Below, in pieces: positions 1-64,000 of a DNA stretch of 64,000 nt. The first letter of the stretch is position 1. Each line of letters begins with the position of its first letter. This DNA comes from Candidatus Sumerlaeota bacterium. GTDB taxonomy: Bacteria > Sumerlaeota > Sumerlaeia > MWCT01 > JAUWMI01. A model generated the notes under the pieces. The model did not search any database. It was given only the letters and a program-made list of their open reading frames with translations, and was not told the origin of the DNA. The stretch spans positions 1 through 64,000 of the forward strand of contig JAUWMI010000012.1 in the NCBI GenBank assembly GCA_030613245.1, in the 5' to 3' direction. The translations under genes were made by a program, and so were the position numbers.

Positions 1-2
1 CA

Positions 3-788
3 CCACCGCCCCCTCCTCCTTATCCGCGCTATTCATATGCGGAGAGCTATACCTCGTTCCATGTGTATGGACGCGACTGGGATCGTACCCCGAGACCATA
101 TTACTATGGAAAGGTGAAAGTCACCTCCACACCGTCCCGTGCTAGAGTGTATATTGACGGCAAGTACCACGGCAGAACCCCAGAGACCGTTTCTCTCTCT
201 ACCGGATATCATGAGCTCATGCTCGAGAGGAGCGGCTATTATGATTGGTATCAAACGATCTACATCTACGGTCGCGAGAATCAATATGTGCACGCCAGAC
301 TGACGAGCCGTTCGTACCCTTTCCCGTATCCACGATACTACTTCCGGTACTATCCCTATATCGCGCCCAATTTTCGCTTCGAATACCGTTACTACCGCTA
401 TCCTCGTTACTGGTGGGAGCGCCGTGATAGAGAAGAACGTGATCGAAGAGATGAGTGGCGTGATGACCGCCGTGATGAGCCCCGTGATGAGCCCCGTGAT
501 GAGCGGAGATTGCAACGCAAATCCGATGAGCAAGTCCCGCCAATGAAAAGACGCGGCAATCTTATACAATTTGAAAACCGAGACACGGATTCAGCTCAGA
601 GGCTGATTGAGAAGCAGCGCGAGCGAAGACAATATCGCGTGCCGGAGCGTCTGAATGAAAAGGAACGATTGCCGATAAAGGAGAGACTGCCGCGTAAGAA
701 TACGTCGCAGCCCAAGAAAAAACTCGAGAACAAAAACCAGAAAGAGGACTCTTCACGGCTCCCGACAAAGCGCGTATCGCCCAAATAG
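3..788 (+). CDS. PEGA-domain protein, 5'-truncated by the window edge
   Basis: The frame is open to the left edge and begins with a Pro/Tyr-rich run (PPPPPPYPRY), so the true start and probably a signal peptide lie outside the window. A PEGA-type domain follows about 40 residues in: V-T-S-T-P-S-R-A-R-V-Y-I-D-G, then G-R-T-P and Y-H-E-L. PEGA domains are small beta-rich modules of envelope proteins. After a Tyr-rich stretch the last 110 residues are almost entirely charged (RDE, RDEP and KER repeats) and look disordered. The GTG at 63 is in frame but has no convincing ribosome binding site, so it is not preferred. The specific role is unknown; a surface or periplasmic structural protein is the likeliest reading. 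Confidence 0.75.
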   Translation, partial: PPPPPPYPRYSYAESYTSFHVYGRDWDRTPRPYYYGKVKVTSTPSRARVYIDGKYHGRTPETVSLSTGYHELMLERSGYYDWYQTIYIYGRENQYVHARLTSRSYPFPYPRYYFRYYPYIAPNFRFEYRYYRYPRYWWERRDREERDRRDEWRDDRRDEPRDEPRDERRLQRKSDEQVPPMKRRGNLIQFENRDTDSAQRLIEKQRERRQYRVPERLNEKERLPIKERLPRKNTSQPKKKLENKNQKEDSSRLPTKRVSPK

Positions 789-802
789 CAATGGCTTTGC
801 GG

Positions 803-830
803 GTAGGGGCAGTTCACGAACTGCCCCTAC
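803..830. repeat. 28-bp palindromic repeat (GTAGGGGC family)
   Basis: Two 13-bp arms, GTAGGGGCAGTTC and its exact reverse complement, enclose a 2-bp centre. It lies 14 bp after the PEGA stop codon. No T-run follows, so it is not a standard terminator. Related copies are at 47146, 47453, 49073, 49136 and 51058. Confidence 0.8.
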
Positions 831-880
831 TCCTGAGCACAATGCGCTGTTTAGGTTAATAATTGCACCATGGCTAGACT

Positions 881-1291
881 ATGCAGGTAAAAAGAAAGGT
901 TCAGGTATACCTATTTCGACGGACAGGCCGCGCCGTCGAATTTCTTTTACTGAAGCGAGTTCAAAAGCTTCGCGGGTTCTGGCAACCTGTCACCGGCACG
1001 GTGGAAGAAGGGGAAACTTCGCGGCAAGGTGCGCACCGCGAAGTCAAAGAGGAAACCGGGCTAGAGGATTTCCAACACGTCGTGGGCCCGGTTTATAGCT
1101 TCACGTTCGTAAAGAATCGCGTTGAGTTCCACGAGGAGGTCTTTGGAATGGAAGTCGGCAATGTACCCATCACGTTGAGTAATGAACACAGCGAGCAAAG
1201 GTGGGTTATTCTGAAAGAGGCACTCGAGCTGCTGCGCTATGTGCAGAACAAGAAAGGTCTTTGCCGACTTGAGCAACAATTAGGCCGCTGA
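881..1291 (+). CDS. Nudix hydrolase
   Basis: A 136-residue protein with a perfect Nudix box at residues 39-61: G39, five residues, E45, seven residues, then R53-E54-V-K-E57-E58-T-G60-L. The E57/E58 pair and E54 bind the divalent metal. Nudix enzymes split a nucleoside diphosphate linked to another group. The short length and the N-terminal VQVYLFRR followed by LLLKR resemble the NudB (dihydroneopterin triphosphate/dATP pyrophosphohydrolase) and NudA-like groups, but substrate cannot be read from the sequence. The ATG at 881 leaves the usual lead-in strand before the box; no strong ribosome binding site is visible. It stands alone between the PEGA gene and a convergent small membrane protein. 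Confidence 0.85.
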   Translation: MQVKRKVQVYLFRRTGRAVEFLLLKRVQKLRGFWQPVTGTVEEGETSRQGAHREVKEETGLEDFQHVVGPVYSFTFVKNRVEFHEEVFGMEVGNVPITLSNEHSEQRWVILKEALELLRYVQNKKGLCRLEQQLGR

Positions 1292-1374
1292 GGGTTCAAC
1301 GTCTGAAGATATTCACCTGAGCAGGGAATCACGCTAAAGCAAATCGCGCCTATGACACGGAACTGCAAGCGACA

Positions 1375-1860
1375 TTACCACGAGATATCGTAAACCGCCT
1401 GAGACTTACGCCGTCCCTGGCGATCGCGAACAGTGCGGTAATCCTTCTTGTTCACGTCAATATCGCGCATGATGCCCCGGCGCAACAGCTCATCCAGAAA
1501 GTCGAAGAGGTTGGTATGCTCTCTTCCCTCACAATAGATTGACGCGCCGTTTCCCTTCTCTGTGTATCGCAGAATCGTGACCTGTGTATCGCGAGCCGCT
1601 GCATAAACTTGCTGGCGTTTCGAGACTGTCGCGCGCCTTACCTGGGGACGGTAAGGGGCAGGTGTTTGCTGTTGAGCCTCCAATGCCGCGGGAGCCGTGG
1701 CTTCGCGCTGATACCGCGCTTCTTCTTCCTTGCGCAATTCTTCTTGCCGACGCAGTTCCGCCTGTTGCTCCTGCTCTTTCTTTTCCACCTGATTAATGTA
1801 GAGAATCCAGGCGCCAATAATAACGCCCATAACGACTAAGATTTTGAGTAGCTTAGCCAT
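1375..1860 (-). CDS. Small membrane-anchored coiled-coil protein, function unknown
   Basis: Encodes 161 residues from the ATG at 1860, chosen because GAAGGAAC lies about 10 bases upstream and the protein then starts with a clean transmembrane anchor (residues 4-22, LLKILVVMGVIIGAWILY). In-frame sequence continues upstream to 1992 but has basic, non-membrane composition and is probably untranslated. After the anchor comes a Glu/Gln/Arg-rich coiled coil (residues 24-48), a Pro/Ala linker and a C-terminal globular part. Topology suggests a short cytoplasmic N-terminus and an envelope-exposed coil. No family recognised. Confidence 0.65.
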   Translation of the reverse strand: MAKLLKILVVMGVIIGAWILYINQVEKKEQEQQAELRRQEELRKEEEARYQREATAPAALEAQQQTPAPYRPQVRRATVSKRQQVYAAARDTQVTILRYTEKGNGASIYCEGREHTNLFDFLDELLRRGIMRDIDVNKKDYRTVRDRQGRRKSQAVYDISW

Positions 1861-2009
1861 TGCACCCGTTCCTTCACAGGATAGATTTGTACCAAAAACC
1901 GCCCAGGTTTTGCAAGAGCTAAATATGTCAACAAGGTGGCGCCTTCTCACGGGCAGGTTGAAAATGCGCCTGTGGCGTGATGCCCGTGCCACTTCATTTT
2001 AGGCTACTT

Positions 2010-2105
2010 TAACTTGCAGGTCACTGTATATTCAGGCTACTTTATATTCAGGCCATTTTGTATTCATGCCATCTATATTCATACCACTTTATATTCCATT
2101 TCATC
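2010..2105. repeat. Degenerate 16-bp tandem repeat
   Basis: Five successive units of 15-16 bp starting at 2027, 2043, 2059, 2074 and 2090 share TATATTCA followed by GGCYA or YRCCA; a poorer unit precedes them. They occupy the middle of the 364-bp gap 1993-2356, the common upstream region of the minus-strand membrane protein and the TIGR04073 pair. No other feature is clear in that gap. Confidence 0.7.
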
Positions 2106-2356
2106 ACCTGGTGTTGCTTAGAGAAGAGAGCCTACTCCACCAGTATGCCATGTACGGGAAATCAACACCTGGCAGCTACACAAGAGGCTTAAAAAAATAC
2201 TCTCATGCCGACTCAATTTTTTGTTGATCTTCCTCAGGGGCCTTGATAGAGTAATGCTGTTTATTTGTGATTCGTGCTTTTCTTGTTTGAATGAATCGCA
2301 AAGATCAGAACACCGATGAGATGCCACTTGCGCCAAGCACGACGTAAGAGTACGGG

Positions 2357-2740
2357 ATGGAGGTGAGGGCATTGCTTAACAAACACCGATGCTTAGTCTG
2401 TGTAGTCATGGTGATTGTGCTGGTTAGTTTCAGTGCGCAGGCCCTGGCCGTGGGCCCGATGTACGAGCTCAGCACATCGGCAAAAGTGAGTCGGAAATTC
2501 CTTCGCGGGCTCTTGAACATTCCTTTTTGCTGGGTGGAAATTCCCAAGGAGATAAACATCGCAACGCAGAATCTTGATCCTTTTACGGGATTCTGGACCG
2601 GCCTGGTAAAAGGGACGGCGGAGAGCTTTAAACGATGCGGGATCGGAATGTGGGATCTTATGACCTTTCCTTTTCCGACTCCCAGTAAGTATGAGACGTG
2701 GCAATCACCGGAATTCCCATTGATGGATCAGCTTGAGTGA
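2357..2740 (+). CDS. TIGR04073-type exosortase system-associated protein (first copy)
   Basis: A 127-residue exported protein: basic start, hydrophobic segment (residues 13-28, ending SAQALA as a signal peptidase site), then a conserved core with R-K-F-L-R-G-L-L-N, W-V-E-I-P-K-E-I, D-P-F-T-G-F and T-F-P-F-P-T-P. This pattern matches the small secreted family named TIGR04073, known from genomes with exosortase/PEP-CTERM sorting. The biochemical role is unknown. A TTG at 2372 sits 7 bases after GGAGG and gives a neater signal peptide, so it is a serious alternative start. The second copy follows directly, with overlapping reading frames. No exosortase or PEP-CTERM protein was seen in this window. 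Confidence 0.8.
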   Translation: MEVRALLNKHRCLVCVVMVIVLVSFSAQALAVGPMYELSTSAKVSRKFLRGLLNIPFCWVEIPKEINIATQNLDPFTGFWTGLVKGTAESFKRCGIGMWDLMTFPFPTPSKYETWQSPEFPLMDQLE

Positions 2741-2795
2741 ACCATCGCCAGGCTTTTCGATGGTTGATATTACTCATCAGGAGGTTGAGATAAAA

Positions 2796-3197
2796 ATGTT
2801 GAGCCTACAGTTGCATTTCAAGGTGGCAGTGATTATCGGAGCGATTTTCGCACTCTGCTTACTCTCTGCACCAGGCTTTGCAGACGATCTTTACCGTGAA
2901 AAAAGTGACACGAGCAAGATGATGACCAAACTGGGGCGGGGGTTCGTGAATGTCTTTACCGGCTGGATTGAAATCCCCAAGAATATCGCAAAGTCCTGGA
3001 AGGAAACCGACCCGTTCACCGGCTTTGTTGTGGGCACGATCAAAGGAATTGGCTGGGGATGGGCACGGACGTGTACTGGCTTTTACGACATAACGACCTT
3101 TCCGTTTCCCGTGCCGGAGGACTATGAGTCGCTTATTGAGCCTGCTTACATCCTGCCATCAATCTGGGGCGAGCCACTCCCATACTATGCCGAATAG
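2796..3197 (+). CDS. TIGR04073-type exosortase system-associated protein (second copy)
   Basis: Encodes 133 residues from the ATG at 2796, supported by AGGAGGT at 2779-2785. An N-terminal signal peptide (hydrophobic stretch ending LLSAPGFA, then DDLY) precedes the same core as the upstream gene: L-G-R-G-F-V-N-V, W-I-E-I-P-K-N-I, T-D-P-F-T-G-F and T-F-P-F-P-V-P. The two proteins are clear tandem paralogues in one transcription unit that ends at the hairpin at 3236. Pairing of copies suggests they act together or in related envelope processes, but no partner or reaction can be named. Confidence 0.82.
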   Translation: MLSLQLHFKVAVIIGAIFALCLLSAPGFADDLYREKSDTSKMMTKLGRGFVNVFTGWIEIPKNIAKSWKETDPFTGFVVGTIKGIGWGWARTCTGFYDITTFPFPVPEDYESLIEPAYILPSIWGEPLPYYAE

Positions 3198-3235
3198 GCT
3201 ATCTCAATGTCCTGACAAGACGGAGGGTATCACAG

Positions 3236-3272
3236 GCCAGACGTCGAAAGACTCTGGCTTTTTGTTTTTTTT
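3236..3272 (+). terminator. Rho-independent terminator after the TIGR04073 pair
   Basis: GCCAGA, a bulged C and GTC pair with GAC-TCTGGC across a GAAA (GNRA) tetraloop; TTTTTGTTTTTTTT follows at once. This is the classic stem plus U-tract and closes the 2357-3197 transcript. Confidence 0.8.
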
Positions 3273-3334
3273 CCCGGGGTGTGCAGGAGCGGCACGCAGC
3301 GATGTTCTTTGGAGCGAAAGCGAAGGAGTGCACA

Positions 3335-4093
3335 ATGAGCTGGAAAACTGCGATCACCAAAGTCGAGCCGAATAAACTCACGCTACGCGGCTACGATCTG
3401 GCAACGCTTATTGGAACCGCCAGTTTCGCACAGATGGTCTACCTGCTGCTGATGGGGGAATTCCCGGATGAGAAAACCGGGCAGCTGGTTGAAGCCATTC
3501 TGGTATCATCAGTTGACCATGGCGCTACTCCGCCATCATGCCTCGCGGCGAGGACCGTGGCATCGTGCGGAGTTCCATTAACCACGGCCCTGGCAGCAGG
3601 GGTAATGAGCATCGGCAGGTATCATGGCGGAGCTATCGAGGATTGCATGAAAACGTTAGCCAGGGCAGCGCAGGCGAAACGCGAGAAAGGCAAGAGCCTC
3701 CCGGATATTGCTGAACAGACCATCGCTGAAGCCAAGGCGAAAGGTCGTAGACTGTCTGGCTTCGGCCACCGTATTCATACGCAGGACCCTCGCACCGTCA
3801 AGCTGCTTGAGCTAGCCAAGTCGCTCGGCCTGGCTGGCGATGGCGTGGCCATTGCCGAGGCAATTGCCGAGGCGTTTCAACGCAAGGGTAAGACGCTCCC
3901 GCTGAATGTTGACGGTGCTATCGCAGCGTTGCTTTTTGACCTCGGCATTCCACCTGAGCTAGGCAATGCGTTCTTCGTCATCAGCCGATTGCCAGGTCTC
4001 GTGGCACACATTCATGAAGAGCAAACGCGAGAAAAACCCATGCGGGTGATCACTCCCGGGGACGTCGAGTACGACGGAAAAGAAGCGCCCTAG
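3335..4093 (+). CDS. Short citrate synthase-family enzyme, citryl-CoA lyase type
   Basis: Encodes 252 residues from the ATG at 3335 (AAGGAG upstream at 3323); the upstream extension to 3281 is less likely. Citrate synthase-fold hallmarks are present: S-S-V-D-H62-G for the first catalytic histidine, G-F-G-H-R-I-H for the second histidine and substrate arginine, and N-V-D-G-A-I carrying the catalytic aspartate. True citrate synthases are about 370-430 residues; this length is typical of stand-alone citryl-CoA lyases and citrate synthase-like proteins that lack the N-terminal helical part. The likely reaction is cleavage or formation of a citryl-CoA-type thioester. Aconitase-family leuC/leuD genes lie 3 kb downstream, which may or may not be functionally connected. 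Confidence 0.75.
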   Translation: MSWKTAITKVEPNKLTLRGYDLATLIGTASFAQMVYLLLMGEFPDEKTGQLVEAILVSSVDHGATPPSCLAARTVASCGVPLTTALAAGVMSIGRYHGGAIEDCMKTLARAAQAKREKGKSLPDIAEQTIAEAKAKGRRLSGFGHRIHTQDPRTVKLLELAKSLGLAGDGVAIAEAIAEAFQRKGKTLPLNVDGAIAALLFDLGIPPELGNAFFVISRLPGLVAHIHEEQTREKPMRVITPGDVEYDGKEAP

Positions 4094-4164
4094 CCAATCC
4101 CCCGGATCATAGCTGTGCAAGATCAGCCATAGCGGTGTTTACCCGCGCAGGAGGATACGGTCAG

Positions 4165-4725
4165 ATGCCAGTAAAAGATACGAAGCAAAAAATCGCGCAA
4201 ATATTGAAACGATTATTCCCTGTTGTGAACAAAATAGTCAAACGTACCCTGCGCCAGCAGGTGCTTGACGTCTACTCCGATGCGCTTGACCAAGGAGGGT
4301 GGAAGCCGGAGGACTTGAAAAAGATTCCAGGGACTCTCTTGATTCCAAACTGTCCCTTCTCCTACTGGGAGCATACGAATGCAGTTACGCATACCGCACT
4401 GGCGATTATGCAAACGATGAAAAAGAGGTATGGAAATCGCATTACCATTGACCGTGACATACTCATTGCAGGTGGCCTGCTTCACGATATTGGCAAATTG
4501 CTAGAAATCCAGCGACATAAGGGAGCCTATAGGAAAAGCCAGAGCGGTCGCCTGCTTCGCCATCCGTTTTCCGGCCTGCCGCTGGCTGCGGCTCGCGGAA
4601 TTCCCGACACGGTACTCCATATTATTGCCTGCCATTCAAAAGAAGGCGAGACATCGCGTCGTACTGTGGAAGCCACAATAATTCATCATGCAGATTTTGT
4701 GAACTTTGATCCGTTTAAACCGTGA
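4165..4725 (+). CDS. HD-domain phosphohydrolase
   Basis: Encodes 186 residues from the ATG at 4165, which has AGGAGG at 4149-4154. The HD superfamily pattern is clear: an early His (H-T-N-A-V-T-H-T-A-L), then G-G-L-L-H-D-I-G-K with the metal-binding HD pair, then I-I-A-C-H and I-I-H-H-A-D. HD proteins hydrolyse phosphate esters of nucleotides or related compounds using metal. The substrate is not evident and there is no fused regulatory domain. The stop codon lies only 50 bases from the next start, so the two genes are probably co-transcribed. Confidence 0.8.
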   Translation: MPVKDTKQKIAQILKRLFPVVNKIVKRTLRQQVLDVYSDALDQGGWKPEDLKKIPGTLLIPNCPFSYWEHTNAVTHTALAIMQTMKKRYGNRITIDRDILIAGGLLHDIGKLLEIQRHKGAYRKSQSGRLLRHPFSGLPLAAARGIPDTVLHIIACHSKEGETSRRTVEATIIHHADFVNFDPFKP

Positions 4726-4778
4726 AAGACAACCTACTCGCAACAAGACACACGGCTGAAAAGATAAGGAGAGGAATC

Positions 4779-6563
4779 ATGAGATCTACACTGCGTACTG
4801 CTGCGATGCTCCTGGTCATCACATGTTCTGTTGTCGGGAACGGTGCTGAACTATTCAATGCACCGCATCTCCTCCCGCCCTCCTCATTTTGTGTGCTTTC
4901 CATCCCCGATTGTCCGCAAACCTGGACACGCATAAAAACAACGGCAATCTATCGTGAGTATCAGGCCTTGATGGCGAATCCTGTTGTGACTAACAATATC
5001 CACTACAAGGAATTCGATCTTAAGAAGCGCAAATGGGAGCTCGAGGCGGGCTTTCCATTATCATTAGATGCTATTGCAGGCCAGATGCTGTCAGGGATTG
5101 ACCTGGCGGTCATGGCTCCATCAAGCCTGGGCGCGCCACTTAGCGCACTTGTTATTATAGAGATGCGCGACCTGGTGAAGGTACAAAAGATCCTCTCCCT
5201 GTTAGAGCAACAAGCTGCGCCCCTGGCAGACCAAACACCTGGCGCCACACCATCGCCCACTCCACAGGTCCCCATGTACAAGGCAGTAGCAATCAAAACA
5301 ATGCCAAACAGCGGCATACAATATGCTCTCGTTGGCAAGTATCTCATTATTTCAAACATTGGATCCCACATTCGAGAAACGATCGACCGCACAAAGGGTG
5401 ATCTTAAGACCACACTCACTACTTCCCCCGAATTTGCTCCTCTCTTCGCAAAAGCCATGAAAGGCCTCAAGCCTACGACCCACGATCTGTTCTACGTTGT
5501 AGATAATAGCAAAATGACAAAGGTACTGATGCAGATGCTTCCTGGCATGGCGTTAATTACTGGTAGCTCGGCTATGAAAATGGTATCCAAGACTTGCAAC
5601 GTAGGATCAGTGAACATCCGCACAAACAGTGTCACGTTCAACTCTTACACGCCATTTTCTGCCGACCAGTCGGACCCAATGCAACAGCTGATCCGCAAAT
5701 ATCCGCCGCAATCGTTAGCGTCGCTACGCTACATGCCACAAGGTACATTCTTATGCTCTGCCAGCAATCTTTTTGATGGGCCAATCTTCTATGACATGTA
5801 CTACAGCATGTTTGCCTGGATGGGAGGCATGGGAGGTTTTCCTGGCATGAAGAATACGCAGGGAGATCTTGATACCAAGATCGCTGAGATTGAGAACACC
5901 CTGGGCTTTAAACTGAAAGATGATCTGGCAGCCTCGCTCGGTCCGGAATTTTGTTTCGCAATGAACAATGTGACGTTTCCTTCGTTTCTTCCTATCCCAA
6001 CGATTGACATTGCTTTCATCTTCCAGGTTAAAGACCGATCCAAAATGACCATGATTATGCAGAAACTCGAACAGCTGATTCAAAAACAGCTCGGGAGTCG
6101 GTCAGGGCCTTCAGGCCAGCCATCAGCAGGCCAACCAGCATTTCAAATAACAACCCATAACGGTGTGACTATCCGTTTCCTACCGTTCCCAGATCCTTTC
6201 AACTACTCACTATGCTATGCATTTGATGGGCCGTTCCTGCTTTTAGAAACCACCGTAGAAAATATGAAGAATTTGCTGAACGTAAAGGCTGGCACATCGC
6301 AGGGGGTGGTGAAGGATGCAGAGTTTCAGACCCTTATGCAGCAGCTGCCCGAGAAGCAAAATCAGTTTCTATACGTGGCCATTACTAACATACTCCGGAT
6401 GATCAAGAACATTGCAACCAGGCAGTTCGGCGCCAGTCCACCAGATCAAGTAAAGATTCCCCTGGCGATCGTGGATGCGCTGACGTCGCTGCGCATGTGT
6501 GTGGTCACCACGAGTAGCGACGCATCGGGCGTGGTAAACCAGGGCATTCTTCTGATGAAATAA
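4779..6563 (+). CDS. Large secreted protein, DUF3352-like
   Basis: Encodes 594 residues from the ATG at 4779 (AAGGAGAGG at 4766-4774). The signal peptide is M-R-S-T-L-R-T followed by A-A-M-L-L-V-I-T-C-S-V-V-G-N-G-A. The mature part begins L-P-P-S-S-F-C-V-L-S-I-P-D, a lead-in resembling DUF3352-type exported proteins common in Planctomycetes and relatives, and has several internal stretches of the form (F/Y)-(V/C)-x-x-x-N(N/M) that may mark repeated subdomains. A Pro/Thr linker occurs near residue 150. No catalytic motif is recognised; no function is offered. It probably shares a transcript with the HD gene. Confidence 0.6.
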   Translation: MRSTLRTAAMLLVITCSVVGNGAELFNAPHLLPPSSFCVLSIPDCPQTWTRIKTTAIYREYQALMANPVVTNNIHYKEFDLKKRKWELEAGFPLSLDAIAGQMLSGIDLAVMAPSSLGAPLSALVIIEMRDLVKVQKILSLLEQQAAPLADQTPGATPSPTPQVPMYKAVAIKTMPNSGIQYALVGKYLIISNIGSHIRETIDRTKGDLKTTLTTSPEFAPLFAKAMKGLKPTTHDLFYVVDNSKMTKVLMQMLPGMALITGSSAMKMVSKTCNVGSVNIRTNSVTFNSYTPFSADQSDPMQQLIRKYPPQSLASLRYMPQGTFLCSASNLFDGPIFYDMYYSMFAWMGGMGGFPGMKNTQGDLDTKIAEIENTLGFKLKDDLAASLGPEFCFAMNNVTFPSFLPIPTIDIAFIFQVKDRSKMTMIMQKLEQLIQKQLGSRSGPSGQPSAGQPAFQITTHNGVTIRFLPFPDPFNYSLCYAFDGPFLLLETTVENMKNLLNVKAGTSQGVVKDAEFQTLMQQLPEKQNQFLYVAITNILRMIKNIATRQFGASPPDQVKIPLAIVDALTSLRMCVVTTSSDASGVVNQGILLMK

Positions 6564-6690
6564 TGGTAATCTCAGAGGAGTAACGCAGCATAAAAGGCGA
6601 AGCACACGCTTGGTAGTACCGCTACCGCCTCCTAAAGCACGCCTAACAACTAAACGCCGTAATTAATAGCTCCGCCAGAGGGAGATAAAT

Positions 6691-6756
6691 GAGCAGTCGG
6701 GGAGTTTTCTATAACGCCGACTGCTCATCCTGAGGAGCGAAGCGACGAAGGATCTT
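6691..6756. repeat. Left structured end of a GIY-YIG mobile element
   Basis: A 10-bp hairpin (GAGCAGTCGG and CCGACTGCTC, 6691-6726) runs into CATCCTGAGGAGCGAAGCGA and CGAAGGATC. The same two parts occur in inverted order and orientation at 6988-7041, so they form imperfect inverted ends around the GIY-YIG remnant. Confidence 0.7.
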
Positions 6757-6765
6757 ACTCCTATA

Positions 6766-7011
6766 ATGACTAATGATATGAGAAATAGATTAGGATATGT
6801 ATATATTCTTACAAACAAGAATAATCGTGTGTTATATGTAGGGTCAAGTAGTAACCTGGTGAGATGAATCTCGGTCGCCTTGGCGACCAAGTTCCATAAA
6901 AAGGCATACCTTAGACGTGAAAAGAAAATAAGGTTGATAGAATCAATGAATCCGAAGTGGATGGATCTATATAATAGATTGAAAGGAGATCCCTTGCTTC
7001 GCTTGGGATGA
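6766..7011 (+). pseudogene. Decayed small GIY-YIG endonuclease
   Basis: The ATG at 6766 opens a reading frame whose first 33 residues match the start of the small GIY-YIG (UPF0213-like) family: G-Y-V-Y-I-L-T-N-K, then V-L-Y-V-G-S-S-S-N-L-V-R. An in-frame TGA follows at 6865-6867. In the same frame the C-terminal signature resumes: A-Y-L-R-R-E-K-K-I-R-L-I-E-S-M-N-P-K-W-M, stopping at 7009. Only about 14 residues separate the two parts, where intact members have roughly 30 or more, so there is an internal deletion as well as the stop. A perfect 7-bp hairpin (GGTCGCC, TT, GGCGACC) sits at 6873-6888 in the damaged part. Confidence 0.75.
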
Positions 7012-7041
7012 GGGGTCGGAGGTAAAACTTCCCGACCCCTC
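6988..7041. repeat. Right structured end of the GIY-YIG element
   Basis: GATCCCTTGCTTCGCTTGGG then a hairpin AGGGGTCGG / CCGACCCCT whose loop holds GTAAAACTT. Reverse-complemented it matches the left end (GTCGGG, AGTTTT, CCGAC, then CATCCC, GAAGC, GGGATC). It supplies the last codons and stop of the GIY-YIG frame and ends about 20 bp before leuC. Confidence 0.7.
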
Positions 7042-7062
7042 AGATAAATACGAGGTTCAAAC

Positions 7063-8319
7063 ATGGGCAAGACTTTCGCTGAGAAAATCCTGGCCAGCAA
7101 GGCCGGGCTCTCTGAGGTTCAGGCCGGACAGATCGTAACAGTTGAACCCGATATCATTATGTCGCACGACAACTCGGCAGCCATCTCAAAGACCTTTGCC
7201 AAAATCGAAGTTGAGAAAGTTTGGAATCCCGACAAGATCGTTATTGTGCTGGATCACGTGGTTCCTGCGGCCAACGAAACGCACGCCAAGAACCACCAGA
7301 CCATCCGCGAGTTTGTTGCCAAACAGAGCATTAAGCACTTTCACGATATTGGCATTGGCGTATGTCATGAAGTTCTGCCGGAAAAGGGACACGTGGTGCC
7401 CGGTACGTTGATTCTTGGCTCGGACTCTCATACTACGACATACGGCGCGTTTGGGGCGTTTGCGGCAGGCATCGGTCGCAGCGAAACCGCAGCAATCTGG
7501 GCTACTGGAAAGCTCTGGCTCAAGGTGCCCCACACGTTCAAGATCGTGATTTCCGGTACATTCCCTGCTCGTGTCGGCGCAAAGGATCTTATTCTGCACA
7601 TCATCGGCACACTGGGTGCTGACGGCGCGGATTACCGCGCTGTGGAATATACGGGGCCAACGGTGAGCGCCATGTCTATTGACGACCGCATAGTTATGAG
7701 CAACATGGCACTTGAAATGGGTGCGAAGGCAGGCATTGTGGAAGTAGACGAAAAGACTGCGGCCTGGTTAGCTCCGCGCGGGGTAAAGGACTATCAGATT
7801 ATCCGCGCTGACAAGGACGCACGCTACGAACGTGTGCTCGAGTTTACTGTAGATCAGCTGGAACCTCAGCTCGCCTGTCCACATCGTGTGGATAATGTTG
7901 TGCCGGTTGACAAGAAGGCAGGAATCACCTTGAATCAGATTTTGCTGGGCACATGCACAAACGGACGCCTGAGCGACCTACGCACCGCTGCAGACATTCT
8001 GAAAGGCCGGACGATTGCGCGAGGCGTGCGCATGCTCGTGCTCCCTGCGTCCATGGAGGTATATCTGGAAGCGCTGAACAGTGGTGTGCTTGCCACACTT
8101 ATTCGTGCAGGCGCAGTAGTGTGTAATCCTGGATGCGGGCCGTGCCTGGGCGCACATCAGGGAGCGCTGGCCCCAGGTGAGGTATGCCTCTCGACCTCCA
8201 ATCGTAACTTTAAAGGCCGCATGGGATGCCGGGATGCTGAGATTTACCTCGCCAGTCCTGCTACGGCTGCCGCTTCGGCACTTACAGGCCGGATCACTGA
8301 CCCTCGAGAGATTGATTAG
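7063..8319 (+). CDS. leuC: 3-isopropylmalate dehydratase large subunit (aconitase family)
   Basis: Encodes 418 residues, the standard length for the prokaryotic LeuC/HacA type. It starts M-G-K-T-F-A-E-K-I-L and carries S-D-S-H-T-T-T-Y-G-A-F-G, L-G-T-C-T-N-G-R (first cluster cysteine) and N-P-G-C-G-P-C-L-G (other two cysteines of the [4Fe-4S] cluster). With the small subunit it isomerises 2-isopropylmalate to 3-isopropylmalate in leucine synthesis; homoaconitase or citramalate-pathway activity in the same family cannot be excluded. The partner leuD follows after a 324-bp gap largely filled by a palindromic element. No leuA or leuB is in the window. Confidence 0.9.
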   Translation: MGKTFAEKILASKAGLSEVQAGQIVTVEPDIIMSHDNSAAISKTFAKIEVEKVWNPDKIVIVLDHVVPAANETHAKNHQTIREFVAKQSIKHFHDIGIGVCHEVLPEKGHVVPGTLILGSDSHTTTYGAFGAFAAGIGRSETAAIWATGKLWLKVPHTFKIVISGTFPARVGAKDLILHIIGTLGADGADYRAVEYTGPTVSAMSIDDRIVMSNMALEMGAKAGIVEVDEKTAAWLAPRGVKDYQIIRADKDARYERVLEFTVDQLEPQLACPHRVDNVVPVDKKAGITLNQILLGTCTNGRLSDLRTAADILKGRTIARGVRMLVLPASMEVYLEALNSGVLATLIRAGAVVCNPGCGPCLGAHQGALAPGEVCLSTSNRNFKGRMGCRDAEIYLASPATAAASALTGRITDPREID

Positions 8320-8411
8320 ACGGCATCTTTGCGAAAAATATAGTTGAACATCCAAAATACCCGAAGATTTCTAAGCTTTAAAACTTCAGTGGTCATGCTG
8401 TTTCGATATTG

Positions 8412-8593
8412 TTTTGGAGTGCGCAAGCGCAGCTTGCGCTTTCAATGGTCGAAGTGCAGCTTCGACCCCTATTCTGGCAATATCGACTTTCGGCTCATAG
8501 CGTGATGAAATAGGGAAGATGGCAGTTCCACTGCGTTCCGCTGCCACCTTTCAAAGCGGTAGCTACACTATGTTTCGCTACCGCACTCCAAAA
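8412..8593. repeat. Composite palindromic element, copy A (TTGGAGTGCG ends)
   Basis: A 182-bp element bounded by perfect 12-bp inverted ends, TTTTGGAGTGCG and CGCACTCCAAAA. Inside are consecutive small hairpins: CGCAAGC-GCA-GCTTGCG, GGTCGAAG / CTTCGACC, GGCAG / CTGCC and GCGGTAG / CTACCGC. It fills most of the leuC-leuD gap. Related copies are at 19849-19990 and 57586-57709. No open reading frame is present. Confidence 0.8.
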
Positions 8594-8643
8594 TACTGCT
8601 AGATACAGCGCTGCATTTTTACAGAAGAAGGAAACTCCAGGTT

Positions 8644-9144
8644 ATGAAAGAGATAATCAGCGGACACGTCTGGAAGTTTGGTGACGACATCAATACGGAC
8701 GTCATTTTCCCGGGCAAATATACCTATACCATCTCCGATCCTGCAGAGATGGCGCAGCATGCTATGGAAGATGCTGAGCCGCGTTTTGCCAAGGAGGTGC
8801 AGACGGGCGATCTCATTGTGGCAGGTAAGAACTTCGGCTGCGGGTCATCGCGCGAGCAAGCCGCTACGTGCCTCAAAGCCGCCGGTATTGGCGCTGTGGT
8901 GGCAAAATCGTTCGCCCGCATTTATTTTCGCAATGCAATAAACCTGGGGCTCCCGATCATCCAATGTCCCGAGGTTGTTCAGCACGTCGAGGCTGGCGAT
9001 GAGCTTACGATCAAATTCGGCAAGGGAATCATCATCCACAAAGGCGTTCAGTATAGCTTCCCACCACTACCCGAATCAGTAATGGCAATTCTTGATAGCG
9101 GAGGTCTGATACCACACGTGCGAAAGAAACTGGGCCGATCATAA
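8644..9144 (+). CDS. leuD: 3-isopropylmalate dehydratase small subunit
   Basis: Encodes 166 residues, typical of the short prokaryotic/archaeal small subunit. Hallmarks: D-D-I-N-T-D-V-I-F-P-G-K-Y near the start, then G-K-N-F-G-C-G-S-S-R-E-Q-A, the swivel-domain loop that orders the substrate carboxylates. It completes the heterodimer with the upstream large subunit. GAAGGAAACTC lies a short distance before the ATG. The composite palindromic element separating it from leuC could affect relative expression of the two subunits. Confidence 0.9.
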   Translation: MKEIISGHVWKFGDDINTDVIFPGKYTYTISDPAEMAQHAMEDAEPRFAKEVQTGDLIVAGKNFGCGSSREQAATCLKAAGIGAVVAKSFARIYFRNAINLGLPIIQCPEVVQHVEAGDELTIKFGKGIIIHKGVQYSFPPLPESVMAILDSGGLIPHVRKKLGRS

Positions 9145-9505
9145 TATTAGCGCTGCCCAGACTCTAGAGGTCGAGGCCTCCCATCTGGAATGATCTCAAA
9201 AAGGCCTCCTTTGCAATCACGTTATGAAATGTACGCGAAAAGACCTGCCGGGCTTTCTTGCCATTGTTGAACCTGCATCGCGCGCTTACGAATGCAATAA
9301 ACCCAACACACCCATTTAGTATCTATTGCACGCTTGGCATTGCTCAATAAATAACGCTACGATGCCCCGAAGAGTGAAGACAAGACAAAAAAGGGGCTTT
9401 CCATAAATGATTCGTTGAGTTAATGTATTACAATTGTCTGCGGTACGTCATGAAGAGAAAAATTGCTTGATTTATCGGCTACATGAATAATAGAAAGTAT
9501 AAGGT
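9145..9505. other. Intergenic gap with no clear gene
   Basis: 361 bp between leuD and a glycosyltransferase. An inverted repeat GAGGCCT / AGGCCTC spans about 9172-9208, without a T-run. Short AT-rich stretches near 9415-9440 could hold a promoter, but no well-spaced -35/-10 pair was found. Confidence 0.4.
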
Positions 9506-10693
9506 ATGCATGAGCGAGACGATCAACCCGAGGCCAATCAATTTAATTCGCATTTTCGCATCCTTCATCTGGCCAGTAGCGAACGCTGGACTGGGGAGGC
9601 AGACCCTGCCATCAGCCTGGCTCACTGGCAGAGACGTCTCGGCCATCATGTGTGGTTGGCGTGTGTTCCTGGAAGATCATTTGAGCAAAAGGCGCGCGAA
9701 AAGGGCGTAGACGTTCTCACTACGTTATATCTCAATCGTCGCCTCAATCCGCTTCATCTACTTGCGGATCTCAAGACTCTCAGGACGTTTCTGCGCCAAC
9801 AAATGATCAACGTCATTCACTCCCATCTATTTCACGACCACTGGCTTGCAGCTCTGACCGCAAGAAAGATCACCCATCCGTACCTCCTAGTGCGCACGCT
9901 GCACCGGCCAAAGCTCCCTTACAACGATCCATTCCATCATATGCTTTTTGCAAGAAAAACTGATCTGACTATAACGGTCTGCAAGGAGGCAAAATCTGCG
10001 GTCAGTGAGAAGCTGCGGCTGCTGGACGAAAAAGTTGTTGCGATTTATGGCGGTGTAAACCTGGAGTGGTTTCATCCGGCCAAAGACGGAAACGAGTTGC
10101 GCCGATCACTGGGAATTCCTCTGATGGCTCCGGTTGCTGGCATCGTGGCAAGGCTCCGTGCCGGCCGCGGCCACCAGTGGCTGCTGCAGGCCATCCCACG
10201 CGTCCTTGAGAAGCTGCCGGATGCCTACTTCTTGATTGTAGGAAAAGGCGAAATGAAAAAGACGCTGGAGACGCAGCTACGCGAACTCCCCTTTGGCAAG
10301 CAGGTAATCATGGCGGGCTATAGAAGCGACGATCTCCCGCAGTGTTACGCTGCTATGGACGTTTCGCTTTTTCTTGGTCTTGGCACAGACGGCAGCTGCC
10401 GTGCAGTATTGGAGGCAATGGCTTCCGGGAAGCCCGTGATCGGAGTGAAACGTGGGGCCGTGCCCGAGACGATTGAACATAGCAAAAACGGTTTTCTCGT
10501 TAATCAAGGCGATGTCCAAGATCTGGCCCAGGCATTGATCACCGTGCTTGAGAATAGAGCGCTGGCTGCACAAATGGGCACACGCAGCAGACAAATTGCA
10601 GAAACCCGTTTCGCAGAACAGCGGCGTGCAGAAGAGACAATGGCAGCCTATAACAAGGCGTGGCAGGTGAAGTACGGTGCTGCATGCCGATAA
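9506..10693 (+). CDS. Family 4 (GT-B) glycosyltransferase
   Basis: Encodes 395 residues. The N-terminal Rossmann half has H-L-A-S-S-E-R-W-T-G-E and V-I-H-S-H-L-F-H-D-H; the C-terminal half has the GT4 nucleotide-sugar site: V-G-K-G-E, G-Y-R-S-D-D-L-P-Q-C-Y-A-A-M-D and E-A-M-A-S-G-K-P-V-I-G, with the family glutamates in G-T-D-G-S-C-R-A-V-L-E-A-M and V-P-E-T-I. Such enzymes transfer a sugar from a nucleotide donor to an envelope glycan or lipid at the cytoplasmic face. Acceptor and donor unknown. The ATG at 9506 has only a weak, close AAGG, so the start is provisional. The gene stands alone. Confidence 0.85.
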   Translation: MHERDDQPEANQFNSHFRILHLASSERWTGEADPAISLAHWQRRLGHHVWLACVPGRSFEQKAREKGVDVLTTLYLNRRLNPLHLLADLKTLRTFLRQQMINVIHSHLFHDHWLAALTARKITHPYLLVRTLHRPKLPYNDPFHHMLFARKTDLTITVCKEAKSAVSEKLRLLDEKVVAIYGGVNLEWFHPAKDGNELRRSLGIPLMAPVAGIVARLRAGRGHQWLLQAIPRVLEKLPDAYFLIVGKGEMKKTLETQLRELPFGKQVIMAGYRSDDLPQCYAAMDVSLFLGLGTDGSCRAVLEAMASGKPVIGVKRGAVPETIEHSKNGFLVNQGDVQDLAQALITVLENRALAAQMGTRSRQIAETRFAEQRRAEETMAAYNKAWQVKYGAACR

Positions 10694-10885
10694 GGTGGTT
10701 AGCTCCAAACCCTGGTTATCCAAAAGCGGCGAGATTCAGGGAACTCCTCAGTCCTTGGTACACAGTTACTTTCACGGCTATATCAGCTACCCAACTCGTG
10801 CTAGCTGATGCATCTTCCTTGACTTTTGACGGCCCGGTAAGTAAACAACAATAGAAAAAGTCATTCAAATATCCTCTTTTTCGGA

Positions 10886-12328
10886 ATGCAGCTCATGTCG
10901 GCTGAACAGAAAACAGATAGGCAGTATAAGGGCTCGATTGTTGTGGTTGAGGATGAGGAGAATATGTGTAAAATCCTCACGAAAATCCTCAATCTTGACG
11001 GCTACCACGTCACTACGTTTGTCAATCCCATCAAAGCGCTTGAGTACATCACGACGTATGCGCCGGATATTGTGATTACTGACATCAAGATGCCGCAACT
11101 CAGTGGAATGGAGGTACTCAAACGCGTCAAGCAGGCAAATCAGAACATTGGGGTCATTGTTATAACAGCCTACGCCACGATTGAAGGGGCTATCGATGCG
11201 ATGAAGGCAGGGGCCTTCCATTACGTCACGAAACCGTTTAAGACCGCCGAGCTCCTGATGACGTTGCAGAAGGCGATAGAACATAAGCGCCTGCTGGATG
11301 AAAACGTCATTTTTACCGAGCACGTGCGCCGGGAGTTTGCCGGGATCAATATCATCGCCGAAAGTCCAGCGATGCAAAACATCAAGGCCTTGATAGAAAA
11401 AATTGCGCCGACGGAAAGCGCGGTCTTAATCCAGGGTGAAAGCGGGACCGGCAAGGAACTGGTCGCCAAGGCCATCCATAACGCTAGCCATCGTCGGCTA
11501 AAACGCTTTGTACCGATAAACTGCCCTACCATTCCAGAGACGTTGATGGAAAGCGAGCTGTTCGGCCACGAAAAAGGCGCATTTACCGGAGCAACGCAGA
11601 CCAAACACGGCCTTATCGAACTCGCACACGGCGGCACGCTCTTCCTCGACGAAATTGGCGATCTCCCACTTCATTTGCAGGCCAAGCTGTTACGCGTACT
11701 GCAGGAACGCGAGATTCAACGCGTTGGCGGATTGAAACAAATCCCCGTTGACATACGGCTACTTGCCGCCACGAACCACGACCTTGAAAAGGATATAGAG
11801 AATGGGACGTTCCGCAGCGACCTCTTCTATCGGCTGAACGTTATTAATATCATTATTCCTCCTCTACGCGAACACTGGGAAGACGTTGAGCCACTGGTCG
11901 AATATTTTCTCAACAAGTTCAGCCAGCAGATGCACAAACCGAAAATGCACATCTTGCCAGAAGCGATGAACTTATTGAAACGATACCCTTGGCCAGGAAA
12001 TGTCCGCGAACTCGAAAATATCCTCGAGCGTCTGAACGTTCTGGTTGAAAAGCAATCTATCGGCGCCGAAGATATTCCCGCTGATCTGCAGCCATTAACA
12101 AAAGAGTTGCCCATGGCACCACCACGCATCCGCGAGCCAGTGCCAAGCGGTGAATATAAATCGGCACGCCAACAGTTTGAGACCGAGTACATAACGGGAT
12201 TGCTGCGGCAAGCAGAAGGAAACATTACTGAGGCTGCACGCATCTCAGGTATGAGCCGCCGCAATCTTTATGAAAAGATCGAGAAACTAGGTCTTGATCT
12301 CGAGCAGTTTAAGAAAAATACCAAGTAG
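10886..12328 (+). CDS. Sigma-54-dependent response regulator (NtrC family)
   Basis: Encodes 480 residues with three domains. Receiver (about 15-130): V-V-E-D-E-E acidic pocket, phospho-acceptor Asp in I-V-I-T-D-I-K-M-P, and K-P-F. AAA+ domain (about 155-385): Walker A G-E-S-G-T-G-K-E, sigma-54 contact loop G-A-F-T-G-A, Walker [10 protein letters not shown], and the R-S-D-L-F-Y-R-L-N sensor. C-terminal Fis-type helix-turn-helix: [14 protein letters not shown]. It activates RpoN-dependent promoters with ATP hydrolysis when phosphorylated. No sensor kinase is adjacent. An alternative ATG at 10895 removes three residues. It is a candidate activator of the -24/-12 promoters found in the pilin region, by inference only. 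Confidence 0.93.
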
Positions 12329-12329
12329 C

Positions 12330-12370
12330 CCCGCAAGCAGCTTCGACTGTACCTGCGTTTCGGGTTTTTC
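12330..12370 (+). terminator. Probable terminator after the response regulator
   Basis: CCCG and GCAG pair with CTGC and CGGG across a short loop, with an internal mismatch, followed by TTTTT. It starts two bases after the stop codon. Confidence 0.5.
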
Positions 12371-12559
12371 CTTGACTTTGCAGCAACGCCTTCTTAAGAC
12401 TACTGTCGTTTCTGCACGGATCGTCAGTTCAAAGGCTCGTCATGTACACATCTTGAATCCTGGGAACAAAACTATCGTCATGTGCCTTACAACAGGACCA
12501 CATTGAAGGCGTCTTTAGCCAAGATATTAAAACGTCTAATTTGTTCGGAGAGATAGGCT

Positions 12560-13567
12560 ATGCAATCACACCTGGATCAGCCAGCCATAGGGGTGGATCT
12601 GGGAGGAACGAACATTGTTTGTGCGGCTGTAATGGCAGAGGCTCGCATCATAGAAAAGCACAAACGGCCAACTGAAGTGCCGAAAGGCGTGGAGCAGGTA
12701 GTTGCAAACATCAAGCAGTGCATCCACGAGGTCTTGCGGAAAGCGCATCTTTCTCTGGAGCAGATCAGTGGTATCGGAATTGGCTCGCCCGGTCCCTTAA
12801 ATACACGCACCGGCATCGTGATCAATCCCGCTAATCTCCATGGATGGCATAATGTGCCTCTTCGCAAAATGATTGAAGACGAGTTCCACGTACCGGTCGT
12901 GCTCGACAACGATGCAAATGCCGCAGCATACGGAGAGAAATGGGCTGGCGCGGGCAAGGGTGTGGACAATCTGGTGGTTTTTACTCTGGGAACTGGTGTT
13001 GGAGGCGGCATCATCATGGACGGCAAGCTCCTCCATGGCCCAGATGATACGGCAGGCGAAGTTGGACACTGTACGATTGACTATAACGGGTATCAGTGCA
13101 AGTGCGGAAATCGCGGGTGTCTGGAGACATACGTGTCAGCCACCGGCATCGTACGGAGAACGATTGAGGCAATCCGCCAAGGACGCGATACCATAATCAA
13201 CAAGATGGTGGAAGGGGATCTCAACCGGCTAACTTCGAAGATCGTCTATGAGGCACTTGAGCAGGGAGATGCATTGGCCTGCGAAATATTTGAAGAGACG
13301 GGGCGATTGCTCGGTGTGGGGATTGCCAACATAGTGAACACCCTGAATCCCGAAATGATTGTAATCAGCGGGGGAGTGATCCAAGCAGGGGAGCATCTGT
13401 TCAGGCCTACGCGCGAGGAGGTGCGTCGCCGCGCGTTTGAAGAGCCTACCCGGACTGCTAAGATCGTACCCGCCCAGCTTGGTGGTGACGCTGGCGTTAT
13501 CGGAGCCGCAGGCATTTTAGTTCAGCATCTGACTCTTAAAACGCCCACTCAGAAAAACCATGGGTAA
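12560..13567 (+). CDS. ROK-family sugar kinase (glucokinase type)
   Basis: Encodes 335 residues, standard for ROK kinases. Features in order: phosphate loop G-V-D-L-G-G-T-N near the start, L-D-N-D-A-N-A-A-A-Y with the catalytic aspartate, T-L-G-T-G-V-G-G-G phosphate-2 motif, and the ROK zinc site G-H-C-T-I-D followed by C-K-C-G-N-R-G-C-L-E. E-V-G-H supplies the sugar-binding Glu and zinc His. No N-terminal helix-turn-helix is present, so it is an enzyme rather than a ROK repressor. It phosphorylates glucose or a related hexose with ATP. GGAGAG lies 7 bases before the ATG. A PfkB-type kinase follows 100 bp later, so the pair may feed sugar metabolism together. Confidence 0.9.
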   Translation: MQSHLDQPAIGVDLGGTNIVCAAVMAEARIIEKHKRPTEVPKGVEQVVANIKQCIHEVLRKAHLSLEQISGIGIGSPGPLNTRTGIVINPANLHGWHNVPLRKMIEDEFHVPVVLDNDANAAAYGEKWAGAGKGVDNLVVFTLGTGVGGGIIMDGKLLHGPDDTAGEVGHCTIDYNGYQCKCGNRGCLETYVSATGIVRRTIEAIRQGRDTIINKMVEGDLNRLTSKIVYEALEQGDALACEIFEETGRLLGVGIANIVNTLNPEMIVISGGVIQAGEHLFRPTREEVRRRAFEEPTRTAKIVPAQLGGDAGVIGAAGILVQHLTLKTPTQKNHG

Positions 13568-13668
13568 TAAATGCATGTAGCGCCGGCTCTGGGCCGACGT
13601 TATCCTCCAAAACAAACTGGAAAAGGTACTAATATAAGATCCTGATGTAACACATCAAGGAGAGGCGC

Positions 13669-14664
13669 ATGAAAATAAGTGTGATTGGGTCTGTGATGTA
13701 CGACGAGATCTTTCCATACAAGGGCGAGCGGAAAGAGAGCTTCGGCGGAGTACTCTATAACATCCTTGCGCTGGCGCGAGTGTTTGGGCGTGACGCTACG
13801 ATTCATCCCGTATCCAAGCTCGGTGCAGATCACCTCCCTGTCATCATCGAACAGTATCTCCAGGGTCTGTCAAATGTTCATCTGCAAGGGATACGAATCA
13901 ATCCAGAGGGGACAAATCAGAACACCCTGCGCTACCCAAGCCCGGATCGGCGGGAAGAACGCATGACCCTGCGCACTCCGCCTGTTACATTCGACGAGCT
14001 CAGTCCGTTTCTTGATGCTGATATTATGCTAATTAATTTTATTTCTTGCTCGGAAATCGCGCTGGAAACATTACAACAGATACGTCGCCACTCGAGGGCA
14101 TTCCTCTTTCTCGACGTCCACAACCTGCCGCGCTTCGTGGATGCAGATGGTAATTTACGGCCAAAGCCGCTCGAATCGTGGAAGGAGTGGGTTGGGTGTG
14201 TGAATGGCCTGCAGTGCAATGAAGAAGAACTATGCCTTATGATGGGTCAGCAGCTGAATTCTGAGGCTGATTACCAGGAGGCGCTGTTAAGAATCGTGGA
14301 CGCCGGAGCCACGTATGCGGTGCTCACCCTCGGCTCGCGCGGATCAATGCTCGTCTACAAGACTGGCGGTGAATGCTACGGGTTGACAGTTCCTGTAGCC
14401 CCGGTGCAGCAAATGGCAGACTCAACAGGATGCGGCGACGCGTTTTCCGCCGGATTCCTTAGAGGGCTCTTCACACTAAAGCACCCGCTAAAGGCCTTGC
14501 TGCTGGCCAGTTCTGTTGCAGCGATCAATTGCGAAGCTGCTGGTCTCGATGGCTGTCGTGACATCCACCAGGCCGAACACAGGATGAAGACAGCGTATCC
14601 GGAACTCTTTCGGCAAATTGACGCTGGCTGGTCTGGACAACTCCTCCGGCCGGCTGCCGGCTGA
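13669..14664 (+). CDS. PfkB-family carbohydrate kinase
   Basis: Encodes 331 residues with ribokinase-fold hallmarks: I-G-S-V-M-Y-D-E at the start, G-G-V-L-Y-N for substrate binding, and the second PfkB signature D-S-T-G-C-G-D-A-F-S-A-G-F with the catalytic Asp and anion-hole Gly. It transfers phosphate from ATP to a sugar or sugar-like alcohol; the exact substrate is not evident. AGGAGAGG precedes the ATG. It converges on RNase R downstream, with only 75 bases between the two stop codons and no clear terminator. Confidence 0.85.
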   Translation: MKISVIGSVMYDEIFPYKGERKESFGGVLYNILALARVFGRDATIHPVSKLGADHLPVIIEQYLQGLSNVHLQGIRINPEGTNQNTLRYPSPDRREERMTLRTPPVTFDELSPFLDADIMLINFISCSEIALETLQQIRRHSRAFLFLDVHNLPRFVDADGNLRPKPLESWKEWVGCVNGLQCNEEELCLMMGQQLNSEADYQEALLRIVDAGATYAVLTLGSRGSMLVYKTGGECYGLTVPVAPVQQMADSTGCGDAFSAGFLRGLFTLKHPLKALLLASSVAAINCEAAGLDGCRDIHQAEHRMKTAYPELFRQIDAGWSGQLLRPAAG

Positions 14665-14739
14665 GCGCAGGCTCTGCGCGCAAAAAGGCCTGCAACTTGC
14701 TCGGTGCTCCCCTGGCGGTGATGTGCCAACCCCACTCCC

Positions 14740-16878
14740 CTACAGGATCTTTTTAAAGCCAAAGTCCATACGGCGATTCACCAGATCAACCCGTTCGAGC
14801 GAAACCAGCACACGTTGACCAAGCACAAAGGTAATCCCACGCTTTCGAGCCTTGAGCAGCAGCCGCTCTTCATCGTATTCATACGAGTCGCTGGGCAGAT
14901 TGCGCAACGGTATTAATCCCTCAACCGGATACTGGTCCAATTCCACGTACACACCGTGATTAGCAATGCCCGACACGGTGGCTTCGAATTCTTCACCCAG
15001 AAATGCGTGCATAAACTCGAGCGACTTCACAAGCATTGCCTCTCTCTCAATCACATCCGCACGATCTTCACGATCCGTAGCAAGTTGCGCAATTGCTGGC
15101 AGGCCTTGGGCAAGCTCCTGCTGCCGATCGTCTGTTAGCTGTCTTCCACCCATTGACTCTCTTAAGATGCGATGCACAACGAGGTCCGGATAGCGGCGGA
15201 TCGGTGAGGTAAAATGCGTGTAACATGCGCTGGCAATGCCGAAATGGCCCTTGTTCTCTGCGCTATATTGCGCGCGCATCATTGCACGCAAAATCAAACG
15301 GCGGATCATGTAGCCGTGAGGCAGGTGCTCGGCACGCGTGAGTACGGCTTGCAGCTGCTCAACAATTTTTCCGCGCGAAGACCGCAGCGTGATGCCCAGA
15401 TTAGCCAATATCGGAACTATCCGCTCCAGCTTTTCGCGCGCTGGCTTTTCGTGTACACGATAGAGCGAGGGAATTTTCAGCCAGAAGAGATGCTGTGCCA
15501 CCACCTCGTTCGCCAGCACCATGCATTCCTCGACCAGACGATGACTGGCCAGGCGAATCTTGCGTGTAATATCAACCACCTGCCCCGCAGAGTTGAAAAT
15601 TACCTCGGTTTCCGGCATATCGAGATCCAGACTTCCACGCTCTGCCCGCACCTGACGCAACCGATCGCTCAGCGCCTTTAGTGCAAGTAGATCGTCTTGC
15701 ACCGACTGGTATTTCGACAGTATCCACGGATCAGAGCGATCGAATACTGCCTCCACCTCTTCGTATGTCATCCGGAATCGCGATCGAATAATCGCCTCGT
15801 AAAACCGGTAATCGCGCACCTGGCCATTCGAGTCAACGTCAATGATCACACTCATGGTCAGGCGGTCTTCGTCCGGACGCAGACTGCAAATGGTGTTTGA
15901 AAGCGCATCAGGTAACATTGGGATCACACGATCCACCGGATAGATACTGGTGCCTCGTTCCCGTGCCTCTTTACCAATGAGTGAGCCTTCAGCAACGTAA
16001 TGCGACACGTCGGCAATGTGTACCCCTAAGCGGAAAACGCCGTTTTCAAGAACTTCGATGGAGAGAGCATCGTCGAAATCCTTAGCATCCACCGGGTCAA
16101 TTGTTATCGTGCGCATAGGTCGGAAGTCCTGGCGGCGAGCAAGTTCTTCAGGCGCAATCACCTTGGCAACCTCGCGGGCTGCACGCAGCACTGCCTTTGG
16201 AAACTCCGGCTGTACACCGTAATCTCGAACTACCAGCAGAACGTCAGTAAGCGGCATCTTCTTATCGCCGAGAACTTCGACGATTGTGCCCAGAAGGGGA
16301 TCACGGCCAGACGTCCAGTCTGTAATCTTCACCACCACCCAGGCGCCGTTCTCCACACGCAGGCGCGCAGGCACGTGCGATATGGACACGTGACGACCGA
16401 TGCGCTGATCCCGCGGCATCCCGATGCCGCCTCGTTTGCCATGCTGAAACTGTCCAACCAGAATAGCGCGGCCTCGCGCGAGCACCTCGGCAATGCGGCC
16501 TTCGGGCTTCTCGCCTGGGCGTCTGATCATGCGAACCGCTACGGTATCGCCGTGTACACCGGTCGCGAGATTGCGGCGGGCAATGAAAACATCCGCCACC
16601 CGTTCCATGCCTTCACGCAAATGTATGCGCACAAAACCGTACCCCTTTGCGGCGATTTCGAGTTTGCCAGTAACGATCTCCGGAGCGCCGAGGATTCCAT
16701 AGCGCTGTGCCTTGAACCGGTGTACCTTCCCTTCACGGCTAAGCTCACGCAAGGCGTGCCGCACCAGTCGTCGCTGAGTAGGACGCAACCCCAAACGCTT
16801 CACGATGTCCATAACTCGAAGCGTGCGGGGTGATGCGCTGCGCAGCACTGCCTCGACTCGTTGCTTTAATGACTGCAC
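14740..16878 (-). CDS. rnr: Ribonuclease R
   Basis: Encodes 712 residues. The order is the RNase R one: a short N-terminal winged-helix part, cold-shock domains (G-K-L-E-I-A-A-K-G-Y-G-F-V), the RNB catalytic domain with D-P-V-D-A-K-D-F-D-D-A-L-S carrying the magnesium-binding aspartates, H-I-A-D-V-S-H-Y-V, and a C-terminal S1 domain ending near D-F-G-F-K-K-I-L. It degrades structured RNA 3' to 5' processively in the cytoplasm. It lacks the long Lys-rich tail found in some RNase R proteins. Transcribed alone, opposite to both neighbours. Confidence 0.95.
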   Translation of the reverse strand: MQSLKQRVEAVLRSASPRTLRVMDIVKRLGLRPTQRRLVRHALRELSREGKVHRFKAQRYGILGAPEIVTGKLEIAAKGYGFVRIHLREGMERVADVFIARRNLATGVHGDTVAVRMIRRPGEKPEGRIAEVLARGRAILVGQFQHGKRGGIGMPRDQRIGRHVSISHVPARLRVENGAWVVVKITDWTSGRDPLLGTIVEVLGDKKMPLTDVLLVVRDYGVQPEFPKAVLRAAREVAKVIAPEELARRQDFRPMRTITIDPVDAKDFDDALSIEVLENGVFRLGVHIADVSHYVAEGSLIGKEARERGTSIYPVDRVIPMLPDALSNTICSLRPDEDRLTMSVIIDVDSNGQVRDYRFYEAIIRSRFRMTYEEVEAVFDRSDPWILSKYQSVQDDLLALKALSDRLRQVRAERGSLDLDMPETEVIFNSAGQVVDITRKIRLASHRLVEECMVLANEVVAQHLFWLKIPSLYRVHEKPAREKLERIVPILANLGITLRSSRGKIVEQLQAVLTRAEHLPHGYMIRRLILRAMMRAQYSAENKGHFGIASACYTHFTSPIRRYPDLVVHRILRESMGGRQLTDDRQQELAQGLPAIAQLATDREDRADVIEREAMLVKSLEFMHAFLGEEFEATVSGIANHGVYVELDQYPVEGLIPLRNLPSDSYEYDEERLLLKARKRGITFVLGQRVLVSLERVDLVNRRMDFGFKKIL

Positions 16879-17044
16879 AAGAATCTGCCTTCTGCTCTAA
16901 TGATAGCCGTGGTCATTACTGGCGCGCACGAACCCATCCGATGCGGTCGCCAGTAGATTAGGTATAAAAGTCCGAGAGGCTTATTATCATTCACTGTCTT
17001 CCACCAATGCACTACGAATTCGCAGGAGCGAGCAAAAATAGTGT

Positions 17045-17072
17045 TTGACCTCTCAATATTAATAACTACAAT
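17045..17072 (+). promoter_or_regulatory. Candidate sigma-70 promoter for the LPS kinase gene
   Basis: TTGACC and TACAAT separated by 16 bp lie about 135 bp upstream of the start at 17209, in the 330-bp gap between rnr and the kinase. Nothing else is clear in the gap. Confidence 0.35.
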
Positions 17073-17208
17073 TCCTGTCTAAGAAAGTCTACAGCATTCT
17101 TTAGTGAGTAGCAAGATGCGAATAATCATCTTGACACCACTGGGTACACAACCTCTTAATCAGCTATTGCCATACAAGCACCATCGCCGGTTCACGAAAC
17201 AGAGATAA

Positions 17209-18099
17209 ATGAAATTGCACGTGCATAACACAATGGCACCTTTCGCAATGTCTTCCTCCACGGGTGTATGCAACACATCAACGCAAAGCCGAGCAGTTCC
17301 TTATCAAGATGGTGAGCTCCGCGGCCTTTGTCTGGCCGATTACGCCCATCTCCGTCTCAGCCAGATTCCCTGGAATACCCTGAAAAGCCAGCCGCAGGAC
17401 CAATACGCCGTGGTAAAGTCTTCGAATACTCGGCTGGTGGTAAGCTTCGATTTTCAGAACGCTGCGGGGATCTCCGAGCGCCTTTATGCAAAGCGTTGCC
17501 GCGTGAGGAACTTTAAGAAAGCCCTTGGTTCCCTTTTTGTTTCCAGCAAAGCAAAACGTGAATGGAGACTGGGACATCGGCTCCTGGCCGCCTCAGTTCC
17601 GACGGCTGTGCCGCTGATTTACGCGGAGCGGCGTGCTGGCGGGTTGCTCAAAGAGCATTATCTGGTAACACGCCACGTAGCAGGCACAACGTCGCTCTAC
17701 GATCTTCTGCAAGAAAACAGGTCAGCCCGGGAGAAAAGGGATTTGTTGAGTGCACTGGCTGAGTTTCTTGGTAGCTTACATGGCCGTGGATTTTACCACG
17801 ACGATTTCAGCAGCCACCATATCCTCATTAGCCGTAGCACTGACGTTCGGCCAAAATTCAGCTTTTTCATTATTGATTTGGACCATTGCCGCATTGGCAG
17901 GCGCATTTCGGCAAGGCAGCGAAGAAAGAACGTTTTTCAGCTCTTTCGGTCATTACCGTTTCTAGCACTGAGCAAAAAAGATCGCGTGCACTTTCTTCGG
18001 CTTTACTTCGGCCCCGATCTTACTGAGCGAGCGCTCAGGCGCTTGCTCTGGCGAATCAACCGCATTGCAAAACGCAAGGGCGAGTCGAAATGCTTTTAG
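17209..18099 (+). CDS. Lipopolysaccharide core kinase, Kdo/WaaP family
   Basis: Encodes 296 residues with a protein-kinase-like fold of the Kdo/WaaP type. Seen: a catalytic-loop equivalent H-D-D-F-S-S-H-H-I-L-I (usual form H-x-D-x5-H-x-L/I-L), and the metal-binding F-I-I-D-L-D-H-C-R, with a Lys in the N-lobe (L-Y-A-K-R-C). Members phosphorylate a Kdo or heptose residue of the LPS inner core in the cytoplasm. Consistent with lpxB elsewhere in the window. The first 25 residues are poorly conserved in appearance, so a later start is possible. Not in an obvious operon. Confidence 0.8.
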   Translation: MKLHVHNTMAPFAMSSSTGVCNTSTQSRAVPYQDGELRGLCLADYAHLRLSQIPWNTLKSQPQDQYAVVKSSNTRLVVSFDFQNAAGISERLYAKRCRVRNFKKALGSLFVSSKAKREWRLGHRLLAASVPTAVPLIYAERRAGGLLKEHYLVTRHVAGTTSLYDLLQENRSAREKRDLLSALAEFLGSLHGRGFYHDDFSSHHILISRSTDVRPKFSFFIIDLDHCRIGRRISARQRRKNVFQLFRSLPFLALSKKDRVHFLRLYFGPDLTERALRRLLWRINRIAKRKGESKCF

Positions 18100-18183
18100 C
18101 CCGCGGAGCAGATAGTATCTATCCTTTAGCAGGATCGTACTGATCGCACATTCACTGATTCAGACAAAAGGAGAAGAATAAGC

Positions 18184-19722
18184 ATGGAAGGAATTGCAGG
18201 AGTGAAACTCAGCGCAATTGATATTGGTGTGGTCATCTTATTTGTCGTCGCAATCACCACGATCGGGCTCTACTTCACACGCATGCAACGCACCACCAAG
18301 GATTATTTCCTGGGAGGCCGCAATCTGCCCTGGTGGGCGGTGATGCTCTCGATCGTGGCCACGGAAACCTCGGCTGCCACAGTCATTGCAGCGCCTGCCT
18401 GGGCATACGGCGGCAGTCTCGTATTTCTCCAGCTCACGTTTGGCTATCTGGTAGCGCGTATTATCCTGGGCTACCTGTTTGTGCCACGGCTCTATAAAGG
18501 AGAACATCAGTCAATTTACAAATACCTCGAAGGGCGATTTGGGACTGCGGCGAAAAATATCGCGGGCATTACCTTCTTCGCTACGCGTGCCCTGGCCACC
18601 GGAATTCGCGTCTACATTCCTGCCATTGTTATGAACCAGATCATTCCTTCATGGCCGTTCCACTACTGCGTGATTCTTAGCGTAGGCATAGCCCTGATCT
18701 ATACCTCTTTTGGCGGATTTCGAGCCGTGGTCTGGACAGAAGTGCTCATGTTTACCATCTATATCTTCGGCGGGCTTGTGGCCATGATCACCATTCTCGA
18801 CAAAGTTAGTCTGGGGAGCGTGTTTCAGATCGCCTCGGACGCAGGTAGACTCAAGCTGTTTGACTTCCGCATCCTCGACTTCAGCATTAATTACACTGTG
18901 CTTTCCGGATTTGTCGGTGGCTGCTTCCTCTGTATGGCAACTCATGGAACAGACCAGACTATTGGACAACGCCTCCTGGCGTGTCGGAGCCAGAAAGAAA
19001 GCCGCCGGGCCATTATCGGTAGCGGCATTATTATCATACCACAATTCCTCTTCTTTCTCTTTCTCGGGGTTATGCTGTTCGCCTTCTTTTCCGGCAATTT
19101 CCCGGCCCTGGCAAAGGATGCTGACATCTTTCCATACTTCATCATCAATCACATGCCGGTTGGTTTTGTTGGCATGGTGATTGCCGCTATATTCGCTGCC
19201 GCCATGTCCACGACCAGCTCTGACGTCAATGCGCTGGCCAATATTGCGGTCAATGACTTCTACAAAATGTACATTAAGCGCAAAGCCAGTGAGCTCCATT
19301 ACGTACTGGTTGCGAAGATCGCCACGGTCATCTGGGGAATCATATTGATCTTTATCGCCTTTATTCCGCGATTAGCCCCGCCGGAATACAAGCTGCTTGA
19401 CATCTGTCTGGCGATTCCGTCGCTCACTTACGGTGCGCTGCTTGGAACGTTTCTGCTGGGATTTTTGACAAAGAAGACTGACCAGCGCGGCGTGATTACC
19501 GGCGCCATCACAGGGGCTGTGGTCGTTCTGATGGTCAGCTTTTTCCCGTTACTCTACAGGTTCTTCCCTGACAGCATGCCTGCTTTCTTCGGCCTATTTC
19601 CTACTATTGCATGGCCGTGGTTCTGTCCTATTGGATGCCTGACCACTATGGGAGTGGGCTACGGGATCAGCGTGTTTTTCCCCAAAAAACGGAAGGCTGC
19701 AGTTGCCCCGGCGGAGCTCTGA
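18184..19722 (+). CDS. Sodium:solute symporter (SSS family)
   Basis: Encodes 512 residues with about 13 hydrophobic segments. The family pattern is seen early: D-Y-F-L-G-G-R-N-L-P-W-W-A-V followed by A-T-E-T-S-A-A-T-V-I-A-A-P-A-W-A-Y-G-G, part of the LeuT-fold sodium and substrate sites. M-S-T-T-S-S-D-V-N lies in the eighth-helix region and helps form the second sodium site. Substrate could be a sugar, acetate or an amino acid; the sequence alone does not decide. AAAGGAGAAG precedes the ATG. The neighbouring genes give no substrate clue. Confidence 0.9.
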   Translation: MEGIAGVKLSAIDIGVVILFVVAITTIGLYFTRMQRTTKDYFLGGRNLPWWAVMLSIVATETSAATVIAAPAWAYGGSLVFLQLTFGYLVARIILGYLFVPRLYKGEHQSIYKYLEGRFGTAAKNIAGITFFATRALATGIRVYIPAIVMNQIIPSWPFHYCVILSVGIALIYTSFGGFRAVVWTEVLMFTIYIFGGLVAMITILDKVSLGSVFQIASDAGRLKLFDFRILDFSINYTVLSGFVGGCFLCMATHGTDQTIGQRLLACRSQKESRRAIIGSGIIIIPQFLFFLFLGVMLFAFFSGNFPALAKDADIFPYFIINHMPVGFVGMVIAAIFAAAMSTTSSDVNALANIAVNDFYKMYIKRKASELHYVLVAKIATVIWGIILIFIAFIPRLAPPEYKLLDICLAIPSLTYGALLGTFLLGFLTKKTDQRGVITGAITGAVVVLMVSFFPLLYRFFPDSMPAFFGLFPTIAWPWFCPIGCLTTMGVGYGISVFFPKKRKAAVAPAEL

Positions 19723-19824
19723 TCCAACCGTTTGCCTTGCTGCTTGTCTTTGCGAACCTATTTTTCGCATCAGGACAGATACCACCATCTTCTGCGGCTT
19801 ATTTAGATGCTCGCCTCTTAGTTA

Positions 19825-20046
19825 CTCAAAGTGCCCGAATTTTTAACCTTGGAGTGCGGTAGCGAACCGCAGGGGAGCTGCCGCTTTGTCAATCGCAAGC
19901 GCAGCTTGCGATTGACTAGGCCAGGCCGCAGCTTCGCTTCGGCTTAGCAAAGCGCAAGCTCCGCCATTGCTACGCTTACGCACTCCAAAAGGGCTTTGGC
20001 CCTACACTCACATTCTTACTCTGATGAATTTTTCGGCCACTTTGAG
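19825..20046. repeat. Composite palindromic element, copy B
   Basis: Inner part (19849-19990) has TTGGAGTGCG ... CGCACTCCAA ends and internal hairpins such as CAATCGCAAGC-GCA-GCTTGCGATTG. An outer inverted repeat flanks it: CTCAAAGTGCCCGAA on the left, TTCGGCCACTTTGAG on the right. The same outer pair flanks copy C. No coding capacity. It begins 102 bp after the symporter stop. Confidence 0.75.
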
Positions 20047-20112
20047 CTTCCTAACCGAAGAACCTGGGTTAGCTCTTGAAGCATGAAAGCCCCGTAATAT
20101 CGCACACCATGT

Positions 20113-20176
20113 CTTCTTAACCGCGCACCTTGCGCACAAACATGGCTTGACTCTGCGATAGGTATTAGTTAAGAAG
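20113..20176. repeat. 64-bp imperfect inverted repeat with GTTAAGA end
   Basis: CTTCTTAAC at 20113-20121 and GTTAAGAAG at 20168-20176 are perfect complements, and an inner pair (ACCTTGCGC / GCGATAGGT) is imperfect. Size and layout recall a small attC or attI-like site, but the terminal base does not fit the usual core-site consensus. Confidence 0.4.
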
Positions 20177-20248
20177 AATTACAGTGCTAAAAATTGGATT
20201 GAACGAAAAACAGTCGTTGAGGGAATTTCGTAGTCTGTCCCCAAAATG

Positions 20249-20381
20249 CGCCAACAATTGCATTCAGTTGACCGAAACCGTCCTGTGCAAATTCGATTGT
20301 CTGAATTTCCGTATCAATTTATTATCAAATTCTGCTGCTCAGTGCTGCGCAGGTTTCGGCAACTGATGCAGATCGTTCTGC
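20249..20381 (+). other. attC-like recombination site upstream of the HEPN-like cassette
   Basis: An imperfect palindrome of 133 bp. The inner arms are GCATTCAGTTGACCGAAACC (20260-20279) and GGTTTCGGCAACTGATGC (20352-20369): they pair fully apart from two unpaired bases on one strand, the mark of integron attC sites. The right end is GTTCTGC (20375-20381), in the position of the R' core site. Its reverse complement, GCAGAAC, is found just after the next gene, as expected for the two ends of one gene cassette. Length is inside the known attC range. Confidence 0.65.
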
Positions 20382-20393
20382 GTCAAATATATA

Positions 20394-20411
20394 AAGGAGA
20401 ATGCGAAGTTG
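20394..20411 (+). promoter_or_regulatory. Ribosome binding site supporting a TTG start
   Basis: AAGGAG at 20394-20399 is 9 bases before TTG at 20409. The intervening ATG at 20401 opens only a six-codon frame, so the TTG is the best start of the HEPN-like gene. Confidence 0.55.
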
Positions 20412-21083
20412 TCAACTTTGACACATCGAGTAGCTGCCATTCAGGTGAAAATGCTTCATCTTCAATTTAGAATGAAAAAGATTTATGAAGACCAGAAGCT
20501 GCTCAATAGTAAATTGGCAAGTTTTAAGACTCCGCGAGAAGTGATCAAAGGAATGAATAATGCGGTATATAGCGCAATTGATATGCTCATAACTTTTGAG
20601 CATATGTTTCAATTAGTTAACGACATTTTCAACACCTCGGAATTGAAAAATCGATTAGACCAAAGCACGATTCAATTACTTGGTAATATAAGAAAAATTG
20701 CTCAAAAGTGGAAACATGTAAGAAACAAACTCGGAGGCCATATTGATATAGAAATCGCAGAAAAGTTTTGCGAGAAGCATAGTTATTTGGGTGTGTTTTT
20801 AAGTGATGACTTAGAGGCCGATATTGGCATGCTTAATATGCTCCTAATTGAAAGCGCGGTTAATACTGTACGTAACAAATCTGATATTTTTCGCAGGGAT
20901 CTTGATTTAAAAAATAACGGCGTTGAACCAGAAATCAAATTATTTGTAGAAACGTTAAATAATGATTGGAATGAAGTTTTCAGTTACTTTGAGCCTTTGA
21001 TGAAATTTTTATATAACGTTGGCAAAAAAGAAAAAATGGAGTGTACTGATCCGAAAAACTGGAAAGGGATCGTAGTTGATTAG
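20409..21083 (+). CDS. HEPN-like helical protein in an integron-type cassette
   Basis: Encodes 224 residues, markedly more AT-rich and Lys/Asn/Ile-rich than its neighbours, a sign of transfer. It is predicted mostly helical. The segment W-K-H-V-R-N-K-L-G-G-H-I-D contains R-N followed by His five residues after the Arg, matching the R-N-x4-H active-site pattern of HEPN ribonucleases. HEPN proteins often cut RNA in toxin-antitoxin or anti-phage systems, but no antitoxin partner (MNT nucleotidyltransferase or similar) is beside it. A TTG start with a good ribosome binding site is preferred; the first ATG in frame is at about 20451. It is tightly bracketed by attC-like sites, so it is most likely a mobile gene cassette. 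HEPN assignment is inference from the motif. Confidence 0.6.
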   Translation: MSTLTHRVAAIQVKMLHLQFRMKKIYEDQKLLNSKLASFKTPREVIKGMNNAVYSAIDMLITFEHMFQLVNDIFNTSELKNRLDQSTIQLLGNIRKIAQKWKHVRNKLGGHIDIEIAEKFCEKHSYLGVFLSDDLEADIGMLNMLLIESAVNTVRNKSDIFRRDLDLKNNGVEPEIKLFVETLNNDWNEVFSYFEPLMKFLYNVGKKEKMECTDPKNWKGIVVD

Positions 21084-21088
21084 TAAAA

Positions 21089-21163
21089 CGCAGAACAATT
21101 GAATTCACTCGGATATGAGTTCCGCTGGCGCTCCACTCACACCGGTGATTCAAAGCGTTAGGC
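21089..21163 (+). other. attC-like site downstream of the HEPN-like gene
   Basis: Starts CGCAGAAC-AATT 5 bases after the stop codon and ends AAAGC-GTTAGGC (21157-21163), a perfect GTTRRRY R' core site. Arms TTGAATTCAC-TCGG and CCGG-TGATTCAA pair with an unpaired base on one side. CGCAGAAC is the exact complement of the GTTCTGCG that ends the upstream attC-like site, which is the relation expected between the start and the R'' box of a single cassette. Size about 75 bp. Confidence 0.75.
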
Positions 21164-21253
21164 GAGATGTGAAAAAGCAATGAAATTCACCCAGTATTTT
21201 CTCCACATCCACCAGAGACCTGACGGATCAATAATAAAGGTCAAAGGTAAAGC

Positions 21254-21309
21254 GGGGACAGCAACCTAATTTCCGGTGGACAAATTCGTGAATTAAGGTT
21301 GCTGTCCCC
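21254..21309. repeat. REP-like long hairpin (GGGGACAGCAACCT)
   Basis: A 14-bp perfect stem, GGGGACAGCAACCT and AGGTTGCTGTCCCC, with a 28-bp loop containing TTTCCGG. Similar GGGGACAG hairpins are common intergenic repeats in many bacteria, often linked to Y1 (RAYT) transposases. None is present here. Confidence 0.65.
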
Positions 21310-21398
21310 GAATTTCTGAATGAAAAAGAAGAAACGGGAACTTCTTATACAGAATGGCACAGTCCGCGTTTCCCGTTTTATGCAGACTGTATAATCAC

Positions 21399-21410
21399 TG
21401 TTGGGAAGCT
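21399..21410. repeat. Left copy of a 12-bp inverted repeat flanking the Mrr gene
   Basis: TGTTGGGAAGCT; its exact reverse complement is at 22297-22308, six bases after the Mrr stop codon. It begins with GTTGGGA, close to the GTTRRRY core-site pattern. Confidence 0.8.
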
Positions 21411-21427
21411 AAAGAAAGGGAAATTCC

Positions 21428-22291
21428 GTGGCGAAGCATGAGCAAATGCCGAAATATCACGAATTAATGAACCCTCTTCTAAAAGTCCTACATGAACTCG
21501 GTGGCTCGGGTTCAATTGAAGAAATCTCATCACGGGTTTCTGAATCTCTTGATTTACCTGAAGATGTTCTATCCATTCCTCACGATCCTGAAAAGAGTAG
21601 CCAGACGGAACTTGAGTATCAACTTGCATGGGCTCGTACTTACCTCAAGAGATATGGGATACTCGATAATTCTGAAAGAGGGGTCTGGGTCATTGTTCCA
21701 GATAAACGAGAAGTCAGAGCCGTCAATCCGCAAGAAGTTGAAAAAACGGTTCGCGATATGATCCAGAAGGAACGTGAAGGACAGCAGAAAACAGGACAAA
21801 CCGAGGAAGAGTTACCGGAAGAGGCAGAAACATGGCGGAGTAAGCTCCACCATGTTCTCACCAAGGAGTTATCTCCAGACGCCTTTGAGCGGTTGATTAA
21901 ACGTTTGCTGCGGGAATCCGGGTTCGTTCAGGTGGAGGTAACCGGCAGAACCGGTGATGGGGGAATTGATGGAAAGGGAATCATCAAAGTAGGTGGTCTC
22001 CTCAGCTTTCACGTCCTTTTCCAATGCAAGAAATACCAAGGTTCTGTCTCACCCGGAGCGATTCGGGATTTTCGGGGTGCCTTTATCGGAAGAGCCGACA
22101 AGGGTCTCTTTGTCACAACGGGCACCTTTACACGGGACGCCATGCGAGAAGCAACACGAGATGGTGCCACACCTATTGATCTCATGGACGGGGATCAACT
22201 TGCAGACAAGCTCAAGGAATTGCGTCTTGGAATCAAGACTGAGATGGTTGAAAGTGTGGATATTGATCCCGATTGGTTCAAGAATATTTGA
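21428..22291 (+). CDS. Mrr-type restriction endonuclease
   Basis: Encodes 287 residues. The N-terminal half is an Mrr-type winged-helix DNA-binding domain (K-Y-H-E-L-M-N-P-L-L, L-E-Y-Q-L-A-W-A-R-T-Y-L, G-V-W). After a Glu/Gln linker comes the catalytic domain: F-E-R-L-I-K-R-L-L, G-D-G-G-I-D-G, then F-Q-C-K-K-Y, the D...Q-x-K form of the PD-(D/E)XK nuclease centre. Mrr enzymes cut modified or foreign DNA. The GTG at 21428 has AAGGG 7 bases before it; an ATG at 21446 is an alternative. No methyltransferase is adjacent, which fits a modification-dependent enzyme. The gene is enclosed by a 12-bp perfect inverted repeat and follows an attC-like cassette. Confidence 0.88.
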   Translation: MAKHEQMPKYHELMNPLLKVLHELGGSGSIEEISSRVSESLDLPEDVLSIPHDPEKSSQTELEYQLAWARTYLKRYGILDNSERGVWVIVPDKREVRAVNPQEVEKTVRDMIQKEREGQQKTGQTEEELPEEAETWRSKLHHVLTKELSPDAFERLIKRLLRESGFVQVEVTGRTGDGGIDGKGIIKVGGLLSFHVLFQCKKYQGSVSPGAIRDFRGAFIGRADKGLFVTTGTFTRDAMREATRDGATPIDLMDGDQLADKLKELRLGIKTEMVESVDIDPDWFKNI

Positions 22292-22296
22292 TAATA

Positions 22297-22308
22297 AGCT
22301 TCCCAACA
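22297..22308. repeat. Right copy of the 12-bp inverted repeat flanking the Mrr gene
   Basis: AGCTTCCCAACA, exact reverse complement of 21399-21410. If the Mrr gene were an integron cassette, this would be its R'' box; no full attC fold could be recognised after it before the next gene end at 22371. Confidence 0.8.
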
Positions 22309-22370
22309 AGGGGAAAATCGGGGTTTTTCTCACAACGTACCAATATCTACGGAAAGCAATCTACCGAACT

Positions 22371-23021
22371 TTACCAGCGAATTAACGAGAGATCCTCAAC
22401 AAGTGGTGCGGTTAAGTCTACGTTACCGCTCAAGGTATCAACCACCTGTCCCTCGATCAAAAACCGCACGCGTTCATACTCTTTACAGTTCAGAATCAGG
22501 CTGTTCACAATCGAATAAACACAGAGCAACTCGGGAACCAGTCCGCCATGGAAATTCTCGCGAAATTCTTTCGACAAATTCACCACTATCTCGTTCTTCT
22601 GCACGTACATCGCCAGTAATGTTGTATCAGAGGAGATCGGCGACTCAAAAATCCCCACGCGTGGCCCTTTTAGCAGCTCCTCAAGGATAAATCGTGCTGT
22701 TTCGTACGAGTTCATCTCCCGCGGCAGATCAACCACTTCAGGTGTGAGATACCGGCCGTTCGTGGTATAAAAGATTCTAACCTGATTTAGGGCGGCGATG
22801 GGCCTTGCAGCTGGGAAAGCCCCCGGCACCACATCGGCTGTCCTGAGTGGTTGCGGGGACAATCCATGTTTAAACAAAACGTTAATAAAGTAGAGCCCTA
22901 ACACGATTGCGATACATGAGACCGCAATCACGACAGTCATAAACCGAGCAGTCGGGACCTCCTCTGTTGTCCGTTCACGCCGTGTGCGGGAACCCGTCTG
23001 CCGAGTATGTTGAGTTTTCAT
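22371..23021 (-). CDS. GerMN-domain envelope protein
   Basis: Encodes 216 residues with a cytoplasmic basic stretch, one transmembrane segment (about residues 28-50, FMTVVIAVSCIAIVLGLYFINVLF) and an extracytoplasmic GerMN domain: Q-V-R-I-F-Y-T-T-N-G-R-Y-L, A-R-F-I-L-E-E-L-L-K-G-P, and V-V-N-L-S-K-E-F followed by I-V-N-S-L. GerMN domains occur in spore germination proteins and in cell-wall proteins of non-sporulating bacteria, often beside amidases. Its ATG overlaps the stop of the upstream amidase-like gene (ATGA), so the two are translationally coupled. A joint role in peptidoglycan handling is likely. Confidence 0.8.
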   Translation of the reverse strand: MKTQHTRQTGSRTRRERTTEEVPTARFMTVVIAVSCIAIVLGLYFINVLFKHGLSPQPLRTADVVPGAFPAARPIAALNQVRIFYTTNGRYLTPEVVDLPREMNSYETARFILEELLKGPRVGIFESPISSDTTLLAMYVQKNEIVVNLSKEFRENFHGGLVPELLCVYSIVNSLILNCKEYERVRFLIEGQVVDTLSGNVDLTAPLVEDLSLIRW

Positions 23022-24283
23022 GGTGTGAGCTTCTCCGCTGTTTCCAGGTAGCGGCGGTAATTTAGCACGGCGGCGGCGATTGCTCGTGCAATCAGTTCGC
23101 GCTGGCCAAGCTCAGCCAGGCGTTTCGCATCTTTCGGATTCGTGAGGAATCCCACTTCCACCATTACCGAGCACATAGCTGCACGCTTTAGCACAAACAG
23201 GGGTGCTACCTTTATCTCCCACACACTACTCGCCACCGACTTGGCCAGCTCGCGCTTGACATAATTTGCAAGCATCAAACTCTGGTATTGATACGGTAGG
23301 TACTGGAGTCCCAGAGGAAGAAGTGCAGGCTCGCCGAATTCCTCGCTGTACTGGCGCCCCTGCCAATCCACCGCTTCATTCGAACAATAAACTTGTAACC
23401 CTGCAACATCGCGAAACTCCGATGCGCCTACTCGCAGGCAGAGCAAGACGTCTGCGCCGGATGTATTGATCCGGTTCATTCGATCCTCCAGCGAGGCTTT
23501 TCTGTCCGGGCGAATAATGGTTGTCTGAATTGATCCCTCACGCGCCAGGATCGCCTGACACTTCGTCGCAATATCCAGGGTGATCTGGTTTGGATAGTTC
23601 GGGTCCTTAAGTTCCGGAAACCGAAGCGAGCCGTTGTCTGGATCAATTGCCAAGTGACGCAATGGGATAACATTTTCAGTCCTGGTAATAGCCTGCAAGG
23701 CCGCGCCTGACTTCACGGGAAGGTACGGTGGAAGCTCAACATGCGACAGGCGCGAAATGAGAGCATCCTCCGGTGGCTCTCCTGGCCGCAGCGTGGAGTC
23801 AGGATATGGCCCCTCAGGGAGAGCCGGGCTCGGCATCACTTCCGGTAGCCCAGAGGGCAGCTCAACATGAAATTCCCCAAGGTACTTGTTGAGTATTACA
23901 AAAGAGTCAACGGGGATCAACACCTGCCCTTGCAGAATGCGAAGCGGATGCTTACATTCGACAATAGATCTCCCGGCCAGAAGAGCGCTCTTATCGAGAA
24001 ACAGGCTATAGCTGGTCTCATCGCTCAATACCCGGAGCGTTCCCAGGCTACTGTCCCATTCGAGCCGGTATTCTTGCCGTGCACTGCGCAAGAGCTCGAC
24101 GATAGCACTCATCGCCAGATACGGAATATCATCAACCACGACAATCGGAATGTCGGTGGCTTCTCCCGATGGCAGCTCAATACGCAGCGGCTCCTGCGCG
24201 CCGACGTCTCGAGGCAAATACGCCCCAACAGTACCAACGGCAAGAACGCACAGTAGCAGAATTATCGCAGACCGCCTATGCAT
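23018..24283 (-). CDS. Amidase_3-family protein without zinc ligands (probable pseudoenzyme)
   Basis: Encodes 421 residues: signal peptide (to about G-A-Q), a copper-amine-oxidase-N-like domain (about 45-130), a Pro-rich linker, and a C-terminal domain aligned to N-acetylmuramoyl-L-alanine amidases. The usual zinc residues are all changed: D-x-G-H-G-G reads I-D-P-D-N-G-S, the E-K ligand position reads N-Q, and S-I-H-x-N reads C-L-R-V-G. The late V-E-V-G-F-L-T-N-P-K-D with its catalytic Glu is intact, as is the fold framework. It is therefore probably a non-catalytic peptidoglycan-binding or regulatory relative. It heads a two-gene unit with the GerMN protein. Confidence 0.8.
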   Translation of the reverse strand: MHRRSAIILLLCVLAVGTVGAYLPRDVGAQEPLRIELPSGEATDIPIVVVDDIPYLAMSAIVELLRSARQEYRLEWDSSLGTLRVLSDETSYSLFLDKSALLAGRSIVECKHPLRILQGQVLIPVDSFVILNKYLGEFHVELPSGLPEVMPSPALPEGPYPDSTLRPGEPPEDALISRLSHVELPPYLPVKSGAALQAITRTENVIPLRHLAIDPDNGSLRFPELKDPNYPNQITLDIATKCQAILAREGSIQTTIIRPDRKASLEDRMNRINTSGADVLLCLRVGASEFRDVAGLQVYCSNEAVDWQGRQYSEEFGEPALLPLGLQYLPYQYQSLMLANYVKRELAKSVASSVWEIKVAPLFVLKRAAMCSVMVEVGFLTNPKDAKRLAELGQRELIARAIAAAVLNYRRYLETAEKLTP

Positions 24284-24507
24284 TTCGTCCCCGCATTATT
24301 TCGATTTACTCTTTGCACATCCAGAACACACGTGTCCTTATACGGCTGGGTTGAATCTGTGTCAACAGGATTTCAAAACCGCGCGGTTTCTGGAACTTTT
24401 CTTGATTCTTACGATTTATTAATGTAATAGAGATTCCCTGCATGCAGGGAAATAGAAAGTAGATAAGCGCTGCATTCCGGCAAAGCGTTGATCAGGCACA
24501 GTAGGCT

Positions 24508-25203
24508 ATGATTCCGATCAAAGATGAAAATCCAACATCTCGGTTCCCAATTATCACGCTGGGCATCATCGGGCTGAATATCGCCCTGTTCATGATGTAT
24601 AATATGCAGATGAGCGAGCAGCAGCTGATGTCACTTTTTCAGCAGACCGGTTTCGTTGCTTTCGCGGTTACGCATCATCCCAGCCCCCCGGCATGCCTGA
24701 AGATTCTGACATCAATGTTCTTACATTCCGACTTCTTACATCTCGGAGGCAATCTACTCTATCTCTGGATATTTGGGAACAATATAGAAGACCGCCTGGG
24801 CCCAGTCAGGTTTGTTCTGTTTTATCTCTTGTGTGGAGTGATAGCCTCCCTGAGCCAACTGGCCATGACCCCTGATTCAATGAAGCCGATGATTGGCGCA
24901 AGCGGAGCAATTGCTGGCGTGCTCGGCGCTTATCTGCTGTTGTTCCCGCGTGCTCAGGTACTTGTGCTGCTGCCTATTTTCCTGCTGGTCTGGCTGCCAG
25001 CGTCGTTCATGTTGATATTCTGGTTTCTATTGCAGGTGATCAGCGGCTATGCTCTACATACGATGTTTCGCGAAATGGGTGGTGTGGCCTGGTTTGCACA
25101 CATCGGTGGGTTCCTGGCTGGCCTGCTGCTCATTCCTCTCTTTCTCATCGGAACGCCCAAGCCGCGCAAGAAACGCAACCTGATGAATAAGATTTTCTCC
25201 TGA
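24508..25203 (+). CDS. Rhomboid family intramembrane serine protease
   Basis: Encodes 231 residues with six to seven hydrophobic segments. The catalytic serine is in G-A-S-G-A-I-A-G and the catalytic histidine in A-H-I-G-G-F-L-A-G. F-L-H-S-D-F-L-H-L-G-G-N-L-L-Y-L is the conserved second-helix HxxxN region. Begins M-I-P-I-K-D-E-N-P, typical of a bacterial rhomboid subgroup. It cleaves membrane proteins within the bilayer. No partner gene adjoins. The 273 bp that follow hold nothing recognisable. Confidence 0.92.
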   Translation: MIPIKDENPTSRFPIITLGIIGLNIALFMMYNMQMSEQQLMSLFQQTGFVAFAVTHHPSPPACLKILTSMFLHSDFLHLGGNLLYLWIFGNNIEDRLGPVRFVLFYLLCGVIASLSQLAMTPDSMKPMIGASGAIAGVLGAYLLLFPRAQVLVLLPIFLLVWLPASFMLIFWFLLQVISGYALHTMFREMGGVAWFAHIGGFLAGLLLIPLFLIGTPKPRKKRNLMNKIFS

Positions 25204-25476
25204 GGGGATTCAAAGGCTACGAAACGCTCATCTGAACCAGCCATGGAGTGAGATTCAGGGAACCATCAGCGTGTAAGGTAAAGAGCAGCACAACCAGTAC
25301 ACCCAGCCAGCGGGTCTGGCCACGTTCGCACAGGCCGGAGGATTGCCACAATCAGAGAATTATTCCTTGCAAACTTTGCTTTGCTCTGCATATAAAAAGT
25401 CTGCAAATTTTGCACAAGGCCAGAAGAACTCAGGCCTTTTCCAACTACTTCTTCTGATTTCTAGAGGCGAGTCTGA

Positions 25477-26481
25477 ATGATGCGAAAAGTTCTAAGCCAA
25501 GTCATTCTACTGAGCATTCTCTGTGTCTCAGCCACACACGCGGCTACGGGCTATCCCGTTGCTATAACCGTGGAAACCAACAAGACCTCGTATCTCCTGG
25601 GCGAGCCGCTTTACCTTTCACTGAAAATTCAAAATGTTACTGACGAGTTCCTGAAGTTTGGCGCAGTGATGAATCCTACAGCAGATGTAGAGATTTATGT
25701 GATCCGGCCAAACCACCTTCCTGAACGTTATACAAGCGTGTTCAAGCCAGCTCTATACCCACAAACGATCTATGAGCTGGATCCTCAAGAATATAAAGTC
25801 TCCGAGCAAACGCTGCTTTACCAGAAGGACACCGAATCCGGACTCATCTTCGAACATCCAGGCCAATACACCATTGATTGTAGGATCACATTCCAGATTG
25901 GCGACAAAGGAGCGTACAAACTGTATCTTCCACCGCTCAGGATCAGCATCGTCGAACCCAAGGAGCTAGATAAGGCGGCCTTCCAGTTGATAAACAGCAA
26001 ATCTATCGTTTTCGATCTCCATACCGGCCTGGCAAAAGAAGAAAACAAGTCTGTCTTTCGCCAAATTGTTGAGCAGTATCCGCGCTCGACCTACGCCCCT
26101 TATGCTATGTTTTCACTGGCTGGTGGAGAGATCTATTTGCAAAATCCCGCGCAGGATTATGTAAAAGCCCGGGCAATGTATGAGCGCCTCGTGACTGATT
26201 ACAAACAGTTTGCGCAAATAGACAATGCTTACTATCGCATCGCGCTGTGTAACGACGTCCTTGGAAAGGAACGCGAAGCCCTCAAATGGCTTGTGAAAAT
26301 CATGAACCAGTATCCCGATAGCTCACTGATTCGCCGCAATGACTCGTTATTCAAAAAATATATTCATGACAAAGAAGAGAAACTGGAACCAGGAACGTGG
26401 ATGCTGTTGCAGCGAGATTCTATAACCACCTCCTCATCAACCCAGTCATTCCACCACCGACGCCACTCTGTGATTCGATAA
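25477..26481 (+). CDS. Secreted protein with beta-sandwich and TPR-like parts
   Basis: Encodes 334 residues. A signal peptide (residues 1-23, ending T-H-A-A) precedes a beta-rich domain of the form V-A-I-T-V-E-T-N-K-T-S-Y-L-L-G-E-P, which resembles intramolecular-protease-inhibitor or Ig-like exported domains. From about residue 185 helical repeats follow: Y-P-R-S-T-Y-A-P-Y-A-M-F, A-R-A-M-Y-E-R-L and Y-R-I-A-L-C, resembling outer-membrane TPR lipoprotein units. The Ser/Thr/His-rich C-terminus is unstructured in appearance. Likely a periplasmic scaffold. No enzyme motif seen. Confidence 0.6.
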   Translation: MMRKVLSQVILLSILCVSATHAATGYPVAITVETNKTSYLLGEPLYLSLKIQNVTDEFLKFGAVMNPTADVEIYVIRPNHLPERYTSVFKPALYPQTIYELDPQEYKVSEQTLLYQKDTESGLIFEHPGQYTIDCRITFQIGDKGAYKLYLPPLRISIVEPKELDKAAFQLINSKSIVFDLHTGLAKEENKSVFRQIVEQYPRSTYAPYAMFSLAGGEIYLQNPAQDYVKARAMYERLVTDYKQFAQIDNAYYRIALCNDVLGKEREALKWLVKIMNQYPDSSLIRRNDSLFKKYIHDKEEKLEPGTWMLLQRDSITTSSSTQSFHHRRHSVIR

Positions 26482-26559
26482 TAAGCCATGATGCCCTGGT
26501 CTGGGGCGCATCTTTGTGCCTGTGGTGAAGCATGAGAGCGGAAGTCTGAGGAATCAAAC

Positions 26560-27972
26560 ATGAAGCCCCTCGAACAGCGAGCCCTGCGGTCGTTCTGGAA
26601 AAGTCCATGGCTGACGGTATTTCTCCTCCTGTTCGATGCCGTGTGCTACAGCCTGTGCTGGCTGATAGCATATTGGCTTCGCGAGGCGCTGAACCCGATG
26701 TTTCCCAATATCATCAATGCTTTGCCCCCATATATCCATGCATTGCCACTGGTACTTGGCATCTGGATATTCACCACAGCCTACTATCAACACTATTTCC
26801 ACCGTGAAAAGATTTCCAGTCTGAATCAATTGTCGCGCATCTTTAAAACCGTGCTTACTGGCTTTATCGGAATCCTGGCTACCGCAACTCTTTTCAAAGG
26901 GCTGGATCTCGGCAGGTCAGTTATAGGTATTTCCTCCGTTCTTGTCTTCTTCTACCTTTACTCATCAAGAACGTTTCTGCGATTCATGAAACGTAGCCTG
27001 GTGGCGAAAGGCTACGGCCTGACGCGCGTACTGATCATCGGGGCAGGCGTGATCGGCAAGAAGGTCAAGGATCGCATTGTGAACCATCCAGAGGTCGGGT
27101 TCCACCTGGCCGGATTCATTGACGACAACCCGGCGCTTAAGGGCACCAGCATTAACGGCATTCCGGTACTTGGCACAACCCAGGAGCTCGTACCTCTCAT
27201 TAAATTGCACAATATCGAAGAGGTATTCCTGGCAGTCCCCTCCATGCCGCAAAGCCGTGTCATGAACCTCGTTGTTCAGTGCGAGAGTACCCGTGTGGAC
27301 TTCAAGATCGTCTCTAATATTTTTGAAATGATTACCAGCCAAGTCAAAATAGATGAGATTGAAGATACACCGGTGATCAAGCTCCAGAACGGTCACCTCC
27401 CCCCTTCTCAGGCGCTGGCCAAGCGCACTCTTGACATCACGGTTGCCCTACTGCTGATAGTCATCTTGTGTCTGCCTGCACTGCTCATTAGTCTCTTGAT
27501 TATCCTGGACTCCAAAGGCCCGGCCGTATTCAAGCAAGCCCGCATTGGGAAAGACGGCAAGTCCTTTACCATGCACAAATTTCGTACCATGCACGTTGAC
27601 GTCGAGCCCTTTGCGGAGGCACCAATGAATCCCGAAGATCTGCGCATTACGCGCTTTGGTAAGATGTTGCGCAAAACCAGCCTTGACGAAATTCCACAGA
27701 TCTATAATGTACTGCGGGGCGAGATGAGTATGGTCGGCCCGCGGCCAGAAATGCCATTCATTGTAGAGAAATACGAGCCCTGGCAACGCCGCCGCCTCGA
27801 CGTTAAACCAGGCATTACCGGACTGTGGCAAATCGTTGGACGCAAGAATCTGCCTCTGTACCTCAATCTGGAATACGACTTTTACTACATAAAAAACCAA
27901 TCCTTGCTCCTGGATATTACAATTCTCCTGAAAACGATTCCCGTTGTGCTCTTCGGGAAAGGAGCCTTTTAG
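26560..27972 (+). CDS. Polyprenyl-phosphate sugar phosphotransferase (WcaJ/PssY type)
   Basis: Encodes 470 residues: four N-terminal transmembrane segments, a central CoA-binding-like Rossmann domain (R-V-L-I-I-G-A-G-V-I-G), a fifth membrane helix and a C-terminal catalytic domain. The bacterial sugar transferase signature is present: F-K-Q-A-R-I-G-K-D-G-K, M-H-K-F-R-T-M, L-R-K-T-S-L-D-E-I-P-Q, and M-V-G-P-R-P-E-M-P, then P-G-I-T-G-L-W-Q. It loads the first sugar phosphate onto undecaprenyl phosphate for exopolysaccharide or O-antigen synthesis. The following Gfo/Idh and lpxB genes run in the same direction, so it may share their transcript. Confidence 0.93.
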   Translation: MKPLEQRALRSFWKSPWLTVFLLLFDAVCYSLCWLIAYWLREALNPMFPNIINALPPYIHALPLVLGIWIFTTAYYQHYFHREKISSLNQLSRIFKTVLTGFIGILATATLFKGLDLGRSVIGISSVLVFFYLYSSRTFLRFMKRSLVAKGYGLTRVLIIGAGVIGKKVKDRIVNHPEVGFHLAGFIDDNPALKGTSINGIPVLGTTQELVPLIKLHNIEEVFLAVPSMPQSRVMNLVVQCESTRVDFKIVSNIFEMITSQVKIDEIEDTPVIKLQNGHLPPSQALAKRTLDITVALLLIVILCLPALLISLLIILDSKGPAVFKQARIGKDGKSFTMHKFRTMHVDVEPFAEAPMNPEDLRITRFGKMLRKTSLDEIPQIYNVLRGEMSMVGPRPEMPFIVEKYEPWQRRRLDVKPGITGLWQIVGRKNLPLYLNLEYDFYYIKNQSLLLDITILLKTIPVVLFGKGAF

Positions 27973-28028
27973 ACGAGTTATGCCCTATTCATAAGAGACA
28001 ATCTGGAACAGAGAGGGGATCGCCGGTC

Positions 28029-28991
28029 ATGAAAAAAGTCCGTGTTGGTGTGGTTGGTGTGGGCCATCTTGGTCAGCATCATGCACGAATCTATGCAAAG
28101 AATACTCACTGCGAGCTGATTGGCATCGTAGACATCAAGAAGAAGGTGGCCACCAAAATTGCTCATACCTATAACACCCAGAGTTTTTTCGACTACCACT
28201 ACTTGATTGGCCAGATAGATGCAGTCAGTATTGCCGTCCCAACTGTCTCTCACTACGAAATAGCCAAGGCCTTTCTAGAAAACAACGTGCATGTCCTGGT
28301 GGAGAAACCCATCACCACCACGGTCAAGGAAGCCCACGAGCTAATCGTACTGGCCAGGAAGCGGAACTTGATTTTGCAAGTGGGCCATATTGAGAGGTTC
28401 AATGCTGCGATTCGCAAACTCAATGAAATTCTAAAGATGCCAAAATTTATTGAGGCACATCGCCTGGGGCCCTTTGATCCCCGCGTTAAAGACATTGGCG
28501 TAGTCATGGATCTCATGATCCATGATGTTGACATTATCCTACGCATTGTAAAATCGCCAATTCAATCCATTGAAGCAGTTGGCATCCCAATACTCACTGA
28601 CAAAGAAGACCTTGCTAATGCCCGTATTCGGTTTGAGAATGGCTGCATTGCCAACATTACCGTCAGCCGGGTCTCACCGCACCCCATGCGCAAAATCCGC
28701 ATCTTCCAGCCTGATGCGTATATCTCCGTTGATTATCGCAAACAATCCATGGAGATTTACCGAAAGATAGAGAACCCAAATTCGCAAAAGGGCGACCTGC
28801 CTTCGAAGATTGTCAGGAAAAAAATCCGCTTGAAAAGCGAGGAACCACTGAAGGTGGAACTCGACCATTTTATCAAGTGTGTCCAGAAGGGCGTCCAGCC
28901 CACTGTTACGGGCGAGCACGCCCGCGATGCCCTGGAGATCGTCGTGCAAATCTCACAGGAAATCCGCAAGCGTATCAATGAGCAACAGTAG
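28029..28991 (+). CDS. Gfo/Idh/MocA-family oxidoreductase beside lpxB
   Basis: Encodes 320 residues from the ATG at 28029, right at the NAD-binding lead G-V-V-G-V-G-H-L-G-Q-H-H. V-E-K-P-I-T is the conserved substrate-loop motif, and M-D-L-M-I-H-D-V-D the C-terminal domain marker. Members oxidise or reduce a sugar carbon with NAD(P). The gene overlaps lpxB by 14 bases. A Gfo/Idh oxidoreductase next to lpx genes is known as GnnA, which oxidises UDP-GlcNAc at C3 for the GlcN3N lipid A variant; no GnnB-type aminotransferase is visible here, so this is only a possibility. Confidence 0.88.
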   Translation: MKKVRVGVVGVGHLGQHHARIYAKNTHCELIGIVDIKKKVATKIAHTYNTQSFFDYHYLIGQIDAVSIAVPTVSHYEIAKAFLENNVHVLVEKPITTTVKEAHELIVLARKRNLILQVGHIERFNAAIRKLNEILKMPKFIEAHRLGPFDPRVKDIGVVMDLMIHDVDIILRIVKSPIQSIEAVGIPILTDKEDLANARIRFENGCIANITVSRVSPHPMRKIRIFQPDAYISVDYRKQSMEIYRKIENPNSQKGDLPSKIVRKKIRLKSEEPLKVELDHFIKCVQKGVQPTVTGEHARDALEIVVQISQEIRKRINEQQ

Positions 28992-30162
28992 AAAAATCCT
29001 GATCATCGCCGGCGAGAACTCCGGAGACCTTCATGCCAGCAATCTGGTCAAGCAGCTGAAGCGTCTGGATCCGACACTGGAGTTCATCGGCTTTGGTGGC
29101 AATCAGATGAAAAGTGCGGGCGTTCATCTGATTTTCAATATTGTTGACCGCCTTGCCATTATCGGGTTCGCTGAGGTGTTGAGCAAGATCAATAAGATTC
29201 GACGCCTGTTCCGCCAGGTCCGCACCACCCTGGAGCAGGATCGCCCTTGTGCTGTCGTCTTGATTGACTATCCTGGGTTCAACCTCCGCATCGCCCGCAT
29301 TGCGAACTCCATGGGAATAGCTGTTATTTATTACATCAGTCCTCATGTCTGGGCATGGCGCAAAGGTCGGGTGCATGAAATTGCTAAGTACGTGGACAAG
29401 ATGCTAGTCATCTTTCCATTTGAAGAAGGCATCTATCGCGAGGCAGGCGTAGATGTCACCTACGTGGGCCATCCATCGCTCGACGTCATGAAGCTCACCA
29501 TGACAAAAAAGCAGGTGTTCGAACATTTTCAATTTGACCCGAATAAAAAGCTTATCGGGCTTCTTCCGGGGAGTCGCAAACCCGAGGTAGAGCGTCTGCT
29601 GCCCGTGATGCTTGAGGCCGCAGAGATGATTAAGGCTCGGATACCAGACATCCAATATGTCATTCCGCGCGCTTCAACGGTGAAGAAAGAGTTGATTGAC
29701 TATTACATTGAAAATTCAGGATTCGAGGTGCGTGTAGTTGATGCGTATCGTTACAATGTGCGCAGTGCCATGGACTTTGCCATCGTGGCCTCTGGCACCG
29801 CGACCCTGGAAACTGCTTTCCTTATTTGCCCTATGGTGATTCTCTACAAAACGTCATTCCTGACCTGGATCATCGCAAAGAATCTCGTCAGTCTCCCCTA
29901 CATCGGGCTGGTTAACGTTGTGGCCGGTGATATGGCGGTGCCCGAACTCTTGCAGAACGAAGCAACACCCTTGAACGTTGCCAATCGCGTTGTGAAGATT
30001 CTCTCTAACCCCAAAGAGATCGAGACGATCAAGTACGAACTGGCAAAGGTAAAAGAAATGATCGGTGGGCCTGGCGCGTCGAAAAGGGCCGCAGAGCAGG
30101 TACTTATAGTTGTCAACCAGCGCACGCCAAGCCCTGTGGCTACCGCGGTTGCGTCGTCTTAG
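28978..30162 (+). CDS. lpxB: Lipid-A-disaccharide synthase
   Basis: Encodes 394 residues from the ATG at 28978, which overlaps the upstream stop. Family motifs: I-I-A-G-E-N-S-G-D-L-H at the start, I-D-Y-P-G-F-N-L-R, Y-Y-I-S-P-H-V-W-A-W, V-G-H-P, L-P-G-S-R-K-P-E-V and S-G-T-A-T-L-E. It is a GT19 enzyme at the inner membrane, joining UDP-diacylglucosamine and lipid X to give the lipid A disaccharide. Its presence shows an LPS-bearing outer membrane. No other lpx gene is in the window. Confidence 0.95.
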   Translation: MSNSRKILIIAGENSGDLHASNLVKQLKRLDPTLEFIGFGGNQMKSAGVHLIFNIVDRLAIIGFAEVLSKINKIRRLFRQVRTTLEQDRPCAVVLIDYPGFNLRIARIANSMGIAVIYYISPHVWAWRKGRVHEIAKYVDKMLVIFPFEEGIYREAGVDVTYVGHPSLDVMKLTMTKKQVFEHFQFDPNKKLIGLLPGSRKPEVERLLPVMLEAAEMIKARIPDIQYVIPRASTVKKELIDYYIENSGFEVRVVDAYRYNVRSAMDFAIVASGTATLETAFLICPMVILYKTSFLTWIIAKNLVSLPYIGLVNVVAGDMAVPELLQNEATPLNVANRVVKILSNPKEIETIKYELAKVKEMIGGPGASKRAAEQVLIVVNQRTPSPVATAVASS

Positions 30163-30297
30163 ATTTCTCCCACTCGCGAACAATAGCGCATACCCCTGAA
30201 CTCGTGGAAAGCATGCGCAAACAAACCTGGCTTACCCCAGCATCCCTCCACTTTCCAATGATTGCAGGCTCAACAGGCATGCATCCGCGCGTCTCCT

Positions 30298-31395
30298 TTA
30301 TCTATGCTGCGTGGCAATAATCGCCTTGATGACCTTGAGCTCCTCCACGTCGCGCAACGCCTCGTTGCTTTGCTCAAGCGAATACTGCGTCTCACCCAGC
30401 GCATGCCAGGGAAAGGTACGCTGATGGCGCGCCATAACCTGAATGGAGCGGTAAAAATGGCTGAAATCACTTCCCCAGCATCCATAAAGATTTACATGCT
30501 TCCTGTTCAGGTCACGGTGTGGATTCAGCGAGACATCACCGCAGTCTGTATATTGGCCAACTACGACGTAGGTGCCATCGTCTCGGGTAAACGCAAGGCC
30601 TTCGGGAATTGCTGCTGGATTACCAGTCGCTTCAATTACAACGTCTGCGCCGTGTCCATTCGTCACATCACGTATAGCACGCAGCCTCTGCTCAGGACTC
30701 TGCTCGTGAATGTCGATCACCATGTCTGCGCTCATGCGCCGCGCCATATCGAGTCGGGCAGCCGGTGCTCCCGTGACTACGATTGTAGTAGCCCCGCTCA
30801 GTCTTGCAAAAGCCACCGCACTTAACCCCACAGGCCCGGTTCCCTGTATCACCACGGTGTCGTTCAAGCGAATCCGCGCCCGCTCTATCGCATGGAACGC
30901 CGTGGGCAGTCCACACCCACCTCCAATGTACGTCTCGGGCGACAATCCTTCGGGCAAACGAATAATTTTCACCCCTGGCTTAAGATAAATCCGTTCGCTC
31001 CATCCGCCCAGCAACCCATCTCGCGCTGAATAGGTAATGCCATAGACCTTGCGTGCCGGACACCGCGTGGTTGCCTTTGCCACAAGACAATACCAGCAGC
31101 GACCGCAGGTTTCGTGGACGTCCAGAAATGTCACCTGATCCCCCGGCCCGAATTCCTTGCCTTCAACATCCACTACCCGGCCTTCAATCGCTTCAATCTC
31201 CCCTGCACTGACGTGCCCGGGAATAATGGGATACGGCACCCCAGAAAGCCGACCATGGTAGAGATGCACATCCGTACCACAGACCTCGCTGAAGAGCGTG
31301 CGAAGCACCACTGCACCGTCCTCAAGCACCGGGTCAGCAAATTCCTGAATCTCAATAGGCCTCTTCGGTCCAACCATAACTGCTGCACGAACCAT
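30298..31395 (-). CDS. Zinc-dependent medium-chain alcohol dehydrogenase
   Basis: Encodes 365 residues. GroES-like part: S-E-V-C-G-T-D with the catalytic zinc Cys, P-G-H with the zinc His, and the structural zinc cysteines in C-G-R-C-W-Y-C followed by C. Rossmann part: G-T-G-P-V-G-L-S-A-V-A and an acid-poor loop after it. Substrate is unclear; relatives act on sorbitol, threonine or aldehydes. It is transcribed against lpxB, with 135 bases between the two stop codons, and has 316 bp upstream without any clear feature. Confidence 0.88.
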   Translation of the reverse strand: MVRAAVMVGPKRPIEIQEFADPVLEDGAVVLRTLFSEVCGTDVHLYHGRLSGVPYPIIPGHVSAGEIEAIEGRVVDVEGKEFGPGDQVTFLDVHETCGRCWYCLVAKATTRCPARKVYGITYSARDGLLGGWSERIYLKPGVKIIRLPEGLSPETYIGGGCGLPTAFHAIERARIRLNDTVVIQGTGPVGLSAVAFARLSGATTIVVTGAPAARLDMARRMSADMVIDIHEQSPEQRLRAIRDVTNGHGADVVIEATGNPAAIPEGLAFTRDDGTYVVVGQYTDCGDVSLNPHRDLNRKHVNLYGCWGSDFSHFYRSIQVMARHQRTFPWHALGETQYSLEQSNEALRDVEELKVIKAIIATQHR

Positions 31396-31711
31396 ACAAT
31401 ACTCCTTCCCTGATCACGCTCTGCTCAGGAAGCGCGCCGCAAAGCATGGGCTCTTCTTGTCTCTTCCTTGTGAAAATTTCGTTGCCATATTGAATACATC
31501 CTACCAATGACATTCATCGTAGCAAGAAAATTAATCAGCGCTGGCTTGTTTCTTATCTCTCTTGGCAATATGGTGTTGGTCCAAGAGCTAAAAACCTATT
31601 GCCCCTGACCGCAATGATTCAGTAGAACTCATTATAGAACACAGCAAGATAGATGAGACATAGTATCCATTTGATCTCTTAACCGCGCGAAGGCACTGTG
31701 CTGTGGTGAAC
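31396..31711. other. Divergent intergenic region, no clear feature
   Basis: 316 bp between the divergently transcribed alcohol dehydrogenase and mnmA. It must hold both promoters, but no well-spaced -35/-10 pair, hairpin or repeat stood out. Confidence 0.35.
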
Positions 31712-32818
31712 ATGGGAAATACCAAAAACAGAATACTTGTCGCCATGAGTGGCGGAGTGGATAGCAGCCTGACTGCAGTGCTCTTGCATCAAGATGGGTA
31801 CGAAGTCATCGGGATCACCATGCGGATCTGCAAGATGCCCCAAAGTGAGGCCATTTCGCCACGGCTCCGCAGCTGCTGCTCTCCTGCCGACGTTGCAGAT
31901 GCACGCAGCGTGGCGCAGCAGTTCGGCTTTCCGTTCTACGTGCTGGATCTCGAGAAGCAATTCGAGCAGGAGATCGTCGCTCCGTTTGTCAGTGAGTACC
32001 TGCAAGGCCGCACTCCAAACCCATGTATCTTGTGTAACGAGAAGATCAAACTCGGCACGTTGCTGGAAAAAGCGCGCACCTACGGAGCAGCAGAGGTTGC
32101 CACCGGGCACTACGCGATTGTGGAGTACGCCCCAGCACAAAACCGATTCTTGCTCAAGCGAGCCAGGGATCCTGCAAAAGATCAGTCATATTTTCTGTTT
32201 TCATTGACCCAGACGCAGCTCACCCGCTTTCGCACACCCCTGGGAAACCAAACGAAAGTTCAGACACGCAAACTGGCCAGGCGGCTCGGCTTAAAAGTTG
32301 CCAGGAAACCCGAGAGTCAGGAGATCTGTTTCATCTCCGATAATGACTATCGCCGTTTTCTGCGCGAGCGCAATGATGCGTCAGAAGCAATCCGCGAAGG
32401 CAATATCATCAACACGCACGGCGAAACTGTCGGACGCCATCAGGGTACACCTTTCTATACGGTAGGCCAGCGCAAGGGTCTCGGCATTGCACATCGCAGG
32501 CCGCTCTATGTCCTTAAAATTGATCCCGTCCAAAACGTGCTGATAGTGGGAGAAGAGGCCGAGTTGTTTTCCCGCATCCTGGTTGCGTCGCGGCCAAACT
32601 GGATCAGCATTCCTGAGTTAGACCGTGAAATCAGCGTATCGGCCCAGATTCGCTACCGCCATACGCCTGCGCCAGCAAGGGTCAGACCGCTTGGTGAGGA
32701 TCGCGTGCAGGTGGTTTTCGAAAAGCCGCAGCGCGCTATCGCACCCGGGCAGGCCGTGGTCTTTTACGACAAAGACATTGTGGTTGGCGGAGCCTGGATT
32801 GATGAGGTGGTTGAATAG
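31712..32818 (+). CDS. mnmA: tRNA-specific 2-thiouridylase
   Basis: Encodes 368 residues from the ATG at 31712 (GTG codons at 31703 and 31706 are in-frame alternatives). PP-loop S-G-G-V-D-S-S binds ATP; the first catalytic Cys is in N-P-C-I-L-C-N and the second in E-S-Q-E-I-C-F-I. The MnmA-specific Y-T-V-G-Q-R-K-G-L and D-Q-S-Y-F-L-F are present. It thiolates U34 of tRNA Glu, Gln and Lys using a sulfur carrier. Transcribed alone; the next gene is convergent. Confidence 0.95.
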   Translation: MGNTKNRILVAMSGGVDSSLTAVLLHQDGYEVIGITMRICKMPQSEAISPRLRSCCSPADVADARSVAQQFGFPFYVLDLEKQFEQEIVAPFVSEYLQGRTPNPCILCNEKIKLGTLLEKARTYGAAEVATGHYAIVEYAPAQNRFLLKRARDPAKDQSYFLFSLTQTQLTRFRTPLGNQTKVQTRKLARRLGLKVARKPESQEICFISDNDYRRFLRERNDASEAIREGNIINTHGETVGRHQGTPFYTVGQRKGLGIAHRRPLYVLKIDPVQNVLIVGEEAELFSRILVASRPNWISIPELDREISVSAQIRYRHTPAPARVRPLGEDRVQVVFEKPQRAIAPGQAVVFYDKDIVVGGAWIDEVVE

Positions 32819-32929
32819 CGGCAATCCGGCGCCTTTTCCCTGCTGCTTGGACCTACAGGCAGCAAGGCTAGCGCGGTGCAAAGACCTCCATACGTGCGGT
32901 ATTCAGGCTGAACGATCCGGCGCAGAGAT

Positions 32930-34258
32930 TCAGGATTGAAAAATCTGGTCAAGGCGGACGAGAGGCGTAAGGGACATTTTATATCGCCTGCAGATCTCGA
33001 GCGCTTTCGCTGAAAGCAGAAACCGGCAGATGTCTTTTTGCCAGGTGTGCTGAGCCTGCACGCGAAAAGAGGTTTCAAGGGTAAACGCGACGACGTTCTG
33101 AATAGTGCCCGACGTGGTGAGCATCTTCGGAAGCGGATGAAAGAAGTCGAGCTGAAGCACCTGCGGCTCGCCGCGTTCGATCATTGCTTCCACACGGCGA
33201 TTGTAGTCCATCCAGTATTCCACCACCTCCTCAAACAGACGCAACATCCAGGCATATCCCACATCATCCAGTGCTATAGTGAGCGGCTTGTAGACAAGCA
33301 CCTCCTCTTGAACCATGTAATCCTTCAGCCGGATATCGCGCGTTGTATATCGTGCTTTCCACGACTTTAACTTCGCCGATAGATCAGCATAGGCCTGCAT
33401 AAAGACCTCGACCGTAAACTTTTCGCGTGACAACAAGTTGAATTGCAGGAGCATCTCATTGAGCTTGCGGTCCAGCCCTGCAGAGCGCCGCAGAAAGCTC
33501 TTCTCTTCAGACCCGAGCTGGCAGAATTGCACATGATGCTTCGTTGCAAGGGTATCCAGGAAAGTGGTGAGAAACCGCTGAGCATCGGGCAGGCGCTTAC
33601 GCTGTGCAAGTCGCTCCGGGGCATCGAGAAAGCGGCGAAACTTGCTGAGGGGTATGCGGCGGCCAAACAGCTGGCTGAAATACCTCAGCAGCAGCAGCTT
33701 TTCAAAAAAGCGTGCCATTGCATCTCGGCTCTCCCCGGTCTTGCTGCCCAGCTCTGCGCTCCATAACTTAACCCATTCGCACAGCTCGCGGCCCAAAAGA
33801 TCATCAGTGCGTCGCGGCAGCTGCTCAAGCGTCTCGCGCTGCATCTTCTTTCGGTCAAAATGTGGAAATAATCGTTCGGCCTGCTCTCGCGTATCCTCGC
33901 AATAAATCAGGCACTCCTCCCGATCCACATCGTATAGATAGGCGCGCTGCCCGTCCACACAAAGCAGGTAAGGCGCGAAAACCTCCTGTTGCACATGGTC
34001 GAGCAACAGGCGCAGCCCGAAGTCCATATCAAGATACTTCTGGTAAAAGTCCTGGTAGCGGCCCAACGCTTCCTGCCTCGCTATTGCGACCACAACCAGC
34101 GGCGTTTGCATGGGATGCAGGGTGGCCGTTAGAAAATGCTGCGTCTTACCCGCTTTCCGCAACACCAGCGGCTTCGGAGCACTATAGTCACCTTCTTCCC
34201 ATCCGAAATTGTGCAACACCCCGAACAGTTTCTCAGCTGTTATCTGCGCATCAGGCAC
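32930..34258 (-). CDS. Unrecognised 442-residue protein, faint restriction-enzyme-like N-terminus
   Basis: No family identified with confidence. The first 120 residues read as alternating strand/helix (P-L-V-V-V-A-I-A-R, then A-P-Y-L-L-C-V-D-G-Q-R-A-Y-L-Y-D), recalling the nuclease-like N-terminus of type I R and type IIG proteins where the chain predicts what a host of substrate data means, but the acidic/lysine catalytic residues are not clear. Then comes W-V-K-L-W-S-A-E-L and F-F-E-K-L-L-L-L-R-Y-F, like the helical linker of Eco57I-type enzymes. No methyltransferase motifs follow. The rest is helical. Converges on mnmA. Function unknown. Confidence 0.5.
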   Translation of the reverse strand: MPDAQITAEKLFGVLHNFGWEEGDYSAPKPLVLRKAGKTQHFLTATLHPMQTPLVVVAIARQEALGRYQDFYQKYLDMDFGLRLLLDHVQQEVFAPYLLCVDGQRAYLYDVDREECLIYCEDTREQAERLFPHFDRKKMQRETLEQLPRRTDDLLGRELCEWVKLWSAELGSKTGESRDAMARFFEKLLLLRYFSQLFGRRIPLSKFRRFLDAPERLAQRKRLPDAQRFLTTFLDTLATKHHVQFCQLGSEEKSFLRRSAGLDRKLNEMLLQFNLLSREKFTVEVFMQAYADLSAKLKSWKARYTTRDIRLKDYMVQEEVLVYKPLTIALDDVGYAWMLRLFEEVVEYWMDYNRRVEAMIERGEPQVLQLDFFHPLPKMLTTSGTIQNVVAFTLETSFRVQAQHTWQKDICRFLLSAKALEICRRYKMSLTPLVRLDQIFQS

Positions 34259-34364
34259 ACCCGAGCTCCTTTATGCACTTAAAAGAACGATCCCCCGCCC
34301 CGTCCCTATCTGCGAAACAGGAGGTTCAAAATAACCGTCAAGAGGATGCTTATGACGAGGGAGA

Positions 34365-34432
34365 AATTGCAAAATTAAAATTGTAAATATCAAATTTTAA
34401 ATTTCCGTTTTGCAATTTTCAATTTACAATTC
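34365..34432. repeat. AT-rich inverted repeat
   Basis: ATTGCAAAATT and ATTGTAAAT on the left pair with AATTTTCAATTTACAAT and TTTTGCAAT on the right. CTCTGTGTCTCCGTGTCTCG follows at about 34438. Both are low-complexity intergenic repeats of a kind common in environmental genomes. They fill most of the 315-bp gap between the orphan protein and queH. Confidence 0.6.
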
Positions 34433-34573
34433 AATGCTCTGTGTCTCCGTGTCTCGGTGGCTATACTATAAGGAGTCACTAATTTCATTCAACACAAGTA
34501 AGCCACTATGTCCTTGCCTTCCAGAAGTCATATCTCAAAATTCATGCGGGGCTCGTTGCGCGATTGTGCTTAT

Positions 34574-35152
34574 TTAAGGATTCTTCGTCCCTTGCGTCCT
34601 CCGCTGTACCGCGCGCCGCTTTTTTGGCCTGTAGCGCTCCTCTTCGCTGAAGATGCAGCCGCAGTAGCCCTGCATATAAAATCCCAGCTGCCGACCCTGT
34701 TCGTGAGCCTGGCGATAGCCCGGCCGCCAATCGCGCCAGACAAATTCCACCCCATGCGCTGCTGCAGCCGCAAGGCCAGCTGCCTTGATCGCCTCATGGT
34801 GCTGATACGGACTCACCAGCAGCGTTGTACTGAATGCGTCAATCTCCTTCTCCTGCGCCACACGTGCAGTCTCGTTTAGCCGCAGCGCGTAGCAAACCCC
34901 ACAGCGTTCGGGAACTTGCTTGCCCAGCAATGCGCCCAGGAACGACTCCAGCTCGTACTCTTCATTATAGATCGCTGCAATTCCTTGTGCATTGCAGTAG
35001 TCTTTAACACAGACGAGCCGCTTGCGAAACTCCCGATAAGGATGAACATTCGGGTTGTAAAAGAAAACAACAACTTCCAATCCCTCCTCACGCAATGCCC
35101 CAAGAGGATAAAGGAGGCACGATGCACAACACGTATGAAGCAACACGCGCAT
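34574..35152 (-). CDS. queH: Epoxyqueuosine reductase QueH
   Basis: Encodes 192 residues from the ATG at 35152, with GGAG about 9 bases upstream; the longer frame to 35227 is unlikely. Family marks: L-L-H-T-C-C-A-S-C near the start, F-Y-N-P-N-V-H-P-Y, C-G-V-C-Y-A-L-R-L, and G-Y-C-G-C near the end, giving the cysteines for the iron-sulfur cluster and adjacent metal site. It reduces epoxyqueuosine to queuosine in tRNA, replacing QueG. Stands alone. Confidence 0.93.
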   Translation of the reverse strand: MRVLLHTCCASCLLYPLGALREEGLEVVVFFYNPNVHPYREFRKRLVCVKDYCNAQGIAAIYNEEYELESFLGALLGKQVPERCGVCYALRLNETARVAQEKEIDAFSTTLLVSPYQHHEAIKAAGLAAAAAHGVEFVWRDWRPGYRQAHEQGRQLGFYMQGYCGCIFSEEERYRPKKRRAVQRRTQGTKNP

Positions 35153-35328
35153 TCTGGCGCTCCACTGCAGATTCCTTTTCGTAATAGATTCAATAACTAC
35201 AATAGATAAATCCTCCGGGAATTGCAATCAAAAAACTCGGCGACGAACAGCGAAAAATCCTTGATTAATCAGCTGCTGCCCGGTAAGTGTCGAAAACAAA
35301 GCCTAGTACAAAGGCGGAGGACATCCTT

Positions 35329-36588
35329 ATGCGCAGAACATCACAAGTACTTCTGGCTGCGTTGCTCATCTTTACAAGCATCAGCCAGGTCCTGCTGGCA
35401 CAATACGAAGGAGGGAAGAATCCCGTGGTCAAACCTGGCATTGACATGTTACTTGAAAAGCACCTAAATCTGATTAAAGGCAAAAAGGTCGGCCTGATTA
35501 CTAACCCCACCGGTGTGAACGCTCAGTTTATCTCATCCATTGATCTCCTTCACCAGTGCAAGGCATGTAAGCTCGTGGCACTGTTCGGGCCCGAACATGG
35601 CATTCGTGGCGACTACTTTGCTGGAGTACAAGTAGGGCATACCACAGATACAGCAACGGGCGTCATGACTTACAGTCTCTATCCCAGGTACAAAAAGCCA
35701 ACGCCAGAAATGCTTAAGGATGTTGAAGTCCTGCTTTATGACATTCAGGATATCGGCGTTCGCGGCTATACCTACATTTATACCATGGCCTATGCGATGA
35801 TGGCAGCAAAGGAGAACAATATTCCCATCATCGTGCTGGATCGTCCTAATCCCCTGGGCGGGGATCTGGTTGATGGAAACATTCTTGATCCAAAGTTCTC
35901 CTCTTTTATCGGAATGTATCCAATCGCCTACGTATATGGAATGACGCCTGGCGAACTTGCCCTGTACTTTAACAAAGAATTCAAAATTGGGGCAAAACTC
36001 AAAGTGGTGAAAATGAAGGGCTGGACGCGCTCGATGAAGTACTGGGATACGGGTCTTCCCTGGGTGCCTCCCTCCACGCACATTGCCCGGCCCGACTCGG
36101 CCTTCTACTGCGCCATAACGGGCATTATGGGTGAGCTGCATACAGTTAATGAAGGGGTGGGCTATACGCTTCCCTTTGAGATTGTCGGAGCACCATGGAT
36201 CAACCCGCAGCAGCTGGCAGATGATCTCAATCGCCGCAAGCTACCAGGCATCTACTTTCGCCCTATCTCCTACGAGCCTCGATACTTCGCTTTCGCTAAC
36301 CAAAAATGCCATGGGGTGCAGATCCACATCACCGATTACGACGCCGTCAAACCCGTTCAGGCCTGTATCCATATCATGGAAGCCATTAATAAGCTCCACC
36401 CGGATCAGCACATCTTCCAGAATCCCAAGGCACCCAACCGCATCGCTATGTTTGATAAGGCTATGGGGACAGATGAAGTGCGCTTGGCTCTGGAAAAGGG
36501 CGCTAGTGCTGAGGAGATCATCCGCAACTGGCAGCCAGCAGTGGAGAAGTTTCTGAAGACCAGGGACAAGTATTTGCTCTACAAGTAG
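35329..36588 (+). CDS. DUF1343 / NamZ-type exo-beta-N-acetylmuramidase
   Basis: Encodes 419 residues from the ATG at 35329, with GGCGGAGG 8 bases upstream. Signal peptide about residues 1-25. Family marks: G-K-K-V-G-L-I-T-N-P-T-G, A-L-F-G-P-E-H-G-I-R-G, L-L-Y-D-I-Q-D-I-G-V-R-G-Y-T-Y, V-L-D-R-P-N-P-L-G-G and N-E-G-V-G-Y-T-L-P-F-E. Characterised members (NamZ) remove terminal MurNAc from peptidoglycan fragments. It probably acts in the periplasm in wall recycling or scavenging. It fits with the amidase-like and GerMN proteins elsewhere in the window. Not in an operon. Confidence 0.9.
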   Translation: MRRTSQVLLAALLIFTSISQVLLAQYEGGKNPVVKPGIDMLLEKHLNLIKGKKVGLITNPTGVNAQFISSIDLLHQCKACKLVALFGPEHGIRGDYFAGVQVGHTTDTATGVMTYSLYPRYKKPTPEMLKDVEVLLYDIQDIGVRGYTYIYTMAYAMMAAKENNIPIIVLDRPNPLGGDLVDGNILDPKFSSFIGMYPIAYVYGMTPGELALYFNKEFKIGAKLKVVKMKGWTRSMKYWDTGLPWVPPSTHIARPDSAFYCAITGIMGELHTVNEGVGYTLPFEIVGAPWINPQQLADDLNRRKLPGIYFRPISYEPRYFAFANQKCHGVQIHITDYDAVKPVQACIHIMEAINKLHPDQHIFQNPKAPNRIAMFDKAMGTDEVRLALEKGASAEEIIRNWQPAVEKFLKTRDKYLLYK

Positions 36589-36759
36589 GCATTCCAGCCG
36601 TGCGTCTGTCTGCCGACCGGATTTCCTTCAACCTATAACCATTGTCCCAACTGGTGACAATGTCTACCCCACCCAATACCCTATTGGCCCTACTGTGTTT
36701 ATCAACCGACCACTCGCCGCCTAGCAGGACAAATCCCAGACGCCCTTCGTGGTAATGTG

Positions 36760-36907
36760 CTCTGAACAGTATTTGGGCATAACTGCCCCAGAATGTTTCA
36801 CTACATGAGAACAGCCATACCCAAGACCTTCCCCACGAAGAAGCATAACGTCTCGTAAACCACTAAGTCTACTGGTCTTATCTTGTTTTCTGAGATATCT
36901 TAGAAGC
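36760..36907 (+). repeat. Upstream block of pilin module 1
   Basis: Alignable with 39425-39584 and 43963-44091. Shared pieces: TCTGAACAG (first two), CCCAAGACTT or CCCAAG, and TTATCTTGTTTT just before the promoter. It may hold activator sites. The preceding 170 bp (36589-36759) resemble 39300-39425 in part and hold no gene. Confidence 0.6.
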
Positions 36908-36923
36908 TGGTATTGATATTGCT
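36908..36923 (+). promoter_or_regulatory. Sigma-54 promoter P1 of pilin module 1
   Basis: TGGTATTGATATTGCT: GG at 36909-36910 and GC at 36921-36922 separated by exactly 10 bp, and six of the family positions agree with TGGCAC-N5-TTGCW. It lies upstream of a decayed pilin and an intact PilX-like gene. Confidence 0.7.
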
Positions 36924-36949
36924 GTATACTTAATGTTCTCCAAAAAGGC

Positions 36950-37390
36950 TGGTATACTTGATATACGTCTCCATAGTCTCAAGTCTCAGATAAAATACAT
37001 TCAGCATCATTAGTATAGAATCGAGGTATTAACAAAACTAAGCACTGACGGTGGAAAAAATCTCCTATCCACAATTCCATGCTCCTATTCTCCAGTTGAT
37101 TCTCCAGTGGGTAAAGCAGTACTGATCTCAAATTCCTTACTGTAGCGACTCCTCCAAAGACCAGCAGCATTTCGCTGAACACTGCGAACAGCACGCTGGA
37201 ATCCGAAGCGACCCTTGTCATTGCTAAGTAGATTAAGAACATGAAGTTTCAACTTATGGAACAGAATACAGCGGTCCAAGTGACGCTGAATTTCAAATAT
37301 CTCAAGCTGAAGGGCTTTTCAGAAAACTGGCACCAGATGATTTTGTTGACGCAACATTTAAAACCCAACTTTTTGCACGAAATTCCTAGT
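36950..37390 (+). pseudogene. Decayed minor pilin, copy of the 44633 gene
   Basis: The DNA aligns almost end to end with the last three quarters of the gene at 44633-45169 (for example ACCAGCAGCATTTC, AACACTGCGAACAGCAC, TTGCACGAAATTCCTAG are shared). The reading frame is broken by stops such as TAG at about 37226 and by indels, and the N-terminal pilin part is missing. The upstream prepilin gene present in module 3 is also missing. The shared tail runs on into AAGAAAAGGAGGACA before the next gene. Confidence 0.85.
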
Positions 37391-37426
37391 CGAAACGCCA
37401 CTTAAGAAGAAAAGGAGGACACACGA

Positions 37427-39043
37427 ATGCAGCGTTGTTATTGTGACAGCCCAGGACAATCAAAAGGATTCGCCCTCATCGGCACGATGATTCTATTAAT
37501 GATCGCGTCGGCTGCCGTCATGGCGATTATGAGCTTTGCAAATGCAATGAACGATCTCACAACAAGAAAGATTACTCTCGAACAGACATTTGTTATTGCA
37601 GAGTCAGGTATTCACCAGGCCATCCACTGGTTTAACAAACCGATCGAATCACCAGCTGCCTCGACGATTCAAAATCTCATTGATACCTACGGTGCGGATG
37701 AATCTCCGTTCGAAAATACGAATAGCACAAACTTTCCCCCAACTGATGCTGATCTGGTAACATTGATTGACAATCCAGGTGGCAGCGCTTCAAGCTACGG
37801 GATATTCCCCGAAGGCCACGTCAAGCTGCTGAAAGTTAAGGGGCCTCGGTCCACAGCTCCGACCAACACTGTGTTTACGCTTTATAGCACAGGGGTCAGC
37901 GCCGATGGCCATACAGAGCAGACTGTTGTGGCCGACGTCTTGCTTTCCAAGTTTAGCGGCATTGCAGTCCCTTCGGCTATTACAGCGGGTGGTACTGTTA
38001 GCGCCAAAGGCCAGTTCAATCTTCACTGGGGCGAAGCCTGGTCTCTTTCCGACATTCAGGTACCTGGCAAAATCTCTGGCGACAAGTTCAGCTTTAATAA
38101 GTCGTTCCCCACAGTGTCAAATGACCCACTGGTCAAAATAATCACCACTGGAATGATCTATGGCAATGATGGGTCGGTATTAGCTCCGGCAGCTCCTCCT
38201 GAAGTCGCTGTTCCGCCTCAATCTGTGGCGCGATCTCCCAGGCTTGATTCCTATGATCCTGAATACGACAATATGTTCCAGCTCTGGGATCGAACCAGTC
38301 AGCCAGGGGATAGGTTGAACATTCCTGACGGGGAGGGGAACTTCCCCGATGAATTCACATATGTTGTAAATGAACTCATGAGTGATCTTGAATACGACCT
38401 CTGGAAAGAGCTGGCACTGGAACGCGGCCAATACTACCGGCCGGATAGTTCTGGCGAGTTCTACGACAATGAGGGCTATCCTCTGTACATAGACAACGAT
38501 ACCAATGAAATTACGCGGGCAAGTGAAACCAATGGCAGCTCAAATAAGCGGGCCACAATTAAGGCCCTGTCCATCTATCCGAAAGCGGGCGGCTTTGATG
38601 ATGAGGCTCTTCCCTCCAACATTGTTTTTATTGATACCATTGATGGCAATCCGCCTTATGATAACGGCGATGGCGACACGAATCTATGCGACCTGAAATT
38701 GACCGGCGGATCAACGACAGCGGACTACTTCTATACCAAAGGCGTGTTGTACATTTGTGGCAGCTTACATGTTGGCGGTCTCGGTCCTGGGTCTACACCT
38801 TTACTCTCATTGACAAATCCCAATACAGGAAGTCCTGAAGAGATTAATATCTGGCATAATGGACTGATCTTTATTGAAGGGGATTTTGAAAACCAGGGTA
38901 CAAGTGCAGTGTTTGGCAGTATAGTTGCGAAAAAATCGTTCCACTCTGGTGGTTCCCCAGAAGTCTATTACAATGTGCTTTTGAAAAACGGCATGGCCTT
39001 TCCTTTTGCCTCGAGAATTTCCATCCTCCAGTGGGGCTCATGA
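37427..39043 (+). CDS. PilX-like pilus-associated protein, copy 1
   Basis: Encodes 538 residues. AAAGGAGGACAC precedes the ATG. After a short cytoplasmic start comes a pilin-like hydrophobic helix (S-K-G-F-A-L-I-G-T-M-I-L-L-M-I-A-S-A-A-V) as in PilX-N proteins, which carry G-x-A-L at the prepilin cleavage point. The rest is a large extracellular beta-rich domain with Asn/Gly/Ser content and repeated glycine turns near residues 450-500, and a conserved end I-S-I-L-Q-W-G-S. It is highly similar to the product of 45207-46820. It is probably exported and assembled as a minor pilin or tip adhesin; no target is known. Confidence 0.75.
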   Translation: MQRCYCDSPGQSKGFALIGTMILLMIASAAVMAIMSFANAMNDLTTRKITLEQTFVIAESGIHQAIHWFNKPIESPAASTIQNLIDTYGADESPFENTNSTNFPPTDADLVTLIDNPGGSASSYGIFPEGHVKLLKVKGPRSTAPTNTVFTLYSTGVSADGHTEQTVVADVLLSKFSGIAVPSAITAGGTVSAKGQFNLHWGEAWSLSDIQVPGKISGDKFSFNKSFPTVSNDPLVKIITTGMIYGNDGSVLAPAAPPEVAVPPQSVARSPRLDSYDPEYDNMFQLWDRTSQPGDRLNIPDGEGNFPDEFTYVVNELMSDLEYDLWKELALERGQYYRPDSSGEFYDNEGYPLYIDNDTNEITRASETNGSSNKRATIKALSIYPKAGGFDDEALPSNIVFIDTIDGNPPYDNGDGDTNLCDLKLTGGSTTADYFYTKGVLYICGSLHVGGLGPGSTPLLSLTNPNTGSPEEINIWHNGLIFIEGDFENQGTSAVFGSIVAKKSFHSGGSPEVYYNVLLKNGMAFPFASRISILQWGS

Positions 39044-39424
39044 GACAGCAGGAGCTTGAAAAAGAGGCCGTAGTGCTAAAGCGGACACTCCCGTGATAAG
39101 GTCTTAATCGCTCAAGTAATACGACTCGTGTCACAGCTCTCGTTCTAGTTATTAGATCCAGCAGTTCTGTTCCAGTCCGCCCCTACTGTTCTTGCTCCGG
39201 GATCCCGCTATTGTGATAGTTAATGTAATCGAGATTGGATCTCATCCCCTGTGGATGCTTTTTTCGTTGCAGCGGATGAATGCTGATCAGGGTTGTCTCT
39301 TCGACCAACAATTTGTGCTCCAATCTGTGACCAGCTCCACCCCGCCTAACACCCTAATGGCCTCCATCATGTCTTTGTCACCGGATCACTCACCGTAATG
39401 CGGGTTAGTAATGCCCAGACGGCT
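39044..39424 (+). other. Duplicated pilin-module tail and flank
   Basis: The first 75 bp (GAGACAGCAGGAGCTTGAAA onward, including CGTAGTGCTAAAGCGGA) recur after 43612 and 46818. The remainder has no gene and no terminator hairpin like those at 43761 and 47057. Confidence 0.6.
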
Positions 39425-39584
39425 TTTCCATAATGTGTTCTGAACAGAAATTGGGCAACTGCTCCAAAATGTTGCACTTAACAAGAAGAATCCTACCCAA
39501 GACTTTCTCCAATTAGCAAGCATCACGTCTAGGAAACCACTAATTCTACAGGCTTTATCTTGTTTTACTACATGTGTCAAAAGT
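39425..39584 (+). repeat. Upstream block of pilin module 2
   Basis: Matches 36760-36907 through GTGTTCTGAACAG, CAAAATGTT, CCCAAGACTTT, GGAAACCACTAA and TTATCTTGTTTT. Candidate activator region. Confidence 0.6.
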
Positions 39585-39600
39585 TGGCATTGATATTGCA
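39585..39600 (+). promoter_or_regulatory. Sigma-54 promoter P2 of pilin module 2
   Basis: TGGCATTGATATTGCA: GG at 39586-39587 and GC at 39598-39599 with exactly 10 bp between. This is the best match of the set to TGGCAC-N5-TTGCW. The first downstream start is at 39667. Confidence 0.78.
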
Positions 39601-39666
39601 TCGTATTTATATGTCCAAAAAAATTGGGGATCAGGAAAATAAACTTTTGATTCGAAGGGAACGATC

Positions 39667-40275
39667 ATGAGCGACATAAAAACACCACGCCGCAATCGGC
39701 GCAGGAAGTATATGATCAACAGGCGATTCCAGGTATACTGGGTGGGGAGAATTTTCATCCTCGCCTTTGCTGTGCTTGCCAGTTTCGCTTTCTCTTTAGG
39801 TCTCTACTTCATCACCCCAGCAAGCATGGAGATGCCCGAACCTGATGCGGCATACATGTTTGGGTCTGGGTGGAATTTCAGCGCTCTCAAGGCAATGCTC
39901 ATTTTCTGGGTTTTGCTGACACTGCTGGCCTGGATATCCTTTCGCATGTCCCACAGAATCGCTGGACCGATCTACCGCTTTGAGCGCGTTGTGAAGTCCG
40001 TGATTGCCGGCGACTATGACATGACGGCTATCCAGCTGCGCAAAGGGGACGAGTTTCGGGAATTGGCTAACGATCTCAATAAAATGATGGATGCGCTTCG
40101 AGCGCGCCGTGAAGAAGCGCGAGACATAATCCAGACGCTATCGCAAAACCTGGAAATCCTGGAGCAGACGCAGAACGAGAAAGTAGGCGGATCCGACGCC
40201 CAAGAAAATCAAAGGAAAGAATGCCTCGCTCAGATGCAAAAAGCCCGCTCTGAGCTGATGGAACTTTCCAAATAG
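39667..40275 (+). CDS. Membrane HAMP-domain protein of the pilin operon
   Basis: Encodes 202 residues: a basic start, two transmembrane helices (about 25-48 and 77-97) enclosing a short periplasmic loop, then a HAMP domain (S-H-R-I-A-G-P-I-Y-R-F-E, D-E-F-R-E-L-A-N-D-L-N-K-M) and a C-terminal coiled coil. There is no kinase, cyclase or methyl-accepting output domain. It resembles short HAMP proteins found with pilin operons in other phyla. It could sense envelope state or act as an assembly factor. It heads module 2 just below promoter P2, with AAGGGAACG before the ATG. Confidence 0.78.
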   Translation: MSDIKTPRRNRRRKYMINRRFQVYWVGRIFILAFAVLASFAFSLGLYFITPASMEMPEPDAAYMFGSGWNFSALKAMLIFWVLLTLLAWISFRMSHRIAGPIYRFERVVKSVIAGDYDMTAIQLRKGDEFRELANDLNKMMDALRARREEARDIIQTLSQNLEILEQTQNEKVGGSDAQENQRKECLAQMQKARSELMELSK

Positions 40276-40368
40276 AGAAAAGAGCAGTCAAAAATAGTTT
40301 GCAAGACTTTTGTGCCGTTCTTAAACCGGCTTCATATTCATCCGCCTCAGGAAGAAAGAAGGCTTTTC

Positions 40369-41007
40369 ATGTATTTTTCCCGATTATTAAAGCCGAGATG
40401 CGGATTTTCCCTCCTTGAGGTAATTATTTCCATGACGCTTCTCGTGCTCATTTCGGTCTCAATAATCACTTCGCTAATGTTTAGCTATCGTATCACGCGG
40501 GTCAACACCAATGCTATTGCGGCCAAGAATATCGCACAGGGCTTTTTTGAAAAGATGGCCATCGATACATTCCCAAACGTGGGCCCGCAGCATTATCCAA
40601 ACATCGCCTATGACAACGAGACCCCCGTCTGGCTGGATGAGGCTATGAATATGTCATGCAGAGTTGAATTTGCATTCAAGGGTTTCGGCACTACCGAAGG
40701 GGGCTCGCTATGCTCCCTTATTGACAACGACACTAATTGGGAGACCAACGAATGGGCGGGTGACACTGTCTATCTCGTGGAGGGAAAAGGTATAGGCAAC
40801 TTTGCACCGATTATATCCAATTCTGTCAACACCCTCCATCTTGGAGACACGCTGGCCGTTTCCCCAGACACAACGACGAAATATATGATCAACAATGGAA
40901 AGACCGTCGAGATCACAACCACATGGGAATATTGCGGTAAGACTTATGCGCAGACAATTGAGTCACTCATTGTAAATTACAGAGGTGACTCTAATCTGGG
41001 TTTATAA
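40369..41007 (+). CDS. Type IV prepilin-like protein (PilV type)
   Basis: Encodes 212 residues from the ATG at 40369 (AGAAGG upstream). Class III signal: R-C-G-F-S-L-L-E-V-I-I-S, with Gly at -1, Phe at +1 and Glu at +5, followed by the hydrophobic helix M-T-L-L-V-L-I-S-V-S-I-I. The globular part has a Cys pair and a Gly/Asp-rich segment. It should be cleaved by a prepilin peptidase (not in this window) and enter a type IV pilus or type II secretion-like pseudopilus as a minor subunit. Confidence 0.85.
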   Translation: MYFSRLLKPRCGFSLLEVIISMTLLVLISVSIITSLMFSYRITRVNTNAIAAKNIAQGFFEKMAIDTFPNVGPQHYPNIAYDNETPVWLDEAMNMSCRVEFAFKGFGTTEGGSLCSLIDNDTNWETNEWAGDTVYLVEGKGIGNFAPIISNSVNTLHLGDTLAVSPDTTTKYMINNGKTVEITTTWEYCGKTYAQTIESLIVNYRGDSNLGL

Positions 41008-41097
41008 AAGGGAGCTTCAGTTACGTCCCGCCTGAGGCGTAACATGGAAGAACGAAAATGCACTTTCGCAGGAGATCCTAACCAGGAGATCCTAACT

Positions 41098-41709
41098 ATG
41101 TTCACGACCAGGAGAGCAAAAGCCCCGATTAACCGTATGCGACCGCGCCGGGGGGTTACCTTGACCGAATTCCTAATAGCTGGTGGGCTATTTGTAATCA
41201 TTGCTGCTGGCCTCGTGTCTCTTTCGATCATGGTAGGCCGGATGCAAAAAGGTATCTATTCACAGCAGATCGCGCTCAAGAATGCGAAAAAGACGATTGA
41301 AATCATAAATCGAGAAATTCGCCTGGCAAAAACCCCGTTGCGGGTCGTTGATGCCAACGGTAACTCCGTGCAAGCGGGAAACCGAGTGGAATTCTCCAGG
41401 TGGGGCGAAACAACTGTGCGCAGCATTGAAATCATTTCGCACGACGATGACTTAGCCACCCCCTGGGATAACACGCTTATTTATGACCCTGATACAAACA
41501 TGAGTGGAGATGAAGTAAAGGTTACAAAGGGCATTTCGGCCGTTCAACAGGGAGCTGCATTCAGATACACAGGGGCAACAACCCCTCTCATAGTAAAGAT
41601 GCGAACCGGTGATTCCTTAAGGGTGGAAAACACGAAAGCCTCGGACGCTTATACTGGCCCAGGAATGCAGGGGTTCGAAATAAACATCACTGTAGCACCT
41701 AGAAACTAA
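41098..41709 (+). CDS. Type IV prepilin-like protein (PilW type)
   Basis: Encodes 203 residues from the ATG at 41098 with AGGAG at 41085-41089; the longer frame from 41044 is less supported. Class III signal R-R-G-V-T-L-T-E-F-L-I-A-G-G (Gly at -1, Glu at +5) and a hydrophobic helix. The remainder is beta-rich with N-R-E-I-R-L-A-K, a feature of PilW-like minor pilins. It lies between the PilV-like and PilX-like genes in the usual minor-pilin order. Confidence 0.82.
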   Translation: MFTTRRAKAPINRMRPRRGVTLTEFLIAGGLFVIIAAGLVSLSIMVGRMQKGIYSQQIALKNAKKTIEIINREIRLAKTPLRVVDANGNSVQAGNRVEFSRWGETTVRSIEIISHDDDLATPWDNTLIYDPDTNMSGDEVKVTKGISAVQQGAAFRYTGATTPLIVKMRTGDSLRVENTKASDAYTGPGMQGFEINITVAPRN

Positions 41710-41739
41710 TAGGAACTCTTCTTAGAAGGAGTTATTTTC

Positions 41740-43521
41740 ATGTTTAGGACAAACACCGCATCACGGAGAGCAAAGTTTAAGCGTTTAACATCAACCGCTA
41801 AATCGCTTCGCGACAGCTCCAGAGGGGTAGCATTGCTGTCAGTTATGCTCGTCTCTTTGTGCCTGATCACACTGGCTGGAGTGGTCATGAGAATGGCAGT
41901 CTACCAAACTCGGGACCGGGCGCGTTATGAAGTCTATAAGGATGAATTTGCCGCTGCAGAAGAAGCGCTTAACAAGTCATTCGCTCACATCCAATTCCTG
42001 ATCACGCAGGGCAATCCAAATTTTTTCAGCGAAGTGGAAGCCATGACTCCTCCAGTGGTGGAAGGATATGAGTTTCCGTATTTTACGATCACCCAGACCT
42101 TTAATGATTTCGAGACAGTCACCGAGGGCCAATGGCAAGACTTGACACTTCACCGGTTGCGCTATCGCATCGACGTCACAGCTCAACAAACAGGTAGCCC
42201 CTCGGACCGATTTTCTCATCCGGGCGTCTCTCTGAGTCAAAATTTAGAGATTACTTATATTCCACTATTTAATTTCGCCATCTTTTATAACCCAACGATG
42301 GAGATCGCTCCCGGACCATACATGGAGGTCGATGGCCGCGTTCACACAAATGGCGATGCCTACATACAATCCAATAGTGGACTGAATTTTTTGGACAGAG
42401 CCACAGTTGCAGGAAACTTGTACCACGGCCCCCACCCTGATTCGGGAGCATCAACGAATAACTCGGGGGACGTCACATTCACTGACGGCTCGGTCCAGGA
42501 GACAATGAAGCATTCTTCCGGGAGTGACACCAGTAACCTTTGGCTGGATAGCCGTGATAGTGATTGGACAGCAGCTGCTTTGGACCGCTGGAAGGGATAC
42601 GTTAGGGATTCTTCCCATGGCGTTAGGCCGCTGAACTTGCCGATCCCCGTTGTGTCAGACGCACACGCCATCATCGATCGCGCCGATCCAATCAACGACA
42701 CCTATTCGCTCAAGCAGGAAAGATTCGAATATAAGGCTGACCTTAAGATCATAGGGGATGATGCTGGCACTATTAGTGGCTATGACAAAGATGGCAACCC
42801 TGTTGACCTCACTTATCCTGATCCGCTAGACCCGATGGTCACAAAATCAATCGTCGAGACAAACACTTTCTATGATGCGCGCGAGGACAAATGGGTAACT
42901 GCGATTGACGTCAACATTGCCAACATTAATGAGAGCGGTATTTATCCAGCCAATGGCATCCTATACGTTTCAAATGAGGATCAAGGGAGTAACTCTGGCG
43001 TAGTACGTCTGGTTAACGGCGCTGAATTGCCGAGCTCTGCAGGAGGCTTCTCAGTAGCTACCGACGATCCAATTTATGTCCAGGGAGACTTTAATACCAT
43101 TAACCATACACAGGCTATGGTGATTGCAGATGCACTTAACATACTTTCAAACGCCTGGGACGATGCCCTCAGCAATAACTATAGTGCCCGCCATGCCTCT
43201 ATGACAGAAGTGAATACCGTCTGCATTCAGGGGATTGTACCAAGCGCGAATGCAAGTTACAGTGGAGGCGTTGAGAACTACTTCCGTTTCCTTGAAAACT
43301 GGAGTGGAGTTGAGTTTCATTTCAATGGCTCAATTATCCAACTATGGGAGAGCCAAAAAGCAACAGGATTATGGAGATATGGAAATCCCGTCTACGAAGC
43401 CCCCACACGGATCTGGTCCTGGGATTCTCTGCTGGGCGGAATCAATCCACCGCCTGGGATCCCCCGTGTGGTTGAAATAACAAGGACGCAATGGGAACTC
43501 GGTTACCCTGGTAGCAGCTGA
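41740..43521 (+). CDS. PilX-N-domain pilus assembly protein
   Basis: Encodes 593 residues. AGAAGGAG precedes the ATG. The N-terminus has S-S-R-G-V-A-L-L-S-V-M-L-V-S-L-C-L-I-T-L-A-G, the PilX-N type pilin helix, then a helical stalk and a large extracellular part with D-G-R-V-H-T-N-G-D-A-Y-I (a motif common to this group) and Asp/Asn/Gly-rich loops. It is unrelated in its C-terminal two thirds to the 37427/45207 pair. It is the last intact gene of module 2. Confidence 0.78.
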   Translation: MFRTNTASRRAKFKRLTSTAKSLRDSSRGVALLSVMLVSLCLITLAGVVMRMAVYQTRDRARYEVYKDEFAAAEEALNKSFAHIQFLITQGNPNFFSEVEAMTPPVVEGYEFPYFTITQTFNDFETVTEGQWQDLTLHRLRYRIDVTAQQTGSPSDRFSHPGVSLSQNLEITYIPLFNFAIFYNPTMEIAPGPYMEVDGRVHTNGDAYIQSNSGLNFLDRATVAGNLYHGPHPDSGASTNNSGDVTFTDGSVQETMKHSSGSDTSNLWLDSRDSDWTAAALDRWKGYVRDSSHGVRPLNLPIPVVSDAHAIIDRADPINDTYSLKQERFEYKADLKIIGDDAGTISGYDKDGNPVDLTYPDPLDPMVTKSIVETNTFYDAREDKWVTAIDVNIANINESGIYPANGILYVSNEDQGSNSGVVRLVNGAELPSSAGGFSVATDDPIYVQGDFNTINHTQAMVIADALNILSNAWDDALSNNYSARHASMTEVNTVCIQGIVPSANASYSGGVENYFRFLENWSGVEFHFNGSIIQLWESQKATGLWRYGNPVYEAPTRIWSWDSLLGGINPPPGIPRVVEITRTQWELGYPGSS

Positions 43522-43564
43522 TTCTTCAATGCATAGCGTATAAGGCTCTTTTACAAAGTGATAT

Positions 43565-43690
43565 GAGATTTCCTTTTGCTTTGAAAATTTCCATCCTCCA
43601 GTGGGGCTCATGAGACAGCAGAATCTTAAAAAAGAGGCCGTAGTGCTAAAGCGGATACTCCCCCATGACAAGGTCTTAATCGCTCCAGGG
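43565..43690 (+). pseudogene. C-terminal remnant of a third copy of the 37427/45207 gene
   Basis: The bases encode R-F-P-F-A-L-K-I-S-I-L-Q-W-G-S and stop, followed by the same 3' flank as 39044 and 46818 (GAGACAGCAG, GAGGCCGTAGTGCTAAAGCG). It is joined directly behind the stop of the 41740 gene, so module 2 once ended with its own copy of the duplicated gene or was built by recombination there. Confidence 0.75.
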
Positions 43691-43760
43691 ATCTCGCTCT
43701 CGTGACAGTTCGTACCACTGATATTGCATCGCATCCCCTGTGGATGCCCTTTCCGCTGTT

Positions 43761-43802
43761 GGGGTGTTGAGTCTGACCCAACTCAGCACCCCTTCTTATT
43801 TG
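43761..43802 (+). terminator. Terminator of pilin module 2
   Basis: GGGGTGTTGAGT pairs with ACTCAGCACCCC (one G-T pair) around an 8-base loop, then TTCTTATTT. The near-identical hairpin at 47057 closes module 3. Confidence 0.85.
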
Positions 43803-43962
43803 TCCATACCAACGTTTTTCTCTCTCCAATGACCCTTCCCAGTTATAGGAAGAAGCATTGCGTGCCTCTCCTGCCCACCTTAATAAACAACGCCCAGAAA
43901 TACGCGTCTGAGCCATTCACCTCCTGGAAATTCCTCCCTGCATTAGTCACAGATCGTAGGCG

Positions 43963-44091
43963 ATCCTGCCCAGAAACTGTGCACTACATGGGAAGAATCG
44001 TACCCAAGTTTTTCTCCCATGAGCAAGCGTAGCGTATTGTAAAGTACTCATTTTAGGGGTCTTATCTTGTTTTCTTCGATAGTTTAAAAGT
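43963..44091 (+). repeat. Upstream block of pilin module 3
   Basis: Shares CTACATGGGAAGAATCG-type sequence, CCCAAG and TTATCTTGTTTTCT with the blocks of modules 1 and 2. The stretch 43803-43962 is duplicated at about 47208-47380. No gene in this gap. Confidence 0.6.
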
Positions 44092-44107
44092 TGGTATTGA
44101 TATTGCT
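44092..44107 (+). promoter_or_regulatory. Sigma-54 promoter P3 of pilin module 3
   Basis: TGGTATTGATATTGCT: GG at 44093-44094 and GC at 44105-44106 with exactly 10 bp between. Identical in its 15-bp core to P1. The predicted transcript would start about 28 bases before the ATG at 44146. Confidence 0.75.
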
Positions 44108-44145
44108 TTCTTTTAATAGTGTCCAAAAAAAATGGGGTACATAAA

Positions 44146-44604
44146 ATGAAGCGCAAATCGAAAAGGAATGCTTTTACACTTGTTGAAATCGTTATTTCAA
44201 TCGCCATTACCACACTGATTGGACTGGGCGTGATTTCATCACTGGTCTTCACCCGTACGGTTTCGGAGTACGATAAGCAACGAATTGTGGCCATCAACTA
44301 CGCGCGGTCATACATTGAACAATTTCGCCGGCCCTTTTTCCCAACACTTCAGGGCGAGCATCAGGTTGTGTTGGACGACTTCAATACGCCGTCGCCTTCC
44401 GATGACCTTAACGCGGCGATCAATGTTGCTCTATACAAGGTAAACGCCGACGGCAGCCGGGGTGACTTGATGGTTAATCCTCCGATGAATCAGGATATGG
44501 TCGAAATTGAGGTGACGGTCACCTGGAACCGAACCGGGCGGCTGTCAAGCAAAAGGGTAAGCGAAGTGCTCCATTCATACATCGCCCCGGTGTTGTATAA
44601 ATAA
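44146..44604 (+). CDS. Type IV prepilin-like protein
   Basis: Encodes 152 residues from the ATG at 44146; upstream in-frame codons to 44119 lie at the predicted transcript start. Class III signal K-R-N-A-F-T-L-V-E-I-V-I-S with Phe at +1 and Glu at +5, but Ala instead of Gly at -1, which prepilin peptidases process less readily. A hydrophobic helix follows (I-A-I-T-T-L-I-G-L-G-V). The globular domain is short, like a minor pilin. First gene of module 3. Confidence 0.85.
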   Translation: MKRKSKRNAFTLVEIVISIAITTLIGLGVISSLVFTRTVSEYDKQRIVAINYARSYIEQFRRPFFPTLQGEHQVVLDDFNTPSPSDDLNAAINVALYKVNADGSRGDLMVNPPMNQDMVEIEVTVTWNRTGRLSSKRVSEVLHSYIAPVLYK

Positions 44605-44632
44605 ACGTCGAGAGGGAGCTTTGGAGGCTCAT

Positions 44633-45169
44633 ATGAAAACGTATCGAAGACATTATTCGCGTTCTCGTGGCTTTACCCTACCAGAGGTTTTCATCGCGTC
44701 GCTTCTATCGGGTTTGACCATGGCATTCTTGATCTACATCACCATAGCCTCAGCCAAAGTAATCACCATCGTTACTATGCAATCGAGTTATCAACAAAAC
44801 GCAGCCCTGGCAATGGAGAAAATCGCCTATCTCATCCGAAATTCCACGCTCCCATTCCCCAGTGGGCAGAGCACAACTGAGCTCAGATTCGTGAACGTAT
44901 TGACTCCTACAAAGACCAGCAGCATTTCATTGAACACTGCGAACAGCACTTTGGAACTCGATCCGGACATTAGTAGTTCCTCCGAACCAACCGTTGTCAT
45001 TGCCAAGTATATTAAGAACGTGAACTTTCAATTTCTGGAACAGAATACAGTAGTCGAAGTGATGCTGAATTTCAAATATCCCAAGCTGAAGGGCTTTTTC
45101 AGAAAACTGGAACCGGATGATTTTCTTGACGCAACATTTAGAACCCAACTCTTTGCACGAAATTCCTAG
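44633..45169 (+). CDS. Type IV prepilin-like minor pilin
   Basis: Encodes 178 residues from the ATG at 44633 with GGAGG at 44623-44627. Class III signal R-S-R-G-F-T-L-P-E-V-F-I-A-S (Gly -1, Phe +1, Glu +5), then a hydrophobic helix and a Ser/Thr-rich domain. Its DNA is duplicated as a pseudogene at 36950-37390. Second gene of module 3, with 28 bases between it and the first. Confidence 0.85.
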   Translation: MKTYRRHYSRSRGFTLPEVFIASLLSGLTMAFLIYITIASAKVITIVTMQSSYQQNAALAMEKIAYLIRNSTLPFPSGQSTTELRFVNVLTPTKTSSISLNTANSTLELDPDISSSSEPTVVIAKYIKNVNFQFLEQNTVVEVMLNFKYPKLKGFFRKLEPDDFLDATFRTQLFARNS

Positions 45170-45206
45170 TCGAAAGGCTTTCTGAGAAGAAAAGGAGGAC
45201 ATACCA

Positions 45207-46820
45207 ATGCAGCATTATCGTGGTGGCCCAAGACAATCAAAAGGACTCGCCCTCGTCGGTACATTGATCCTATTGGTGATCGCTTCGGCTGCCGTCATGG
45301 CGATTATGAGCTATGCGAAGGCAATGAACAATCTCACAACGAAAAAGGTCACTCTCGAACAGACATTTTCTATTGCAGAGTCAGGTATTCACCAGGCCAT
45401 CCACTGGTTTAACAATCCGAGCGAATCGCCGTCTCCCACGACGATTCAATACCTCATTGATACCTATGGTATAGATGATTCCCCGTTCGAAGAAGCGAAT
45501 GTCACAAACTTCCCGGCAACTGATGCTGACCTGATAACGTTGATTCACAATCCATACGGCAGCGGATCAAGCTATGGTGTATTTGACGAAGGCCACATCA
45601 AGCTGCTGGAAGTTAAAGGACCTCGGCCAGGAGCTCCAGCCGACACTGTGTATACGTTTTACAGCACTGGTATCAGCGCCGATGGGCAAACGGAGCAGAC
45701 CATTGTGGCTGACGTACTGATTTCCAAGTTTAGCGGCGTCGTGATTCCTGCGCCCATTGTAGCGGGTATGTCTGTTGGTGCCAATGGCCAGTTTAATCTT
45801 CACTGGGGCGATGCCTGGGCTCTGGGCGACATCCAGGTACCTGGGAAAATTGCAGGCAACGCGTTCAGTTTCAACAAGTTTTTCCCCACAACGTTGACCG
45901 ACCCACTGGCCAGGATATTCACGACCGGAATGATCTATGGGAATGATGGGGCGCTAATAGCTCCGGCAGCTCCTCCTGGTGTCCTTGTTCCGCCTCAATC
46001 CGTGGCAGAATCTCCTTTGCTCGGTGGCTACGATCCTGAATACGACAATATGTTTCAACTCTGGGATCGCACCAGTGAGGCAACGGATAGGTTGAACATC
46101 CCTGACGGTGAAGGCAACTACCCTGATCCACTGGTAGATGTTGTCAATGACCTTCTCACGGATCTTGAATACGACCTCTGGAAAGAGCTGGCCCTGGAAC
46201 GGGGCCAGTACTATCGGCCGGATAGTTCTGGCGAGTTCTACGACTATGAAGACTATCCTCTTTACATAGATAACGTCACCAAGGAAATTACCCGGGCAAG
46301 CGAAACCAACGGCACTCCAAATCCACGGGTCACATTCGATGCGCTCTCCATATATCCAAAAACCGGCGACTTTGACGATGCGACTCTTCCCGCCAACATT
46401 ATTTTCATTGATACTATTGATGGCAATACGCCCTATGACAACGGCGGCGGAGATACGAATCTATGCGACCTTACCTTGACCGGCGGATCATCGGTATCAG
46501 ACTTATTCTATACCAAAGGTGTGCTTTATATTTGCGGTGACTTACATGTTGGCGGTCTGGGTCCAGGTTCCACACCTGAACTCTCATTAACAAATCCCAA
46601 TACAGGAATTCCCGAACCGGTCAATATCTGGCATAATGGCCTCGTTCTTACTGAAGGGAATTTTGTAAACCAGGGAACCGCCGCGACGTTTGGCAGTATA
46701 GTTGCAAGAGGATCGTTCCATGGCGGTGGCAGCCCTGATGTTTATTATAATGTACTCTTAAAAAGCGGCATGGCGTTTCCTTTTGCCTCGAGAATCTCCA
46801 TCCTCCAGTGGGGGTCATGA
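45207..46820 (+). CDS. PilX-like pilus-associated protein, copy 2
   Basis: Encodes 537 residues, collinear with the 37427 product over the whole length (shared L-L-V-I-A-S-A-A-V helix, Y-D-P-E-Y-D-N-M-F-Q-L-W-D-R-T-S, Y-Y-R-P-D-S-S-G-E-F-Y-D, L-H-V-G-G-L-G-P-G-S-T-P and the I-S-I-L-Q-W-G-S end). Differences concentrate in surface-type loops. AAAGGAGGACATACC precedes the ATG. Third gene of module 3, followed by the duplicated tail and the terminator at 47057. Confidence 0.78.
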   Translation: MQHYRGGPRQSKGLALVGTLILLVIASAAVMAIMSYAKAMNNLTTKKVTLEQTFSIAESGIHQAIHWFNNPSESPSPTTIQYLIDTYGIDDSPFEEANVTNFPATDADLITLIHNPYGSGSSYGVFDEGHIKLLEVKGPRPGAPADTVYTFYSTGISADGQTEQTIVADVLISKFSGVVIPAPIVAGMSVGANGQFNLHWGDAWALGDIQVPGKIAGNAFSFNKFFPTTLTDPLARIFTTGMIYGNDGALIAPAAPPGVLVPPQSVAESPLLGGYDPEYDNMFQLWDRTSEATDRLNIPDGEGNYPDPLVDVVNDLLTDLEYDLWKELALERGQYYRPDSSGEFYDYEDYPLYIDNVTKEITRASETNGTPNPRVTFDALSIYPKTGDFDDATLPANIIFIDTIDGNTPYDNGGGDTNLCDLTLTGGSSVSDLFYTKGVLYICGDLHVGGLGPGSTPELSLTNPNTGIPEPVNIWHNGLVLTEGNFVNQGTAATFGSIVARGSFHGGGSPDVYYNVLLKSGMAFPFASRISILQWGS

Positions 46821-47056
46821 TACAGCAGAAGCTCAAAAAGGAGGTCGTAGCGCTACAGCGGATACTCCCGTGACAAAATCTTAACCACTCCAGTGATACG
46901 GCAGCAGCTCATGTCCTAGCGCTTTCTCCAGTTCCTCGCTCCAGCAGCTCTGTTCCAGCAAACCGCTCCTGTTCCTGCTCCAGCGATCTGGCTCTTGTGA
47001 CAGTTCGTGCAACCGAGATTAGATCCCATCTCCTGCTGATGCCCTTTCCGTTGTAG

Positions 47057-47098
47057 GGGGTGCTGAGTCTGACCCAACTCAGCACCCCTTCTTATTTT
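47057..47098 (+). terminator. Terminator of pilin module 3
   Basis: A perfect 12-bp stem, GGGGTGCTGAGT and ACTCAGCACCCC, with an 8-base loop, then TTCTTATTTT. Confidence 0.88.
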
Positions 47099-47208
47099 GT
47101 TCTTCGGAATCTGTAGTGGGCTAGCTGTTAGCACAATTTTGAGCATGTAGGGGCGTTTAATTAAACGTCCCTACAATCACCGCTATGGAATCCCAAGAAC
47201 CTCTTTTT
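47099..47208. repeat. Insertion carrying a 30-bp palindrome (GTAGGGGC family)
   Basis: Compared with the duplicated stretch after 43800 (TTCTTATTTGTCCATA uninterrupted), about 110 bp are inserted here. The insert contains TGTAGGGGCGTTTAA paired with TTAAACGTCCCTACA at 47146-47175 (one mismatch). Exact ends are uncertain by several bases because both edges are T-rich. Confidence 0.65.
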
Positions 47209-47433
47209 TTGTCCATAAAGAAGTTCTCTCTCCCCAACGGCCGCTCCCTGACTTCAAGAAAGATTGTTGCGTGCCTCTCCTGCCCACCTTAATACATAGT
47301 GCCCAGAAATACGAGTCTGAGCTGCTCACCTCCTGGAAACTTTTCCCTTGATTACACACAGATCGCTGGGCTATCCGTTTCATATCTGCTGATCAGAACG
47401 GCATGACTTCCCAGGACGTCACAATATTTGTGC

Positions 47434-47449
47434 TGGTATTGATCTGATC
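47434..47449 (+). promoter_or_regulatory. Decayed fourth copy of the sigma-54 promoter
   Basis: TGGTATTGATCTGATC keeps the -24 half and first bases of the spacer of P1/P3, but the -12 GC is lost (AT in its place). It follows the fourth copy of the module flank and lies just before argH, so it is probably non-functional for RpoN. Confidence 0.45.
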
Positions 47450-47452
47450 CCC

Positions 47453-47481
47453 GTATGGGGCGTTCAATTCAACGCCCCTAC
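47453..47481. repeat. Imperfect palindrome (GGGGCGTT family)
   Basis: GTATGGGGCGTT and AACGCCCCTAC around CAATTC. It lies 16 bases before the argH start, so it would sit in the leader and includes the lead-in to AAGGAG. Confidence 0.7.
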
Positions 47482-47497
47482 AAGGAGCCATAAGACG

Positions 47498-49012
47498 ATG
47501 CGTCGCAAGAAGAAATCTGAAGGCCAAATCTGGGACGAGCGGATGAAACGCCATCCCAGCGAAATCAATCTGCTCTATTGCGCGGGACGGGACATTGCGC
47601 CTCGGCCAAGCGCAGATGAGCACCTGATTCCTTACGATATCTGGACCAACAAAGCACATGTACTGATGCTCCACAAACAACAACTCATTCCCGCCGCAAC
47701 GCTGACCAAAATCCTGCGCGCTCTGGATACGCTCTCCAGACGCTACCTGGCGGGGAAATTCCAGCTCGACCCCCTGAAGGAAGACGTTCACATGAACGTC
47801 GAGGCGTTCGTCGAGGCTGAAGCAGGCGCAGAGGCCAGTGGATGGCTGCACGCTGCCCGAAGCCGTAATGATCAGACCACCACCGACGTCCGCCTCTATT
47901 TGCGCGACCGCGTTCTGGATCTCTTTGGTGAAATTGAAGGGCTGATTGGCAAAATCCTCAGCCTGGCAGCCAAACATCTCGAAACTCCAATGCCTGGCTA
48001 TACCCACAGCCGCCCTGCGGCAGTCACCACCTTTGCTCACTACCTTGCCTCTTACGCTCAGGCTCTTGTACGCGACCTCGATCGCCTGCAATTTGCATTC
48101 GGTTTACTGAATCAATGCCCACTGGGAGCAGTCGCGGCCTTCGGCACCACATGGCCTATTGACCGTAATTACTGCGCAGGGCTTCTCGGTTTTGAGTCGG
48201 TTCAGATCAACAATCTCGACTGCATCACTAGCCGCTGGGAAATGGAAGCAGAGGTCGCTTCTGCTGTCGCCTTCTTCATGAACCACCTCAGTACCATTGC
48301 CCAGGATTTACTCTTCTTTTCCGACCCCTGCCGCGGATTCCTGAAGATTGACGAGCGGTATCTAACGGGATCGTCAGTGATGCCGCAAAAGCAAAATCTT
48401 GATTTTGCCGAAGTGACGCGTGCCAAAACGAGCCTGATACAGAGCTACGCCCAGGCGCTGCATGCCATGGCCAGGGGAATGCTCTCCGGCTATAATCGCG
48501 ACTCGCAATGGACTAAGTATGTCATTATTGATCTCTTTGAAGAAGTCCACCATGCTTCCCGTATCTTTGGCAATGTCATCGCATCGTTGAAGGTGAATGC
48601 TGACGTTATGCTCCGTCACACTTACTCTGGATTCATCAACGCAGTGGAGATTGCTGACTTTCTGGCCCAGACAAAAGCATTCCCCTTTCGTACGGCGCAC
48701 CGCCTCGTTGCCAAGACCGTGAAACGAAGCGAAGCCGCGGACCGCCTGAAGCTCTCTACTCTCAATCAGGTACTGAAAGACGAAGGGCATAGCGCGCGGG
48801 TGAGTAAAAAAGAATGGGAGAGTCTTGACGAGCCAGTGAAGCGGCTTGCCATGAAGCAGCACCTCGGCGCACCGGGACCCCGCGCAGTTCGTGCTCATCT
48901 AGAGGGTTTAAAACGACAACGCACGAAGCACCGCAACTGGCTCACCATGAAGCTGGCGAATCTCAACACGGCCAAGAAAGAACTGGCAAGAGCGATGAAG
49001 AAGTATCTGTAG
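47498..49012 (+). CDS. argH: Argininosuccinate lyase, divergent
   Basis: Encodes 504 residues, longer than the usual 460 or so. Fumarase/aspartase-superfamily marks: H-A-A-R-S-R-N-D-Q (usual H-T-G-R-S-R-N-D-Q), P-G-Y-T-H-S-R-P-A (usual G-Y-T-H-L-Q), and the signature G-S-S-V-M-P-Q-K-Q-N with the catalytic loop serine. It would cleave argininosuccinate to arginine and fumarate. The changed Thr/Gly near R-S-R-N-D and the missing L-Q after T-H are unusual, so an altered substrate is possible. AAGGAG precedes the ATG. No other arginine gene is near. Confidence 0.85.
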   Translation: MRRKKKSEGQIWDERMKRHPSEINLLYCAGRDIAPRPSADEHLIPYDIWTNKAHVLMLHKQQLIPAATLTKILRALDTLSRRYLAGKFQLDPLKEDVHMNVEAFVEAEAGAEASGWLHAARSRNDQTTTDVRLYLRDRVLDLFGEIEGLIGKILSLAAKHLETPMPGYTHSRPAAVTTFAHYLASYAQALVRDLDRLQFAFGLLNQCPLGAVAAFGTTWPIDRNYCAGLLGFESVQINNLDCITSRWEMEAEVASAVAFFMNHLSTIAQDLLFFSDPCRGFLKIDERYLTGSSVMPQKQNLDFAEVTRAKTSLIQSYAQALHAMARGMLSGYNRDSQWTKYVIIDLFEEVHHASRIFGNVIASLKVNADVMLRHTYSGFINAVEIADFLAQTKAFPFRTAHRLVAKTVKRSEAADRLKLSTLNQVLKDEGHSARVSKKEWESLDEPVKRLAMKQHLGAPGPRAVRAHLEGLKRQRTKHRNWLTMKLANLNTAKKELARAMKKYL

Positions 49013-49072
49013 GCGTTGATTTACCGCCTCGTATCCCGGTGCTTTTCTTGCTCTTTAATTCTCACCGGCAAC

Positions 49073-49100
49073 GTAGGGACAGATTATAATCTGTCCCTAC
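49073..49100. repeat. Perfect 28-bp palindrome (GTAGGGAC family)
   Basis: GTAGGGACAGATTA followed by its exact reverse complement with no loop. It lies 60 bp after argH. Same core as at 51058. Confidence 0.85.
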
Positions 49101-49135
49101 AAAAAGATTCGCATGAACACAACACTGCCCGACAT

Positions 49136-49165
49136 AGTAGGGGCGTTAGATTTAACGCCCCTGCT
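49136..49165. repeat. Palindromic repeat (GTAGGGGC family)
   Basis: AGTAGGGGCGTTA and TTAACGCCCCTGCT, near-perfect arms. Two of these repeats therefore occur within 100 bp in the gap 49013-49299, which otherwise holds nothing. Confidence 0.75.
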
Positions 49166-49299
49166 TCCTCGCCTCGGGCATGCTCACGCCCATTCATCCA
49201 TGGAAAAACAAAATCTCCAATTGACAACCTTGGGTTTCCCACCTAGTTTATCGACTTTATTAGTCGCTAAGAAATATCCCATCGAGAGGAGGCAGGATA

Positions 49300-51060
49300 A
49301 TGAACGGTAAGATCTTTTGGTATCGGAATAGGTCGCACTTGCGATCATATGGAAAGCATGTACGGTCCCTGGTGCTCATCATCTGCATCGTATCAGGCGT
49401 ATTGATCCTTTCCATCCCGACATCTGTAGATGCGGCATCAAGGCTGGAACCACAAGTCTCGATCACAAAAACAGGCATCCAGATCTCCTTTGCAACCACA
49501 TATCCCAGCGGCCACGCGCAGCTCTTCTGGACTGACGCGGCCGACATAGACCCTCCAAGCCTGATGTCGTTTCCTGAATATCGCTACGCGATGTCAGACA
49601 AAGGTATCCAGCAAACTCATCGCTTTAACCTCCCCTTCCAGCCCGACCCCGCGAAGAAATCTCAGACGATCATACTTCCGGGCCGTACCATTCATTTCCG
49701 CGTGACTTGCATCGAACAGATGCCAGACGCGCTACGCGTGCGGCGCTCGAAAGACGACACGTTTCGCATCATCGAAACACTACAGGGTGAGCGGAAACCC
49801 GGTCTGGTGTTCACGGATGGCCCGTTTGTAGCAAACGTGTTTGCCGACCAGGCAACTGTCTGCTGGGAAACGAACCTACCCGCACAGGGGACGTTTTCCT
49901 ACTGGAAGGTCGGACAAGCTCCACCACGGAAAATCGCAGTACACGACCCCAACCGGCGCTTCAAAATTACCCTTGAGCATCTCAAGCCAAACACGCAATA
50001 CTATTACCGGATTAGATGCTCCATGTCTGACCCGGAGGACGTGATCCAGTCGCCTTGCTATAGCTTCGTCACAGCGGTGAAACAGGGGAAGCCGTTCAAA
50101 TTTGCCATAATGGGCGACAGCCGTGCGAATTCCCGCACGCCTGATCCGGATGCTGCGCTGAACGGCGTGAACGTCCCGACGCTCAACACCCTGTCGCGCC
50201 AGGCCTTGCAACGGGATGCCCGATTTGTTTTGTTCTCCGGAGACCTTATTAGCGGCTACACGAACGATCTCGCGGACATCGCACTCCAATATCGAACCTG
50301 GCGCATGGCGGTGAATCCGATCAACGCCTTTATCCCTTATTATTGTGCGATGGGAAACCACGACACCGCGGCACCACGGCCTGAGAAGAATAAGAGCACG
50401 CCTGGACGTTACGCCGAAGATATCTGGCGCGACTTCCACGTTCTGCCAGAGAATGGACCTTTACCAGAAAAGGGCTTGCCCACTTATATCGAGAACGTCT
50501 ACTCGTTCAACTACGGCGACTGCCATTTCGTGTCACTCAATTCTGACTACTACTATCTGCGCGGTCTTACTCCGGAAGACCGCTTTGGCCGCACGATTGA
50601 TCTCCGGCAGCGCGAATGGCTTAAAATGGACCTTGAAGAGAACAAGCACCAGCGCTTCACATTCGTCTTCTTCCATTCGCCAGCGTATCCAAACAGTGGT
50701 CACCTTGGAAACTCGCTTGACCGTATCCCGCGCATCCGCGACGCTGTGTGGGAGATTCTCAATGATTACAATGTCGACGCTGTCTTTTGCGGGCATGAGC
50801 ATAATTACTGTCGTATGATTGTGGATCACCAGGTGAACCCAAAGTGGACAAATCCGATTGTTCAGATTATAGCGGGGGGCGCTGGCGCGCCATGGTACGG
50901 TCAGAATACCAAGGTACCCTGGACTGCCAGCGTGCAGAAGTTTAGTATAGATAGTCACTTTGTTATGGCTTCCGTGGCAAAACGCGCTGTCACGTTTGAA
51001 GCATATAATGAGCTCGGAAAGCTGATTGATAGGTTCACCATCCATAAGAAAAAGAAGTAG
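49300..51060 (+). CDS. Secreted purple-acid-phosphatase-like metallophosphoesterase
   Basis: Encodes 586 residues. AGAGGAGG precedes the ATG. The signal anchor is at residues 22-45. A fibronectin-III-like N-terminal domain (about 150-245, with T-V-C-W-E-T-N and H-L-K-P-N-T-Q-Y-Y-Y-R-I-R) is followed by a calcineurin-like phosphoesterase domain: M-G-D-S-R, F-S-G-D-L, M-G-N-H-D, F-F-H-S-P and C-G-H-E-H-N-Y, all metal ligands or near. This is the layout of bacterial purple acid phosphatases. It hydrolyses phosphate esters outside the cytoplasm. The stop codon is inside a palindromic repeat. Confidence 0.88.
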   Translation: MNGKIFWYRNRSHLRSYGKHVRSLVLIICIVSGVLILSIPTSVDAASRLEPQVSITKTGIQISFATTYPSGHAQLFWTDAADIDPPSLMSFPEYRYAMSDKGIQQTHRFNLPFQPDPAKKSQTIILPGRTIHFRVTCIEQMPDALRVRRSKDDTFRIIETLQGERKPGLVFTDGPFVANVFADQATVCWETNLPAQGTFSYWKVGQAPPRKIAVHDPNRRFKITLEHLKPNTQYYYRIRCSMSDPEDVIQSPCYSFVTAVKQGKPFKFAIMGDSRANSRTPDPDAALNGVNVPTLNTLSRQALQRDARFVLFSGDLISGYTNDLADIALQYRTWRMAVNPINAFIPYYCAMGNHDTAAPRPEKNKSTPGRYAEDIWRDFHVLPENGPLPEKGLPTYIENVYSFNYGDCHFVSLNSDYYYLRGLTPEDRFGRTIDLRQREWLKMDLEENKHQRFTFVFFHSPAYPNSGHLGNSLDRIPRIRDAVWEILNDYNVDAVFCGHEHNYCRMIVDHQVNPKWTNPIVQIIAGGAGAPWYGQNTKVPWTASVQKFSIDSHFVMASVAKRAVTFEAYNELGKLIDRFTIHKKKK

Positions 51061-51088
51061 GGACAGATTATAATCTGTCCCTGCTACT
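51058..51088. repeat. Palindrome overlapping a stop codon (GTAGGGAC family)
   Basis: GTAGGGACAGATTA and TAATCTGTCCCT, then GCTAC. The first bases supply the TAG of the phosphoesterase gene, so the repeat abuts the very end of the coding sequence. Confidence 0.8.
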
Positions 51089-51148
51089 ACATGCGTGGTG
51101 GGACTGGAATGATATTCCCACAGATAGTCATCGGGCTTTAGGATTACG

Positions 51149-52705
51149 ATGGATAAGATCAAGACCGACGTATTGATTATCGGAACCGGAGTAGGTGGCT
51201 GCGCCGCGGCACTTGCTCTAGCAAAGCACAGCGTCGAGGTCATCTTGATCACCAACGCCAGCGATCCCTCGTCATGCAATACCCGGTATGCCCAGGGGGG
51301 GATCATTTACAAAGGGCCTGGGGATTCCGCCCGGCTTCTGGCCAAGGACATCGAAGCAGCTGGCCGCAGCGCCTGTGATAGAGGCGCAGTGCGATTCCTG
51401 GCCTCGCATGGACCTGCCTTGGTGAAAAAAATCCTGATTGACGAGCTGAAAGTACCCTTTGATCGAAAAACTAACAATGCTCTCGATACCACAGAAGAAG
51501 CGGCTCATTCCGTTCCGCGCATCATCCACGTGGCCGACCTCACCGGCAAGGCCATTGAGGAAAGTATGCTCCGCGAAGTCAGCAAGCGCAAAACCATTAA
51601 GCTCGTCACGCAAGCCACTGCCGTGGATTTCCTCACGCTATCGCACCATTCCACCGACCATCGGGATGTGTATAAACCACCAACATGCGTGGGCGCCTAC
51701 GTACTGCTACAGACCGAAGGGAAAGTAATCCCGATTCTGGCCAAGGAAACCATCATTTCAACTGGCGGGCTCGGTGCCCTTTATTTGCACACGACGAATC
51801 CAAAGGGCGCGCGTGGTGATGGCTATGCTATGGCCTATCGCGCAGGGGCTCGGCTAGTGAACCTGGAGTATATTCAATTTCACCCGACTGCGCTGTATCA
51901 TCCTGAAGCAGAGCGGTTCCTGATTTCCGAAAGCATTCGGGGCGAAGGCGGCGTGCTGATCCGCAAGAATGGCCAACCCTTCGTGGAAAAATACCACTCA
52001 CTCGGCTCACTGGCTCCGCGTGATGTGGTTGCCCGGGCAATTCATGAGGAGATGCTAATGTACGACGAGTCATGTGTGTACCTCGACATCACCCACAAAG
52101 CGCCCTCATGGATCAAGAAACGCTTTCCCAATATCTATCGAAAATGCTTGAGTTGCGATATTGACATTACCAAACAGCCTATACCGGTCGTTCCAGCGGC
52201 CCACTACTCCTGCGGAGGCATTGCCGTAAACCTCGTCGGCCAGACCTCTCTCCAGCGCCTCCGCGCAGTGGGCGAAGTAAGCTGCACCGGCATTCACGGG
52301 GCAAACCGCCTGGCCAGTACTTCTTTACTTGAAGCGTTGCTGTGGGGCACCGGTGCTGGCAACCATATTGCTAGATCAATTCAATCCAGTAGATACTCCT
52401 TCCCCAACATTGAAGAGTGGCGTCACGAAAAGGAGGAAGTTGACCCTGCACTCATTCTCCAGGATTGGCTTACCATTAAATACACAATGTGGAATTACGT
52501 TGGCCTGGTGCGGTCCAGCAAGCGCATGAAGAGGGCAAGGCAAATCCTGCGCGAACTTCAGATGGAAGTGGAAGCCTTCTATGAAAAAGCCATGCTGACC
52601 GATGATCTTCTCGGGCTGCGCAATGGTGTGCAGACTGCATTGGCAGTGCTTTTTGCAGCACTGGAAAACCACGAAAGCCTTGGATGCCATTACCTCAAAG
52701 ACTGA
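51149..52705 (+). CDS. nadB: L-aspartate oxidase
   Basis: Encodes 518 residues of the succinate dehydrogenase flavoprotein superfamily. FAD lead: V-L-I-I-G-T-G-V-G-G-C-A-A-A; Q-F-H-P-T-A-L and A-A-H-Y-S-C-G-G-I near the active site; R-A-V-G-E-V-S-C-T-G-I-H-G-A-N-R-L-A-S-T-S-L as in NadB. It oxidises aspartate to iminoaspartate for quinolinate and NAD synthesis. No nadA or nadC in the window. GGATTACG lies before the ATG. Confidence 0.9.
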   Translation: MDKIKTDVLIIGTGVGGCAAALALAKHSVEVILITNASDPSSCNTRYAQGGIIYKGPGDSARLLAKDIEAAGRSACDRGAVRFLASHGPALVKKILIDELKVPFDRKTNNALDTTEEAAHSVPRIIHVADLTGKAIEESMLREVSKRKTIKLVTQATAVDFLTLSHHSTDHRDVYKPPTCVGAYVLLQTEGKVIPILAKETIISTGGLGALYLHTTNPKGARGDGYAMAYRAGARLVNLEYIQFHPTALYHPEAERFLISESIRGEGGVLIRKNGQPFVEKYHSLGSLAPRDVVARAIHEEMLMYDESCVYLDITHKAPSWIKKRFPNIYRKCLSCDIDITKQPIPVVPAAHYSCGGIAVNLVGQTSLQRLRAVGEVSCTGIHGANRLASTSLLEALLWGTGAGNHIARSIQSSRYSFPNIEEWRHEKEEVDPALILQDWLTIKYTMWNYVGLVRSSKRMKRARQILRELQMEVEAFYEKAMLTDDLLGLRNGVQTALAVLFAALENHESLGCHYLKD

Positions 52706-53126
52706 GCTCCTGCTCTCGGCGATGTCCCCTACACAAATCTTTCGATTTTCCCTTCTGAATGTTTGGAAAAGGTTTCGTACGATCTTAATTGACAATCATA
52801 GCGGTTCTATGATGAAATATAATCTTACAGGCTAAGTCTGTAGAGAATTTTTGAAATGTGGCAAGAGAAACGTAACTAAGAAAATAGCTAACATCATATA
52901 ATTCAACAACTTAGCAGTCTCCCTCCATGTTGTCAGATTCGTTGGCAAGATGTTGTTTTTAGAGATTTTTCTGGCATGGAGGAAGGAAAATTTCATGTGA
53001 CATTCGGGAACTTTTGTAATATAAATTACTAGAATTCCATGCGTGCGCCTTATGACCAGCTACGGTCTCGCTTGTAATTGATTTATTGCCTGCGTTTGTG
53101 GCCCTCGTGGATTAGGAGATCGCACC
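52706..53126. other. AT-rich intergenic region before the radical SAM gene
   Basis: 421 bp without a gene. ATCATA and TATGAT form a small hairpin at about 52795-52813. TTGACA (52789) and TATAAT (52818) occur, but 23 bp apart, outside normal promoter spacing. Confidence 0.4.
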
Positions 53127-53129
53127 TTG
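53115..53129 (+). promoter_or_regulatory. Ribosome binding site supporting a TTG start
   Basis: AGGAG at 53115-53119 is 7 bases before TTG at 53127, which keeps the cluster-binding region close to the N-terminus as in CofG. Confidence 0.6.
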
Positions 53130-54176
53130 GCAGTTCAACGCATTACCTACGTCCCAAGCTATTCACTCGTGCTGACCACACTCTGCGCTAATAAGTGTGG
53201 CTATTGTCCTTACCCACATTCGTATATCGAGCCCCTTCCGTCCAAAAAAAGGCTGCTTCGTGAGCTCCATAGGGCAGCTCATAAGGGCGCTTCGCTCATA
53301 AATATCACAGCTGGGGAGGGTATTAGTGCACACCCCGAGATCGTTGAAACCATTGCCTATTATGGACTTAGCGACTACTTGAGCTATCTCTGTTTCGTCA
53401 GTAATTGCATTTCGAGCATCAACACAAGCTACTCCTTATTCCCCGAAATGGACATCGGATTGCTTTCGTATGCGGAATTGAAAATCCTGCGCAAGCATTT
53501 CCTCTCATATAAGCTGCTCCTTGAGTCGGTTGATCCGATGGTACAGGCCAGCGATGCGCATCGGTACGCGCCAGACAAGGAGCCGAAGCGACGGACTGAG
53601 GCTCTCATTAACGCAGGTCGGGTAAGAATCCCCACAACATCAGGGCTGCTTGTTGGAATAGGGGAATCAAAAGGATCACGCAAGCGGTGCCTGGAGACCC
53701 TGGCCGAAATCCATAGCCGATATGGTCATATACAAAGTATTGAAATAAAAAGATTTAGCCCCTATAAACGCACCCCTATGGGGCAGAATCCACCACCATC
53801 ACCTGACGACATGATCGAGACCGTCCACATGGCCAGAACCATCCTGGCGTCCAATATCATAATTCAGGTTTCAGCTCTGGAGAATAGCGATATTGCTCTC
53901 GAACTGGTAAAAGCTGGCGTGCGCGACATCGGCGAATTCCCGTTAAACGATGAAAACGGCCAGTTCGCTCGCTCACAACAGCTACTTCTGCAAATTGAGG
54001 ACGAGCTGGCGCGCCAGGGGTTTCAACTCGAGCAGCGGCTTCCCATATTCCCTCCCTACATTCAAAAAGGCTGGTACCCGTTGGACTTCCGTGATCTCAT
54101 CAAGAAATATTTTCAGAGAAACACACCGGAAACCTTTCTTTCCAAACTTAAGTCAGCCTCCCACGCAGCCCAGTAG
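53127..54176 (+). CDS. CofG-like radical SAM enzyme, without CofH
   Basis: Encodes 349 residues. The radical SAM cluster motif C-A-N-K-C-G-Y-C (C-x3-C-x2-C) follows L-T-T-L-C near residue 20. Later segments agree with CofG (7,8-didemethyl-8-hydroxy-5-deazariboflavin synthase): G-L-L-S-Y-A-E, L-L-L-E-S-V, D-K-E-P-K-R-R, I-P-T-T-S-G-L-L-V-G-I-G-E-S and Y-G-H-I-Q-S-I-E followed by F-S-P-Y-K-R-T-P-M. With CofH, CofG makes the Fo chromophore of coenzyme F420. No cofH is adjacent. An ABC exporter begins 177 bp later. It may be part of Fo synthesis with a distant cofH, or a relative with another task. Confidence 0.8.
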   Translation: MAVQRITYVPSYSLVLTTLCANKCGYCPYPHSYIEPLPSKKRLLRELHRAAHKGASLINITAGEGISAHPEIVETIAYYGLSDYLSYLCFVSNCISSINTSYSLFPEMDIGLLSYAELKILRKHFLSYKLLLESVDPMVQASDAHRYAPDKEPKRRTEALINAGRVRIPTTSGLLVGIGESKGSRKRCLETLAEIHSRYGHIQSIEIKRFSPYKRTPMGQNPPPSPDDMIETVHMARTILASNIIIQVSALENSDIALELVKAGVRDIGEFPLNDENGQFARSQQLLLQIEDELARQGFQLEQRLPIFPPYIQKGWYPLDFRDLIKKYFQRNTPETFLSKLKSASHAAQ

Positions 54177-54352
54177 CAGCCTCTTTTTTATGCGCCTCAG
54201 GCATAGTGCTGGGTCAGCAATGCTTTCCTCAGGAACGAGTAAGAATTCCTCTGCTATTTATCCGGTGAACAATTCCCAATGCGAAAAAAACTTGCTTCAT
54301 GTTGAAGCGAAATATACAAAAGGGCTAAAGCTCAAGAAAGTTAAATCCGTCT

Positions 54353-55066
54353 ATGGAAAAAAAACAGATCATCTTGTCCGTAAAATCGGTGAGCAAGATC
54401 TACCGCATGGGAGAAGTGGATGTGCCCGCGCTGCGGGATGCGACGCTGGATATTTACGACGGTGAGTTTCTAATTATCGTAGGACCCAGCGGCTCGGGTA
54501 AAAGCACTCTTCTGAACCTTATCGGAGGAATGGACAGGCCCACAAGAGGTAGAATAAGCTTTCAAGAGACCGTTCTTTCCGATCTTTCCGATAAAGACCT
54601 TACGCTGTACCGGCGCAATAGGGTGGGATTCATATTTCAGTTCTACAATCTGATTCCTACCCTGACTGCACTCGAAAATGTTCAGGTTGCCATAGAGATC
54701 ACCCAGGACACCCTTGACCCCATGGAATCTCTGACCATGGTAGGATTGCAAGATCGTGCGGATCATTTTCCGGCTCAGTTATCCGGCGGCGAGCAACAGC
54801 GCGTCTCGATCGCCCGTGCACTGTCGGGCAATCCTGATTTTATTTTATGCGATGAACCAACCGGAGCCCTGGACCTGGAAGCAAGCAAGAATATCCTCGG
54901 GCTTCTGGTTGATTTAAACCAAAAGTTAAAAAAAACAGTAGTTCTCATTACCCACAACAGCGCCATTTCCGAGATCGGTCATCGCGTAGCTTTGATTCGT
55001 GACGGCTCGATCCACTCCATCAGAAGTAATGAGCCCCCCAAACCGGTTGAGCAGATATCATGGTAA
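54353..55066 (+). CDS. ABC transporter ATPase (LolD/MacB type)
   Basis: Encodes 237 residues. Walker A G-P-S-G-S-G-K-S-T, Q-loop F-Q-F-Y-N-L-I-P, signature L-S-G-G-E-Q-Q-R, Walker B F-I-L-C-D-E-P-T-G and switch His in I-T-H-N all present. L-I-P-T-L-T-A-L-E-N-V is typical of the LolD, MacB and FtsE group. It powers the FtsX-type permease encoded next, with which it overlaps by seven bases. ATG chosen as the first in frame with the domain start. Confidence 0.95.
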   Translation: MEKKQIILSVKSVSKIYRMGEVDVPALRDATLDIYDGEFLIIVGPSGSGKSTLLNLIGGMDRPTRGRISFQETVLSDLSDKDLTLYRRNRVGFIFQFYNLIPTLTALENVQVAIEITQDTLDPMESLTMVGLQDRADHFPAQLSGGEQQRVSIARALSGNPDFILCDEPTGALDLEASKNILGLLVDLNQKLKKTVVLITHNSAISEIGHRVALIRDGSIHSIRSNEPPKPVEQISW

Positions 55067-57447
55067 ACCGTATTCTACTTCGGAAGCTTCTGCGTGATCT
55101 ACTTCAGCGCAAGTGGTCGCTTGTGTCGCTGTGTCTTATCGTGACTATCGGTATCGGATGCTATATTTCTATGGCCGGCGTTTACCGTGACCTTTCTGGC
55201 TCGAAGAAACGCTATTACCAGAACTACCGGTTTCCCGATTTTATCGTTGACCTAAAACGTGCTCCTGAGTGGGCCGTGGAAGAGGTGGCTTCTTTTCCCA
55301 ATGTGCGGGCCGTGCGTGGGCGGGTGAATTTCTCGACCCTTATTGACTTGCCGGGAAAAGACGAACCGATCTCAGGAGTATCCATCTCCATGCCAGAGAC
55401 AAACACACCTGTCCTTAACGATATTCTCCTCATGTCAGGGACATGGTTTTCCGGAGAAAACGATAAAGAAGTTATTCTTAATGACGCATTTGCGCAGGAA
55501 AACGGCCTTTATCCAGGCAGCAGGATCAAGGCGTTACTCCTGGACAAACAGCATGAGCTGCTGGTGGTCGGGACAGCCAAGTCGCCGGAGTTCGTCTATC
55601 TGATTTCCCCGGGAGGAGGCGAGCTGGCTCCCGATCCTGCACGATTTGGAGTCATGTATCTTACCGAGAGATTTCTGCAGGAATCGTGCGAATTGGAGGG
55701 CGCTTTCAACCAGATCATAGGACTGGCTCACGATAGCTCAAGAACGGCACTCACCGCCACATTCGGCCTAATTAAAGAGAAATTGGATCCGTACGGCGTA
55801 CTCAACACCTCTCTTGCCGAAGATCAACCGTCCGCCCGTTACCTGGCAGACGAACTGACAGGTCTCAAAATCACCTCCACTGTAATGCCATCAATATTCC
55901 TTATCGTTGCTGCGTTGGTGCTGAATGTTATTATGAGCCGCATGGTGGCTCAACAGCGGACAGTCATCGGCACACTCAAAGCCCTGGGTTATTCTTCCGG
56001 ATCAATTACACGTCATTACGTTAGCTACGGAGCCATTATCGGCTTAATCGGTGGACTGGGCGGCATTGCGTTCGGCTACTGGGCGCAGGGCGCATTGGTG
56101 ACGCTTTACCGGGAGTTTTATACCCTGCCCGACTTCGAACCTCATTTTTATTTCGATATATTCCTTATCGGCATGGCTATCAGTCTTGCGTTCGCCGTGC
56201 TGGGAACCCTTAAGGGAGTACACCACGCTGCGTTGCTCGAACCGGCTGAGGCCATGCGCCCGCCTCCACCGGAAAAGGGCGGGAAAGTGCTTCCTGAACG
56301 AATCCCTTTTTTCTGGAGAAGACTGCCGTTTCGCTGGAAAATGATTCTTCGTGCAATCTTCAGGAATCCATTTCGCAGCTCGGTCAACGTACTTGCCAGT
56401 CTGGTAGCCACTGCGCTTATTTTTTCCGCTTTAAGCATGACGGATTCCCTCGACTATCTCATGAGCTACGAGTTCGAAAAAGTGTCTCATCAGGACATCA
56501 CTGTTTCGCTACGCGACCCGAAGGACATTACCACCACGCGGGAAATGCTGTTATTGCCAACCATTTCCGAGACAGAGCCTCAGCTTGCGGTAGCCTGCGA
56601 TCTTAAAAACGGGCCTTATCAAAAGCGGGTCGGCGTTATGGGCTTGGTTCGGAACAATCGCCTTTACACACCCCTTGACAAAGACGGCAATCCCATTGTG
56701 ATTCCTGAGAGGGGGCTCGTTCTCTCGAAGAAGCTGGCCGAAATACTTAATCTTGCTCCGGGAGACACGGTCACACTCCGCCCCCTCATCGGACTCAGGA
56801 AAGAGGTCTTGTCGCCTATCGTGGGAACCGTTGATACTTTCCTGGGGCTCTCAGCATACGCAAACATTAATTATCTAAGCAACCTGATTGGCGAGGAATG
56901 GGCGGCTAATGTGATTATGGGTAACACCTTTCAAAGAACCTCCGAACGCTCTTTTCTCGATAAACTCAAGCTTCGTCCAACCGTGACCGGAATCAGAGAA
57001 CGGACACGCGCTTTGATCCAGCTTGATGAAACCTTCGGCGAAACCATGGGGACAATGATGTCCATAATGGTATTGTTCGCAGGACTTATTGCTTTCGGAA
57101 GTGTGCTAAACACGACACTGGTATCACTCAGCGAACGTCAAAGAGAGGTTGGGACACTGCGCGTCCTGGGTTACTCTCCGGCCAATATAAGCCGCATCTT
57201 TTCGGGAGAGAGCCTCGTGGTCAATGTCGTAGGGATACTCCTCGGACTGGTATTCGGAATCCTTCTGGCGAAATCGCTCTCTCTCGCATACAGCACGGAG
57301 CTTTACAGGTTTCCGGCAATCGTTTACCCGTGGCGTCTCGTAATGTGCGCCGCCATAATGGTCGTGTTTATCAGCGCAGCTCAGCTGATTATCTACCGGT
57401 TGATTCGCACATTGAAATGGCTGGAAGTACTAAAAATCATGGAATAA
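55060..57447 (+). CDS. ABC transporter permease with two FtsX domains
   Basis: Encodes 795 residues. A transmembrane helix near residue 20, a periplasmic MacB-like domain, then three helices of the first FtsX domain (about 280-400), another helix with a second periplasmic domain (about 440-640) and a second three-helix FtsX domain (about 660-790). This mono-polypeptide double-FtsX layout belongs to the type VII ABC group, which moves lipoproteins, peptides or toxins through mechanotransmission. It is translationally coupled to the ATPase. The adaptor gene follows 430 bp later, interrupted by palindromic elements. Confidence 0.92.
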   Translation: MVNRILLRKLLRDLLQRKWSLVSLCLIVTIGIGCYISMAGVYRDLSGSKKRYYQNYRFPDFIVDLKRAPEWAVEEVASFPNVRAVRGRVNFSTLIDLPGKDEPISGVSISMPETNTPVLNDILLMSGTWFSGENDKEVILNDAFAQENGLYPGSRIKALLLDKQHELLVVGTAKSPEFVYLISPGGGELAPDPARFGVMYLTERFLQESCELEGAFNQIIGLAHDSSRTALTATFGLIKEKLDPYGVLNTSLAEDQPSARYLADELTGLKITSTVMPSIFLIVAALVLNVIMSRMVAQQRTVIGTLKALGYSSGSITRHYVSYGAIIGLIGGLGGIAFGYWAQGALVTLYREFYTLPDFEPHFYFDIFLIGMAISLAFAVLGTLKGVHHAALLEPAEAMRPPPPEKGGKVLPERIPFFWRRLPFRWKMILRAIFRNPFRSSVNVLASLVATALIFSALSMTDSLDYLMSYEFEKVSHQDITVSLRDPKDITTTREMLLLPTISETEPQLAVACDLKNGPYQKRVGVMGLVRNNRLYTPLDKDGNPIVIPERGLVLSKKLAEILNLAPGDTVTLRPLIGLRKEVLSPIVGTVDTFLGLSAYANINYLSNLIGEEWAANVIMGNTFQRTSERSFLDKLKLRPTVTGIRERTRALIQLDETFGETMGTMMSIMVLFAGLIAFGSVLNTTLVSLSERQREVGTLRVLGYSPANISRIFSGESLVVNVVGILLGLVFGILLAKSLSLAYSTELYRFPAIVYPWRLVMCAAIMVVFISAAQLIIYRLIRTLKWLEVLKIME

Positions 57448-57469
57448 GGTATAACAGACTTTTAGACGG

Positions 57470-57771
57470 CTCAAAGTGCCGGTTTTCGATCCCAAGTTAG
57501 AATAGTCTGTTTCCATGAGTAATTCTACGAATTTTCAAGTTCGACTTCATGTAATCATGAAAGGCGGCTCATGTCCGCGGCGGCTTTTTGGAGTGCGGTA
57601 GCGAAACGCAGTGGAGCTACCGCTTTGCCTCTCGTAAGCGCAGCTTACGAAACAGCCCGAAGCTTCGCTTCGGCCCATGAAAGCGCAAGCTCCGCTTACA
57701 CACTCCAAAGGATTCCCAATGAGGTACAAACATTTTAACTTCCAGCCTCATGAATTTTCGGGCACTTTGAG
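57470..57771. repeat. Composite palindromic element, copy C
   Basis: Inner part 57586-57709 has TTGGAGTGCGG and CACACTCCAA ends with hairpins GTAGC / GCTAC, CGTAAGC-GCA-GCTTACG and CCGAAGC / GCTTCGG. An outer inverted pair, CTCAAAGTGCC at 57470-57480 and GGGCACTTTGAG at 57760-57771, matches that of copy B. It lies between the permease and adaptor genes. No reading frame. Confidence 0.75.
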
Positions 57772-57772
57772 T

Positions 57773-57852
57773 TAGACAGGATAACAGGGTTGACCGGATA
57801 AACGTTCTGTGGACTAATCCCATCCTGTATATCTTGTTAATCCTGTCTAAGA
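57773..57852. repeat. Inverted repeat (AGACAGGAT family)
   Basis: AGACAGGATAACAGG on the left and TTGTTAATCCTGTCT on the right pair over most of their length. Such sequences are common intergenic repeats in environmental genomes. Ends 26 bp before the adaptor start. Confidence 0.6.
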
Positions 57853-57877
57853 ATTCGAAATCTTTGGAGAAAAACAA

Positions 57878-59245
57878 ATGAAAAGCAGCAATCAGAGACC
57901 AGAAATCAGAAAATCAAACAGCATTAGTTGGAAAACAGAAATAGCATGCTTCTTCCTTCTGTTTACTGTGGCTTGTATTCTCTTTGGTTGCGGAGGTGGT
58001 GTGGAGGTTGAGGTGGTGTCTCCCTATATAGGCGACATTCATGAATTTTTCACGGAACTGGCGAAGACCCGTCTGGCAAAGACGTATCGCATCACTATGC
58101 CCATTGATGGGCGGATCGAGCGGATCGAGCTTGAGCCGGGAGACGAAGTGACGAAAGGTCAGAGGATTGTCGAATTCGATCTGGTGCCGCTTAGGGAAGC
58201 AGTCGCCGAGGCAGAAGCCGCGGTTGCCGAGTTAGAGGCAAATATCGCGGTCAAAGACGACAACCGGATCGAAGATACAGTGATGATCGAGATGAACGCG
58301 ACAGTCAACGCCACCGCCGAAGCGCTCAAAGCAGCCGATGCCCAGGTCGAGGCAGAGAAAGCCCGTAGCGACCGCGCCGCAAAAGAACTGGAGCGCATGG
58401 AAATATTAGCCGCCGGGCGTACTATCGCACAAAACGAACTTGATGACGCCAAACTTGAAGCGGATACATCACTCATAGAACTCAGAAAACAAGAATTTTA
58501 CCGTGCAGCGCTGAATGCTTTATTTGTAGCGGTTAAGCTTGGCCCCCGTTATGTCAACGAATATCTTGGCCGAGAAAAACTCGAACGTGAAGTTGTAGTC
58601 CATCAATTGGCCCAAGCGCGGTCACGCCTCGCAAGAGCCGAACACCAGTTGAAACTCTCTGCTATCAGGTCGCCCATAGACGGTGTCGTGCTCGAAAAAT
58701 ACGAACAGGGCGACAGGACCCTGCCTGCCGGACATGACCTCCTGCTTTTGGGAAATCTCGACGAGCTTGAGGTCATCGCCGATGTACTCACGCAGGATGC
58801 CTTGCGCCTCTCCCCTGGTTCCCGCGTCAGTCTGAAACCGGCTTCCCGTAGTGAGCCAATCCCCGGGATTGTTAAACGTATCGAACCGGCAGGGTTTACG
58901 AAACTCTCTTCACTAGGAGTGGAGCAACAAAGAGTCAATGTCATCGTTTCTTTCACCGGAGAACACAAAGATCTGAGTGTTGGATATCGCCTTATGGCCA
59001 CGTTCTTTACAGGTTCGAAAGATAATGCCCTTATCATACCGCGCTATAGTGTCCTTCAGGCGCCGGACCAGTCGTTTTATGTGCTTAAAATCGTCAAAGG
59101 AAGAATCCGCAAACAAATCATTGAACTCGGTCTGCGCAGCGATCTCGAACTGGAAGTAATAACGGGGCTTTCGACAGAAGACCTGATCGTCGCCAAACCG
59201 GATACAACCATGAAAGAAGGAATGAAGGCAAAGATGATCCGGTAA
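57878..59245 (+). CDS. Lipoprotein membrane-fusion adaptor (HlyD/RND type)
   Basis: Encodes 455 residues. The hydrophobic start ends in L-F-G-C-G-G-G, a lipobox, so it is probably anchored to the inner membrane. Then a biotinyl-lipoyl-like half (I-D-G-R-I-E-R-I-E-L-E-P-G-D-E-V), a long Ala/Glu-rich coiled-coil hairpin (about 100-235), the second lipoyl half (S-P-I-D-G-V-V-L), a beta-barrel and a membrane-proximal domain. With the ATPase and permease it should form a MacAB-like three-part exporter. An outer-membrane TolC partner is not in the window. GGAG is seen about 9 bases before the ATG. Confidence 0.9.
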   Translation: MKSSNQRPEIRKSNSISWKTEIACFFLLFTVACILFGCGGGVEVEVVSPYIGDIHEFFTELAKTRLAKTYRITMPIDGRIERIELEPGDEVTKGQRIVEFDLVPLREAVAEAEAAVAELEANIAVKDDNRIEDTVMIEMNATVNATAEALKAADAQVEAEKARSDRAAKELERMEILAAGRTIAQNELDDAKLEADTSLIELRKQEFYRAALNALFVAVKLGPRYVNEYLGREKLEREVVVHQLAQARSRLARAEHQLKLSAIRSPIDGVVLEKYEQGDRTLPAGHDLLLLGNLDELEVIADVLTQDALRLSPGSRVSLKPASRSEPIPGIVKRIEPAGFTKLSSLGVEQQRVNVIVSFTGEHKDLSVGYRLMATFFTGSKDNALIIPRYSVLQAPDQSFYVLKIVKGRIRKQIIELGLRSDLELEVITGLSTEDLIVAKPDTTMKEGMKAKMIR

Positions 59246-59482
59246 GTATTAGCCAAGTCGCGCAAGTTCTGCTACACACAGTCGCTGGCACCTCAATCCC
59301 CGCCGCTTCCCCTCTAGCACCCGACTCCCTGTGTCCTTGCTTCAAATCTCCAGCGCCAATGCATGACACAGGAACAATCATCTTCTTGACAACGTCTGGT
59401 CTCACGGGATAGATTGAACTATTATTTAACATTAGCCTGCGTGCGTATTGATAGAAAACTACGGGAGATGGGAAGCGATCGA

Positions 59483-62400
59483 ATGGGCCGTTACAGGGCA
59501 ATAATCGGCTGTGTGACAATGCTGCTGCTTTTCTCACTTTGTGCCGCGCAGCCTGTGATTGCCGCTATGATTCTCTTTGACAATTCGAAGAATGAGCAGG
59601 CAGCCAATGCCGACTGGGTGATTGACAATAATTTCCCCACGCCCCAACCCTTGCAGCCTACAGGCCCTAACAGCTGGCTCGGTGCCCTGTCCTCGTGGGG
59701 ATACGAGCTCTACCTGCTTGGCCATACCCTCAAGACTCTTCCTCCCACTTCAGATATTACATATGGCAGCCCGTCAAATCCCCAGGATCTGACGCTTTTT
59801 GATCTTTTCCTAGTCCCGGAACCGCAAAACCTCTTTACGGCATCCGAGAAGCAGGCACTGCTCGATTTCGTTGAGAACGGTGGTGGGCTGTTCATCATTG
59901 GCAATCACAGGGGATCGGATCGTGACAATGACGGCTTCGACTCTACCCAGGTGTGGAATGATCTGAACATCAAAGATTATTTCGGCATGCAGTTCAGCTC
60001 AACGAGTATATCCGGCATAACCAGTAATCGCAACACGCAGCATCCTCTCATCTCAACGACAACTTACGGCCCAGTGACCACACTCAGCTTGCATGCCGGT
60101 AATACCCTCACGCTATTCCCGACCCTCAATTCCTCGGTAGAAGGCCTCTTCTGGCTGAGTGGCTCCCTACAGGGTACCACGAACGTGGTGGCTGCCGCGT
60201 GCACCTATGGACTTGGCCGCGTCGTATGTATTACTGACAGCTCCCCTATGGACGACGGCACAGGTGCACCTGGCGATAGTCTGTATCCAAACTGGGGCGA
60301 CACTCAGGCCACGCACGCAGCTTTTTTCCTAAGCGCCACAGCCTATCTGCTCGGCCTGGAGGAACAGAATACGGCCCCTACCATCAGTCTGGGGAATCAC
60401 CACCCTGAGCAGCCAACTTACTTTAATCCGGTCATTCTTCATGCGCAAATCACTGACACGACAGGCGAAGTGGTGAGCGCATCGGCCGTCTACAAGATTG
60501 GAACCAATGATCAATTCACCACCCTGGCGATGGAGCTTATCAGTGGCACCACGAAGGATGGTCTCTGGAAAACTACAGCAGCCATCCCACCTCAGACGTC
60601 AGACACATTGGTTTCATACTACATCATGGCGTCCGACGACGGCACCCCGCCGTTGAGTGCGGTTGCGCCATCCAGAGCTCCTGCCACGCTGTATTCGTAC
60701 GTGGTTTCCGGAGAAGATACTCTGGACGTTTCGGGCTGGAAGATCGAACAACAGAATAGTACAGCCTCGCTGGTGCTGCCGCCAGGTACCTCTCTGCGAC
60801 CAAAGCGATACCTTCTCATCGGACGCAACAGCGACCGGGAGGCATTTGAGGCGTTCTGGGGTGTTACGCTCGATCCAGCTATTCAGTATATTCGCAGCAC
60901 GAATCTTTCCGGAGGCCAGGAGTTCCCAACCATCAACGGAGATGAGATCTACACATTAAAGAATACAGACGACTTCAGTGTTGATGGGCCAACGATTGCA
61001 CTCCAAAGCGGACAGACTGCGCAGCGCGTTAATCCAGGCGATTCTGCCAGTCAGACCACCAGCTGGCTCGTGACAAGTGCCAGTGAGGCCTCACCGGGAG
61101 CCGGAGCAGGCACAACATCAAATGCCGGCGTGGTTATTAATGAATTCTCCGATGCGCTTGGGTCGGGCAATTACATATATGAGTTTATCGAGCTCTACTA
61201 TGACGCAGTAGCTCCCTTTCCGCCACAGATCACTTCCGTTAACGAAAACAGCAACGGCCGTACGTTGATCCAGAACGACGTGCTCACCGTGACCCTCCAG
61301 GGTGATGCAGGCTCAACAGCCTCGTTCGACATCAGTACTGTTGCACAAGAGCTGCCGATGAGTGAAAGTTCGCCCGGTTCGTACACTGGTTCATTTCTCG
61401 CTCCGCCAGGAATCCGCGTGGTTAATGCCTTGGTGCTTGGCCGGTTGGAAAATGCCTTCGGGACTACGGTGCGCTACGCACCAACCACGGTGAGCATTGA
61501 CTCGGGCGAGAGCATTTCCATCGGAAGTCTTGAGAGCTGGTCATTCTCAGGAACCACGTCACCGTTTCGTCCGCCGGAAGCCGTATTCAATCAGGGCCTA
61601 CAGCTCACCGCACTGAGCAATACGGATACGTTTGGCTACTGGCTGAGCGCGGTGGATACACCGGTGATAAACCAGAGTATCTATCGCGCCACTTTCCACG
61701 TGTCCACCGATGTCACTGACAGTGGGCGTGTTCCCCAAATCCGTCTGCGATTCGTATCCTCCAGCGGAATGCTCAGCTTCGCCACTGTGGTCGAAAGCAC
61801 GGGAGCCGGCGATGCCTCGCCAACCCCAGTTGGCCAGCAATACGAGGTGTACTTTTCACCCGGCTGTCTGCCCGAAGGCGAGACACTGGGCCTGGCGTTT
61901 GATCTCTTAAACTTTAACCCATTTGATGCCACACCCGCAACCATGCAGCTTGACGCTGCAGAATTGGTGCGTTTGTCTCGAACGGCATTTGACAATGCAA
62001 CCGTGCTCAAGCAGTACACATTTGACACAGATGAGGAGGGCTGGCTGTTCACAGCCATTCCTTCTTTCTTCACTCCTCCCGAAGCTGCCCGCAGAGATGG
62101 GAAGCTGGAATTACAAGCTACTGACAGCACCAACACATTTGGCTATTGGGTAAGCCCTGTGGAGGTGGCATTAACGCCCGGCTACATTTACCGAGCTCTG
62201 GCCACCGTAAGCACGGAGATTAGCGACCAGTCGCGTGTTGCGGATCTTCGGCTGCGTCTCATGACTGAGAACAACCAGCTCGCTGGTGCGCTGAGTGTCC
62301 ATTCGGCGGGCTCAGGCGACTGCTCGCCCACACCTCAAGGCGTTGCGTATGAACTGTATTTAGTCCCGCTGCCTGATAGCATCAGTGCTCCGTTTAACCA

Positions 62401-62512
62401 TTGCGTGGCGGCGTTTGATCTCCTGAATTTCGATCCAGACGATGATGCCACAGCCAATCTACTTCTCGATTCCATGGTTATTGAGGAGCTGGTTCCTCCT
62501 CAGTTTCCTTGA
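59483..62512 (+). CDS. Large secreted protein with lamin-tail-like and twin C-terminal modules
   Basis: Encodes 1,009 residues from the ATG at 59483, chosen since it gives a standard signal peptide (M-G-R-Y-R, hydrophobic run, Q-P-V-I-A-A); an ATG at 59468 and a TTG at 59414 are in frame. First domain resembles a glutamine-amidotransferase-like or DUF4350-type fold (D-L-F-L-V-P-E, E-N-G-G-G-L-F-I-I-G-N). A lamin-tail-like segment follows (D-V-S-G-W-K-I-E, R-Y-L-L-I-G, then V-V-I-N-E-F-S-D). The C-terminus has two related modules of about 140 residues (both with T-F-G-Y-W, S-R-V or G-R-V plus R-L-R, A-F-D-L-L-N-F). Probably a surface or extracellular protein; no catalytic site is clear. Confidence 0.7.
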   Translation: MGRYRAIIGCVTMLLLFSLCAAQPVIAAMILFDNSKNEQAANADWVIDNNFPTPQPLQPTGPNSWLGALSSWGYELYLLGHTLKTLPPTSDITYGSPSNPQDLTLFDLFLVPEPQNLFTASEKQALLDFVENGGGLFIIGNHRGSDRDNDGFDSTQVWNDLNIKDYFGMQFSSTSISGITSNRNTQHPLISTTTYGPVTTLSLHAGNTLTLFPTLNSSVEGLFWLSGSLQGTTNVVAAACTYGLGRVVCITDSSPMDDGTGAPGDSLYPNWGDTQATHAAFFLSATAYLLGLEEQNTAPTISLGNHHPEQPTYFNPVILHAQITDTTGEVVSASAVYKIGTNDQFTTLAMELISGTTKDGLWKTTAAIPPQTSDTLVSYYIMASDDGTPPLSAVAPSRAPATLYSYVVSGEDTLDVSGWKIEQQNSTASLVLPPGTSLRPKRYLLIGRNSDREAFEAFWGVTLDPAIQYIRSTNLSGGQEFPTINGDEIYTLKNTDDFSVDGPTIALQSGQTAQRVNPGDSASQTTSWLVTSASEASPGAGAGTTSNAGVVINEFSDALGSGNYIYEFIELYYDAVAPFPPQITSVNENSNGRTLIQNDVLTVTLQGDAGSTASFDISTVAQELPMSESSPGSYTGSFLAPPGIRVVNALVLGRLENAFGTTVRYAPTTVSIDSGESISIGSLESWSFSGTTSPFRPPEAVFNQGLQLTALSNTDTFGYWLSAVDTPVINQSIYRATFHVSTDVTDSGRVPQIRLRFVSSSGMLSFATVVESTGAGDASPTPVGQQYEVYFSPGCLPEGETLGLAFDLLNFNPFDATPATMQLDAAELVRLSRTAFDNATVLKQYTFDTDEEGWLFTAIPSFFTPPEAARRDGKLELQATDSTNTFGYWVSPVEVALTPGYIYRALATVSTEISDQSRVADLRLRLMTENNQLAGALSVHSAGSGDCSPTPQGVAYELYLVPLPDSISAPFNHCVAAFDLLNFDPDDDATANLLLDSMVIEELVPPQFP

Positions 62513-62700
62513 ATGTAGCTCTCGGATCGGACACAAGCCCATGCTCAGGCCTGAATAAAGGTGCCATCAGGACTGCTGGAGAGCGTCCGGCTGGCATGGT
62601 CAATGCCTGGGAGGGAGATCTTTAGAAAACACGCGTCTTTTCAATTGACAATTCTTTCTCCGTACTATCTAGTTTTTTCATTGAAAAGCGGAGATAGGCT

Positions 62701-63861
62701 ATGCGAAATTCCGTTGTGAAGGAGGAGCCATGTATTATGCATAGGCGACTCGCGCTCTTGGTGGTTATAGGAATCGTGGTGGGAAACATTTGTGGCGCCA
62801 GAGAGATTGAGCCCTTAGCGGGCGAGCTGGTGGCAGTATCGAAAGTGGTCTCGGGTCAGACCGAGCAGGAGGCCATTGAGCAGGCGTGCCAACAAGCTGT
62901 AAATACCTGTGTAGGAAGAGTGTATATGGGCAAAACTCTTGTCATGGCGCGAAGCCTGCTCGACAAGTACCTTCAGCAGCATTACAAGCGCTTTATTATG
63001 TCCAAGGCTGTGTATCAAAAACGCTACGAAAAAAAAGGCCAAGTTATACTAGACATAAACGTCTACGTGAATTTCGACAGTCTCGTCAAAGATCTCGATG
63101 AAAAGCGGTTTCTCTACAAGCCGCGCATTCGTCCCTTCTTCTATGTCTTCCTCGAAGAGGTCTTGGAAGACCAGCATGCACCGTATACCATCGGCAGCGA
63201 TACGATTTTCGACATCCTGATCGAAAAGACGGTACGGGTCAGCGAAGAGCCGATTCAGAACCCACCGCCCAACATTGACGTCTCCAAAGATCCAGAGCTC
63301 TTTCAGCAAGCTATCATGGCTGCCCAGAAGGTTGGCGTTGGCCTCTTCATCACTGGAACTTCAACCACCCGACTCATCAAGGCTCAGGAACTTTACTACG
63401 ACCTTTACTACTTCTATGAAACTCACATGCACCTCAAGCTGGTCCGGGTTGATACGGGAGACATCCTCTTTGAAACGGATGCAACAGCCAGCTCCGGCCA
63501 TATCAACCGCGAGCGGGCAGTTGAACTCTGTATTCAGCGTGCTGCCAATATGGCCACTCTCAAGGTTATCGGGGCCTATCTGAAGACCTGGAAGCATATG
63601 ATGCTGAACGTCGCTGACTATCAGCTTATGTTTACCGGCATCTCGCCTGATCAACTCGATCTCGTTGCAAAGATGCTCAAGGCCCTGGCACCAGAGACCG
63701 AAGTGTACGTCAAGGCCTATTACAATCGCATTGCCGTGGTCAATCTGATCTACAAAGGCGAACGCAGCGAGTTAATCCAGGCAATTCAGCGGTTGCCATA
63801 CCCTCGTTTGAAAATCATGATAGAGAAGCCGACTGCGCTCGAGGTGCAAATTGAGACTTAA
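62701..63861 (+). CDS. Exported protein with FlgT-N-like domain, function unknown
   Basis: Encodes 386 residues from the ATG at 62701 with GGAGATAGG upstream; an ATG at 62737 after AAGGAGG would give a shorter, more standard signal peptide. After the hydrophobic start (L-A-L-L-V-V-I-G-I-V-V-G) comes a segment of about 90 residues of the form T-E-Q-E-A-I-E-Q-A-C-Q-Q-A-V, V-Y-M-G-K-T-L-V, K-A-V-Y-Q-K-R-Y and Q-V-I-L-D-I-N-V-Y-V, like the FlgT N-terminal domain of envelope assembly proteins. A middle domain of mixed strands follows, with L-F-I-T-G-T-S-T-T. No flagellar gene is near, so a role in another envelope machine is more likely. Confidence 0.6.
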   Translation: MRNSVVKEEPCIMHRRLALLVVIGIVVGNICGAREIEPLAGELVAVSKVVSGQTEQEAIEQACQQAVNTCVGRVYMGKTLVMARSLLDKYLQQHYKRFIMSKAVYQKRYEKKGQVILDINVYVNFDSLVKDLDEKRFLYKPRIRPFFYVFLEEVLEDQHAPYTIGSDTIFDILIEKTVRVSEEPIQNPPPNIDVSKDPELFQQAIMAAQKVGVGLFITGTSTTRLIKAQELYYDLYYFYETHMHLKLVRVDTGDILFETDATASSGHINRERAVELCIQRAANMATLKVIGAYLKTWKHMMLNVADYQLMFTGISPDQLDLVAKMLKALAPETEVYVKAYYNRIAVVNLIYKGERSELIQAIQRLPYPRLKIMIEKPTALEVQIET

Positions 63862-64000
63862 TGTGCCTTGATGCAATGAGTGCCTGGCAGAGGTTCAAGG
63901 TTGGACTCTGGGGTTCTGAAGGAAAATCCGGCGGATCGAGAGTGGGAGAAAGAAGACGTCGTACCTGAATGTCTTGGCCATTCCAGAATACCTGTCTTGT

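Follow-up and report, generated by a model that had tools for sequence, protein, structure and literature searches.

The window (the whole 64-kb stretch of DNA that was analysed) contains an AT-rich gene that lies between two imperfect palindromes. The first-pass annotation had described this arrangement, and the sequence agreed with it to the base. The features at the locus are:

20249-20381, forward strand: attC site A (133 bp, with a long terminal structure; R'' CGCCAAC, R' GTTCTGC)
20376-21157, forward strand: the integron cassette itself (782 bp); it runs from TTCTGC, behind the G^TT cut point of A, to the G in the R' box of B
20393-20399, forward strand: Shine-Dalgarno-like AAAGGAG, 9 nt ahead of the TTG start codon
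20409-21083, forward strand: cassette gene, 224 aa, TTG start, no Pfam family, same orientation as the attC sites
21090-21163, forward strand: attC site B, the cassette's own (R'' GCAGAAC, R' GTTAGGC)
21158-21240, forward strand: possible stub of a following cassette, starting TTAGGC, with a short putative ORF from an ATG at 21180 (MKFTQYFLHIHQRPDGSIIKVKGK...) that is soon cut by a stop codon

Sites A and B have both the sequence and the structure of attC sites. In site A, GCAT(t)CAGTT(g)ACCGAAACC pairs with GGTTTCGGCAACTGATGC over 18 base pairs, and the left arm has two additional, unpaired bases. In site B (75 bp, as first annotated, when the C before 21090 is counted), GAAT(t)CAC(t)CGG pairs with CCGGTGATTC and the extrahelical bases are also on the left arm. 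Each site is an imperfect hairpin with two extrahelical bases on one strand, the attC-type feature to which the first-pass annotation had drawn attention.

The ends of the cassette follow the integron boundary rule exactly. The R' box of A and the R'' box of B are complementary at 7 of 7 positions and the complementarity reaches eight bases, the start of site B (CGCAGAAC) being the exact reverse complement of GTTCTGCG. The start of the cassette is thus complementary to the R'' box of its own attC, as had been claimed. IntI, the integrase, acts on attC as a folded bottom strand and recombines it at G^TT, which explains the complementary cassette ends found here. The R' box of B is a perfect match to GTTRRRY. 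The R' box of A is off this consensus at two positions; in this box and in the R'' box of B the AAC/GTT part is kept and there are departures elsewhere from RYYYAAC/GTTRRRY, as in other sites of this genome and of the homologous locus described below. Based on the complementarity of the ends, we conclude that 20376-21157 is an integron cassette with one gene. It consists of a 33 nt leader that contains AAAGGAG, the TTG-started gene, 6 nt, and site B, and its GC content is 36% (34% in the gene), compared to 50.5% for the window.

Both sites scored well above background, on the same strand and with models that were built without them; the first-pass annotation had held that background covariance scores would count against a cassette. 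We scanned both strands of the whole window with a home-made attC scorer (criteria: R box, arm pairing, and consensus); A (47.5) and B (40.4) came out as the top two places, and the best score in three Markov-resampled windows was 37.5. A covariance model built from only 12 class 1 integron attC sites (R1) gave 14.6 bits for B and 14.0 bits for A over 19500-22500, and 6.6 for the next best place. With default filters R1 missed site A because of its long loop, and detected it with the filters off; the long loop also keeps the model score of A moderate. A second model (R2) was built from 20 R1 matches on other contigs of this genome, with no window sequence inside. Over 135 kb, R2 gave 33.0 bits for B (E = 2.7e-5) and 20.8 bits for A (E = 0.027), and genome-wide the E-value of B was 8.6e-4, all of these E-values being rough because R2 includes a few weak sites. 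R2 does not fire at random, as 33 of 40 genomes of the phylum had no match at E <= 0.001. The bottom strands of both sites were folded, as the first-pass annotation had proposed. The fold of A was better than that of all 200 shuffles (z = -3.9); for B, z was -2.0 and 7 of 200 shuffles were equally good. Rfam had no match in the window.

The only homologue of the cassette gene found in about 85,000 genomes is in a different phylum and has the same cassette ends. It is in a Candidatus Aminicenantes MAG (locus L022), and its protein is 63% identical over all 224 residues. The gene has GTTCTGC before it and GCAGAAC after it, and the attC site at 4687-4758 aligns with site B above chance (z = 6.4 relative to shuffles). 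More sites of the same type are at 2884, 3878, and 8462, placing the homologue within a row of attC-like sites. These AT-rich sites are singly low-scoring (8.6-21.6 bits); the matches between successive R' and R'' boxes are 5, 7, and 6 out of 7. There was no homologue of the cassette protein in the 39 other genomes of the phylum or in plasmids, phages, and viral contigs. Site B resembles both the Aminicenantes site and a site in its own genome (11286 on contig C19); attC similarity does not decide the donor.

A gene and recombination ends that are common to two phyla are predicted by a mobile cassette and not by a chance pair of palindromes. Judged from sequence, we regard the homologue at L022 as the decisive support for a cassette. 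Mobility as a unit predicts a homologue with the same boundaries elsewhere, and L022 holds one. The first-pass annotation had named homologues without such flanks as evidence against its reading, and the one homologue found has the flanks. At L022, the attC sites in 2884-3053 and 4687-4857 each precede a conserved segment of ~100 bp in which there is a promoter-like TTGACA, and to judge from these segments the L022 cassettes may carry their own promoters.

The product of the cassette gene may be an HEPN-type RNase. The gene appears to have its own ribosome-binding site (AAAGGAG). The protein matched no family at a meaningful level in Pfam, PHROGs, NCBIfam, or PADLOC, there was no HEPN match in Pfam, NCBIfam, or PADLOC, and no relative was detected among solved structures. 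The longest block conserved with the L022 protein, VRNKLGGHIDIEI, holds an Rx5H motif (R105-H111). The motif, RNKLGGH, is identical in the two homologues and fits Rx4-6H with a polar residue after the R, the R-N-x4-H form of the HEPN RNase motif (PMC3710099). A structure predicted from the two sequences had low confidence (pLDDT 52) and Foldseek returned nothing significant with it; in this low-confidence model the motif is at the end of a long helix, as in HEPN domains. The motif tentatively suggests an HEPN RNase, perhaps one that acts in defence or as a toxin.

The flanks of the cassette hold little that is recognizable as neighbouring cassettes. Having two attC sites means that A closed a previous cassette that is now unrecognizable: there is no TTGGCG upstream of A to mark the 5' end of the cassette to which A would have belonged. 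The ORF fragment after site B had no Pfam match. Further upstream is a palindromic dispersed repeat (19830-20020, GGAGTGCGGTAGCGA...CACTCC) that is MITE/REP-like and has 22 matches in the genome, including 57588-57695 and 8552-8591 on the same contig. Between site B and the next gene is an inverted repeat (21253-21310, CGGGGACAGCAACCT ... AGGTTGCTGTCCCCG), probably another small repeat element. The gene that adjoins the cassette, 21428-22291, encodes an Mrr-type restriction endonuclease (Pfam Mrr_cat and Mrr_N; PADLOC type IV REase). In relatives of the same order we found no empty site and no conserved neighbourhood; the comparison failed because the neighbouring genes are not kept together in these relatives.

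The genome contains about 20 further attC sites, in several clusters. The search of the rest of the genome for intI and more sites, which the first-pass annotation had recommended, found the following:

C19: attC cluster at 7562, 8445, 8701, 11286, and 15289
C49: attC cluster at 43946, 44444, 44960, and 46887
C2: attC cluster at 2971, 3879, 9119, and 9742
C37: attC cluster at 52141, 52496, and 53190
C86: attC cluster at 11186 and 11819
C65, C52, and C30: one attC site each
C10, 5414-6080: IntI-like remnant with several stops and frame changes (68 bits)
C49, 47423-47500: IntI-like remnant, ...MMYTHVLNRGGKGVRSPAHAL (short match, low score)
C65, 34785-34865: IntI-like remnant, ...MIYTHVLNRRGKGVRSPPDAL (short match, low score)

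Successive attC sites of the genome often have near-complementary R' and R'' boxes (5-6 of 7 positions in many pairs). The array of five sites on C19 (L049) spans 7562-15366, and its last cassette gene (14139-15284), which by eye resembles a Fic-domain protein, ends 5 bp before its attC. With R2, attC sites were also found in other genomes of the phylum (G014, G015, G007, G006, G034, and G012).

This genome has probably lost its integrase. The first-pass annotation had described a genome segment without an integrase, and this holds for the whole contig of the window (C41, 88 kb; no match to TIGR02249, the IntI model). No match anywhere in the genome exceeded the TIGR02249 cut-off and there was no intact IntI (the assembly is 96% complete in 97 contigs). 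The three IntI remnants are apparently decayed, and only that on C10 has a substantial score. Integron integrases have the ending THVLxxGGxGVRSP. A complete integron has an intact IntI and an adjacent attI; this genome has broken remnants only.

Contig C10 (L016) has a decayed integron-like layout over 413-6080: the broken IntI, a large kinase/ATPase gene (1605-5222), an attC-like palindrome, an SDR gene, and a second palindrome. The two palindromes (1423-1552 and 413-538) flank the SDR gene and their boxes, GTTAGCA and TGCTAAC, are complementary at 7 of 7 positions. There is a candidate attI-like TTTAGGC near 5353. C10 is short, so it is possibly mis-binned.

Alternatively, the palindromes might have nothing to do with integrons and be transcription terminators, repeats of the REP/MITE type, or hairpins that arose by chance. 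In favour of this, both the dispersed repeat and the inverted repeat described above lie in the intergenic region. However, A and B are copies neither of each other nor of the dispersed repeat, and on these grounds we rejected MITEs. In addition, both sites fit attC models that were built without them, their ends are mutually complementary, and the same ends are present in the homologue from another phylum. We consider this explanation extremely improbable. It is also quite unlikely that the locus belongs to an active integron, with cassettes still being shuffled by a host IntI encoded in the missing part of the assembly. The fragmented assembly leaves some room for this, some of the contigs with attC sites are short, and there are IntI-like matches in the relatives G004 and G013. 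Against it, no TIGR02249 match passes the cut-off and all three IntI-like stretches are disrupted or cut short. In G015, which is of the same order, the IntI match (4540-5052 on its C5, a contig that also has four attC sites at 35680-38230) has internal stops as well.

The first-pass annotation had offered either a CALIN or a single off-site insertion, and the evidence favours the former. Integrases are known to be able to insert cassettes at genomic sites that are not attC sites. A single cassette inserted in this way would be no relic of an array, and it is in keeping with this that one gene only is bracketed and that C41, which carries ordinary chromosomal genes, has no attC over its 88 kb beyond A and B. 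However, off-site (attC x attG; attG sites are named in PMC12901181) insertion would bring one attC and here there are two clear ones, with A a full hairpin site that has its own R''. This reading would additionally require either a two-cassette circle or insertion beside an attC that had itself gone in off-site earlier, and we consider off-site insertion unlikely. An array or CALIN is preferred because two attC sites bracket the gene and because numerous other attC sites and three apparent IntI remnants occur in the genome, and the locus fits better as an outlier left by a chromosomal integron that has decayed.

Based on these results, together with the covariance scores and the flanks of L022, which support the original proposal of capture by integron recombination, we conclude with high confidence that the locus is a two-site CALIN: a chromosomal integron gene cassette with an attC site on each side, surviving from integron activity in a lineage in which the integrases have decayed. 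In the likely course of events, an IntI that acted here earlier or in another cell would have recombined folded bottom-strand attC sites, and a circular cassette (TTCTGC...B) would have gone in beside site A, either by attC x attC recombination or by recombination with attI. Loss of the integrase would have come later, and repeats or deletions would then have eliminated the cassette ahead of this one and most of the cassette behind it. If an IntI were to arrive, it could probably still use A and B as folded-hairpin substrates.

These findings indicate that well-formed recombination sites on cassettes can persist where the integrases of a genome look dead, and that homologous cassettes with the same ends occur in far-apart phyla. 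They extend the known range of integron carriers to an uncultured lineage and provide two natural attC sites, of which one has an atypical R' box. More speculatively, it is possible, if rather doubtful, that the lineage harbours a large fossil integron, dispersed in several clusters (about 20 attC sites, with at least three dead integrases), that its cassettes still form an inter-phylum reservoir of exchange, and that this cassette is spreading a new family of HEPN-type RNases that has no Pfam match.

The locus is of a kind already known, CALINs and lone clusters in MAGs; of interest are the pairing of the cassette across phyla and the many sites beside dead integrases. A CALIN is a cluster of attC sites lacking an integron-integrase, as defined with IntegronFinder 2.0 (PMC9024848). 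The locus resembles CALINs in having two attC sites on one strand (about 0.7 kb apart, where the definition takes at least two within 4 kb and no nearby intI), a gene between the sites, and a contig without an integrase. It differs from typical CALINs in its minimal size of two sites, in the 133 bp site with an off-consensus R' box, and in the other clusters and broken integrases of its genome. Integrons and lone clusters have been described in MAGs of uncultured lineages (PMC9668308, Archaea). Our locus shares with these and with sedentary chromosomal integrons the anatomy of the cassette, many attC sites over several contigs, few or no intact IntI, and signs of cassette exchange between distant lineages, whereas here there is an isolated pair of sites, and the ends are common to two homologous genes that are 63% identical rather than to near-identical, recent transfers. 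An HEPN protein from an integron cassette is already on record (PDB 3jrt; PMC3710099, Table 1). Like members of that family, our protein is encoded by a cassette gene, is predicted to be helical, and has an R-polar-x-H motif at a predicted helix end, but it has no detectable similarity to any solved structure or to Pfam HEPN families, and its HEPN fold is putative.
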